A DNA stretch of 64,000 nt from Cyclina sinensis (taxonomy: Eukaryota > Mollusca > Bivalvia > Venerida > Veneridae). Position 1 is the first letter of the stretch. Each line of letters starts with the position of its first letter. Below are positions 1-64,000 of the stretch, piece after piece. The DNA lies in NCBI GenBank assembly GCA_012932295.1, contig JAAONU010000004.1, positions 11,222,630 through 11,286,629 of the forward strand, given 5' to 3'. Position numbers and translations under genes: made by a program. The notes under the pieces are model-generated. The model searched no databases. It was given only the letters and a program-made list of their open reading frames with translations, and was not told where the DNA came from.

Positions 1-336
1 ACATTCCAAATATTCAAACAACCACATATTTACAAATCTGCAGGAAACATTAACAGTTTCACTAACTATATGATACATGAATTAAATGCAACTTAGCAAT
101 GGTCACATGGGTAGTAACCAGACCCTAGGCAGATCTTAATTCATCACAAATATAATGATTGTCCAATCCCTGTTTTAAATTTAGATGTTCAAATAATTCT
201 AACACATACACGTAATACTATCTCTATCCTGCTATTTTACTTTATTTCATCTTTGCAAGTGAAACTTGACCTTAAACAGTAAATTGTAAGTTGTAATGAG
301 TCTAGGGTACTGAATTCAAGTAGAAACAGATCTTAC

Positions 337-3300
337 CTTGGACCCAAGTCTGTCTACAAGGGCAATGATTGAATTCTTGAAGTTGCAACCTGCAGTCATT
401 GGTCTCTTGGTTGTCTGAAAATAAATTTAATGATAGAAACTTCTTTTTTTTTTCAATTTCTTGTACTCAGTCAATAAAATATCAGGGTGAAACAAGCTTC
501 CTTGTACAGGCAAACATGCTCAAGATAAATATTTTTTACAAACTGTCTGGGCTTGAAAGAATTGTTTACATGGATATTTAAGTCAGGGTAACATAACTAT
601 AACTGCTGCTTATAACAAGATTCAGTGATGACTATAAACTACAAGGTTTGAATACAAAATTTATTCCTGAACAGCAGTAAAACATACTGTATCAGTAACA
701 AGTGAATTCTACACCAAATATTCCTTGAATTTCAAACTTAATTTCCTCCTTATGAATGGCAGCCCATAATGTACACTACATTAGTACTTAAGAATGATAA
801 TAAAGGCCAAACTCTCTGTGACTGTCAAATAAAGTCAGCTGTTCTTACATGTACTAATTTCTTCATAGTCATTTACTTCTTTTTCTTTAATATAAACATT
901 TTTATTTCCCTTCATTACTACAGTGTTGATTTGGTAGCAACCATCTATTATTAACAGGGGTGTATGGAGTTAAATTTTGTACTAGTCTATATAGCTGTCT
1001 AAACTCAACCATCAATTATCCAAAGGGGTGTTTAAGGTAATAATTTTACTGTTTGCGGTTAATGAACATTATCAGTAGAACTTAACAAACATGTACAAAA
1101 AGTTATGTATAATTTCTATGGTCAACCATAGTTTTAAGACAGAAAAATCAGACTTAGGAGGATACTGTTTGAAAAAAATTTGCAATCTACACAAAATTAT
1201 CAAAGGTAATGTCTAATACCTCAGTGATTGACAGTTTTCCCTCAGGCCACATCATCCTGATAAGCTCATCTTCACTGTAATATGAAAAAAAAAAAAAAAA
1301 ATTAAGGCCAAACAAATGAAAACATATACAGTTATTTTACGGTATAGAAATGACCATGATGCACAAAAGTCAAAATAAATGCTAAATACACAGTGAATGT
1401 TCAGAAATCATGTAAATAGTAAGTAACTGAATTATTTTACATCCAAACGAAACATAAAAGTACATGTATACTGTAAATCAGATTTCAAGACTGTTTTTGT
1501 TGTAAAAGATTATTACAGTTTTCAACTTCATTCAATAGGAGTAACATTTTTTTATCAATGTATATATCTTAGTTAAAAACTATAAGGTTTGTTTTCTATG
1601 ATTCATCAATGAATCAAACTGAATTTCTTGAAATTATCTAGGTCACTATGACCAATAATATAACTTTAAATTAAGGTCAAACCAATAAAAAGGAATTGGT
1701 TTTCTGTACATCATATAATAAAATGCAGGGGTTGTATAAGATATTCTTCAAGTGTGCTGAAATCTTTAAAATACCTTACCTTCTTTAAATAAATGAAGAA
1801 TTATTCAAATCTTTTCAGTGGATTTTTAAATTGTATTTTATTAGAAGAATCGTGTCTGATCTTTACATTAAGATATTGTTACAAAAGTCAGTATTCATAT
1901 AGACATTTGAGTGCTGTTGTTAACAAAAGGTATGAGACATTTTAAAACTCCCTCCAATGGAATCACTTAACTCTTCAAAAAATGTAAGGATTTAAAGGGG
2001 GCTGATAAGGACTTTTTTAGGAGAGAAATAGCTGGAGTTCTGGGGAACAAATACAGATATAATTTTGTCAAAAAAATTACAACCAGTGTTATAAACATAA
2101 CAAAACTTACCTGTTGTACAGGAGACGCTTGAAGTCCTGAAACAGGGAATCTCTGTTTTTGTCAATGAAGCTGACAACGGAATATGTCACATCACCGGCG
2201 TAGTGTTTTATCCGGAACTCTATCTTATGTTCTAGTGTCTTGTCTGAAGGGTTCAACTGTAAAGTGACATAATCAAATTCATTATTAGAAACTTTTGGGA
2301 GATACACTGAACAGGAGTAGATGTTCCTCTTTTGACCTACATTTGTAACTTTATTTTTTTCACAGAGCAGGAAATAAGTTCTATCAACTATTGTAAATTC
2401 CACAAAATGACTGCTTCATGGGTTCAAACCAGTACTAGTGTAGAAAGTGTGGGATGCAGAAAGTGACAGGGGTTTCTTGGCCAAAGCAGAAGTCCAGACA
2501 GAGATATTCAGACCACAGGGGTACGGCTCAGTTGGTAAATTGGTATGTTGGTAAATTGATATGTTGGTAAATTGCAGTTACAGCTGATACAAAACACTTT
2601 AGAATCTTTCAGGAGAAGATATTGGTCAGATACAGGAGTTTGGCACTCTGTCAACCACAGTCCTCTTTGGTTAATATAGGATGTAGAAACTAAGGACCAT
2701 GACAGATGATGAAATTAATATACTTGACTACAAGTGTGTATGTAAGTTTCTACTGCCTTAATACATTTGCTGTCTTGATACAGGTAAACCTATAATTTTC
2801 TTAGCTCCACTTGTTTCAGTCCTGTTACTGTCAATAATTTTCTGGATCAAGCAAAGAATTATCAAGTAAAAACAGACAGTGTTCTACTGCAATAAATGGA
2901 ATAAGGTCTTGTTGTCTGCTCAATGATGACAGGGGATTGCCTCGATTCATAAGGTCTGGGATATGAATTTTTGCTGGATCTTGTATGAAGTCACCTAGGT
3001 CGCACATACCTCAGTTCACCCAGCAGTGAATGGGTACCAATAATGTATATTATTACCTCTTCTCTTTAGAGACTGTTTCCATTTCAGATGGTGCCTCCAA
3101 AATGATTTTGCTTCTATAGTTAACAGTGCAATTTAAATTTGACAAATCAGTGACAGCCACGTAAGTAAAATCTTGCACAGTTTTAATTCAATATTAAGTT
3201 GATCTACCCAGTTATCATACCTTCATTATATGTGTGCCAAAATTTTTTGGACATAACAGAGAATTCTTGTTAACAAGTTATGTTTATTAATTGTTTTTAG

Positions 3301-5622
3301 CTGTAAGAGTCTCATTTCCCCCAATAAAAAAGAGTCTCATTTCCCCCTATAAAAAAAAAAAAACAACGGAAATAAAATTATACTCACTGCTCTGCATGTG
3401 AATCTGTCATTTTTGGCTAACTTCTGACTCATGGCTGTCAGGAACATCTGTATCATAATTTTACATTGACTTAATTATCGAATGCTTTTCATCTAAATAT
3501 TTATCCACATTGCTGTCCTCAAATCTGGTTACATGAAAATAACTTAAAATTTTTGTAACAGGCTCAAGACGAAAAACAGGATGATGAAAGATTTTAAATT
3601 CTTGTAAAGTCTTTAAGATGATTTACACTCTATAATTATCCTTTTCAGTATATGTTATACCTCTATTTTTCCTACTTTTCTGTTTTACAGAAGTTTCTGA
3701 TGCACTGAATCAATACCAACTTAATTTTTCAGGCTTTGACTGTGGATTTATGTATGCTACCCATAATGGCTAGTATACAAAGGGAGGACATTTTCAGCCA
3801 AACAGAAACTTGTTGTTTAAATCAAAATTATTTTTTTCCCTAAGAACACATAATTCATATGTACCTCATCAGTAACCTTGCCAACACTGAGACACGCTTC
3901 ATCCAGGATAGACAGGATACCTTTATGAGGCTGTTCTACCAGGTCACAGATGACCTTGTTGTTGAAATAATCCACATGCTGCCATTCTATCCCTTCTCTC
4001 ATATACTCCTCCTGCTCTTGCTGTGGAAATAGACAAGTTATTTATAAAGACCTTCAAAATTGTTATTTCAGTAATACAAATGGGCATTTTATTCAACAAT
4101 TTTCCTTGAAATACTTTCAGACACCATTTATACCACTGCAAGTCCCTACCATTCACAAGGAAACACCAATTATCTATACTTATACTGCTAAGGGTGAAAG
4201 TAATGAGCGATCCAATGACCTTATATAAGGGGACACAGTAATTTATGTATTCTAAAATATTCCCTTATAATGCTTTATTATTGGCAATGGGACCTTCTGT
4301 AATCATAAATGTAATGCTTAACCACAGAACTTTATGTCAGAAATAGTCATGATCTCAAATTTTTTTCAATCAAAGGGAGGTAAATCAATAAACAATTTAT
4401 GACTGCATCCTTTGCTCTGTCAGGTATATACTGACCTATACTCATGACATATTAAATATCTGCTGTAGAGAACATATCAAGGGAGATAATCAACAAACAA
4501 TGTTGCAAGATCTGTTCAATACAATATTGATCCTACCTTCAAGACCAGCTCAATAAACAGCTGTTGAAGTTTCTCATTACAGTAGTTGATACAGAACTGT
4601 TCAAAACTGAAACAAATAAAATCAGAAGGTGAAAAATTTCAGCAAAATTTGAAACTTGCCATTTAGCACAGACAAAATCACTTTCATCTATTCTTGCAGC
4701 TGAGAACTGCTTCATTTTTCTAACGATAACCATACTTGCAATTAATGGATCGTGCAGCTTGGGAGAATAAGCTTAAAAAACATTTTGTAACACACAACCA
4801 TTCATAGTCCGATAAAACTACACCAGAGAAAGACTCCTGGTGAAAGATCATTTTCCACTGGTTGAAAATGTTGGACATTCTTTTAAATGAATATACTAAA
4901 GTCTTTTTGATTCACTGAAAAGATCAACCTGTCAAAGGTAACAAAATGTTGCCTGGAAATAAGTGTACTGAATCACCTTTTCAGAGCAAGCTTTAGTGCA
5001 TACTGTAATGGGTGAAATGTCTCACTCTAGTGTGATGTTCGATTTACTGACTTTAACATCCTCTTACAATGTCATATTGGTACGGTAGGCATTTCACCTA
5101 ACAATCATTCCTAGGATGGACCAGTACTGAACTCCCATTTTCTGTAAGAAACTGCCAACTTTCTCACATAAATGGTAATGGTCAAATGCCTTTCCATCAA
5201 CAAAGCATTAAGTGAAGGTAGTGACTTTAACCACTTGACCACGGAGATGGGTCCTACAGTAAAGTGTTTGCTTTTCTGGTTTTAATAAGTAGATTGTAGT
5301 GAAATTAGATCATTCAAACTTACCTGTTGTTGTCGAATATTTCAAACCCGTAGATGTCAAGGACACCAATCACAGTGTTCTTGCCCACAAAACCAACCCC
5401 TGACAACTTGGGGTCAATCGCTTCATTGATTCTTGTAACTATCCATGTGAACATCCTGTCATATATGGCCTGAAATTGTAAACAGCTGGTGAAATATAAC
5501 TATGATAGTATTAGTGCATTAACATGTGCAGAACTAAATAAAGTAAAAAATTGGGTGACTGGTTGGGAGGGGGGGGCGGGTTGAGGTAGGTGGGGGGGGG
5601 GGGAATAAAGTGCATATGTTTT

Positions 5623-5657
<35 letters not shown>

Positions 5658-8600
5658 GGGGGGGGGGGGTGACTGGTTGGGGGAGGGGGGTTGAGGTAGG
5701 ATGGGAAGTAAAGTACCAAAGTACCTATGTTTTAAAATTTAAAAAAAAAAAAAATTGGGCCCGAGGGTAGTGGGGGGGGGGGGTGGATTCCCATGCAGAG
5801 GGGACAGTGGGGGGCGGGGGGGGGGGAGTACTTACCCATCCCATGTCAGTTAATATTTTATTTCTAGGCTTAAGAAGTTTTTTTTCCTATATATAAGTTT
5901 AAGCAAAATCAAGTCACCCCTAGGTTGGGGCTAACTGTGACCCCAGGGACATGGGTACCAACAATCTTTGCAGGGGTCTTGCTGGTGATCAAGTATTCCA
6001 AGTTTGAATGGAATATCCTTGACACTTTTTGAAATATGGACATAAAAGTAAAAGGTTAACCAAGAAATTTTAACTTGAAAAAGGGGCATAATATTGCAAA
6101 AAAAAATTTGAAGGTTATCTGCCCTTGAGAAATGGTGTTGTCTTAAGTGCTACAATTGTAAGCATTACAACTGGAAAGTTTGATGAAGAAACATTAAGAA
6201 ATGGCATAGTTACAGCCAATGTTAAGTTTTCATGACAAAATCCAAGTACAAAAAGGGGCATAACTCTGTCAATTGTGACCTTGACCTAAACATTTTGGCA
6301 TCATCACGACCCTGTTGTCGTAAGCAATATAATTTGGAAGTTTGATGTTGAAATGTTAAAAAATGGCAAAGTTATTCCCAACGTTAAGTTTTCATGACAA
6401 AATCCATGTATAAAAAGGGGCATAACTCTGTCAAATGTGACCTTGACCTAGAAATTTTGGCATCAACCTGACCCTGTTGTCATAAGCAATACAATTTGAA
6501 AGTTTGATAAGATAATGTTTAGAAATGGCAAAGTTATAGCCAACGTTAAGTTTTTGTGACGGACCGACGGACAAAGCGATCCCTATGTATCACCTTTTCT
6601 TCGAAAGGGCGACACAAAAACTGAAAACTGTATAAAATGACCTGATACAGTTAGCTGGAAGAAATGGTCCCTTTTTTTCATTTTGCCTCAAAAACTTCAA
6701 AAATATTTTAGTTGCCTAGGTAGGCAGTTTATCTAAACATCACTCCTGTAGGTTATGATTACTAAACCCCTGTACTGTGTAAGGTGTCAGCATCATGAAA
6801 TATACTAAAGAGAAGCTAGCCTTGAATTAGTTTATTTCCATCAAAGCAGGTTTCAGTACAAAAAAGCAACAAAGAGTTGTTGCCGTACCTTTTTTCAGGG
6901 CCATTTATCACAAAAGCACACCATTAGGATACATTTTTGAACATGTGATCTTTAAATTATCAATTATTTTTTTATTCTAAGGCAAATGAGCCAATTTAAC
7001 AAATATTTGCAGTTTACTGCTGGTAAATTTTATGATATTTCCTAGTTACAAATTGTTACCTTTGCAAATGCATCCCTAGCATAGTATGCATCCGACACAG
7101 TGAGGCCTTTGTCCACCACATTTCCACCGGCAGCAATCACTCTATGGGTCAAGGCCTTCTCCAACTGTTCTGGAGTCACTGACAACAGGCCACTGACCTC
7201 TGTCAGTACTTTCTTGTCTGTGACCTCGGCAAGGTCATGAACATCATCCTGGGCATGGTACTCCACATTTCCCTGAAATATACCACAGCTCATCTTAACC
7301 TCACTTGAGACTGATTTTGAGACAATATCATATGAAGATTAAGATTTTATACTCTTGGCCATAGCTTGCAATTCTGAATCACCTTAGCCAAAACTGGCAG
7401 TAAACCAAGTAGTAATTACTTAAGCACAAGAACTAAGTGTTTTGTGGAAGTAAAATATGTCATTTTAAAATTATTAATCTTAATCTTTAAATATGGCTTT
7501 TACTAAAAGTTTCTTCCATAAAAGTCAATTCATTCAAACATAAATCCTTAATATCTGAACACAGCATGCAATATTTCTTAGTTAAAACGTTAATCTTACT
7601 GCAAGAAATCATATAATGTAAGCTTGAAAATAAAGAACATAACAAATCTTTCCTTATAGGCCTTAGATTTATTGAGATAAGAAAGAATTTTAAAACATAC
7701 AGAATAATCTTAGACCTTACCAGTATCAATACGGCTGCCACAACCTTCCACAGTGTCTCAGCATGTTTGAATGCAAACCCCATTGTCTTCATGGCGTTCA
7801 TTACGTTTCTGTAATCTGACTGGTCATTTATAGTAGGACACTGAAAACAAATTCTATCCATTATTAGGGCTCCAGCTAGTATGAAATAGCAGGGTGCAGC
7901 ACCCTGCCCTATTTATTGTGCACCCAGCCATTTTCCTCTAGCACCCCAATGTGCCCTTTCAGACAGAACTCCGCCTTTACCTACATGTATTTCTAGTGCA
8001 TTCTGTAAGCATTTGGTATTAAATCAAAATGCAAAAAGACTTTGAAAAGAGTGAAGACATCTCTAAATAAGTACCAACAAACTCAATCTGATTCAAAATC
8101 AGTAAAAACTGAGTATGCTCCTTTTAATAGTTTTTGGGGTTTCAAATGCCCCTTTTCAATTAGCACCTTGTCTTCTTGAACTGATTATGCAAGTTAATAA
8201 AGATATTTAGATTAATTAAAAGTGTGTTTCAACAAACTAAACAGCATCTCATGACATCTAATTTTTGATGTATAATTGTGAAGTATAATTTGCTTACTTC
8301 TAAAAGAGGACCTACATGTATTAAGGGACGTATTCCTGATAGTTTAGTATTGCCACTTCTCATTTACAATCTTTGAGATTTTAAGTTTTTCCTAGAACTG
8401 CTTTTCAATTGAAAGCAATCATTTCACAATTTTTTTAAAAGTTTACACTTATGGCACTTGTCAAACAGAGGTTATTTCCAACAACCACAATGACACAACT
8501 GACAATGTTAGAAATTCTTAAGATTCTGAGGTAAGAGAAGAAAACTTAATGACCTAAGTCATAATTTGACTTCACCTGAGAATGTATCATAACCCTAACG

Positions 8601-11600
8601 AACATCTTATTCGAGGAATGACAGTTACTGTTAACTTTTTTTAAGAATGCCACTTCCACCATGGAACCTATTAACCCAAGTAAACCATATCATACCTTTG
8701 GTTCACCACCTTGATTGATGTAGAAATATTTGTGAGGGTCTCTCGACAGTTTCATCTCAGCAAGTTTCTGTTCTGTGGCACCACTCAAGAGCTGGTAAAA
8801 GGAGTGGAAATTTCTCTCCCCTTTTTGCTGGTGTACAACTCTAGACTGAAATTCCAATAACTCAACAGTCAAATTGTATTAGTCTAACTAAATGCCTTTT
8901 TTTCAAAAAGAAGTTTGATACTTACTGGTATTTTTTTCTTTCTATGCTACACTGAATAAATTGACAATGCAGTTGTAAGTAATCTAGATCAATCAAATTG
9001 TTCATAAGTCTAAATTTTACTGATTACTTTTAACATCACAGTGTACAACACTACATCACATTTCCAAAAGATTTGCCACTATTGAAAGTTTTTATGACAG
9101 GAATCACTGCCCTTGACCTTGTACTTCACAAAGGTCATATACAAGGCAGTTTCTCAGTGCGAGGAAAATTGGCAAAATTTGGAAGAACTTGGCAAGTACC
9201 TTATCAGCAGAGTACCAAATAATTTTATAGTTTTAAGACCACAACAACCAGTTTTGTTCACTTCATATTCCAAGCTTTTTGTCTTCCAAGTGTTTATAAA
9301 TGAATCAATTTTCACTTCAAAGTAAATAACATTAGCAAAACCTACACCAATATTTTACCTTTTCCAGAAGATAATTGTTTATGTGACCTCCAATAGGGTC
9401 ACCCTTGAAATCAAAGTTGATGTCCATGTATTTACCAAAGCGACTGGAGTTATCGTTTCTGTTTGTCTTTGCATTTCCGAAAGCTTCCAGTATCACATTA
9501 GACTTGATCAACACATCTTTTACCCTGAGAAATAAAAATTGCAGAATAAGGTTTTCTTCTTAAACTTTTGTTGTTTTTGGTGTGTGTTGTTTTATGTAAA
9601 TATAAATGGATAACGTCAACAAAATACTAATTCATAAGGTTTTTTAGGTTGATTTTTTTTTTGTCTGTTTAAAACATGTAGTTACAAGTATATTCAATAA
9701 AGTACCACTAATAGGGCCACTTTATTTTACTGGTTCATTCAATGTAAAATGAAAAATAATTTATAATTTAAAGAACTGAAGTTAAAAAAAAAGTTTTTTA
9801 GACACTAAGACTGTGTACATTTGGAATAAATGGCCAGCCACCAAAAAATGGAACAACAACTCTTAAGATTAATATCCCACTGGTTTACCTATTTTAATTC
9901 GAATTTTTTTTATGACAATTTAACATCAGGTAGTATTTCATTTAATATTATGCCAATTTATATAATCTTTATGGAGGTTGATAAAGAGCTCAAAGAATTC
10001 TTTTTTTCAGTGGCAAAGCTGCCTATACGCCAAATACGCACACGTGTGCCATTAGTTCCAGGAGGAAACACCTTTTTATTTATAATTATCATAATTTAAG
10101 CATCCTTAAGTGATGAAATCTGTGGAGCTTGCAGAAATGGGGGTGGGGGGAGCTTTGATCCCTGCACTACCATTAGGATCTGCCATGATCCTGCAAGGGG
10201 GCCTGACATGGACACCTGGATCCCATGTGGGTTTAAGTATACACTCAATTTTGGCCTAGCTATGTCCCTGCTTTTCATATTATTTCTCCATGCATTCACC
10301 GGCTAACACCATGGTAACAAACTGACGACAGTATTTCAAGAAACCACAGAAATAATAACAATTCACATTTGATTCATAGCATTACTATAATTACAATCTA
10401 CAGTGTGCAGTTATAACAAATAGCTAGTCTGCATACAACAAGTAAATACTTGATTTGACTGGTGGATTCAATCAAAATCAATAATATCTGCAGAGCGCAA
10501 AATCGGTTTATATATTTTATCACAGCTTCAAGGTAAAAACGAAATACTTCATGAATAGGTGGATTATGCAAGAATACAGAGAACATAGCTTGTCAAACTG
10601 AATGCTATATTTTTTCAAGTTATTACATTTATAATCATTTCCTTTTTCTCTTCCTTTTTTTTGCAGTTTTAAAATATTTCTGTTTTTTTTCATGCCTTAA
10701 TATCAAAGAAAATCATTTTTTCTTTCTTATCTGATTTCATTTCATATTATAACTATTTCTTCTTCTAGAGGGTGTGTCGGGCCCACATGTTTAAACAAAC
10801 CAAGTCCTCAGTTCATCTTGATTTGACAAGAGAGTAGAAACATAAAAATGCTTTAAAGACTATATATAAACCTCTGTTTATACATAAAGTCTTCACTAGA
10901 TTACCGGTATAAATTTCTTTTCATTTACCAAATTCTTACATTATCAGTGGCCATAAATTAAACAAACATTTTAAATTGAAATACCAAAAAAAAAAAAAAT
11001 CCGGGGGTCATCTCAAAGCATTTTTTTCTCAAATGTGCTCATTACTTGACAGTTGAGATCTTATCTGTTTTTCCGTTATGGTGAGAACATGTAGCAGATA
11101 AGTCTTGCCCACTTAATGTCAGCTAACATTGATATGTGATAAATCTTACACAGTTTGCTCACTGTTGAATTCGGTTTTATCTAAAAGGAATACTAATAAA
11201 TAAGTCAACTATCTTTTTGGAAGCCATAAACTAAGGATTTTTTTTCCCAACAGAAAAAGTTGATACAAAAGTTTCTAAGTAAAACCCCAAAATTACAACT
11301 TAAATAGATGAATAACTTTAACAGTACAGGAATAAAATCCTGTGAAAACAAGAGAAAGGGGTATTTGGGGCAGATAGGTTTTCCAGTGGTAATGCATGGG
11401 AGATGAAATCTAGGGATCATGAGTTTGACCCTCTGCTCCTCTACTTACATTACTAATTGTCCTTCAGACGAGATACTAAAACAAGATCCCATGTATCTCT
11501 GCTGTACATTTAGCATGAAAAAAGAACTGCAAAACTGTAGGGTCTTTTAACTTGGATGCTTTCTGTATCTTGCACTATTCGCCACAAATTGAAATTAACT

Positions 11601-14600
11601 TTGCTGGGGGCCTTGGTTATATGGGCAACCGGTACTGACGATTAATTAACTCAAACAGATAGCTAGAAAATGTTGCATTGCCATATAATACAAAGCCTCC
11701 TAGTCGGTCAGGTAATTAAACTGTTAACATATCTATTCACTTAATGTTAAGAGTAAAAACATCAAACATAATTCAGTCAAATAAAGGGAGGCAACTGACA
11801 GAGGATAGAAGAGTTATGTTTCTTGGTAAATCTTATACCAGTTTCATAATGAGAATAACATCTGTGTCCTTACAAGGTAAAAAGATATCTCAAGTCAAAT
11901 CTACACACTCTGGTTCAGAAGCAAATTATAAATTGAGGGCCAAAAGGGTCACTTTTTCACAATCATGTAATGGTGATAAGGTCGTTTCATTAACAAGAAG
12001 GACCATGTTGACCTTATATAGCTCAGGTACTAAGCCAAAAAGGCTATTTCAATAGAAATCACCCTTTTAAAAACAGTGGAATGGTCTTTCAATGAGATTT
12101 CATGAAATTAGGAATTGTTCTTTGATAGAGTCCCAGGACAACAATTATAAGTAGTTCGTATTTTACCAAGAAAGATGTCTTATCCATGGAAATGATCCTT
12201 TTTTGAACCAACATCGTTCTTAACTTTGTTTTTTAAAGTCTATGAACATGTTCGAAAAAATAGTGCATTACTGCTAGTAATTTTTTCAATGATATTGCAA
12301 AAAAAACAAAAAAGGCTATTTCATAAAGAAATCACTTAAATACAATTTAAAAATAAAGACACATGTCAGCATTGTTTTAGAAGAAATAGAACATATTGTT
12401 CAGTCACTATAATATCAGTACGTTTATTTTTCTATATTCAGTAAAATCAATGTGATACTGAGACTTTAACACTGGATCAAGTTACTCATATCTTTGATTC
12501 AAACATCTGCTGCTAAATGTGACTAATCTAGCACAATGAGGGGGTGACAGCTAGAAGATTCTAGGTCTTACATTCCATGAGGATGTAGATAGGACACTTT
12601 TGCTCTATTCCCTTCCACTATTTTCTCTTTAAACAGAAATGTATAAAAGAATATATGAACCACTTATATTAAATGCCGACTAATGAAGGGTCTTTAATAC
12701 AATATCAGAAAGTGCAGTCTATTTAATTCCTTGTCTAAGTGATCTTGTAAAGTTAAAAGAAATGGACTTCCTGTTTATTCAGAAAAACAAAGTGCATTTT
12801 ACTGACAGACATCCTTTGAGTTTATCAATTCTCAAGAACTTCAAATGCTCATTCATTAGCATCAGAAAAACTTAAAACACAATAACTTCCAACCACTGTA
12901 CATCTATATTCGAAGATCTACATGAATAATAAGTGATGTGTCAAATTATAAGGGGCCTTACTTTTATACATAGAAGACCTACAACAGTAGTGATCTGTCA
13001 AGTGGCCTTCTGGATGATTTTATCAAAATTTAACTTTACGTAATCAAGTGCTCGTAATGTTCCATTGATTGCCATGCCCTGGCGGGGCCTTAGTGTGACC
13101 TTGACCTTTGACCCCATGACCTCTAACTGGGTCTGGCGGGTAGAGCTCATCAAGGTGTACATCAATATGCCCTCCCTCCGGCGGCATAAAAAACAACAGA
13201 ATCAGAGTGTTCAAGAAAATACTAGATTTGTTTAAATTGGTAACCATGGACATTACAAACGACAGTTCACAGGACTTCAGCACTGTCCATAAATAAATGA
13301 CATCATCCAAAATAAATAAAAAAAACAAAAAGTAAATAATGCATTATTAAGTACTGCCTACAGACTTTTTATGCATAAATCAATGGCTGTTATTCCAAAA
13401 AAACAATCGTTACTCTTCAGGAATCTAGACTACCTTTATAATGTACTCAAAATGATTGTTTCTTTGTGATACTGGGATCTTAGATAAACATGGTTATATG
13501 CAAGTGGTTTATAAGGGACGACATTATTTAACCCTTAACCTGCTGGAACCGAAAGTGATTAGCCTTTGCCACCAGTATAGAGCCAGGCCAGCCTGCACAT
13601 CTGTGCAGTCTGACTAGGCTCTATTTTGTTGGTAGCTCCATTTTTGTATTTTGATATTGAAATCCCTTAAACTGGAATGGACTGTTCCAAATTCAAAGCT
13701 TGGCAAATCCATTACAAAATTTCAGCATGTTCAGGGTTAAATGACGTCAAATTTGACGTTACTTCCTACACACTTATTAGGACTTTTTTGTCAAATGTGC
13801 CACATACACAAATATTTCTGAAATTTTTTAAATAATTTTGTTTTCATTATCATTTTTGACACATTTAATATTTTCTCTGTTACTGTGAATCATCATATTA
13901 CAAAGAATGCTGTGAAAGTATAGACAGGACAAAATTTGTATACTGACATAAAGACTCCAGTGTAACATTATACAGCATAATTATGCCTTCTCTCATTTTT
14001 TTCAATTTCTTCTATAACTTGTAAAACTTATAAGGATTATGAGTAATCTAAATGATTCAAATTACGATTTGAAAATCATTTTATATTGGGTATCTCTTGT
14101 TTTAAAAGGATATCTAAACTGACTTATCAACACTTGTAGCCCATAACTTTCATCCCACAATAGCGTAAGCTGAGATATATAGTTTTGCTAAGATGTTATC
14201 AGCGGGGTAAAGAATGTTTCCCTTGTTCAGTGACTTTTTCCTACATTAATCATGTCATATATAAAATGTAGACATAATGTTTGATAGTCAGACCATAAAA
14301 TTACCTAAAAGGGATGTCACATTATTTATAATTATTTTACATAATTTTTCACATAGAGTAATCTCAATGCAGTCATTGCAGTATCATACATTAAGTCATT
14401 TTTATTACATTTTGCAATATCCCTGACACATATTTTATAAAGATCAAATTGCTGATAAAGATACGGTTTGTTAAGCACACTGAGTTATCACTGCCTCAAA
14501 TGGAAAATAGTAAAAATAACTGTAATGTGCACCAACAGCAAAACCTGAAGAAGTTGTGCAGGGGAAGTAAATGACTCCCAATCTGGAGGTAACTGGCTCA

Positions 14601-17600
14601 ACTACCACCAGGGGTGTGCTGCAAGAACCTTTACACATTTCCATCACAAATACTGGTTTGAACCCAGGAAGTCACCTTCAAACAGGATTAAGACATAAGA
14701 TGCAAGACTTATTTCCAAATCAGTGTAAAATATATATAAAAAATTTTAACTTATAGCAAAAATAACTGATATATGCCATAATGTAAAGCAATAATTTCAA
14801 TTAAATGACTATATACCATGCAACAGCAAGAACTACTGTTTAATAACTGCCAACCATTAGCAAAAACTACTGTTAACTGCCAACCCAAAGGAAACACAAC
14901 TGTTAAATGCCAACCATTAGCAAAACTACTGTTAACTGCCAACCAAAAGGGACAAGAGGGCCATGATGGCCCTGGATCGCTCACCTGAGTACTTTGGCTG
15001 TAGGTTTGCTGTTAAGCAGTATTTCATCTTTTAATTGAAAATATATAAGTGCCTACAAACCAAATGTAAAATATCAGTCAATAAATAAAGGCTCTATGAC
15101 AGAAAGTAGAAATATCTATTATAAACTACGGTGACCTTGACCTTGACCCAGTGACTCAAACCCTACCCATGGGTAGACGTCCATGCAAGGGACCTATATA
15201 CTGAATATCAAAAATATTGGTCTATAAATGAAGGCTTTATGAGGTAACAGTAGATAAATCTATTTTTAGCTTCCGTGACCTTTCACCTAATCTAATAATT
15301 TGAAAAAGCTTGATAAAGCTTGCTTCATGCCAAATTTAAAAATTCTAGGCCTTGTGGTTTCAGACAAGAAGATTTTTAAAGATTTCCTTTTTTACATATT
15401 AAGGGCCCTTGGGGTGGGGCAAATTTTGACCCTGGGGCCAACATTTAAACAATATTGGTAAAGGTTCTTTACACAATACTCAACACCAAATATCTTAGGT
15501 CTACACCTATTTGTTTTAGAGAAAAATTATTTTTCATGTTTTTCCTATATAAATCTATGTAAACCAAGAGAACCCTGGGGCGTGGCCAATTTTGACCCAG
15601 GAAACATAATTTAAACAAACATGGTAGACATCCACTAGACAATGCTACATACAAACTATCTAAGCTGTAAGCATTGAGGTTTCCAGTAAGAAGATTTTTA
15701 AAATTGCCTTTTTTACATATTAAGGGCCCCCTGGGCGGGGCCAATTTTGACCCCAGGGCCAACATATAAACAATACTGGTAAAATTTCTGTACACAATAC
15801 TCCACACAAAATATCTAAGGTCTAGTCCTATTAGTTTCGGAGAAAAATGACTTTTAATGTTTTTCCTATATAACTATATGTAAACCAAGAGAACCCTAAG
15901 GCGTGGCCAATTTTGACCCAGGGGACATAATTTGAGAAACACTTGGTAGACATCCACTAGACAATGCTACATACCAAATATCAAAGCTGTAGGCATTGTG
16001 GTTTCTGAGAAGAAGATTTTTAAAGATTTCCTTTTTTACATATTAAGGGCCCCCTGGGCGGGGCCAATTTTGACCCCAGGGCCAACAAAAAAATAATACG
16101 GGTAAAGGTTCTCTACACAATACTCCACACCAAATATCTAAGGTCTAGTCCTATTAGTTTTGGAGAAAAATGATTTTTCACGTTTTTCCTATATAACTAT
16201 ATGTAAACCAAGAGAACCCTAAGGCGTAGCTAAATTTGACCCAGGGGACATAATTTGAAAAAAACTTGGTAGACATCCACTAGACAATGCTACATACCAA
16301 ATATCAAAGCTGTAGGCATTGTGGTTTCTGAGAAGAAGATTTTTAAAGATTTCCTTTTTTACATATTAAGGGCCCTTGGGGTGGGGCCAATTTTGATCCC
16401 AGGGCCAACATATAAACAATACTGGTAAAGGTTCTGTACACAATACTCCACACCAAATATCTAAGGTCTAGTCCTATTAGTTTCGGAGAAAAATGATTTT
16501 TAATGTTTTTCCTATATAACTATATGTAAACCAAGAGAACCCTGGGGCGTGGCCAATTTTGACCCAGGGGACATAATTTGAGAACACTTGGTAGACATCC
16601 ACTAGACAATGCTACATACCAAATATCTAAGCTGTAGGCATTGTGGTTTCTGAGAAGAAGATTTTTAAAGTTAAGATTTCCTGTATAATTATTATGTCCA
16701 TGGGAAATGAAGTGACCCCTTGGGCGGGGCCAATTTTGACCCCAGGGAAATAATTTGAACAATTTTTGTAGAGTTCCATTAGAGGGTACTAAACGCCAAA
16801 TATCTAAGCTCTAGGCCTTGTGGTTTCAGAGAAGAAGATTTTCAAAGTTTTTCCTTTAAGTTGCCATAGCAACCAGAGTTCTTGATGGAATTGAATTCTT
16901 TGAACAACTTTGGTAGAGCTTCATGCAAGGAACATCCCAGGCAAGTTTCATCAAATTTGGCCAGAGGAGTTGTTGTTTGAATGAAATTGTTGACAGACGA
17001 CCGACAACATACAAAGACTGGTCACAATAGCCCACCATGAGCCAAAGGCTCAGGTGAGCTAAAAACTACTGTTAAATGCCAACCAATAGCAAAACCTACT
17101 GTAAACTGCCAATCAATAGCAAAACCTACTGTTAACTGCCAATCAATAGCAAAACCTACTGTTAACTGCCAACCAATAGCAAAACCTACTGTTCACTGCT
17201 AACCAATAGAATGACCTACTGTTAACTGCCAACAGAACAAGAAGTTCTTTCAAGACTGCAATATAATACTGTAACCTTGAAAGTTTAGCCATTATCCATT
17301 TAAGATCAGGTACAGTAATACGAGTTAAGGAAGTAATTTGAATCTGTAAAATTAACAATACTCCCTTTATGATAGATATACAAGTTTTTCAACCTTTAAG
17401 GCAATATGATAACTATATACCCTCAAATTTTACTCTATGCTCAACATACAGATATAGACAAAATCTCATTTTATACTTCGGTAGGCTTTAGAAATACTAA
17501 TAGGCCATATTTCTTAACGGAAATATGTGAGTGAACAATTAATTGTCAAACCTAGTCAGTTTAGCCTTATACTGCAAGAATATTCAAGTTTTAACTGCAT

Positions 17601-20600
17601 ATTTTCAGGGCACTGTTTGTTTTCAAATTTTGAGATAGCAACATTAACTCCTTAAGCTTATGTTTTTGGTATTACAAATCTAGAATAGATTTGAATTCTA
17701 AATTCAAGGCAAGGTAATTATTGGAAAAAAAAGACTCTTGTTTTCAATTCCACAGACCATTGGGTCTAATTCTATTGGTATTCTCTGCGAACGTTTGTAC
17801 TTTTTGATAGGCCCAACAAGTATTTTACAATTAAGCGAGGGGCCTCACGCCTCTGACTTATTTAGCAGACTATTATACCATAACTCTGTGTTAAACCCTG
17901 GTCTACACTATCAAAATACATTTTTTACCAATATATGATTAAGATATTTAATGATCTTCCTTGATTTGACTTTAGATTAAAACTTATTGGATAAAGCTAT
18001 CACCCTTTTACTGTCTATATATAGAAATTACATCCTTAAACAAAAAACACAGCATGATTATTCAGAAATTTCTATTAAATAAGTGTATTTCTGAATATGC
18101 TATCAACTTTAAGGAAGTTACAAGCATTTCATAAGAATTTTAGCATTAAAAGTTAAATATAAATATGTCAAAATGATCAAAATGTGTTTCAGTTCAGATA
18201 AATGCTGAAATCACAGTGAATGTACATGTACAGAAATCATGTAAATAAGAAGCAACAAAGACTTCCCTCACTTCAAAGAGTCATATAAATGAAAATACGC
18301 CTTCGGTTATATTCTAAATTAAGTTCTTGACTTGGGGCCCATCAAAAAGATTTTTACAATATTCCACTTTGTACAATGGGTAAGTACAACAATGGTTATG
18401 TCTGTATTGCAAAGGATATATTTATTTGTGGAAAATGTTTATTTAATTTAAAGTTTGTCTGACTATGTACTTTTTCCACTTATTATATGTGTAAGTGAAA
18501 TTGTTTCCTTAATTAAGGAAACAAATATCAAATAATTATCAAACCCTAGCAAAGACCAGCTCTTCCTTGTAAATGATTTCTTCACATTCTAGAATCTCAC
18601 AGGGTAACAGGAAGTAAATAAATGGCTTATCAGTAATATGCATTAGCCATGTTAACAAGTGCTTGGCAACGGAATATTTTCTACTCGAAAATATTTCATC
18701 TTTTTCAAATAATGTGCTTGGCAACATAAACATTTCTGCCGTAAATTTTTTTCGGTATTTTCAACATCTGATCTGCCTGTCTAATGAGGACAGTTTGCTT
18801 TTAGCCAAACTACGCTGACTAAGGAATAACAAACTGTTTCATCTTTACAAAATGTAAAAACCTTGGAGGGAAATAATTTATATAAACATTACAAACCACC
18901 CAGTTTGACAAAGTTATCTCTTCATACTGTTATTTCATTGAGTTGTTTAGTATCCATTACCAGTAGGAGTAAGAATTTAGCCCTAGACCTCTCCATGTAG
19001 ATCAAATGTAGAAAAAAAAAATCCTCATACTCTAAGTAATGGTTCTGTGAATTCTCAATAAAGATTTTATTGACCATGAAAGTTCACAAGTCTGCATTAC
19101 CAGCCTGAACATTAGCCAATGCTAATGCTTTTTTTTGTTTATACTGAACTAGCATGACTGTATATCTAATACCATAATCCCATGAGCCGATGACAACCAC
19201 AACCAAGAACACATATAAAAACATAATATGTTATATCATAACAGTAATCTCAGAAACTTAAACTGAAATGAAATGGCCTGGAAGCAACATGCACATGGAA
19301 GGAAAACAAATATTTCAGCATGACAGACTAACTGGTGTTATCACTGTTACTGAGAAGGGATCCATTAGTAGTTGAAACCAATTTTTGACAGTTCTGATTC
19401 TGACACAATTATTATGTTCAAAATCGCTAGAACCAAAACTGTGGTGGAAATTCCACAATGCCATTTATAGATTTTTCAGAGAGTAAAGCAAATTTTTTAA
19501 TTTCTACTGACAAGGAAGAGATTTTAACTTGTACTGAAAGGCAAAATGAATTTTCAGTCTTTTATTAAGTTTCCTTCAAAAACTGTGAAATAATCATCCT
19601 GTAAACATAGCAACAAAAAACCTGTCGCAAAAGTCTATTTTTTAAATGTTTGACCAAAGTGGAGATACTGCTAACACAAAATGAGTTTAATATTCCTAAG
19701 ATCCTTTCTAATAAGTTCAACTAGCTCCATGAGGTAGCAGAATCCTCTAAAAGGCTGTTTTCACTTACCTTTCAACTTCTTTTCGGCCACCAACATTGGT
19801 TACAGCAGCAATGTATCTCATGATGATTTTAGAAGCCTCAGTTTTACCAGAGCCACTCTCACCTAAAGAGAATATCATCAATGTACATAATTATTAATAA
19901 CTTAGAGAAATTTTCTTTAAATTTATTATTTTTCCAACAAATCACTTCTGCTTATAGTTATCATACCACAATACTTTTGAACAGCAGGCATTTTCAAGAC
20001 TTTCAAATTATCCCCTTAACTTATGTTAGAGAATAGAGATAACTCTATTTCCAATACATACAAAGAGTTCTGGGAACTTGACCTACTTACCAGAAATGAC
20101 TATACAAGTGTCTCTAGCCTTTCTCTTCATGGTTTTATATGCGCTGTCAGCCAAGGCAAAAATGTGAGGAGGTCGCTCGTATATTTCACGGCCTCGATAC
20201 TGTTCCACAAAGCTTGGGTTGTAAATATCCATGGTTTTGTAAGGGTTGACAGAGACAACCACCTCTCCAATGTATGTGTAGATCCTGTTCTTTTCATATC
20301 TGAAAATTTATCAACAGACTTAGTAATATGGAGTATATTTTTCCCATTAATCTTTAAATGTACAAAAGGGCAATAACTCACTATAAAGTACCTGAAGAGT
20401 TCCATAACTCCACAGATCTTTTACCTGTTTGATGCCCCTAATGACACGCAAACTCTATGGACAATTTCTGATAGGTCAAATCATAACAAATTTGTTTGTT
20501 CTCATAATCAACAAAACATCAGCTTGCAATTAAACCTTAAATGAGTGAAAACTGCCTATATCTCAAATTAAAGGACAATTAACTTGCATTGAATTCAAGC

Positions 20601-23600
20601 ATGAGTTACCTAACCTCCTCTATTCAGCAGTTTTCTAACTATATTGTCTTGCATTGAGATTCAATCCAATATAACAGTGGTTAACGAAATATGTTTGAGC
20701 AAGATGTACATGTAATGACAAATGTACTTGAACCACAAGACGAAGATTTATTATATACTTATATCAATAAAATATTTATTATATATATTTATTATTGATG
20801 CAATAAAATGTGTATTTTCATTTTCCGTATTTTCACTGTAAAAATTTATTTTTCACTGCAGTGAAACATATTTTCCATATTTTCACTGGTGTCTTGCCAG
20901 ACTACTTTCTTCTGATTAAGCCAATACACTAAATTAAAGGGGAATTTTTTCGAATCGTAAGGTCAACAAGAACTGTCACTGTAAGATGACAATGCCCCCG
21001 AAAGTGGTGCTTTGACCTCTGAGCTGAGAACCAGTCATTCAGGGGTCAAGGTCAAATAAATACAGGTCAGTAGGAAGGTCTTATCCAAAGGGGGTTGTGC
21101 AAGTATGAAGTAAATCCACTTACTAATAAGGAAGTTATGGGCAATGTGAAAGTTTCTGGACAACTGGATCTTCAAAGTTAAGGTCATTCAGGGGTCAAGG
21201 TCAAATAAATATAGGTCCATTGGAAGGCCTTGTCCAAAGGGGCATTGTGTCCAAGTATGAAGTAAATCCACTTACTAATAAGGAAGTTGTGGGCAATGTG
21301 GAAGTTTTTGGACAATTGGATCTTCAAGGTGAAGGTCAATAAGGGGTCAAGGTCATATAAATATAGATCAGTGGAATGTCTTGTCAAAAGAGGTGTTGTG
21401 TCCAAGTATAAAGTATATCCACTTACAAATGTTGAAGTTATGACCAAATATTAGTTTTTGGACAATTGGATATTCTGGGGTCAAGGTCAAATAATTCAAG
21501 GTCAGTGTAAAGGTCATGTCCAAAGGGGTGTTGTATGAAGTAAATCCACATACTAATAAGGAAAAAGTTTTCGGGGGCATAAAAAAGAGAGAAAGTATAT
21601 AATAAACAGATAATTCAAGCTATTTCTATAAATACAGGATTTATTTTCGTCTCATGGTATGAAAATTATAATATTTCACTCAAGGCTAAAGCCATTCGTT
21701 AAATATTTATTTTCATAACAATTCGATGAAAATAAATCCAATATTAAAATTTTGTATTTTTTATTTAATTTCATATTTTGATATCATAATATTGATATTT
21801 CAACAAATTATCCAAGTATTTCGTAACACAGACACAGGGATAAATGCAATCAAATGTTTGTGGAAGTCCCTTCTTTTGTTTTTTTTTCCATTCATTTATT
21901 AAAGATGAAATGTCTAAAGCCCCGAGTTTTTTCTCCGTATTTTGGGAACATGACCCATACCCTTGGGACTGGGAATATCAGCGATGTTTTGCTGAAATTT
22001 GGGAAAAATGCATGACTTCAGTTTTGCAAGTTTTAAATCAACACTAACAATTACTGTCTATTACAGAGAAAGATCTCTTGTTTTCATAGATTTTAGTTAT
22101 TATTTTTATTTTTTTGTCTTTTGAAGTTTCAATTGGGAATTTTTTCTGATTTTTTGGGAAAAAAAGATCCTATTTTCAATTGGGAATATGACCCAATATG
22201 AAACCACTTGCCAACTCATACAACATGATTTCAAAATTGTCAAACAATTAGTTCAATGAATTTTTATCTAGAAATCTGCTGTACCTGTCATATCTAAGCA
22301 TGTCATCAAACATGCATATTCATTTAGATAAAACCTATGTACATGTCTGCAGTTTTTGGGTCCAGCTTTATGCAAATGTAATATTCATGTTTTTGTCCAC
22401 CTACATACCAAAAAAACATGACAAGATACAATCTAGTTACAAATTCACAGGTTTTATGTACAACATGGCCATAAAAATCTCAATTTTACAGCTCATTTAA
22501 TGGCAATTTAATGACTTTTCCCCAATCACTTGATGTTATCTCATGCTATAATTAAGTTACTTTGTAAACATGGAGTTACTCTGGTAGTCAATTAAACCTT
22601 ACCCTGCCTGAGGCAATTTAGTCTACTTTGTGACCAGTGCAGACCAAGATTGGCCTGCACATCCATGCAGTCTGATCATGGTCTGCACTACTTGCCATTC
22701 AGTCAGTAAATTTTCAATAAGCAACTCCATAAAAAATTAATGGATCAGTCCAAACTGAAAGATAGACAAGTCTATTTTAGATATTTAGCATAGTATTAAA
22801 GGGTTAAACCTTTGAGGTATTGCAAGCAGACAGCGGTTTTTTCCTTATTTTTTACTCATGATATTTCAGAATTATTCCAGATAACCAGGAACTTTTCTCA
22901 ACTGAAATTCCCTTTCTTTCAAATTTTGGCAAATTTCTCTGGTCATTAACAGAAAAAAAAAAACAGTACAGTTTACAGTAGTCGAAGAAAACAGAAAATC
23001 ACCACAAATAAAGTCTGGAATGCTACAGCGAGCAGACTTTTTTGTTTTTGTTCAGTTTGATTTAGACAGGTTAAATTTCTTGTTAAGAACTTCTATCTTT
23101 ACAGTCAAACTCCTATCAACCAGCTGACCTGACCATACTTCCTAGGAAGCCTCTAGAACCTCGTCCTAATCTAAGAAATATGACAACTTTCTCATAGTAT
23201 TATAACAAATGGTCATGGTCGGTTATGACTGTCTATCAGCAGCCTTTTTTCTGTAATGATATTTAAAGTCAATGGTAAAAGTAGTGGTAGCTGGATAACG
23301 CAATTGTTTTCTCGAGAAAATCAGGGTCTAGTCACTCCTATAGTTACATGATATTTGTTTCTTAAATCTAGAAAGAATGTGACTCAATTCAGACAACAAA
23401 ATCATTATAGATCGTCATGAACGAAATCGTTTACAAGCACTTGCTTATCGCTATCTATTGACAGATAAAGGATTTATAAAAACATTATCCAAACAATCTT
23501 TGTCAGAAGCAGCAATAAATCTAACAAAACTTCAAATGTATAAAAGGAAAATATCAAGAAGACATACAAACTACCCCAAAAACCACTTTGGAAGTGAAAA

Positions 23601-25388
23601 TATTTTTCAAAAATTTTTCAGTTATTTCATAGAAAAGAAAAATATTCACAATGAATGCCCTCTTGAATGAAAAAAGTATTTTTTCAGACCTTATTTACAC
23701 TAGTAGGTTGTGTATTACATGGAGAAAGAAAAAAATCCCACCGGTATATTATGCAGCATGACTTTACAATGAATCTGAAACAAGCAACAATTTAATTTCT
23801 AAGTCAGCTTCAACAAAATTATAATGCCCTCATTATGTCTGATAACACAGATGAGTGTAGCGATCGCTAATGATTATATTTGATCAAGTTAAGTAAAAAC
23901 AATAAAGTGAATGGGTGTTTCAAAAAAGTGGCATGAGAGTTACAGCTCTAATAAATAGGACTTCTAACTGGTGGCCTAGTTTCTATGGCAAGTTTTATCA
24001 AAGTCTGAATTTTTGCTCTCTGTGGCATAAAAATCTGATGACACTGATGTTACTAATTGTCCTAATAACATAAACTGAAGACAAACAGCTAAATAAGTCC
24101 AAATAATTTTAATTGAGTATTGGAATATTGTGACAATCTTTTCTTTGACAGTTCAATTTCCCCTTTCAGATGGCAAAAAACTATAATACATCAATTTTTA
24201 AACGGGTCTGCCTTAGAAACATAAATATTGAGAGTAAAGCCAAATATCATTTTAATTTCTAACTTAACACATGTGTTTTGCTTCTTTTAATGAAGTTAGT
24301 GTTATTAATGTTATTCTAACACGATATGAAACATTTCCTATATGATTATATAGGGAAACCAGCTATACTTTATTATATGACAAAATATATGTGGCTGTTA
24401 TGATTTCCTCCCATGTAATGCATAAAAAGATTTTTCTCCATTGCTTTTGTTTAATTTTTTGTTTTAGGCAAGTAACGGTCTAAAATGTCAGCTTTACATC
24501 AGTTATTACATTCCAAAGCATGCACTGCAATCTTTGCTTGTTAATTAAATAAAAATAACAATATTTACACTGAATACCAAAAATGCAAAAAGTGCACCAA
24601 ACGTTATAACAACGTAATATACGTCACATTAGTAAAATGACGTCATGAGCTATCCCAAGTGGTCATTCTTTGTATATATGTTTAATTTAATATTGTTTTC
24701 AGTCTGCTATTGAAGATTGATGTCACACTGAATAAAGGTCAAATTTCTTTTGTGATTAGAAACGTAATAACGAATACGTATCTATATTTTATCGGTGAAT
24801 AAAATATGGGCCGCCGTTCTTATTTATTATATCTTAAATAAAATAATATCTGCTGCAGTCTTTTATATATAAGTTTAATTGAAATTACCGAGCAAAGTTT
24901 CCCCAGATCCAGCTTCTCAAAACTGGCAATTCTTTAAAATTGTTTGACTCCTTTGTCAAAATGTGGTCAGTGTTTTGTACTGCGAAATCAAGACGAATGA
25001 AATCAACACACAGGTGTTTCTGTACAATTCAGTGCTAAATTATCTGTCAAGTACTGCAATCTGCATGTGTTTGTCATATCAAAATACACCAGCATTTGGA
25101 AAAAAACAAATAAAATGCAACATAACGAGATGGTCAATAAATCACATTCCTTCTAAATCAAGATTATTTCATATCTCACCTGTTGACTCATCTGTCACAC
25201 CACCCAGCTATTTTGAAACGACCCCTCAATCTGGTAGTACAACTTTTTGCTATAAAAAGCAGAAGAAAATACTTTTAAAAAAATTACCTTAATTTCAAAT
25301 TATCCATAAAAGCATCCAGTGTAATATCATGAAGCAGGACAAAGTCCCCAACCCCGAATTCGGGGCCTTCGTGTACAGAACCCGCCAT
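337..25388 (-). CDS. MYO1D: Unconventional myosin class I, Myo1D/Myo31DF-like (motor domain, partial)
   Basis: This gene encodes an actin-based, ATP-driven, monomeric membrane-associated motor. Fourteen exons read right to left: 25288-25388, 20091-20299, 19769-19862, 9359-9524, 8696-8845, 7721-7840, 7060-7272, 5324-5469, 4537-4606, 3865-4020, 3388-3447, 2111-2256, 1220-1274 and 337-414. They join in one frame with GT-AG borders and give 588 residues. The start is the ATG at 25386-25388, beginning MAGSVHEG, upstream of the class I stretch [19 protein letters not shown]. Visible motor landmarks are the P-loop GESGSGKT, switch 1 (NDNSSRFGK), switch 2 ([10 protein letters not shown]), [11 protein letters not shown], and [15 protein letters not shown] in the last exon. 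The wording is closest to insect Myo31DF and vertebrate Myo1D. The end of the motor, the IQ motifs and the TH1 membrane-binding tail lie beyond position 1. The P-loop has Ser where GESGAGKT is usual. Positions 1-336 are read as intron. Family assignment is firm; Myo1D rather than Myo1G is inferred. Confidence 0.93.
5030..5253 (-). repeat. tRNA-derived SINE copy, family 1
   Basis: On the minus strand the copy begins with a tRNA-like head (GTGGTCAAGTGGTTAAAG, an A-box-like stretch). It runs about 220 bases and matches, with many differences, the full unit that is triplicated at 61772-62566. It lies in a myosin intron. The far end is approximate. Confidence 0.55.
5551..5835. repeat. G-rich and poly-A low-complexity tandem block
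   Basis: Runs of 9-12 G alternate with a long A run. A unit beginning GTGACTGGTTGGG recurs at 5555 and 5669, a period of about 114 bases. A third, partial G-rich segment follows to 5830. The G runs are on the plus strand; on the myosin transcript (minus) this intron would be C-rich. Confidence 0.8.
5930..6617. repeat. Tandem-core dispersed element, unit about 165 bp
   Basis: The phrase AAAAGGGGCATAA recurs near 6077, 6249 and 6412, giving units of about 165-172 bases. Each unit holds a TGACCTTGACC-type stretch and a conserved segment around GTTAAGTTTTCATGACAAAATCC. The end near 6540-6617 changes to a unique GACGGACCGACGGACAAAGCG segment with a small inverted repeat (TTTTCTTCGAAAGG). I see no coding capacity. 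It resembles bivalve transposable elements carrying about 160-bp tandem cores. Outer limits are approximate. Confidence 0.6.
11370..11662 (+). repeat. tRNA-derived SINE copy, family 2 (plus strand)
   Basis: The 5' part has a degraded tRNA-like head (TTTCCAGTGGTAATGCATGG). The body contains TTCAGACGAGATACTAAA, GGATGCTTTCTGTAT and TTGCACTATTCGCCA, and the 3' end is ACTCAAACAGATAG. The same body and tail occur at 26106-26360 (plus) and 27180-27355 (minus). Confidence 0.65.
13077..13190. repeat. Short remnant of a receptor-motif-bearing dispersed repeat
   Basis: The segment starts near GCCCTGGCGGGGCC and ends near CCGGCGGCATAAAA, like the inverted GC-rich edges of other elements here. Inside is TGACCTTGACCTTTGACCCC, the complement of the AGGTCAAAGGTCA phrase seen in the arrays at 38000 and 63900. 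Confidence 0.35.
13530..13740. mobile_element. MITE-like element, TTAACCCT/AGGGTTAA termini
   Basis: The left edge is AACCCTTAACCTG and the right edge CAGGGTTAA. The middle holds GCCTGCACATCTGTGCAG, a near-palindrome shared with the copy at 22593-22807. There is no coding capacity. Confidence 0.55.
14830..17240. repeat. About 30-bp minisatellite split by an inserted element
   Basis: Units of the type CTACTGTTAACTGCCAACC AATAGCAAAA repeat at 14830-14951 and resume at 17062-17240. The space between is filled by the element at 14952-17062. The two halves read as one array, which fixes the insertion borders of that element. Confidence 0.8.
14952..17062 (+). mobile_element. 2.1 kb tandem-core element with hairpin ends (copy A)
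   Basis: The left end is ACAAGAG followed by the hairpin GGGCCATgATGGCCC; the right end is the hairpin GAGCCaaaGGCTC followed by AGGTGAGCTAA. Between them lies a unique segment of about 400 bases and then a tandem core. Core landmarks recur every 322-323 bases (for example TATAACTATATGTAAACC near 15867, 16190 and 16511). Each 322-base unit is two diverged halves of about 161 bases. There is no open frame of interest. It inserted in a minisatellite with no clear target duplication. A near-full inverted relative lies at 53848-56498. Subterminal hairpins and no target duplication suggest a non-autonomous rolling-circle (Helitron-like) element, but the canonical 5' TC was not seen. Confidence 0.75.
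20966..21580 (+). mobile_element. Tandem-core element, ACAAGAA hairpin end, GC-rich inverted edges (copy C)
   Basis: It begins ACAAGAA, then a TGTCA...TGACA hairpin, then ATGCCCCCGAAA. It closes with TTTTCGGGGGCAT, the inverse of that inner edge. The core has four units marked by GGGGTCAAGGTCA at about 21042, 21191, 21340 and 21477, a period of roughly 140-150 bases. It is non-coding and lies in the first myosin intron. Confidence 0.65.
21581..25287. other. First myosin intron, 5' part
   Basis: Apart from the MITE at 22593-22807 I find only AT-rich sequence without coherent coding potential. Small open frames at 21844-22047, 22300-22500 and 23458-23670 have no recognisable domains. Confidence 0.5.
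22593..22807. mobile_element. MITE-like element, second copy
   Basis: It starts TAAACCTTACCCTGCC and ends AAAGGGTTAAA. It shares the GGCCTGCACATCCATGCAG near-palindrome and overall order with 13530-13740. A more diverged third relative seems to lie near 26470-26615. Confidence 0.55.
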
Positions 25389-25537
25389 CGCAAATTTTTT
25401 AGATCATTTCTAATCAACCATTTACCGGAAGCATGTACCCAATTACTTCCACCTGAGAGGCTCCAGGCGGGGTTTAACTGCGTTTGTTTTGTATCTTGCC
25501 AGTATAGAAGATAAATTTGCAATAAGTCTGGATTTTC

Positions 25538-25567
25538 GTTATTATTATTATTATTATTATTATTATG
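25538..25567. repeat. (ATT)n microsatellite
   Basis: About nine to ten ATT units lie upstream of the myosin start codon, in the 5' untranslated or promoter zone. On the minus strand the run is AAT. Confidence 0.9.
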
Positions 25568-26105
25568 TATCATTTATTTGTATTTCAACGTATGGCGGCT
25601 ATTTAACATGTGCAGTGAAATTTGTTCTTTTGAATTTTCTGTATGAACATCAATTATATTGGTTAAGCAAAAGTTAAACGATAGTATTGCTCAGCCTCTT
25701 CCATTCTCTCAAAATCTGAAAAAAAATGATCAAAAGCCTTTTTTATAGAGCTCAACTTTTCTTAAATGCTGTTTTAATCGTTGCCTGTCGTTTCACAGTT
25801 TAAAATTTAAAAACAAGACATTTTGAAAACAGAAGAGATAGATTATACCGTGGAAACTCAATATTGTAAAACAATTTGTAAAGGCTTTGTGTTACATACT
25901 TTTACATTTTTGATTTCTTGTAAAAACAGGAAAAACATATGGACTGTCTGCATTGTGAAATGATACTAACACCATTATGACTTTCAGTCTCAGAAATAAT
26001 ATTCCGTCTTTCTGAAGACATAAAACGAACCGACGAAGAAGGAGGTTCGTGTACACTACTCTACTTTTGTACTTCATTCACTGAAAGTCAGCACTGGTTA
26101 CCCTT

Positions 26106-26360
26106 TGGGCGAGTCATTGGCCTAGTGGTAACGAGTTCAACGTGTAATCCCGGAATAACGAGTTCGTATCCTCGCCCCTCCACTGATCGTACTATCGTTC
26201 GAATGAGACGTTAAACTTAGTGCTATACACAAACATAAAAATTACGGGGTCTCTTGAATAGGATGCTTTCTGTTTCGTGCACTATCCCACACAACCTAAC
26301 ATAGAGGGAGTCTGTCAGATGGGTTAACGGTGCCGACGATAAATAAACCCAAACAGATAG
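26106..26360 (+). repeat. tRNA-derived SINE, family 2 (best preserved)
   Basis: The head shows an A-box-like TGGCCTAGTGGTAACG and a B-box-like GAGTTCGTATCC. The body includes AATGAGACGTTAAACTTAG and GGATGCTTTCTGTTTCGTG, and the tail ends AAACCCAAACAGATAG. RNA polymerase III promotion is inferred from the boxes. Confidence 0.75.
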
Positions 26361-26899
26361 ACCGGCTGTCAACCTCTCGTCTGCGAAAGACAATTTGCAG
26401 TGTAAGTAGAGGAGCGTGGTTTCTAACTCCTGGCGCCTTGATTACAAATCCTGTGCGTTGCCAAGTCCTAGAACACCCTGAATGCGCATATTACGCTTTA
26501 TTGATTGCTATTGACCTTTATTCTACTAGTGGTCTTCATACCGTCCAGTCTGATCATGGTATGAACTAGTTGCTATTTGCTCAATTGGTTTTCAACTAAT
26601 ATCCCTTAAATGGTTAAAGAATCCGTTTTAACTGAAAGGTGTAGCAGATGTTGTCTGCATTCGACTGACATTTAATACACCAGTGACTACATTCTTTGGC
26701 CATTTAATTTCATAAATTTAAAATTAACTACGAACATATAGACAATAACTTTTTAATATAATCAATTAGTAATATTATTTAGGAAATCTGTTTTCTGGAA
26801 GATATAAAAGGCTTTGTTTATTATAGTGTCACCCTTATTGAAAGGGACAGCTAACTTAGCATATGAAATGCCTATCATTTCTGCGCACAGTACCTCCCG

Positions 26900-27060
26900 A
26901 TGTGCCGGGCGCCTGGCTGAGATGGGCCTCAGGTAAACATTTTACTAATTGGCGGCTCACCTACCGACCTCTCCTCATTTCTAACCCAGCAACCCTGGGA
27001 TTCGAACCTTCGATCTCACGCTTCGTAGGCGGACGCCCTAACCACACGGCACGGCTGCGG
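26900..27060 (-). repeat. tRNA-like SINE fragment
   Basis: The minus strand begins CGCAGCCGTGCCGTGTGGTT, then AGGGCGTCCGCC and GAAGGTTCGAATCCCAG, giving clear A- and B-box matches. It continues beyond the tRNA-like part, so it is read as a SINE and not a tRNA gene. Confidence 0.6.
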
Positions 27061-27179
27061 TTTATTTGAGAAGTGATCTAAGCTAGTAAAACACAGCTGA
27101 ATGGTTTTATTGTACAAACAGCACATGTTTCAGCTAATCGGTCCACGTCGCTAAAGCACTCATGTCTATTTTTCTATCT

Positions 27180-27355
27180 ATTTTAGTTTATTCATCGTCG
27201 GTATGGAGGATAGTGCAAAATACAGAAAGCATCCCATTCCAGAGACACCCCTGGTCCTTTTGCATGCGTTGTGTACAGCACTGATACATGGGACCTCGGT
27301 TTAACGTCTCATCCGAAAAACAATTAGTAATGGTAGTGGAGGAGAAGGGGTCGGA
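27180..27355 (-). repeat. tRNA-derived SINE, family 2 (minus strand)
   Basis: On the minus strand it contains GATGAGACGTTAAACCGAGG, GGATGCTTTCTGTATTTTG and CCGACGATGAATAAACTAA, the same order as the plus-strand copy at 26106-26360. The tRNA-like head is missing or decayed. Confidence 0.65.
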
Positions 27356-28019
27356 ACAACAATGTACTAAAAATACTTTTAAAGTGACAACAACTGTTTT
27401 GTACTATTGAATATATATCTTCTTTCGTTCGCAGCTGCAAGACAGTGTTTTGGAAGTAGCCAAATTAACAAAACATTATTCCTAATCTGCGCATGTGCGG
27501 GTCCCTATCTAGTATTATAGCCATCAGTCCAGATAACACAGGTGACCATCATTTATACTTATGATAACTAGTTACGCAGGTAAGAACGTGTGCGTTGCTC
27601 GGCTGTAAATGTTCCCAATTTGTATTTTACGGAATCTCCAGTTTTTTCTATTTCATTTTGTAACCCAAGATTTTTTTCGAGAAACCTTTGTCGTCGGTTA
27701 AATGTTATACCGTAAATCCAGCATGAAGCTGTCATTGCATTTATTATTGAGCCATACGTCTGGAAGAAAAATAACATTCCAGGACTGAATGTTTCATAAA
27801 GGATATTAACTGACAAGTATTCGATGCCCTCCATTTATTTTCAACCGTTAGGCATTTTGCGAAAAGGTGAATGATAATGTTCTGAAATATTCATTATGTT
27901 TTATCATTTACAGTGTACCTCTCAGCTAAGATAAAATAATAAGTCATAACAGAGACGTATATATTGTAATCTACGTCTCTGGTCATAACAAGTACTTTTT
28001 TGTTATGTTTTTGTTTAAC

Positions 28020-28212
28020 CGAAGAACACGTTCGAGCCTCTTTCTGATTTCGTGTTATCTCCCCGGAAAAGAACTCTTGCGCGTGCGGAGTATTAATCTG
28101 GTTCCTCGCGCGTCTTATATCACGTTATAAAGTAACGGTCAACAGCAAAACAAAAAAGGCCACACGGTGAAAATAAAAATATTGGCGCAAGTTTGAGCTT
28201 TTTTTTAAAAAA
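28020..28212 (+). promoter_or_regulatory. CpG-richer promoter-like segment of PSME3
   Basis: Just upstream of the proposed first exon, CpG dinucleotides cluster (TTGCGCGTGCGGAG, CTCGCGCGTC) in an otherwise CpG-poor neighbourhood. An E2F-like TTGGCGCAAG lies at about 28184. No TATA box was identified. Promoter function is inferred from position and composition. Confidence 0.5.
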
Positions 28213-31200
28213 ATGACTAAAGATTCAAAGAAACATGGTCATTCAAAAGATGTCACTTCACAAAAGGTAAAAATATGATATGATGTTGACACTTCCCTTA
28301 AAAAAATGGCGAAACTCTTTCGATATGTCACAAATATCAAGTGCCACTTGAAGTGGGTGGGGTATTTATTTTATTCTTACATTTTAGGTCATAGCACATA
28401 TTGAAATAATATCACAGTACCAATTATAATATACATATAAAATGACATCCATAAAATACTGTTATAAGATAGCACACTTTTATCATAAGTGAAATAAGAT
28501 ATGCTATGTACCTATGGATAGCCTATTAAGCTAAAAGCTTATTTCAAATGGGGTCCATAGAAATGAATTAACTAAATGAAAGAAATTGGTCAAGATTTTG
28601 GTGGAAAAAGGATTATATATAACTATGCTCTTATTCTGACTTTAACTAACAAACATCACTATCACAGACTATATGGGATTACAGTACCTAATTAATAGTA
28701 AAAAGGTAAAGCCTAAAGGTAAAGGTTTCTTATTTAACGTGGGTAGTCAACGAAAGTCCCCACCTGGTGTGGATGGAACAACTTATTTCCAGAAGAGCCC
28801 ACGGTGCGTGTATTTTACCTCCCCGATCCCCCAGTCTAGGCCGATACTGCTGGAAACAGTACCCAGTTAGGTTACCACCCAGTCCTGGGAAATCAGTCGA
28901 TAACTCAGTCGCTACCCGGAATAGAACCCGGGTCGCTAGCTTCGTAGCCCAACGCACAAACCACTTGGCCACCGAGTCACCTCTAGGCAGTGGCTACGGT
29001 TACAGAACCATAATCCTAGCCTCCGAGTCTAGGATTACGGAAGTTCCATAATCCTAGACAAACCCACTGGAAAAGGCTACGGTCACGGAAGTTTTTTTTT
29101 TAAAGAAGCGTATTTCCAACAGTTAAATAACAAATAGTATGCCAAATTTAATTTTTATTCATTAAACAAACCATTTTACCAAATTTGCGTTATCAAACTG
29201 TCATTTTCAACGCCCTTTTGATTGTTGTTGTTTCAGTAACGAACTAACTTTAAATATCGTTGTATCTTCACACTGTCACTTGAGTGTTCAGTTGTAGAAA
29301 TTGACAAGACTGACCTGAAATATTTGCTTCCTAACATTATAATTCAATGAAAACTTGGAATTTAATAGATGGTCGTTCATTTTTTGCGTCTTAATAATGC
29401 GAACAAGATAACACTTAAGACAATACACATTAAAGGGCAATTATTTACATCTGTCACATGCTAGTGTATGATGTGCAGATGTGCTATAGTAAATTCAAAA
29501 GGCCAGCTACTTTAAGTGCCATAAGGCCTAGTTTAATCTCTGATGAACTTACCGGCAACTCTTGGTGCCACAAGGTCATTCATCACATTTCCTTCATCTT
29601 TCATATTAGACCGGCTACTTTTCTTGGTCAGACCATTCAAATTATTGAAAGAAAATCCTTGAATTGTCGTATTCCTTAAAAAACATTCATTGATAACTTC
29701 TAAGTTACATAGGCGATGGAAATTTATTAAGGTTCATTGACAAATATATCCCCCGTCCCAGTCGTCTTTGAAGTGGCTGTAGATGATGACAGCAGCATTT
29801 AGCGTTAGACAATACAACAACAACCAAGATGGCGTATCATAACATTAGTGTTGACTCATTTTGGAGAAAACGTAATATTTGAGACAGTCGGTTTATCACT
29901 AAATTTTAGGTATGTAACCCTTTTTTAAAAAACTTCCTTAACCGCAGCCTATTCCAGTGGGTTTGTCTAGGATCAGGGAACTTCCATAATCCTAGACTCG
30001 GAGGCTAGGATTACGGTTCCGTAACCGTAGCCACTGCCTTAATAGTAGTAGTACATATGAATATCTTCTGTTTGCCTTTTTACATTGACTAAGTAAATGC
30101 TTTTCTACAGCTTTTTTATATTGCACAAAACTATTAAGGGATTTTATGGATTCTCATTCAAATCTTTAACTCAGTTATTAAGGAAAGTTTGTTTTATCTC
30201 AGAGATACATTGTGATACAATAGAATTGAATTTATTTGATCTGGTATTGTAAGATTTTGCTTCAGTAAAGCAAACAAAGTTAGCTTTAAGGTAAGTTTGA
30301 CACTTTTTATAATAAATCTTATACATATGATTGAGTCTCAGCTGTTTCACTCTATTTTCCACATTCAGGTTTTCAAGGTTATACACTGTAACAGAAGTTC
30401 TGGGCCTTAAATTTTGTACAAATATTACAACCTTGTTCTGTGTTGTTTGTAACTTTCTTTTTCACTGTTTAGTCAAACCTTCATACCATGATGAAGAAGA
30501 GTAGTCAAAGTGACACTGAATTAGAACTGAACATAAAAGTTGTTTTGTTTTAGAATCTAGATATCTGCCCCAGGGATTTCCCCAGGATCTTTTGTAAGCG
30601 CTAAGATGGACGGGGGAGGGTGCGGGAGGGGGCACCCCCCTCCCTCATGTCGAAAATTTTTAAGGGTTAAAAATGCAGTGCTGTGAGTTGTTTTTAAGGT
30701 ATTTCAAAACAAACAAGTCTTTAACAACAGAATATTTTCTTTATTTTCATCATTTTATGTAATAACATATGTGAACATTTGGCACATTTAATGTGCAACA
30801 GGCCTACAAAGTCTATACATGTCCCCTTCTTGGTTTGCTGTCTTGCCAAATCTTGACAGCTTTTGCAAAATTCATATTACTTATAGGTGGTCCCTGAAGG
30901 GAGACAGCCAGAAGGGAGTTCAGAATCTTGGCTGAAAGCCGGTTCCTGTTCTCTGTCTTAACCGCTTCATCCAGCTGAATCCCCTCTCACAATCTGAAAT
31001 TCATAGAATACAGTTATAATTCAGGTTAACACATCATCATAGTTTCTGTTTTTTATAATAAGAGTTTGTTTCCTCTGAATTTTGATCTTCAAAAGTTCTA
31101 GCCTGTTTTTGCTTTACTGAGTCAAATATTGTGTTTTGACAATTTGAATAACTAACATAGCCTTGAACATCTGCAGCTGTTTTAATTAAATGCCAAAAGT

Positions 31201-34200
31201 AAATCAGTATCATGTAATCACCTGCAGTAGACGCTGGGAGGAGGAGACCAACAGAAGCCAGTCTGTAGAGTACAGGGTGGCTGTTAGACAGGTTTGTTGT
31301 TATCCAGGTCATGGTCTGGTCAGCAGACAGGTCAGAACCCTGAAAACTGGCCCGTACCTGGCGCCAGTTGCTACAGCATTCGCCTTCATCTTCACTGAAG
31401 TGGCTGGCTAGTTCCTTAATCTCAGCTTCACCTATGCCATCAAGGTCGTCCTCGGAGCTTGACACAGCAAAAGCCCCAAACTTCTCAAGGAGAGGCAGGT
31501 CAGGGAAGCGATCTTCTAAGTTCTCCATAAGGTTGTCGAAGAATGGCAGGTAGATCTGAGGAAAAAGGGAATTGAAACATTTTATAAAAAATAATCTGAA
31601 CTCTTTGGATTATTAGGAAATTATTATTTATTGTAAAAATAAAACAATTGATATTGACCTTATAATTCAGTTTCCATGTTACTGATATTTTACATTCCTG
31701 TTTAGATGCATGTATGATTCAGTTTCCATTTTATTTCTTTTTAACACAAAAAACATTTGCAAATCATTGTTTTTATTTATGTTATAAATCCACTTTCATT
31801 TACCTTTTCATGAAAAGTTTCCAGTTCATCCTCAGAAGGCGACTTCACCTTGAAGCCCTCGTCAATCAGCTGTCTGACCCTGGCTGGGGCGGCTTCATTA
31901 TGCTCAGCTGACTTTGTCCTCATACCTTGTAGTATGGAAAGGGTCCCGTTGACTAGTGGCCTGACTGTTGTGTACACTGCTTCCCTCTTCTGAAATAATG
32001 AAACAGTAAAATTACTATTTTTTTTACAAATTTCTTACAATGTGGCTTTTAATTGTTTGCAAAGTGAAACCCATCTCTGCTGAATGTTCTGCATAACATT
32101 AAATCAGTTAAAACAGATTAAATTACCTGCATAGCTCATGACAAGGCTGTGAGATGGGGTAAAATGTCACACATCATGTGGATTGCCATTACAAAGCGGT
32201 AGTCCTGAGTGAAAACGGACAGTCCTGCTGCCTTTGAGTCATTGCGCTCCTCAGCCTCACGCTCAAGGCTTGTGTAGATTGACGGCAGACACTTTCGTAG
32301 GGTTGTAGTTGCCTTGTCCTGTGACAGCCACCGGACATCTTTCGCCTCTACTAATTTCAACTTCGGATCTTGGAGAAGTTCCTGTCAAGAAAAGTTAAAT
32401 ATAATAATTGTTATACGTTTGAAATACATAATCTCTTCTTTTCTTTTCTCAAAAATACATTGGATATTAATTTTCATAATCATTGCCTTGACTGACTTTG
32501 GTTTGTTACCCTATAGATGTTCCTGTCGACAACTGAAATCATGTAAATTTATAAGACAATGTTTATTTATAATCCAATGCACAGTTTATATGCATTATAC
32601 CTGTATGGCCTTAAGTCCACTTGTGCGGACAGCACTCTTTTTGTAGAACCAATGAAGATCACCAACAATGTCCTTGAACTTATGGAGGTAGGTGACTCCT
32701 TTGGCTGCTTGTCCAACGGCCAACGCCAGCCTGTGGGCTACACAGTGATTGTTGACAAGGTGTGGGATCCGTCTTCTCAATTGGGCAGCCACACCATTAT
32801 GCTCCCTGACCATCACCTTAGCGCCATCACTGCCCAGGGCACACATCTTCTCAAGCTGAAGGCCCATGTCCTCTATGATAAAAGTCACCAGTGTCGCAGT
32901 GATTGTATCAGCTTTCCCGTCAGGGAGAGGGAGGATGCCTAGAAAGTCGGTCTTGCTGGCCCCATCCTTCAGATATCTGAAAAACATATATAAAATATTT
33001 GCATTTTGTTTATGTTTCAGTAATAAATATTCATTTTTATAGATTTGAAAATAGAAAACCAAATTATCTGCATTCCACAGACATTTTAGGCTTTTGTTTT
33101 CAAAGTTTTTTCATAGGCGACTTCTTGCAGGAACTTGTAAATACATCAAATTATAATTTTACCTGATGTAGATAATCATCTCGCTGACAATGACAACACT
33201 GATGTCGGTAGTTTCATCTATCATTATTGAGTACCATGGTGATGCTTTCACGTCATCTAGGATGGACTGCCTGATCATGTTGCCCATGGTAAGGACAGCC
33301 TCTTGAATGAACCTCTGAGACTCTCCCTTGTTGTTCTCACCCTGGTGTAGATTGTTCAGAATGCTGGCACCCTGAAGTTTGCCTGAAAAAATGTAAATCA
33401 GTGACCTTATTATACCTTATAAAGCTAACTTTGATTTGCACTAACCAGTCTTACTAAAATCCAAAAAGCATTGCAACTGTTTTACTTACACAGTTCATTG
33501 AGTGGCAAGTAGTTGGTGGTGTGTGGAAGCTCTCTGTGCATCAGCTAGTAGAGGTTGCGGAAGGCAGCGACACGGGCCTTCATGTGAAGAGTGTTGGCCT
33601 CCTCCACTGCAGTTGTGTGGAGCGAGTCGACTAGCCTCAAATGCCCTTGCCTCATCGTGGGTGTCAGAGCACTCGTGCCTGCATAAGGCATCCTTGACTA
33701 GCCAGGTACATGGCTTGTCCACCCATGTTGCACTGCCTATAGCTGCTTTCTTTGGTCTCTTTTGAGCACATCATGCCTGAAAATATTTTAAAAAATAACG
33801 AAGTCATCAAACAATGCAAGTTTCTATGATGCCATCTGATTTTACTCTGTTCCATCGTATTCTTATTGATGTTTTTTAATGCTTTGTTTGAACTTATGTT
33901 AGTGGAAGAGGAGAACAATTCAAATTATTTTAGATGAAAAAGAAATCAGCATGGTATGATTTCCTCCATCGATTGCATCATGTTTCCTCGTTAACTATGT
34001 TATAACATCAAGTAAACGGGGTACCAGCTTAATTATTTGGATGTCTTAGGTTGACACAGTGAGTTACATATTAAGTTCTAACTTTAGAATGGTTGGGAAC
34101 CCAGAAATTTTAGTCAACACCTCTAACGATACGGTAGGCTGGGTGTAAGTGATCGTCTGTGTAATTTCAGCCAATAGACAGTGCAGTTTTCTTTACTAAT

Positions 34201-37200
34201 TAAGAAAAGAAATGCAAGACAACCCTTTTTATATGATGATTGACGCAATTTGCCCTGAGTCAAAGAAGTTGTAATAAGTGCCGTAGATTAAATAGACCCT
34301 TACCATCTTCAACTTCTTTGACCCATGGATAATCGTGTTTCCACTTTTGGTCAAACCCAGACAGTCTCTGTTTCTTTGAATGCTGGATTTCATCTCTAGA
34401 CCTTTTCTTATCATTAGAACACTCTGTACTATATCACTCACAGTAACGTTACTATCATTACAAATGTCACCCACATTCCTCACAAGAAAACTTGAAATTG
34501 GTTGTGAACCAGGCAGAGGCCTCTTTTTCCCCTTATTTAGATTAGACATTATGCAGAGTTAAGACTTGGAATAAAAAATCTACTTCTAAAGATGCTAATG
34601 TAATAAAGTGCGAGTTGCAAGGCTTGCAGTGTATTCGCGGCGATATTCTTCGTAGTCAATATACACGTGGACTAGTTTAATCCGGCTAACAGGTATGAAA
34701 TTACAGACAAATGAAAGAAACATCGGTGGCAATTTTTAAGCGCTAACAGTATTTTAAGCGCATCAGGATTTTAGATTTTGAAATTTAAGCCCATCGGCAC
34801 CAATGCGCTAAAAGTGCCTGGGGAAATCCCTGCTGCCCTGTCTGTATAAAAATTTAAGCGTGGCATTCACTTTAGAAATAACATTATTTATCCCCCTGCC
34901 AAAGGCGGAGGGGATATTAGGAATGCCCTTCGTCCGTCCGTGTGTCCGTGCATCCGTGCGTCCGACCGAAACAATTTTGTCCGGAGCATAACTCCAAAAC
35001 TACTTGAGACATATTCCATTTAAAGGTCAGGAAAATCTGTCAATTTTCTGTTCCTTACAACATTTCTTAATAAAGCATAATGTAGTGTTTTTTTGTGAAA
35101 TGTGTTATTTGTTAGATATGTGTGTATCATTAAAAACGGTACACAGGTGATAATAACGTTTTATCATGACAATAAAGTTCATTTCAAAAGGTAATTGACA
35201 GAGAATTTGACGGATTTTTTTCCCGCCTATTGAAGCCTTCTCCTCGAAGATATTTTTTCTCATTGTTGATACTTCATTCAATTTAGCAAGTTTATATTTG
35301 AATAAAGGAAACATAGACAATTATTTTGATGTGTGTTATAAACATCTGTGACTTATTTTAGCCTTGCAATCCACGCCGAAAGAAGTGTAACTATCTATGA
35401 ATTAAGCTGTCAATGTGAATGGCGTTCGTTCCGACAGCGTTTAAAATTAATGCACAATAACATTATTGGTGAAATGTAAATAAAATTACACAGGCTAGTA
35501 TAACAAGTATAATCACAGAAACAATTTAAGGCTACAACTTCTCAAACATTGATCTTGAACAATTTTACTTCACGAACGTAATTTCTGTCAATATTCTACG
35601 AAAACGTTCGCTACATTATGAAATGCGATAGAGTAACCCCCCTTCCCGCGGGAAACGCGCACCAATTCAAATTTTGCGCCAAATAACCGACACGACGTTT
35701 TACAGCGATACAGGCATCATCCAGATCACATAACGAGTGAGTATTTGTAAAATTTCTTCTTCTGTCAATTTTTTTGACACTAGCAGTGAGTGACGATAGT
35801 TACAAAATAAAGAATATTTAGAGTTGATGATATATTTTTTGCAGTAAAAGCACAAAATATTACTTTATTTCTAATAAATGAGATAAATATCGCGAAAACT
35901 TCAAAGTTAAATGAACTGCAAATAAAATTCCAAGAGTTTATGTAACGATTGTAACATTTTGACAGAATAAATATGTACGATCGTCAAATATTGACAGTTT
36001 CTTTAGAAACAGTCGTCATTTTTGACGGAAGAAATTGTAACGATCGTTATTTTTGACCAAATTCAATGTAACGATCGTCATATTTGACAGAATTTTTGTA
36101 ACGATCTTACAAAAGTTGACGGAAAAAGGGATCATCTAGATCTGTTCAGTACTATATTCGCTATTATGGAAGTTGTATACAGAAAAAATAATAAAAAAAT
36201 TGCGACTTAAACTATTTCTACCATGTTGTAGCGTATATGACTTTATTTCATACAGATGTCATTAAAACCTTTGATGACTTTGAAGATGTTGTAACGATCG
36301 TTATATTTTGACAGAAATGTTTGTAACGATCGATTATGTTTGACGGAAGATATTTTCATTTGAACAGGAGATTTAGAACTTGATTTTTTAAGACAATGTC
36401 TAACCTGGGACTTATATGTGTTCCGAGATATAACTTAATCATATGTATATCTACATTTTAAAACAACAAAGCTATCATAATCATCATGAAAAAAATATTT
36501 TCTTTATTTCCATTGTCTTTGAAAATAGGTAATTTACTATGTATAAAAAATATTGATAATCACGATAAATCAGTGGTAAATACTCAAGATTGTCCCTACA
36601 TTTTTTTATTTTCTTCTTTCTTGGTGTAAATGGGTTTAAAATGAAAAAAAGGTAAAACATCATGAACATGTATTCTGATAAGTTAATCCAAATCCTCTAT
36701 TGCTCTATCAATCGCGGATCGATTTTGATTTTTTGGTAATATTAACCCATTTTGACTCGCTCAAAATGCAAAGATGATTGTATAAAGTTCCATATTAATT
36801 GAATGTTCAACTGTTGCCGGTCATTGGTGGCTTTCTGCAGTTAAAAGTGTGTTTACACGACGATGATTTCTCGTTTTTCTTTCTGTCTTTCTATATGTAT
36901 GCTGGGGCAATATTTTGAATCTATGATCTTACGTCCGTGAAAAATCTTCAATAGGTACAATATTTTAATACAGAATTGAATCTAATCGTGGAGTGACCGG
37001 TTTTGTTTAAAAATAATTATTAGGTACATTTAGATAAAAACAATTTAATAAATACTCGTGTTTTAAACTTGCTATTTTTAAATTAATAAAAATAACAGTC
37101 AGACCACTGTACATAGCGACGCTTTAAAATTGGCGCGCTAAATGGAGACGCGGAAAATGCTAAAAAAAGCACCGAATAAGACCGATTTTTCGTTATTATC

Positions 37201-37906
37201 TTTTATAAACCTTAATGGATTTTCTTCAAATAAAAAGCATAGACATCTACATGGAAAGTACCTCCTTTTGCTATAACCGACATTTTGTGAAGATCTATTT
37301 TTCTACAGTCTTTTCCCAACTAAGTCAGTCTTTGAAGTGTTTTGTAAAACATGCACGGATGACGACTATTCAGTCGAAAGCAATTACAGAAATTAAGAAA
37401 CACTTCACACAAAACCGGTAACAATTTAAGAAAGTGCTTTATATGTTGGGATTTAATGCACTGCATTTGAAGTAAATCTCTTTAGTTGTAAAAACGATGA
37501 CAACCTACCTGCATCAAAGCTACATTTAGAATTTCCCGCCATGCACGTTCTCTAAATAACACGTGGGTTCGCCGCCCTGTATATTTTTCTCATGTCATTT
37601 TATAACACAAATAATGTGTCAGCAATATAAATGAACACAAATTTATTATTTTCTTTTTGATATGGACATCGTTTTACATCAACCTCTGTATATAATTACA
37701 GGAATGCACATCATCGTATGTTCAGTTAACTTGCGTGACGTCAGCTTCGATATTTTTGCGTTACGATTTTGTGTATTTTAATTTCTTTACTTTAAATATC
37801 AGATAATCATAAAGGTATTCACAATAAAGCTTTTTTCTCAATTATTGAAAGAAGAATCTTTTTTTAACTTATTTATTTTAAGAATGATGGATTGTTTGAT
37901 AGAAAG

Positions 37907-37938
<32 letters not shown>

Positions 37939-40900
37939 ATTAAGACACTTTGCACATTAAGACACTTTGCCCCCCCCCCCCCACACACACACACTACAAT
38001 CAGTAGATGACCCCTATTGAATTTGAGGTCATTAGGTCAAAGGTCAAGGTGACAGTGACGCTTATTGTAAAATCCATGTCACAAAGATAACTTGAGAAGG
38101 ACTAAGCCATGGTTTATGTTACATAGTAGGAACATTGTCCATGGTCATTAGATGACCCCTATTGATTATGAGGTCAAAGGTCAAAATCAAAGTGACATTT
38201 AATGTAAAATCCTTGTCTGATCAATAACTTGAGAAAGAATAAGCTGTGGTTTAAAATACTTGGTAGAGACATTGCCCATGGCAATAGATGATCCTATTGA
38301 TTTTGAGGTCATTAGGTCAAAGGTCTAGGTCTCAGTGACATTTACTAAGTATAAGTATGTATATATATGCCACTGTAACAGGCAGCTGAATTGGGGACAT
38401 CAGTGTCCTTTGTACACATTTCTAGGTTTTTTTACATATATTCTTTAAGACACTTAGCAATACATAAACCTTTCAAAGCTAAAATTACTCTCTTTTTTTC
38501 TGACTGCCTATAGGCACACTAAGGATATATTTTAATGATATTACAATTAAATAACATGATTTAAATATGCAGTCATTTATCTCTCTAAATAATTTCAATA
38601 CATATTCCCATTTTTACCATAGAATTTCATTGAAAACTATTGTCTTCTACAGTCTAGATTGTGTAAAACTGAATCATTATTTTGTCTACCAACATAATAG
38701 TTAGGTTCACAACTATCTTGCCTATATAGATGTAACAAAAATATCGTAAAGATTGCATGCATGTCACTCATAAAAGGCCTAGAGAATTTGACAGATCTAT
38801 ATTATCCATTATTCCGTCAATTAATAATAAAAGATTTACTGCTTCTTTGATGATATCTACTGAAAATGGTCATATCACTTGCTTATATATTTAAAGACTA
38901 AAAGATCCCGTCTAAACTAATATTTTTTTCTACAGCTTTTGAAGTGCTTGATTCTTAATTTACTCCAGACTTGATAATTTGTAAATAATCATAATTGTCA
39001 TCTACATGGTATATTAAGGGCTAAAACTTAAATATACATATTCCAGAAGTAATTCTTCCTTTCAACTTTATTTCAATTTTTAAGGGAACATATACTAATG
39101 GTTCTTAAGAATTCACACATATATGAACATTTTTTTTCTATTAAGATTAAAGAAAGTCATGGCATCTAGGATGACAAGTTATCGCCATAGATTGAAAGAA
39201 GAAGATCCTGAGAAATATCAGTTGTATTTAGACAAGCAAAAAGAAAGATCTAAGATAAGAAGAGACAACCTTAAGAAAGAACTACATTCAAAAAAACCAT
39301 CAGCTTCAGCCTTAGAGAAAAAAAAACATCAGTTGGAACAGCAAAGAGAGAGACAAAAAAAATACATTGAAAGAAAAGCTTGCAAAGTTTCAGAAAATAA
39401 TAATAATGTTCTTAAAATAAAGTTTACACCATCAAAACATATCACAAGAAATAAGGCTAATTCAAAAAAAGAGTATAATAGAGTAATGAAACAAAAATCA
39501 CGAGCACTCATGTCACCACAGAAGAAAACATGGGAAAGGAAGAAGGACAGAGAGAGGAAAGCAAGAAAAGCAGAAGAGAAAAGAAAAGAAATGTCAAAAG
39601 ATAATAACTCTAAATTACCATCTGTTGTAGATGCATTTGACAAAAGTCCATTTAATTGTAAAAAAACAGAGCAGAATGTTACAAGCTGCATGCGCAAAGC
39701 TATGCCTGATGATGCAAACAAATATGCCAAAATTGTCCACAATCTGATTGAAAAGTCATCACCAAAAAAACAAAAGGCACTTCAAAATATACTAAATAAT
39801 GACAAAAAGAGGCCAATGAAAAAAAATGTTACTAAGGACAACCTGAAAAAAGTGAAAAGGAGATCAAGTATTGATCACACTCTGATTAAATCCTTCTATA
39901 AGAGAGAAGATATCTCAAGAGTAGTACCACAAAAAAGGTTTGCCACTAAAGAGGGACCAGGCTATTTGCTCCAAGTGTCCATTAAATCTGCATATGATAA
40001 GTTTTCTTCTGAAAATCCAAATAAAAAAGTAAGCTTCAGTAAGTTTGCCTCACTTAGACCTAAAAATGTGAGAAAGCTGAATTACAGCCATAGAGAGTAT
40101 TGTGTATGTACATACTGTATAAACATAAGATTTAAAATCCTGACACTAAGCAAGGCTGCCCACAAGAAACACAAGAATGAGAAAGATATTTTAGAAATTC
40201 TTCTCTGTGACAAAGGTGACAGTGCCTTATTCTTTAGGCCAGAATGTATAAATGGTACATGTGTAAAGTGCACAAACTATCAGGAGACTCTAGATTCCTT
40301 CTATGAAGGAATTCCAGAAGACAAAGTCTTAACTTGGTGTAGGTGGGAATTGCCTAAAAACGAAACAAGAAGAATGCTTGTCACAAAATCAGGGACAAAA
40401 AATATGTTACTTAAAGAATTTGTAAACCATGACATACTGAAACCCAGTCAAGGAACAACATTTCTACAACATATCAATAATGCTTTGTGGCAAAGCAGGC
40501 AATTTAGCAATTTAAAAACAAATTTGCCAAAAGGGTGGATACTTAGTGTCATGGATTTTGCCAAAAACAGAAGCATTATTTATCAAGATGAAGTCAAAGC
40601 GGCATTTTACACATCATCTGCAATAACAATCCATCCAATTGTAACATACTACAATACAGATGACGGCATTATGCGTGACTCAACTATTATCATTTCCGAA
40701 GACCTGAATCATGACTACCATTCTGTCAAACATTATGCAGATATAGTTACTAAGAAATTAAATAATGTTATTGGAAGAGCCAATATCATAAAGTCAGTTG
40801 TTTTCTCAGATGGCTGTGCTGCCCAATATAAATCAAAGGGCCCGTTTGCTGACTTATCTTTAGAGGATGGGCAGATAAACAGAAACTATTTTGGGTCAGA

Positions 40901-43900
40901 ACATGGCAAGAGTGAATGTGATGCAGAAGTAGGAGTACTAAATAGAGCTCTCGATAGAGCAATTATAGGAAAACAGGTTATCATCAATAATTCAAATGAC
41001 TTGTTTGAATTTTGCAGGGACAATTTAGAAATCAATGACATTTTATCCAAAAGAACATTTCACCTAGTCAGAAATAATGAAATTGAAAGAGACAGACCAG
41101 AAACAGTTATAAAAACACTACCAAAAACAAGAAAAATTCACCAACTTTTGAACATAAAAGGTAAACCGTATCAGGTTCTTACAAGAAATTTGTCATGTTT
41201 TTGTAAATTTTGCAATTTAGAGAAATATGAGGAATGTTTGAACAGTCAATACGTTGACAATTTTGAAAAACGAGAACTCAAACCAGAAATCACAAATATT
41301 GTTGAATTAAAAAAGCCAAAGGAAATATCAGATGCAGTCAGAATTGATGAAACTGATGAAAACATAATAACTGAAATTGGAGAACGAAAAGAAAATATCA
41401 CTGACACAGATTATGATGACAGAAGAGAAGAATACTTTGGAAAAAAATTACAAAGTCTGTCAAATGCTGAAACTTTTGCGGAATTAGAGTCTGCTTTAAG
41501 TCAACATGATACCATCATGCAGGCATATTTAAATGACCTTCCAATTCAAAAGGCATTGACTTTTATGGGTACTGGAATGATCATTGATGGACCCAGTCAA
41601 GATCTGCTGCCAGATGACATTCCATTAAAACCTCCTTATCCCCTGTATCCTGCTAGAATTTTTGGTGATGGTAACTGTCTGCCTAGGTGTGCTAGTGTAG
41701 CTGTATTTGGAAATGAGAATCATTATAAAGAAATGAGATACAGAATTGCAAAGGAACTCACAATAAACAAAGATTTCTTCTTAGAAAATAACAACTTTCT
41801 GGCTGGCAAAAATCCATCAGGAGACCAAAATGTGACAAGAGCATTTGCCTCAGTTTCAGATTGCTACACTAGCGGGAGACTAACAGAAAAAACCATTTCA
41901 TCAATATTTGAAAAAGAAACAAAAAGCATCACTAAACCTGGCAGTTATATGGGCATGTGGCAGTTATCTGCAATTTCTAACATTCTCAACAGGCCAGTAG
42001 TGTCTGTTTGCCCAAGTTATGGAAATTACAATATCAGGCATGACATAAATAGGACATTTTACCCAAAGAATAACTCTGAAAGTGAAGAGAATCCAGTATA
42101 CATAATGTGGACAAATACCAATGGTGCTAATACTCCAGAAAACAGATTCGTCTTGAACCATTTTGTTCTTCTGATGCCTCTAACGGAACCCACAGTAGAG
42201 AACATCACAGATCGAAGTGATAATTTCCTTGACCTGTCAATACCCTTTAATGAAACTGGATCAGACATTTTTGTAAGCATTGTTCTTAAATTGCACAACA
42301 AATCTAATTAATTCATCTCATGCTTTGAGCAGAGATACTTCAACATATCTGTGAAATATGACATACCACACCCTATAAAATAAGAACAAAATTTGGTTCC
42401 CTATCTCTATGTTTTGTGCATTTAAAGAAGTTTCAAAATTATCTCAAGATACTTCAAGACCTTTGCTATAAATTCACTCAAACAAATATCCTTTATACAT
42501 GCTACAAATTGCAATGTAATGAGTTACAAAAAAGCGTATTAAAACTTTTGTAGTATTCATGACTATTATATTGCATGATTTTATGAACAAAGCAGTCATA
42601 TAAATGTGATTTATGCATTAACAAATTATTACATTTTAGGAGGATGATACTTGCAGCAAGATACAAGACATTATCATAGATTTCCTTGATAATCATGGAC
42701 CAGAAAATGACAAAGTATGTATTTTTCTGTAATTGTTGACTTTTATTTTGTCTTTAGGTTCTTTTTAGAAGTTCAACAAATATAAAGTTTTAAACTACAT
42801 TGATTTAAAAACTGTCAAACATGAAAGCATCTGAAAGATCACAGTGAATATAAGAATTATAAAAAAACTAACTGCTTTGCTTATAATTACTATATAGAAA
42901 TCATTTAACAAGAGCCTGAAAAGTTAAATGCTTTACTTAAAACACATGGTTATTTAAAAAGTAAAATTAAAAGACACATATGTATTTAAGTTGTTGTTTT
43001 TTTACACAGATTAATATTATACTTCTTTTTCTAGGAGCTCAAAGACATATCAAGTTCAGTTTCTGTATGTAACTCCTCAAGCTCATCTGAAGCTGATCTA
43101 GAGAAGGTATAAAATTACACTGATGATTTTATAATGCTTTTCTTAAATGGCCTTTCATGAAACATTAATTGTACTTTTCATTCCTTTATGCTTTCATGAA
43201 ATAAACTTCCTTTCAAACTGTTGAAGGTGCCAAATTGAAACAGAAAATGATTCAAGTATGCAGAGAATATATTTTTTTCTATACATTTTGTTCATGTTCA
43301 GTTTGTTTGGCCTTTGAATATTCACAGTCTTGACTGTCTATTCATCTTTGTTAACATTATCAGCACATGTTTCCTCTATATTTTAGTTGCCCAGTGGAGT
43401 TACAAAAGAAGAGAATGATACAGAAAGAAGCCCCCAAACCACCTATGCTGTTGACAATGAAGAGGTGAGAAAATGTGTTACGAGAAGTTTGTTTTAAAAT
43501 CATTGGCACTTGTATTTTTTATTTTTCTGATTGAAAATCATTATAATATAATATAATATTATACCTTTTTCATTTTTAGATTGCTGGAAGTGTTACAGGA
43601 CTAGACCAAGTAACAAAATCAAATAGCCCTACTCAAGATATAAGTAACAGAGAAATTGTGAGTATTTTCATACTATGACTGAACATTTCTTTATCCCTTT
43701 ATTGACATACTTTACTTCTTTGTTTCACACTTTATACTTAGCATCTTTGACATACATTTTCTTGTTGTAGATTCTTGGTTGTGTTGCAAGACAAGATGAT
43801 GAAACCAAAAGTAGCCCCCATATCCCTTATGCTAGTGATGATGAAACCAGAAGTAGTCCCCATATCCCTTATGCTAGTGATGATGAAACGAAGAGAAGCC

Positions 43901-46900
43901 CAAAGGTCCATGATGCCAGTGATACTGAAACCGAAAAAAGCCCCCATATATCTTATGGTAGTACTGACGAATCCAGAAGAAGCCCAAATATAAATGCTGT
44001 TGACAATGAAAAGGTGAGAAAATTTATATCTTTGAAATTTGATTGAACATCATTTACCTTGAATTTTTTTCTATTTCTCCATGCTAAAGTACTAATCAAA
44101 TGTAATATTTGTCACTTTTTTAGATGGCTGAAAGTGTTACAGTCCCAGACCAAATTATAAAAACAAACATCCAAACTCCATTTACATGTACAATTGAAAG
44201 TGAAATGGTGAGTTATACATTGTGTCACTGTTGAATTTCTTACAGAAGTGACTTGCTCAATCTATATCAATATAGCATTTTCAGTATGCAAGTTATGTTG
44301 TTACTTTGAAATTCCCAATGGTATTATTCATTCTCCTATATGCATATGATTATGGATCCTAACTTGCTGTTGTTTAACATCAAAATGCCTTTAACTTGTA
44401 TGGATTAAAATCATGTTCTGAATTTTCTTGATTTTATGCTACTTTATTGCCTTAATAATTAATATCTCTTTGAAAGTTTGCCATTATCCAGCTATTCACA
44501 GAATGTTGATCTTATCAATGTTCAGCTTTGTTTGATATCAAATATTGACTAATCATTGTTAGGTACCCAACGATGTTGTTGTAGAACTTCAAGAAAATAA
44601 AGAAAAGTGTACACCTAACCAAAAAGCAGAAAGAGCAAATGTAAGTACAATAACTTATTCGTTTAAAGTATGACATGAAAAATACTTTATTATTTTTATT
44701 TACTGATTTACCTGTTGTAATATATACTCTGTATTTCAAAATTCCAGTTTGCTGAAGGTAAAGAACAGTCTCCAGTCTGTATCAATAAGTGTTTAGATAT
44801 GAAAGGTGGTCAGATATCACCTGTACAGCCAACAACAGAAAAGCCTTCTAGTCCAGATGTTCCATGTAATAGGTAAAAATTACTGTCTTATAAATTCATC
44901 ATTGTATTTGCATTTTTATATTAGTTCAACAATCATTTAATTGTTAAAAAAATACAGCTGAACTATTAATCTTTATTTATTATAATGTTAGGTCTTGTTA
45001 TTTTTCAAATTATCTGATAAGGAGCCATGGATGTCAATGTGACATCAATCTTTTAATTGAAGCAGGCTCTCAACCAGGTCTTCTTGAAATACAGGAATAT
45101 TTTTACCAAAAAAATAGGTTTTTGGACATTTTTGAGGCAATATATAGGAATTTTTTTAATGGAAAACTATATTCTTTACAGGCACTAACCCTGTCAAATT
45201 CTTACCTGTACACTTCCAGTTTTAAAAGGTCTTAATAATTACAATCTCTACATTACATAAACTGTCCACTTCAACAGCATCACAATCCAAAGAGAAGACT
45301 GCTGCATAGTACATCATCATCATCTGAATGGGCACCTGAAAGGTTTTTTTTTTTATTTTAACAAAAGAGCACATTACAACAACAATTCAATAAATGACAA
45401 TATGCAATGATAAAGCATAATGACTTAAGTTAAATTATGGCAAATTTTATTATTTAATAATTATGTATCAAGTCTGGAATATCTGTTCCTTTAGGCTTGT
45501 ACCACAAAGTGTTACAATTATAAACCAATGTCAATGGCAGCATCAAGATGACTCAATACAGTAAAATAAAGCATGACTTTTATAATCAAAACTGATAACT
45601 GAAACTAATGTAATCTTGTAAGTTCAGTTTGACTTACCTAAAAAGTGTCGACAATCACACTGCTTTTCAAGGTGACCACTCAGATGATGGAGAAGTGCAC
45701 TACAAGATTACCTGACGGGGATGGTGATGCTGTGGAAGACAAACAACTTCTCTTACCTGTAAAATAAAGAAGTTTAAAGCAGTATCAAAATAATATTTAG
45801 ACTCTCATTTTTTTTGCGACAGTTATACTAAAAAATACATGAATATTTTCCAAAATATTGGAAATATAGGAGGTATTTCAAAGTACAGGATTTTGATCCA
45901 AAATATAGGAAAATATAGGAATATAGGAACTGGTTGACAGCCTGTTGAAGTGTCTTTTAGCTGTATAATTTTTTTCACCTTAAGTGAATATGTATCTCAT
46001 AAAGCAAATTAATGTGATGACTTTGTAGGTATAATGTGGGTGACTTCATACTTGCTAATTTTGGTAGCAAAAGTTATCCATGTCTAGTAAGTCCTGTGTT
46101 ATCAATGTTATATGTTTATTATCAAAATTTAGTGATAAGTTCTTTTAGTTACATTTCATACTTATTTATTTGAACAATTTGCCAATATCTTTTATTTTAT
46201 TGAATATATATTTAATTGTGGAAACTGTGTATTTTGCAGTTTTGAGCACATGTAAATTTTCTGTACCAAATATTGGTATATTTGATATCATATGTTAGAC
46301 CACTTAATCTTTCAGTTATCATTTTGTATGATTTTACAAATTTAAATGGGTTTAGCAACTCTGTTTAAGTTTATTTCTTAATACTGATTTCACAGCTCAA
46401 TCTAATATTAGTGCTACATTTAACTGATTAAAAATTGTTAGCATATTTCCCATCCAAAGTTCATATTTGATCACTATAATGGTTTGTTGAATTACATTTG
46501 AAATTTTATTGCTAATTTCATTGTACTACAGGTTGTACAGACTCCTGATGACATGGAAAGCCTTCCAGGTGTTGGTATCTGGGTCCAGTGTCTGAGAAAA
46601 GCTCGAGCTAGCCTTTGGACACTTGAAGAAAAGCCATTCTTTGTAGAATACATTAACATCTGTCATTCACTGGAGATTCCATCTCTTAAAGCAATTGGGA
46701 CAAGACTTTATTACCAGTTAAAACTGTGACCTTGTTTCATGTTGTGACATTTGTTGTCACAAATACTAACGTAAATTATACTGACCTTGGGTGTTCAAGA
46801 GAAATGAAATTCACGTGTGATTGAATATTGTTTTAAATGTGTTCTGTCTTTCCATTGGTAAATAGTTTTATCACATACCATACCATGATTTTGCGTCTCC

Positions 46901-49900
46901 GTAAAAATGATAATGCACAGACCTGCATATATTTTGAAGTGACATTATACGAGCTATATAAACATGTAGTGTAAAGATGGGCTTAATGTTATCATTAAGA
47001 GAAAAGTGTTTCTTTTTTCTGAAAACGGGTCTTATTTTGGTATGTGATAAATAGATTATTTTATTCGTGAAGCTTTATTACTAAATTTATTGAACTCCTT
47101 TAATAAAATAATATTACGCTTGCCAGAGGCTTGCATAGTATAATTTTATTCAACAAATTCAGTATTGAATCTAAACTCATGTAATATCCTCTGATTGCTT
47201 TTTAGAAAGCTACTTAACTATACATAATGAATAAGAAGGGTGATTTTGAATCATTTTTTGTAATGATATTTAGTTTAATTTAATACCAAATGTTCAAAAA
47301 TTTTATGTACACTTACTTAGATTTTTTTTTCATTTATCAGTGGGATAGTCCATTATGATATACTTATGAAAAGAATTAATTTTATATTTTAATAAGTAAA
47401 TAACTGGTCAATTTTTAATCCACACACATTTAAACATGGCTTAGAATAGTTTCTTAAATTTGCTGTTTAGTACCGGGAAATATTTGTAAATTCCAACAAA
47501 TACTGACATTAAATAAAAAGTGGTTTGTATATTTGCGACATTGTTTAAACATTTTTTTTTATCAAAAAGTGACATTAGTTACAATTCTGTCAAAATCTGA
47601 CATAAGTTACCTATGTTCTGTCAAAATCTGACATTAGTTACAATATGTTCCGTCAAATTGTGACATTAGTCACAGCATTTTCTGTCAAAATTGTGATGAT
47701 AGTTACACTGATATAACATATTCTTATGCTTACATTGCTGAATATCAAAGAAAAGATGAAATGCCTACAATGATAATATGGAGAAGATTAAATAAAACAT
47801 GCATAAATCTACCATAGTTATTTATAGACAATCAAACAGTCTGGTTTAATGTGTGCTAACGTCATTATTTTCTGTCAATTTATCTGTCAAATAATGACAT
47901 TAGATACATGATATTTTCAAATTGCAAAAAATTGTTAATAAACACATTAACTGATATTTTTTTAGTAAAGTTTCCTTATTTTCACTTTACCCCATGGTCT
48001 TGTATAATTTTTTTTAATAAAAAATGAAATTTGTAAATTTGACCATATTGGGAATATTCTGTGTCTGATAAATAGAATATGTCTTGAGGGATTTTATTCA
48101 AACTTCATACACTGACAGAGCACATTGGTAGGGAGTGCAGTGTGCAAGTGCAATAACTCTACCTTGCCTATTTTTAGAGTTATTCCCCTTTATCAGAATT
48201 ACTTGATAAATTTTGTCCGGAGCATAACTCCAAAACTACTTGAGGGATTTTATTCAAATTTCATACACTGACAGAGCACATTGGTAGGTAGTGCAGTGTG
48301 CAAGTCCAATAACTCTACCTTGCCTATTTTTTAGAGTTATTCCCCTTTATGAGATTTACTTGTTTACATTTTAAAAATCCCAGCATATACATGTATATCT
48401 AATTCTTGAATTCTTGAACTTATTATCCCCCCGCCAAAGGTGAAGGGGATATTAGAAATGGTCTCTGTCCGTCTGTGTGTCCGTCTGTTCCAGTTTTGTC
48501 CGGAGCATAACTCCAAAAGTACTTGAGTGATTTTCTTCAAACTTCATATACTGAAAGAGCACATTTGGAGGAGGTGCAGTGTGAAAGAATAATAACTCTA
48601 CCTTGCCTACTTTTAGAATTATTCCCCTTTATCAGATTTAATTGAAAAACTTAGTCCGAAGCATAACTCCAAAAGTGCTTGAGCGATTTTCTTCAAACTT
48701 AATACACTGACATAGCACATTGGTAGGAAGTGCAGTTTGCAAGAACAATATTTCTACCTTGCCTATTTTTTGTGGGATTTTCTTCAAACATTATTACACT
48801 GAGTGTTTGAAAGTACAACCTTCAGGTAGCTTCTTCCCAGCGGGGGGATTAACCATGTGTAACATGGCTCTTGTTAACAATTGTTTCACCAGATAAATGA
48901 CTATTAATGTGTAGGCCAGGATACTTCACTAAGCTTTCACCTTTAATACTATGACCATTACATCTAACTGTATAATTTTCTTGTGTAAGCAATTTTCTTT
49001 TTGGTCCAAATAACATACATTCAGTCTGACAACTTGTTATCAACAAGTCAATCGGAACAACTTCCTAATGCTGCACCAAGTTTAGCAGAAATAAAATCTG
49101 GATCTTTATGTGAAAATAAGATAGTGCTATCATCTGCATACAATATTAATTTACAATCATTATCAGTACTTAAAATCATATCATTTACATAACAAAGAAA
49201 AAGCAACGGGGCCCAGAATACCACCGCAGGTTACACTGTTAACCTTGGAGTATGTTTTACCTATATTGACAATTTGTGTACATTGAGAAAGGTATGATCT
49301 AAACCATGGTAGAGACTTTACACCCATAAGTTCCAATTTTCCACCTAGAATATAAAATAAAATATTAAAATAAAATTCTGTTATAAATATTTGTTGGATC
49401 AGTCTTTTGAAAAGACAGTTACTGATTTTTTACATACAATTTAAAGGTCAGAAATCTATAACGTGATACGGAAATTAATCAGGTATCCAAAAGAGCATAT
49501 CACAAATCACATAAGGATGAACTGAAGCTTAAATCAGAGCTTGAAATTGTATTTTTTAGTCATTCAAGAGTCCTACTGTATACCTAGCTTTTTCTTCTTT
49601 AAATAAAAACAAGGAATGAAACACACACCTGCCCTGCCCACTACAAATTTAGGCCACATCTCATGCTGCATATCCATATCGGTAGACTCTGCGAAATCAG
49701 TTTTATTGGTGGCCTGTCTGTGTCGACATAGGTTATGCTCTGCTGTAAAAACTTTTTTCAATGATACACACTTAGATAAAAATAACAGGTACAGTCAAAC
49801 TTGCGAACAAAGACTGCTCCAGGGAATGAACAAAAGTGGTCTTTGTTCACAGGTGGTCTTTGTTCGGGGACCAGTAATAGATAATTTATTTTCTTATTTC

Positions 49901-52900
49901 AGCATTTAGATATGATATGAAACGTAAAAAATACATGTATACTTCAATTGAAGGAGTAACATTTAAATAATTGTGTACAAAGGAAATGTGTGTTTTTTTT
50001 TTTAAATTCAAAGTTAATATGCTTGTAACTCAATAAAATATGAATAACTCAATCTGTAAATTCAGTAGCCGCAATTTTTATCCGAAAATAATGCACTTCA
50101 TATTCCCGTTAGCCATAGCTCTATTTTAAAACATGGGGCTTTGTGCCGATTGAAACTCGCTGAATAAATCAAATAAAAACGTAATTTACTTTTTTAATTA
50201 GTTAATTAATTTTAATTTGTCTGTCATTCAATTTGATTTAATATTGTCATGAAGAGTTCTTTCCCTGCTCACTGCTTGATTTATGTATTGAAAAAAAAAC
50301 CCTAATTAAGTAATCAAACTAGCGACATAGTTGTGCGCTAATTATATAATTCCCCCTTCCCCCATTACTCAGTAATGACCCCTGAATAACGGGAACCTGT
50401 TTCCTACGACCAGCGACCGGTGTTTTCACTTCCCAAAAGGCTTATTATCACCCAAACAACGACCATTGTCACCAACTTGTCTGACCATTGTTTTGTTAAC
50501 GTAAAATAAGCACACCATAGAAATGTGTGAATAACATCTTGGTTGTTTGGTCTTTATGTCATCTTTGATCAACAAAGGTGAAACTTGATTGAAATTTAAT
50601 GTAAGATAATTAGCGCCCAACTGTGTCACTAGTTTGATTAATTAATTCATCTGTTATACTAGCGGCCTTGAAGAAATTATCTTAAAATAATGTCACAATA
50701 AAAAATCAATGCAGGTTTTCTTACACAACTTTTGTTGTTTGTAGAAAAAGGTCCATGAAGATCATGATGAAGACGTGGTATTTATAAACCAGTTTTTGTT
50801 TGATTTTACTGAAACAGCTATTGTTCAAGTTATATTAAAATTAGTGGTCCAAGTGATCCTTGAAGAAATATAATTTGTACTGAAAAGAAAAAACAAACCT
50901 CATCAAATTTCTTATTTAAGTGAGAAATGAGAAAGAAGTGGCACTCTCATCGAGTAAAGTTGAATATGGGAAAAAATATTTTTGTATCGCTCATTCATAA
51001 ACAACAAAACTCGAAGGTACATGATTTTCTGTAACATTTCCTGTGATTTCAGCATTAATTCATTTTGACTAATGTCATGCGTCTGGGTCATTTGGCCACT
51101 TATATGACTCATATTTCTTCAAATTAGGTTTCAAATGGAGTTTTAATGAATTTTAGTCCAAATATATGTAATTGGAGCAGTGAATACCTATAGCAGTTGC
51201 ATTTGTTCAAACCTGAAGTGGTTTCACTTTTGCTTGAAAGACACAAAAGCTGCTGTCTTATGACAACCAGTCAACCACTGTGACATTTCACTGATCAGCA
51301 GTCATAATGTTGAACCTGACTGCTTGACTGACTTTTTACCAGTCTTTCTGTGCAAAATATGCACAGCTGGTCAGTTATAGAGGGATGGTAAGAGTTTAGT
51401 GCTACCTAGTTACCATGTGTTGATTATTTTGACAATCATTGTATGTTGTAAGTGCCTTTTTTAAGAACATTTCAAAGGAACACAATAAATAAAGATGTGC
51501 TTCTTACCAGTCATGTCATTAATTTGATTGCTTACACCAGATTTTAAAACATGCTTTGGTTAGTATATTATGTTTCTGCTGAAAATCAACACAGACCAAA
51601 AAAAAATTTTTTTAGCATACAGAATATTCCTCTTTTATAAGCATTGACACGTAAGTGTTGGGCACACTGGTAGGGAGACTTTCTTTCTTAGATGCCGGCC
51701 TGGCTAGCTCAATCGGTAGAGCATCAGATTGTCACTCTTGACGATCCTGGTTCAATCCCCATCAGGGCCAGTGAAATTTCTCAATGATAATTGATCTCAG
51801 ATAATTGCATCTGTATGTCATTTGTCCCTCACCTCTGTAGCAAGTAAGGAAGTAGTCAGTCACTTGCTGAGAAATTGGTTAGTAAACTGGTTGGATACCC
51901 AGGAACACTGGTTAGGTGGATTGACCGCCGGGATATGACCTTAGCTGTTAAAACTGGAGTTAAACCTCAATAAACCTATAAACCAAATTCTTTCTTAGAT
52001 GAAGGCAAAATATATATATTATTCAGTCAATCTGAAGATGAATGCAGAAATATTTTATTGGTTTTAGAACTTTTTGGCATTCTTGCCTCTAAATACAACA
52101 TCAGCTTTTCTTGGAGTATTCTAGGGATCCAAATACACATCTTAACCTCTGTTTTAGTACACAGATATTTTTCATGTTTTTGTTTGATTGATGGGACCAA
52201 TGTTGTTTGTAATTAGTTTTTGTTTCCAATTGTTTTACACACATTCTCTAGTTATGCATGACTGGGTCTGCATCTGCCTATTATGCCGAGTCATTGAATG
52301 ATGAACATGTGTAAATTGTATATAACTGACAGTGTAAAAGATTGAGCTTAAATGTTAATACTGTTGGTTTAACAGACAACATATGTGTACATTTATGTGA
52401 CACCTACAAAGTCAAAGATGTTTTGGAATAGTCGTGAAAGGTCCTTTCCAACTAATAACATCAACAGAAAGGTGCTAAACCTTTTTATATAGCTACAACC
52501 TTGTTTGAATTCTGAAAATCTTTGAATCTTTGTCATTCTGAATACAATAGATTTTTACCTTTTTATCATAATTCATGTTGATATATTAATAAACAGGAAT
52601 TTACTGTTTTGTTTTGCAGGTTCAGGACTTCAAAGAAACATTCAAAGCAGAGGTATGTAAAAATTGTAAACAGCAACTCTATAATATGAAGACTAAATTA
52701 ATTATCATAATTTTTCTGTTCTACTTAAAGTAACATATGTGTTCAAAAAGAACGGAAATTTTATGGTCATGAAAAATGTTTGAAACATTATATATGTTTA
52801 GAAATATTGTAACTTTCACCAAATAATAACATACTATTGTTTTCTTCTAGGTATACAAAACATTATCATACAAAGTTTAACTGAACATTTATAAAAGACT

Positions 52901-55900
52901 GGGCTAGTCAAAAAAAGATTTTATCATTTTGCAACTGTGTTCAATAGGAATGAAACTGTTATATGCAATCTTTTAATTTAGCTATAACCTAAACAATTTT
53001 TGTTTTTCTGTGATTAGAAACAAATGGTTAATGTATATTTCAAAACAGTGATGGTAATTTGGTCTAATTTCAGGGGGAGCATTTAGTAAAAAGTGTATTC
53101 CCACAGAAAATCATAGAACTAGAAGAAATACATAAGGTGAGTAGAGCCAAATACTTCTGCAAGTATGGTGTACAAGGTAGGCCAAATCTCATAAGTATTG
53201 CAATTCACCACTGAATTTAAGTTGTGCCAACCATGATAATTTTTTTTGCAAGATATAGTAATGTACTGCTTTCTGCAAGTAATGCATTGAGCAGTTTTCA
53301 GATGAAAATGTTATAGTTTTGTTATAACCTAGCATTCTTTCATTCATAACATAACTGTCTTTATTAAACTGAGTAATACTCATATTTTTGCAAAATAATG
53401 GAAAATAACTTAAAAGGCTTGCCCTGGACAAGGGTTGTTTTATTTTGTTGTTTTAAATTTCTTTGTGATCTTCTGGAAAAATTCTTAGTGTCAGAGTCAA
53501 GTCTAACACATTTTTGTTTAGGATAAATTCAGACCTTTGAAATATCTTGTATTTATCTTAGTACTAAAGAGGGTATATTTTATATATATGGGAAAGGAGT
53601 ATTATAATGATAGCACAGAACTTAATCAGTTTGTATTTTCAGGGTTTGTGCCTTTCCAAGTTGTCAGAGATTCACAGTGACTTGAACATTCCTGTACCAG
53701 AACCCATACACCTTGATAACGGCACAGACGAGGTTTGACTTCTTGATAATGTCATAATCTGCTTTCTGTCTGTTGTTACATTAAATTTAGTTGGACAAGA
53801 CAGTCGGTTTCATCAAAACAGTCGTAATATAATTAGAAGTTGCCTTTTTAGCTCACCTGAGCACAAAGTGCTCAGGGTGAGCTTTTCTGATCGGTCTTTG
53901 TCCGTCGTCCGTCCGTCCGTCGTCAACTTTTCATTCAAACGACATCTCCTCTGAAACCAATGGTGCAAATTTAATGAAACTTGCCTGGGATGTTCCTTGC
54001 ATGAAGCTCTACCAAGATTGTTCAAATGGTTCTGGTCCATTGCATTTCTGGTTCACTGGAGCTAAAAATAGATTTTATAAGTTGGATCTTTAAAAATCTT
54101 CTTCTCCGAAACCACAAGGCCTGGAGCTTTGATATTTGTTATGAAGCATCATCTAGTGGACCTCTACCAAGTTTGTTCAAATTATGTCCCTGGGGACAAA
54201 ACTGACCCCACCCCAGGGGTCAGTTGATTTTACATAGAGTTATATAGGGAAAACTTGAAAATCTTCTTGTCAGAAACAAGAAGGCCTACAGTTAAGATAT
54301 TTGGTATGTAGCATTGTCTAGTGGACCTCTACCAAGTTTGTTCAAATCATGGCCTCTAGTTGAAAAATGGCCCCGCCCCGGGGGTCACTTGTTTTACATA
54401 GAGTTATATAGGAAAATCTTAAAAAAATCTTCTTGTCAGAAACCGTAAGTTATAGAGCTTAGATATTTGGTGTGTAGCATTGTCTAGTGGACCTCTACCA
54501 AGTTTGTTTAAATCCTGTCCTCTGGGTCAAAAATGGTCCCCCCCAGGGGCCACTAGTTTTACATAGAGTTATTTAGGAAAATCTAAAAAAATCTTCTTGT
54601 CAGAAACCGTAAGTTATAGAGCTTAGATATTTGGTGTGTAGCATTGTCTAGTGGACCTCTACCAAGTTAGTTCAAATCCTGGCCTCTGGGCTAAAAATGA
54701 CCCTGCCCCAGGGACCACTAGTTTTACATTGAGTTATATTGGAAAATCTTAAAAAATCTTCTTGTCAGAAACCATAAGTTATAGAGCTTAGATATTTGGT
54801 GTGTAGCATTGTCTAGTGGACCTCTACCAAGTTTGTTCAAATCCTGGCCTCTGGGTCAAAAATGGCCCCGCCCCGGGGTCACTTGTTTTACATAGAGTTT
54901 TATAGGAAAAAATAAAAAAATCTTCTTGTCAGAAACAAGAAGGCCTACAGTTAAGATATTTGGTATGTAGCATTGTCTAGTGGACCTCTACCAAGTTTGT
55001 TCAAATCCTGGCCTCTGGGTCAAAAATGGCCCCGTCCCGGGGGTCACTTGTTTTACATAGAGTTATATAGGAAAATCTTAAAAAATTCTTCTTATCAGAA
55101 ACCGTATGTTATAGATCTTAGATATTTGGTGTGTAGCATTGTCTAGTGGACCTCTACCAAGTTTGTTCAAATCCTGTCCTCTGGGTCAAAAATGGCCCCG
55201 CCCCAGGGACCACTAGTTTTACAAAGAGTTAAATAGGAAAATCTTAAAAAATCTTCTTGTCAGAAACCGTTAGTTATAGAGCTTAGATATTTGGTGTGTA
55301 GCATTGTCTAGTAGACCTCTACCAAGTTTGTTCAAATCCTGGCCTCTGGGCTAAAAATGACCCTGCCCCAGGGACCACTAGTTTTACATTGAGTTATATT
55401 GGAAAATCTTAAAAAATCTTCTTGTCAGAAACCATAAGTTATAGAGCTTAGATATTTGGTGTGTAGCATTGTCTAGTGGACCTCTACCAAGTTTGTTCAA
55501 ATCCTGGCCTCTGGGTCAAAAATGGCCCCGCCCCGGGGTCACTTGTTTTACATAGAGTTATATAGGAAAAACTAAAAAATCTTCTTTTCAGAGACAAGAA
55601 GGCCTACAGTTAAGATATTTGGTATGTAGCATTGTCTAGTGGACCTCTACCAAGTTTGTTCAAATCCTGGCCTCTGGGTCAAAAATGGCCCCGTCCCGGG
55701 GGTCACTTGTTTTACATAGAGTTATATAGGAAAATCTTAAAAAATTCTTCTTATCAGAAACCGTATGTTATAGATCTTAGATATTTGGTGTGTAGCATTG
55801 TCTAGTGGACCTCTACCAATTTTGTTCAAATCCTGGCCTCTGGGTCAAAAATGGCCCCGCCCCAGGGGCCACTAGTTTTACATAGAGTTATATAAGAAAA

Positions 55901-58900
55901 TCTAAAAAAATCTTCTTGTCAGAAACCGTAAGTTATAGAGCTTAGATATTTGGTGTGTAGCATTGTCTAGTGGACCTCTACCAAGTTTGTTAGAAAAATG
56001 TCCCTGGGGTCACTATTGGCCCCGCTCGAGGGGTCACAAGTTTTAAATAACAATATAGAAGAAAATTTTTAAAAATCTTCTTGTCTGAAACCACAAGACC
56101 TAGAATTTTAAAATTTGGCATGAAGCAATCTTTATCAAGCTTTTTCAAATTATTGGATTAGGTTAAAGGTCTTGGAGGCTAAAAGTAGATTTATCTACTG
56201 TACCTCATAGAGCCTTCATTTATAGACCAATATCTTTGATATTCAGTATAGAGGTTCCTTGCATGGACCTCTACCCATGGGTAGGGTTTGAGGTCACTGG
56301 GTCAAGGTCAAGGTCACCATAGCTTATAATAGATATTTCTACTTTCTGCCATAGAGCCTTTATTTATAGACTGATATTTTACATATTTGGTTTGTAGGCA
56401 CTTAAATATTTTCAATTAAAAAATGAAATTCTGCTTAACAGCAAACCTACAGCCAAAGTACTCAGGTGAGCGATCCAGGGCCATCATGGCCCTCTTGTTT
56501 CGAAAATCCGTAACAAAACTTAATAGAGTTGCCACCTAAATAACAAAAGAGTGGCTAAAATTTTCTTGAAAATAAAGATTAAATAAATTTAGCTGCTTCA
56601 AAGGTCATTTTTATCTCCTGTTAAATGTAACCAGACATTTTAAATGGGTATTACATGGAATAACTATCTGGTACATTTGGTAAGCAGCTGTTTGGCAAAC
56701 AACAAAAAGCTTGTTCCATCAGTAAATACTAAGGCCAGGAACGAATAAGGAATTTGATGTTCAAATATTCGTTTTTACAAAATTTGTTCCAATATTTCTC
56801 TTTTACGTAGTATCCGAAATTGATTAGGTCAATTACAAAACTACTTTAATATGCTTGGAATAATCGACGAGTTTTTTGTTTTATTGATTGTAAATCGATA
56901 TATATGTGAAACATTCTTAAGATATATTTAGCTATAACGCAGTAAATATCACATGGAGTCTAATTTCTACAGAATAAATATCTTGTTCAGACGAAATATA
57001 AACATTTCACATGCTTTCATAAAGCTGTGAACGTGAAATGAGCATCTTATTAAACATGTATGTTCTTACAAATGTACCTTTCTTAGATGTTGGATGTTGT
57101 GAATTGAGATGAATTAGTAGGTTAGAAGTAGTCCCTTTATACTCAAAGGCTTTCTTGCATAGATCACAAGTAGCTTTAGACTAATCAATAGGACCTGAAA
57201 AGTAATTCCAAATTCGGGACGGCATTGCGATATATTGACTTTTGATTTTTTCAACAGAGTAGATATGTCCAAAATCATCCCTTTGAAAAAAATCTGAAAA
57301 CAATGTTTGCAAAAGTTATTGGTTCTGAGTAGAGCTTTAAATTTCCATTGGGTGAAATAGAGTTAATTTTAGAGTGATGAATATTGATTAGTCGATTGTT
57401 CTAGCATGATTAATACGTGCCGATTTAGTCTCCTTCACAAAAATAAAGACAATTATTGATTGATCGAAAGATTAAAGCACAGAAAACAATAAAGTAAGAT
57501 AATTAAAGTCTGAAAAATTTACATTATAAGCTGTTAAACAGGTAAATTACAAACTGTGAAACGGGTGCCCTTTTGATCAACTATACCCCAAACTTTTCAC
57601 AGTTTATTGGCGATAATCCTTGACACGCGTTATACAAACATATGAACAGCTGGTCAAGTGAAGGTCAAGGGTTTAATTTACGATCTTTGAAATTTGAAAG
57701 TAAAGAAAAATGGAAAAAATTTCAAACCATTTATTTTTTTCGAATCTTCGTATTTGTTTTTCAATGTTGGAATATTGGGCAGTGTTTCGAATATGATTCC
57801 CGGCCCTAGTAAATACAGTAAAGTAACACTATTAACAGCTCTTTGAATTTGTTTTTAAAATCATGTGAAAATCAAGAAATTTGAAAAGAAAAAGCAAAGT
57901 CTAAATTTAGAAAAAGTAAGTTTTGCCATGAAGACTAATTTTTTAAGTAGACCACTTTTTGACTTGTCTTATAAGGGCAATTCACTAGAGTTTCACTTTG
58001 GGCTGTTGTAGTTAAATGTACATGTATATCCAGTCCCAGGAAGGCACTTTCAAAATAAAGAAAAAGACCATGGCTAACATCCTGATCACGATATCCCGGG
58101 ATGGGATATTTGTTTTTACTGGAATGGCCCTTAGTGGAACTTTACTGTATATAACAGGTATGCCTTTTTTATATTCTACAAAATGAGAATGATTATTGTA
58201 TAATTTCAGCCAGTAACAAAGAAAAGAAAGCATGATCATGGAATTCAGGGTGAGTAATTTGAATTTTCATGAAATGTTAGTAAGAAAAAAATCAGTAGAT
58301 TTGAGAAAAAAATTGTTTATATCAGAAGGGACCAGTCAGTAGAGTTGAAAAAAAAAGTTAGTATTGGAAGTGACCCGAGTAAGTGGGAGGGAAAAAAGTT
58401 AATATTGGAAGGGAGCAGTCAGTAGATTGGAGAAAAAAAGTTAGTATCAGAAGAGAGCAGTCAGTAGATTGGGAAAAAATACGTTTATATCAGAAGGGAG
58501 CAGTCAGTAGATTGGGAAAAAATATGGGTTTTATCGGAAGGGAGCAGTCAGTAGATTGGAGAAAAACAAAGGTTATATCGGAAGGGAGCAGTCAGTAGAT
58601 TGGAGAAAAATTTGTTTATATTACAAAGAGCAGTCATTTGATTGGTGGAAAAATGTTAATGTCAGAATATTTTTCAGGTACAGAGATTATTGCACTGCCA
58701 AATGGACCGTGTCCAATAAACAAAAAGTTAAGAGATATCTCAGAACAGTTGAAACCATATATACGAGATCTTATAGACCATGCAAATACTGTAAGTAAAC
58801 TAAACCATTTTCTTGAAATAATATCTCCAGTTAGCTTGTCTTCAGCAAGCTATGTTATTCTACGCCAAAGAAACTAAAGCAACACTGTACAGTTTTTAAA

Positions 58901-61900
58901 GTTCTTTTTAAATGTTTGTAATAAAACTGGCTGGAAAATAATGGTCTGATTGTTTCAGATAGAGTTGTTTCTTAACATGCTCACTGCTGTTTTTGTGGAT
59001 TTATTTGCAGTGCTTGTCGTAGTCAGTTAATTGAAATTTGAGAAATAAATGTATTTTGCATCAGCTTCCTGAAAACTGTAAAATCTGCGGACATCATCTG
59101 TAAGGGGAGACTACTGCTATATGACTGATATCGATCAAATAATTATCTCTCTTTAATCCAAGTTATAATTTCCCAACTACATGGCCTGAAAGGACTTTTA
59201 AACAAATACTGCAAAAGAAGAAATGGCTTGAGTGCTAAATTTTACAAGTGCTTTGTGTAGTTAATTACATTTCTTCCCATGCCTGTTGTTGTTTTTGTTT
59301 TTCAGATAAAAATGTGGATATCATTTTTAATCCCAAAAATAGAGGATGGAAATAATTTTGGTGTTTCAATTCAAGTAAGTTCTTCATTGAAAACATTAAT
59401 ATGTTATAATTAATTATTAAAAAAAAAACAATTAGAAAATTTGGTTTAAAACCTGCCACTGTGGTCAAATTAGCTAGTATCTTTGATTTCTTGATTACAA
59501 AGCTTTAACATCTTACTGATTTAGAGACATTATCCCATGAGTTTAGGCCTTGATACCAAGCATGTGTACTTTTGTAACATAACATGAAAATAAGCTGATC
59601 TGTTTTTTACCTATGAAAAACTGGCGGAAAAAAATTGATAGAGGTGTATGCAGTAGATACACTGGTATAAACATAATACAGTGATTGAGTTTTGGACTTT
59701 TGTATATAATGTGTACAATTTCTCTGTGGATTGCTTTCAGATTTTGTGTTTTTCTGAAAATTTAGGAGGAGACATTAGGTGAGGCAAGACAGGTTGAGAG
59801 TGAGGCTGCCACCTATCTAGACCAGATATCCCGATACTTCATCTCACGGGGTAAACTTGCATCAAAGGTTGCAAAATATCCACATCTAGTAAGTCTACTG
59901 CTCATAAATATTTATATATGATTTGTTTCTTAATTTATAAATTCAGAAAATGTATATGCCTCTTTGTACTGTATTTGGTCTCGGCATAGTACATAATGTT
60001 TTTGGGTAGTACTTCCAAATATAAAGTTTCTTTTAAAACCCAAAAGGTATTGCCTCCTAGTCACTTAGTTCGCAATAGAAAAGGCACTGTAAGCTGTTAA
60101 TTGTATCATACTCACCTGAAAGCAAGATGCTCAAGGGTGAGCTGTAAAGATGGGTGACTGTCTGTTGTCATCTGCCATCAGTCATCAGCATTTTCCTTCA
60201 TATGTTATCTCCTGTTAAATCACTGGGCCAATTTTAACTTCACAGCAATTTTCCTCCATTGGTTCTTTTTGTGAAAGTCCTTAAAAACAAAATTACTTCT
60301 TCATGTGATTTTGGTCCTTAATTTATATAGCTTAAGCTAACATAGGAAGGGGCCTGTTTCCACTTCATAATTATATGGAAAAATTACAGAAAAAATCTCC
60401 TCTGGTCTGAAACTGCTGTTCCAATTACTAAATACTTTCAGAGGAATATTTCTGATTCTTTATCTAATTCTTTTAAGCAATATTGCTTTATAAAAAAACT
60501 TGGCTTAGGGTGCAATTTAGGATACAACTTTAAAGAAAATCTTCCCAGAAAGCCCTGGCCCAATTTCAAAATAATTACATGGTGGCCTTTTATCAAATTG
60601 CTGCAGACCATGTTGGTCCATAATGTCACACTTTGGTTAAGGTTTTGCATGCAACTTAATATCATGCATATAGCTTAGAAACCAGCAATACTTATTGATT
60701 TTATACTTCACGTATGTCTTCAGGGGCATTCAGCAAACAAGTTAGATAACACTTTACCAAACTTTTTGCAAATCATGACACTTTTTTACTTAGAAATCTT
60801 GGTAAAAGTTTTGCATGCTGCATACTTACATGCTTATTTCTCAGCAATCATAATGGGATTGACTTAAACTTCAGAAAAGTGTTTAGGGACATTAGACCTT
60901 CAGGTAAGATAACTCTTGGCAGAACTTTTAAAAAAGTTATTGCCCCTTTAAACTTAGATATTTGGTTTCGGTTTTGCATGCAGCAAAAAATTGATCAAAG
61001 TTATGCATATAATTTACTATGGTGTGTATATTTTTATAAGCAGCTTTTATTATTGTTTTAATACTGCACTGAGGTCTTCAGGGGCTTTAAAGAAACAAGC
61101 TGGATAACTGTTATCCAAATTTAATGCAAATTATGACTTGGAAATTTTGAGTTCAGTTTTGTATGCAACCATCTGTTGTTGCATATATCTAAGTAATCAG
61201 CACTGAGTGTTATTCTCCTTAGGGTGTACTTGAATTAGCCTGTCCATCTGTCTGTCTGCCTGTCTGTCCATAGAAACAATCATTTCCAGACCATAAATTG
61301 CTCTCCTTTTTATCTATCTGCATGAAAACTTACACACATACTTCCACCCAGTCGATGCTGATCCCTGTTGATTATGAGCTCACAATGTTTTGAAATAAGG
61401 AAAGTTTCCAGACCATAACTTCCTTTCCTTATTTCTACCTGCATGAAAACCTTCTCATGGACTCAGAACCACATCAAAGATGATCCCTTTTAATTTTGGG
61501 GTTAGACTGTCAAAGGTCAATGTCACAGTGGATCGACAGTATCAAGATCATAAGTTGCTTTCCTTTTCTTCCTGCATGAAAACTTACACATGGACTTGCT
61601 CCAGATCAAGGGTGATTCCTTTTGCTTTTGGGGTCACAAAGTCAAAGGTCAAGGTAACAGTGCTAAGACATATTGTTTTTATCGCAGTTTACCTATATAT
61701 TTCACAAGCAGCTTTAAACTAATAAGCTGCGAAAAGTCAAGTGCACTGTCTTGCGGACAGCTCTTGTTATCATTCTCAGTTGTTTCAAAGGAAGTTTGAT
61801 GTATCTGACATGCTTGGTAAAATGGGTACGGTTGAATGGGCAGTTAACGTAATCATTATTCCTGGTAAGGACCAGTACTAGACTACAATTCTCAAGGAAC

Positions 61901-62712
61901 TTTCTAACATAAATAATAATGGTCCTCTGCCATGACCATCAGTCAGTGAAAGGTTAAGGGATTTGAAGTCGGTCACTTTAACCTCTTGACCACAGAGATG
62001 GGTCTGAAAACGGCAGAAATTCACTAGAAGAAAAAAATTCTCAGTTGTTTCAAAGGAAGTTTGATGTATCTGACAAGCTTGGTAAAATGGGTACGGTTGA
62101 ATGGGCAGTTAACGTAATCATTATTCCTGGTAAGGACCAGTACTAGACTACAATTCTCAAGGAACTTTCTAACATAAATAATAATAGTCCTCTGCCATGA
62201 CCATCAGTCAGTGAAAGGTTAAGGGATTTGAAGTCGGTCACTTTAACCTCTTGACCACAGAGATGGGTCTGAAAACGGCAGAAATTCACTAGAAGAAAAA
62301 AATTCTCAGTTGTTTCAAAGGAAGTTTGATGTATCTGACATGCTTGGTAAAATGGGTACGGTTGAATGGGCAGTTAACGTAATCATTATTCCTGGTAAGG
62401 ACCAGTACTAGACTACAATTCTCAAGGAACTTTCTAACATAAATAATAATGGTCCTCTGCCATGACCATCAGTCAGTGAAAGGTTAAGGGATTTGAAGTC
62501 GGTCACTTTAACCTCTTGACCACAGAGATGGGTCTGAAAACGGCAGAAATTCACAAGAAGAAAAAAAACTTAAAGAGTTTTATTCAGCTTTCTCTGTTAA
62601 AACGTTTCTGTTTGTGCTTTTGCAGGATGATTACAGACAATCAGTCCGAGAGCTGGATGAGAAGGAATATTTCAGTCTTAGACTCACAAGTGCTGAGTTA
62701 CGCAATCATTAC
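28213..62712 (+). CDS. PSME3: Proteasome activator complex subunit 3 (REG-gamma/PA28-gamma), partial
   Basis: This subunit forms the heptameric cap that opens the 20S proteasome in the nucleus for ATP-independent protein turnover. Exons: 28213-28266 (inferred first), 52620-52652, 53074-53136, 53643-53732, 58210-58249, 58678-58790, 59306-59374, 59766-59888 and 62626-62712. All join in frame to 224 codons. Human REG-gamma has 254, so one short last exon (about 26-30 codons) should lie past 64000. Matches include LSEIHSDLNIPVPEPI, the nuclear-signal-like PVTKKRKHDHG, the activation-loop-like IEDGNNFGVSIQEET, YLDQISRYFISRGK and DEKEYFSLRL. Exons 2-9 are certain. The first exon (MTKDSKKHGHSKDVTSQK, then GTAAAA) is inferred: it starts downstream of a CpG-rich segment, ends in phase 0, and would read K-VQDFKETF into exon 2. 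Intron 1 would then be 24.4 kb and contain the hAT and 13-kb elements. Confidence 0.9.
28740..28982 (-). repeat. tRNA-derived SINE, family 3
   Basis: The minus strand opens GGTGACTCGGTGGCCAAGTG and includes GACCCGGGTTCTATTCCGGG, a good A-/B-box tRNA-like head. The body follows with CCAGGACTGGGTGGTAACC. Its 5' edge abuts the MITE beginning at 28986. Confidence 0.7.
28986..30038. mobile_element. 1.05 kb MITE with about 110-bp terminal inverted repeats
   Basis: The left arm (28986 to about 29095) begins GGCAGTGGCTACGG, and its inverse closes the element at 30038 (right arm from about 29930). Arms match over about 110 bases with scattered differences. Each arm contains its own inverted copy of AATCCTAG...CTAGGATT, so arms can also fold alone. 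The middle has no transposase. I see no convincing target duplication (flanks CCTCTA and TTAATA). Confidence 0.8.
30571..34832 (-). mobile_element. hAT superfamily DNA transposon, 4.26 kb
   Basis: The termini are inverted: CAGGGATTTCCCCAGG at 30571 and the complement CCTGGGGAAATCCCTG ending at 34832. AGCGC-type sequence follows each end a few bases inward. CAGGG is the typical hAT start. CTGCCC directly flanks both sides (30565-30570 and 34833-34838), a 6-bp target duplication instead of the usual 8. The only gene is the broken transposase on the minus strand. A G/C-rich block near 30610-30645 lies just inside the 3' terminus. Confidence 0.9.
30813..34549 (-). pseudogene. hAT transposase, ZNF862-like, with introns; inactivated
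   Basis: Exons by splice sites (minus): 34304-34549, 33490-33776, 33163-33382, 32601-32976, 32127-32381, 31804-31989, 31222-31555 and 30813-30993. The reading resembles the zinc-finger protein 862-like hAT transposases: N-terminal KWKHDYPWVKEVEDG and the CTWLVKDALCRHECSDTH zinc-finger region, the catalytic-type MIDETTDIS in exon 3, LGSDGAKVM and NNHCVAHRLAL in exon 4, AKDVRWLSQDKA in exon 5, and a C-terminal dimerisation region in the last two. Lesions: a frame change inside the first exon, at least two in exon 2 with TAG in place of the expected Trp codon, TGA at 32136-32138 where an Arg codon is expected (a CGA to TGA change would fit CpG decay), and a frame change in the last exon. It therefore cannot make transposase. 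Confidence 0.85.
34895..35008 (+). repeat. Left part of a tandem-core element split by the 13-kb transposon
   Basis: It starts with the inverted-edge-like TATCCCCCTGCCAAAGG, passes a GTCCGTCCGTGTGTCC stretch, and breaks off at ACTACTTGAG (35008). The continuation GGGATTTTATTCAAAC resumes at 48088 after the transposon. An intact copy of the junction lies at 48217-48260. Confidence 0.85.
35003..35008 (+). repeat. Target-site duplication, left copy (CTTGAG)
   Basis: CTTGAG lies directly before the terminal ACATATTC. The same six bases follow the right end at 48083-48088. Uninterrupted relatives of this target carry CTTGAG once. Confidence 0.88.
35643..35736 (+). promoter_or_regulatory. Promoter-like segment with E2F-type sites and possible 5' leader exon
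   Basis: TTCCCGCGGGAAA (35643) and TTTTGCGCCAAA (35672) resemble E2F sites in a locally CpG-rich stretch. About 50 bases later a GTGAGT donor (35737) could end an untranslated leader exon. That would splice to the acceptor TTTTTTTCTATTAAG ending at 39145, just before the gene's start codon. Function is inferred from sequence only. Confidence 0.4.
35941..36350 (+). repeat. Left subterminal array of about 31-bp motif
   Basis: Eight units of the form TGTAACGATCGT..TTTGACAGAA start near 35941, 35973, 36011, 36035, 36067, 36097, 36290 and 36322. Spacing is 30-32 bases within clusters. The related right-end array is in the opposite orientation. Such arrays often bind the transposase; that role is inferred here. 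Confidence 0.8.
36351..39122. other. Non-coding left part of the 13-kb transposon
   Basis: It is AT-rich, with no credible gene. Two further GGCGC/CCCGCC-type segments occur at 37131 and 37533, the second overlapping a minus-strand ATG followed by a possible donor. A poly-A and C/CA tract and a short tandem repeat lie at 37905-38350. Confidence 0.5.
37905..38350. repeat. Poly-A, poly-C/(CA)n, then three units of about 140 bp with AGGTCAAAGGTCA
   Basis: An A run (about 37907-37937) and a C run with (CA)n (37972-37994) precede units marked by AGATGACCCCTATTGA near 38005 and 38151, and a variant near 38287. The units contain AGGTCAAAGGTCA at 38034 and 38171. Related units lie at 61350-61690 and 63340-64000. 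It is nested inside the 13-kb transposon. Confidence 0.75.
39159..46729 (+). CDS. Predicted transposase-like protein with C-terminal OTU cysteine protease domain (11 exons)
   Basis: Exons 39159-42272, 42640-42714, 43035-43106, 43387-43464, 43580-43657, 43771-44013, 44124-44207, 44563-44640, 44748-44872, 46029-46086 and 46532-46729 join in frame to 1,400 codons. The ATG at 39159 (MASRMTSYRHRLKEEDPEKY) is preferred over 39123 because an acceptor-like TATTAAG ends at 39145. Residues 1-260 are Lys-rich and coiled. A Cys-rich segment follows (CVCTYC, CINGTCVKC), probably zinc-binding. Then comes an RNase H/DDE-like core with conserved acids D466 (VMDFAKN), D551 (VFSDGCAAQYKSKG) and E/D near 586-590 (HGKSECDAEVG). 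Residues about 825-1005 are OTU-like: GDGNCLPRC with D837 and C840, and H1001 in NHFVLLMP. The tail is Ser/acidic. The last two exons hold YNVGDFILANFGSKSYPCL, an SH3-barrel-like start. Similar uncharacterised proteins occur across invertebrates; catalysis is inferred. Confidence 0.8.
45063..45944. mobile_element. 882-bp MITE nested in an intron of the OTU gene
   Basis: Inverted ends are CAGGCTCTCAACCAG at 45063 and CTGGTTGACAGCCTG ending at 45944. TTGAAG flanks both sides (45057-45062 and 45945-45950). The middle has repeats of the AAATATAGGAATA type near the right end and no gene. The CAGG start and 6-bp duplication suggest a hAT-type non-autonomous element that entered after the 13-kb element existed. 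Confidence 0.85.
46730..47561. other. 3' flank of the OTU gene inside the transposon
   Basis: AT-rich sequence with no open frame of note. It should contain the 3' untranslated region; AATAAA-type signals occur near 47102 and 47512, but I cannot choose between them. Confidence 0.4.
47562..47708 (-). repeat. Right subterminal array, inverted relative of the left array
   Basis: On the minus strand, five units read TGTAACTAATGTC..TTTTGACAGAA. The GTTACA ends fall near 47578, 47606, 47637, 47669 and 47702, a spacing of 28-33 bases. More diverged units occur at 47856-47915. The TGTAAC and TTGACAGAA halves are shared with the left array; the centre differs (GATCGT left, TAATGT right). Confidence 0.8.
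48083..48088 (+). repeat. Target-site duplication, right copy (CTTGAG)
   Basis: CTTGAG directly follows the terminal GAATATGT at 48082 and continues GGGATTTTATTC, the expected continuation of the split repeat. Confidence 0.88.
48089..48425 (+). repeat. Right part of the split tandem-core element
   Basis: Two units of about 159 bases resume after the transposon, with GTCCGGAGCATAACTCC at 48217 and CATACACTGACAGAGCAC twice. The closing GC-rich edge of this copy is not recognisable; a second element of the same family begins at 48426. Confidence 0.75.
48426..48874 (+). mobile_element. Tandem-core element with CCCCCCGC edges and CTCTTGT hairpin end (copy D)
   Basis: It begins ATCCCCCCGCCAAAGG, and its inverse CAGCGGGGGGATTAA lies at 48838-48852. 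Then comes the hairpin CCATGTgtaACATGG followed by CTCTTGT. Inside, GTCCGGAGCATAACTCC at 48493 and a variant at 48652 show a period of about 159 bases. No coding capacity. Confidence 0.7.
48875..49345 (-). pseudogene. Decayed non-LTR retrotransposon reverse transcriptase fragment
   Basis: On the minus strand, with frame changes and stops, the order matches non-LTR reverse transcriptase: KLELMGVKSLPWFRSYLSQ, then a GGI.GPVAFSLL piece (the GxPQGSxLGPLLF region), the catalytic-type LYADDSTILFSHKD near 49130, and TECMLFGPKRKLL with VRCNGHSIKG further on. It looks like the jockey/CR1 style. Both ends are missing and stops interrupt it, so it is dead. Confidence 0.75.
49346..52619. other. PSME3 intron 1, 3' part
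   Basis: Except for the SINE at 51694-51987 I see no gene. The stretch 50743-50870 is open for about 40 codons but has no start, no plausible splice partner and no resemblance to REG-gamma. Confidence 0.5.
51694..51987 (+). repeat. tRNA-derived SINE, family 4
   Basis: The head GCCGGCCTGGCTAGCTCAAT CGGTAGAGC and GGTTCAATCCCCATCAGG give clear A and B boxes. The body of about 200 bases ends TAAACCTCAATAAACCTATA. The anticodon stem pairs poorly, so it is a SINE head and not a functional tRNA. Confidence 0.75.
53848..56498 (-). mobile_element. 2.65 kb tandem-core element with hairpin ends (copy B)
   Basis: The ends are the same as at 14952-17062 but inverted: TTAGCTCACCTGAGC at 53848 with hairpin GAGCACaaaGTGCTC, and hairpin GGGCCATcATGGCCC followed by CTCTTGT at 56498. 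About 400 bases at each edge are shared with copy A. The core has about eleven units of roughly 165 bases marked by GCATTGTCTAGTGGACC. It lies in PSME3 intron 4 and has no coding capacity. Confidence 0.8.
56499..58209. other. PSME3 intron 4, remainder
   Basis: AT-rich sequence. Open frames such as 58012-58239 on the minus strand overlap exon 5 and have no recognisable content. Confidence 0.5.
58285..58645 (+). repeat. Minisatellite, unit about 42-45 bp
   Basis: CAGTCAGTAGATTGG recurs near 58416, 58458, 58501, 58544 and 58589, with decayed units on both sides. Spacing is 42-45 bases. The array lies between PSME3 exons 5 and 6 and ends about 30 bases before exon 6. Lack of stops produces meaningless open frames. 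Confidence 0.85.
60105..60730. repeat. Decayed relative of the hairpin-ended tandem-core elements
   Basis: It opens ACTCACCTGAAAGCAAGATG and CTCAAGGGTGAGCTG, a degraded version of the GAGC...GCTC hairpin edge of copies A and B. Sequence that follows has loosely repeated CTCCTGTTAAATCACTGGGCC-type phrases. The right limit is not clear. Confidence 0.35.
61225..61767 (+). mobile_element. Tandem-core element with CTCTTGT hairpin end (copy E)
   Basis: It begins in a CTGTCTGTCTGCCTGTCTG stretch and ends with the hairpin CTGTCttgcGGACAG plus CTCTTGT. Core units of about 125-130 bases are marked by TGCATGAAAAC (three times) and GTCAAAGGTCAA. Left edge approximate. Confidence 0.6.
61772..62566. repeat. 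Three tandem copies of a 265-bp unit containing SINE family 1
   Basis: Copies start at 61772, 62037 and 62302, exactly 265 bases apart, and differ at only a few positions. The complement of each copy starts with the tRNA-like GTGGTCAAGAGGTTAAAG head. A diverged single copy is at 5030-5253. The array ends 60 bases before PSME3 exon 9. Confidence 0.92.
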
Positions 62713-63239
62713 GTAAGTAGCACTTTTAAGAAAAGAAGACGGACATTTTGTGAACGGTCATAAAGGGATACACAGGCAAAATTTTCATTTCATCGAATTG
62801 AATTTTCCTTTCAATATTCTATAAATGACTTCGAAATGAATACACTAAACAGTCACAGGAACAAAACTTTTCTCCATATAAAGAATAGAATGGTGGTTTC
62901 CCAACTTGACCCACGTGGGCCAGGTTAGAGCATTTAGATTTGACAATAGTTATAGAGAACTATGAAAACGTTAAAGTACCTGTCAAATGAATGACTAAGA
63001 CTTATTTCAATCTAACAATATCCACAATATCTGTTATTGTAATTTCCAGAGTTTTTTCTAGTTACATGACTTGTTTTAAAACTACTCGGTGACTCTGTCG
63101 GTGTCTTAATTTTGTTCAACATATAAAGATATAATTACGCTTCAAGTATTGGTTGTTCAGTATTACTGCTAGAGCCATGAAACTTTCTAAAAATAGTTGT
63201 CACCATGTGATATTTTGACTCAGATTTATTGGAGGTCGG

Positions 63240-64000
63240 CAAAGTTATGCCCCCTGATTAAGCAAAAAATAATACTGCTTGAGCCATGAAACTTTCTAAA
63301 AATTGTTGTGTAGCATGTGAACTAAGGTTGGGCATGATGAGTAGATGACCGCTATTTTTTTTGGACACACTGGGTTAAATGTCAGGGTAACAGGGGCCTG
63401 CAGTATGGTTTCAAATCTCAAGAATAACTGCACCCAGGACCTTCAAACTTTACAGGGTGGTTGGGCATGATAAAAAGAAGACTCCTAATTGTTTGGGTCT
63501 TCAGGTCAAAGATCAGTACCACAGTGACATTGTACAGCTAAACTATCCAAATGATATCAGCAGAAGGATTCAGTCCAGGTTTCTCAAACTTTTTAGACTT
63601 GTTATTAATGACCAGTAGATAACCCCTATTGTTTTTCAGTGCACAAAGTCAAAGGTCAATGACACAGTGACTTTGCTCAGCAAAACTGTTTATGGTCATT
63701 ATCTGCAGAATGCTCAGGCCTAGCTTCCTATAGCTTGATTGGTTGACCAGTAGATGACCCCTTTACTGCTTCAGGTCACTAGGTAAAGGGTCAATGCCAT
63801 AGTGACATTCAATAGCAAAACTGTTTGGAATCAGTATTTGGAGAATGCTTGGGCCCAGTGCACCTCAAACTTTGAAGGCAGATTGATCATGACCAAAAGA
63901 TGTCTGCTATTGAGTTTTGTCATCAGGTCAAAGGTCAAGACCACAATGATATTGCACAGCAAAGCCCTTTTCCAAATTATATCAGCAGAAGGCTTCAGCC
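63240..64000. repeat. Tandem array, unit about 135-145 bp, continuing past the edge
   Basis: AGATGACCCC-type starts recur near 63346, 63478, 63613, 63752 and 63897. They are followed by GGTCAAAGGTCAA..CACAGTGACATT phrases, including a perfect AGGTCAAAGGTCA at 63925. It is the same family as 37990-38350. PSME3 intron 9 sequence (62713-63239) before it shows nothing else. Confidence 0.75.

Follow-up and report, generated by a model that had tools for sequence, protein, structure and literature searches.

Ginger1 elements, which contain a Gypsy-integrase-like sequence and have animals, including a gastropod, as hosts, are described in excerpts of PMC2836005 as having 4-bp target site duplications (TSDs) of CCGG/CCGT, TGTNR ends, terminal inverted repeats (TIRs) of 40 to 270 bp, lengths of 2.6 to 7 kb, and, in several families, a C-terminal OTU or Ulp1 domain. 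According to excerpts of PMC10045372, a 6-bp TSD is usual for IS3EU and GingerRoot elements, with TA..TA ends in IS3EU and mostly TA..TA, occasionally TG..CA, ends in GingerRoot. Dada elements target RNA genes and, in excerpts of PMC3706591, have TSDs of 6 to 7 bp, a 1,402-aa transposase encoded by 11 exons, and a C/DxxH signature, with a spacing of 176 between the second and third acidic residues in Dada-U6_DR; the Dada-U6 and U1 elements cited there are without TIRs. Kolobok elements have a 4-bp TTAA TSD, and hAT elements have a C/DxxH core and a TSD of 8 bp, or of 5 to 7 bp in hAT5/6/7. In hAT cores, an insertion domain follows the last core strand and precedes the catalytic helix. Two Kyakuja families (KDZ: Kyakuja/Dileera/Zisupton) have 7-bp TSDs and are without TIRs, and Polinton/Maverick elements are described with a 6-bp TSD. 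Polintons carry DNA polymerase and capsid genes. In the ASV integrase, the acidic residues are spaced by 57 (first to second) and 36 (second to third).

Boundaries of the element and its target repeat

The window, which is the whole 64,000-nucleotide stretch of Cyclina sinensis DNA analyzed here, contains a 13,074-bp segment between two copies of CTTGAG, and the coordinates that the earlier note had given for both copies were reproduced.

35009..48082, plus strand: whole element, 13,074 bp (from sequence and flank alignment)
35003..35008, no strand: TSD CTTGAG, left copy
48083..48088, no strand: TSD CTTGAG, right copy
35009..35022, plus strand: left TIR, ACATATTCCATTTA
48069..48082, minus strand: right TIR (ACATATTCTATTTA on the minus strand)
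48190..48420, plus strand: uninterrupted tandem-repeat unit mirroring the empty target (paralogous)

The CTTGAG duplication is exactly 6 bp, because the adjoining base differs on either side. The ends are inverted, as had been claimed, with ACATATTCCATTTA and ACATATTCTATTTA (other strand) identical at 13 of 14 positions in the single copy examined. Exact matches to ACATATTCYATTTA are found in the window only at the two element ends; allowing as many as 2 mismatches gives 6 matches, where 4.06 would be expected, and the end sequence is thus unremarkable by itself. When the window was scanned for 14-bp TIRs that agree in their first four bases, differ at no more than 1 position, have an identical 6-bp flank, and lie 1 to 25 kb apart, 4 matches were found, including the element, versus a total of 5 across 30 first-order Markov replicates. 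The TIR plus the TSD, taken alone, is thus only moderately unusual. Two further such pairs lie at 6951/9767 and 13640/17920.

The joined flanks align to the neighboring repeat units with identities of 155/164 (94.5%) and 275/333 (83%), with no gap at the junction and with gaps only elsewhere, in agreement with the proposal that the flanks are two parts of one tandem repeat. It is this repeat context that decides that the insertion is real, since the joined flanks restore a repeat unit gap-free at the junction. The chance rate of about 0.17 TIR and TSD pairs per window-sized random sequence would leave room for a transposase-derived host gene flanked by coincidental repeats, a reading that is extremely improbable given that the repeat unit is split exactly at the duplication and that subterminal arrays mark both ends. 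The earlier note had also placed an uninterrupted copy of the target, as an internal empty-site control, at 48242. The uninterrupted string is indeed present, but ACTACTTGAGGGATTTTATT starts at 48235, seven bases before that position, because ACTACTTGAGGGATTTTATTCAAA occupies 48235-48258 with CTTGAG within it at 48239, and the site is a paralogous repeat unit, different from an empty allele.

Subterminal arrays and internal repeats

35941..36356, plus strand: left subterminal array, ~31-bp units, TGTAACGATCGT..TTTGACRGAA
47562..47710, minus strand: right subterminal array, TTCTGTCAAAATCTGACATTAGTTACA, in the opposite orientation to the left array
37937..38344, no strand: ~137-bp tandem repeat (AGGTCAAAGGTCA...) within the 5' part of the element

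The motif TTTGACRGAA has five plus-strand sites at 35958-36339 and four minus-strand sites at 47585-47680, and one additional unit of the right array lies at 47878-47909. One extra site occurs inside the open reading frame (40721) and none in the remainder of the window, which bears out the subterminal arrays noticed earlier. These arrays are putative transposase-binding sites. The ~137-bp repeat is probably a nested host repeat, because similar sequence is present elsewhere in the window; a BLAST comparison of the element with the rest of the window (E value of 1e-3) returned poly-A and the AGGTCAAAGG-type repeat from the 5' region, and nothing else.

The predicted transposase gene

Only one open reading frame of at least 160 aa is present in the element, and none longer than 71 aa is found in 35009-39090. 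The gene model extends this frame to 12 predicted exons over 39159-46729, encoding a predicted protein of 1,416 residues, whose residue numbers are counted from 39156.

39159..42272, plus strand: predicted exon 1 (the reading frame itself is open to 42311)
42640..42714, plus strand: predicted exon 2
43035..43106, plus strand: predicted exon 3
43387..43464, plus strand: predicted exon 4
43580..43657, plus strand: predicted exon 5
43771..44013, plus strand: predicted exon 6, with 42-bp coding repeats (DDETKSSPHIPYAS)
44124..44207, plus strand: predicted exon 7
44563..44640, plus strand: predicted exon 8
44748..44872, plus strand: predicted exon 9
45295..45342, plus strand: predicted exon 10, with the least certain acceptor
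46029..46086, plus strand: predicted exon 11, which begins the conserved C-terminal domain (VGDFILANFGSK)
46532..46729, plus strand: predicted exon 12, with the remainder of the conserved C-terminal domain and the stop

A candidate exon at 45495-45564 was rejected, as it runs into a stop in the chain tried. The single DDE-like/OTU gene described earlier as cargo was recovered, with a predicted DDD core and OTU-like domain, and the predicted gene extends beyond the open reading frame.

Domains of the predicted protein

40101..40271, plus strand: cysteine cluster C316-x-C318-x2-C321 ... C351, C364, C369-x2-C372, upstream of the core
40536..40967, plus strand: predicted RNase-H-like catalytic core, with D467 (40554), D552 (40809), and D589 (40920)
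41589..42197, plus strand: OTU-like domain, with D838-G-N-C841 and H1002

The model of the core, folded alone, has a pLDDT of 90.9 and predicts an RNase-H core with three acidic residues, as in DDE/D cut-and-paste class II transposons. Among 45 family members, D467 is conserved in 44, D552 in 43, and D589 in 42, and the residues are spaced by 85 (D467-D552) and 37 (D552-D589). The predicted core has the integrase topology with a second-to-third acid step of about 35, and just six residues are predicted to separate the last core strand from the catalytic helix; the core is predicted to be integrase-like rather than hAT/Dada-like. The VIA table obtained with the core has, in rows below the integrases, entries that include TnsB (9.3), Mos1 (9.2, rmsd 23), SETMAR, Argonaute-type proteins (scoring 8.4 at most), and Hermes (7.9). 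Ginger, KDZ, and IS3EU are absent from this table, and their absence is no evidence against any of them. Foldseek with the whole protein returned only OTU-domain entries among the best 50 matches. Comparisons of the core with Pfam, PDB sequences, and IS families gave no match, the BFVD viral library gave none at an E value of ≤0.001, and hhalign against E. coli InsF, a single-sequence target, gave a probability of 1.9%. At the conserved H583, position −3 holds C or D in 1 of the 42 ungapped sequences (3 of the 45 are gapped), and any C/DxxH string within the interval occurs in 5 of 44 sequences.

The cysteine cluster, the conserved cluster upstream of the core in this family, is likely zinc binding. 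Ginger1 is characterized by YPYY, H2C2 finger, and GPY/F motifs. The OTU-like domain, assigned from its predicted fold and DGNC/H residues with a Pfam score slightly under the cutoff, is likely ubiquitin cutting. The C-terminal domain (exons 11 and 12) is supported by a Mya arenaria protein, and comparing the region with Pfam gave nothing at E values up to 10. Matches of P0006 to PF22165 and PF23709 were set aside, as they are located in its repetitive tail.

Comparison with known transposon groups

Among the named transposon groups open to comparison, none accommodates the element, in agreement with the earlier note, which could name no fitting family. It resembles Ginger1 in an integrase-type core followed by a C-terminal OTU domain (predicted fold) but differs from the described families in its 6-bp CTTGAG duplication, AC..GT (ACATA..) ends, 14-bp TIR, and 13-kb length, and no sequence match to Ginger1 was found. 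With IS3EU/GingerRoot it shares the 6-bp TSD and the predicted integrase-type core, whereas its AC..GT ends and the combination of OTU and C-terminal domains in one predicted protein differ from the excerpted description. We consider it unlikely that the element is a very diverged IS3EU/GingerRoot or OTU-bearing Ginger1 member instead of a separate lineage. The TSD length (PMC10045372), the C-terminal OTU known in Ginger1 (PMC2836005), and the predicted resemblance of the core to integrases would suit such a member, while the ends excerpted for IS3EU (TA..TA) and GingerRoot (TA..TA/TG..CA), the CCGG/CCGT TSDs and TGTNR ends of Ginger1, and the lack of an rve-type family among 25 of the 29 Pfam families listed for 45 members argue against it.

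Dada is similar in TSD length, in a multi-exon predicted transposase of about 1,400 aa (PMC3706591), and in the cysteine cluster upstream of the core, and membership in a C/DxxH superfamily would most plausibly mean Dada. Such membership is nevertheless very unlikely, because the second-to-third acid spacing is 37 rather than the 176 given for Dada-U6_DR, C or D precedes the invariant H by three positions in just 1 of 42 ungapped sequences, and a TIR is present, unlike in the cited Dada-U6 and U1 elements. In addition, the window has no Rfam match at gathering scores, and thus no sign of Dada-type RNA-gene targeting; the one ARAGORN call in the window, tRNA-Pyl-like, lies at 16740-16815, far from the insertion. 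The 6-bp CTTGAG differs from the Kolobok TSD. It is compatible with hAT6, but C/DxxH is absent at H583, and the short predicted step of six residues from the last core strand to the catalytic helix also differs from hAT. Polinton/Maverick elements are alike in TSD length, large size, and integrase-type core, but no polymerase or capsid gene was seen in the element by the open reading frame scan, in which genes of short exons may escape notice. The cores of retroviral integrases (ASV/RSV) and IS21 IstA resemble the element's in predicted fold and second-to-third spacing (37 versus 36 in ASV), whereas no sequence similarity was found, the third residue is D instead of E, and the first-to-second spacing is longer than in ASV (85 versus 57).

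Relatives of the transposase

A transposase profile search retrieved 52 proteins at an E value of ≤0.01 among 7,992 scored candidates sharing the most words. A link to vertnin, suggested by the database name "VRTN-like," was not adopted, as none of the 52 is named vertebrate vertnin. No relatives were found in viral contigs or prokaryote genome contigs, neither of which would be expected to hold animal copies. It is possible, if somewhat doubtful, that the family is already cataloged in Repbase or Dfam under a name beyond full-text searching: 422 Repbase DDE/D transposon sequences are counted for the Pacific oyster alone in the excerpted source, while a full-text literature search yielded no description of such a family among the matches listed, in which the candidate papers dealt with Ginger, Dada, IS481EU/IS3EU, KolobokP, and KDZ.

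Proposed mechanism and significance

The ends, the exact 6-bp duplication, the gap-free restored repeat unit, the inverted subterminal arrays, and the long open frame are read directly from the sequence; together with the predicted splicing, RNase-H fold, and OTU fold, they give a 13-kb element with the structure of a complete DNA transposon. Its movement is probably of the cut-and-paste type, much as by a retroviral integrase, and would depend on a single transposase, predicted to be encoded by 12 exons and to have an integrase-like DDD core. The basic N terminus and/or the cysteine cluster would recognize the terminal repeats and the TGTAAC..TTTGACRGAA arrays, and the D467/D552/D589 site would free the element ends and attach each to a target strand, with a stagger of 6 bp, after which gap filling by host repair would leave CTTGAG on either side. 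The two least supported roles are those of the OTU domain, which may strip ubiquitin off the transposase itself or off host factors gathered at the break, and of the C-terminal domain, which may contact chromatin or host proteins.

We tentatively suggest that this element could be the first structurally complete member of an unrecognized animal DNA transposon superfamily whose hosts would include at least molluscs, a priapulid, and a rotifer. Its single protein would combine a DDD core like that of retroviral integrases with an OTU deubiquitinase and a tail that contacts chromatin, and the element would generate 6-bp duplications and be young enough to be still mobile. If confirmed, it would extend by one lineage the 23 superfamilies of eukaryotic DNA transposons given for Repbase in 2022 and would identify as transposases a set of mollusc genes that are so far unannotated ("uncharacterized protein LOC...", "VRTN-like"). 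With its intact gene and precise ends, the element is ready as a substrate for mobility assays, and it opens to testing the role that OTU and other protease domains play within a transposase. An integrase-like core with a six-base stagger and no detectable sequence kinship would also bear on how often integrase-type enzymes have turned into transposases.

Boundaries, target site, and subterminal arrays

The element is a real, structurally complete transposon. The insertion is taken as real because its flanks, once joined, restore a tandem-repeat unit, which is the decisive fact. Each flank is half of one such unit, and the flanks joined over one CTTGAG align without gaps at the junction to neighboring repeat units (155/164 and 275/333 bases), which bears out the proposal in the earlier note that they are two parts of one tandem repeat. 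The internal empty site reported in that note exists as an uninterrupted unit, with a matching string that begins at 48235 rather than 48242 (a 7-base slip); this unit approximates the empty site well, but as a paralogue it is not an empty allele. The boundaries assigned earlier are correct: CTTGAG copies at 35003 to 35008 and 48083 to 48088 enclose 13,074 bp, and the element ends are inverted, reading ACATATTC[C/T]ATTTA with 13 of 14 positions identical. As a bare pattern, inverted ends with a 6-bp duplication are moderately unusual, with four pairs in the window versus five in total across 30 Markov replicates under the same search. The end sequence at up to 2 mismatches matches six times in the window versus 4.06 expected, which is not above chance.

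Subterminal arrays of ~31-bp units, as previously noted, are present at both ends and are mutually inverted, lying ~0.9 to 1.35 kb inside the left end and 0.4 to 0.5 kb inside the right end. Their core, TTTGACRGAA, has five plus-strand sites on the left, four minus-strand sites on the right, one inside the ORF, and none in the other 51 kb of the window. This is the usual layout for transposase-binding arrays, from which we infer binding.

Other repeats lie within and around the element. A tandem repeat of the AGGTCAAAGGTCA type occupies 37937 to 38344 in its 5' region. Because similar copies occur elsewhere in the window, this repeat may be satellite-like host DNA that moved into the transposon or was captured by it. 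A second insertion-like element (30565 to 34838) lies 164 bp to the left. Its 16-bp ends (CAGGGATTTCCCCAGG), at 30571 and 34832, are perfectly inverted, and CTGCCC (6 bp) stands on both flanks. A minus-strand ORF within it (32595 to 33110) has a subthreshold DUF4371 match (E = 0.13), and the element is plausibly hAT-like, with duplications of 6 bp. At 61772 to 62567, a 265-bp unit is present in three copies with 99% identity, a very recent tandem duplication.

Predicted transposase gene

The cargo is probably one gene, as suggested earlier; the element has a single ORF of at least 160 aa (39099 to 42311; first likely start, 39159). A GTAAGC donor close to the ORF's 3' end and ten more GT..AG introns are predicted to splice it, in frame, to 11 small exons, the last of which ends at 46729, with introns of 107 to 686 nt and a spliced product of 1,416 aa. 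The GC content is 39% in the small exons versus 27% in the introns. In an open-frame comparison, which is a plausibility check rather than a test since the exons had been chosen by eye beforehand, random same-length stretches from the element's noncoding parts were open in the given frame with a probability of 0.03 to 0.36 for all but one of the ten internal exons; for the remaining one, exon 6 (243 nt), 0 of 3,000 were open. The exon 10 acceptor is the weakest choice in the chain. Two inverted 27-bp arms (45311 to 45337 and 45670 to 45696) are 81% complementary. One arm lies within predicted exon 10, and the pair is possibly an inverted partial duplication of that exon.

Independent support for the predicted exon chain comes from the last 117 residues, which matched a single protein at an E value of ≤1, a Mya arenaria protein labeled low quality and partial (63% identity over 78%; E = 3e-28). 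It contains the core, OTU, and C-terminal domains in the same order as in the element (identities of 275/781 and 62/110) and is continuous across the predicted exon 11/12 junction.

Relatives of the predicted transposase

The first protein search yielded 37 relatives, 12 with an organism name.

Named relatives, first search: Mytilus, Ostrea, Ruditapes, Mya (two), Patella, Crassostrea, Plakobranchus, Priapulus, Pecten, Lottia, Sedimenticola MAG

A profile search gave 52 proteins among the matches listed, the new named ones being from Plakobranchus (a second protein) and a Rotaria rotifer. None of the named proteins in either search bears transposase as its name. The Patella and Pecten clusters cover five and two contigs, respectively, which fits the expectation for a mobile gene. 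P0011, which is closely related and lacks the OTU domain, is the entry assigned to the Sedimenticola bacterial MAG and is likely host DNA contaminating a symbiont bin. In P0013, a Mya arenaria relative, the region preceding the catalytic core is split by ~500 residues of unrelated sequence, which by eye looks like another transposase that the annotation has read through; a Pfam search gave no match at an E value of ≤0.01. Among the aligned core relatives (A6), three match HTH_28 (best E, 0.02) and two match SWIRM (0.043), all weakly, and a helix-turn-helix that binds DNA may be present at the N terminus of some relatives.

Comparison with named transposon groups and proposed mechanism

Features for comparison were drawn from excerpts of published work on Dada (PMC3706591), Ginger (PMC2836005), KolobokP (PMC9587614), IS481EU/IS3EU/GingerRoot (PMC10045372), TET-bearing transposons, including KDZ and hAT6/7 (PMC12730594), giant transposons (PMC6431247), and bivalve transposon surveys (PMC10294476 and PMC8905726). 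Dada, Ginger1, IS3EU/GingerRoot, Kolobok, hAT, and Polinton each miss at least one tested feature, in agreement with the earlier view that no family could be named. The element appears to work like an integrase-type cut-and-paste transposon and is placed in none of the six. A full-text literature search, with Repbase and Dfam outside its scope, gave no published description of such a family among the matches listed, and as far as compared, we could not match the lineage to any named superfamily.

The ends, the duplication, the arrays, and an open gene are seen in the sequence itself; splicing and the protein folds are predictions. In the mechanism that we infer, the transposase would bind the subterminal arrays and terminal repeats, and its DDD site (three predicted catalytic aspartates) would then cut the element ends. 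The ends would be joined to target strands 6 bp apart, and repair would leave CTTGAG on both sides. For the OTU domain, the best idea at hand is the suggestion by the authors of the Ginger study that proteases of this kind may act on repair factors of the host (PMC2836005).
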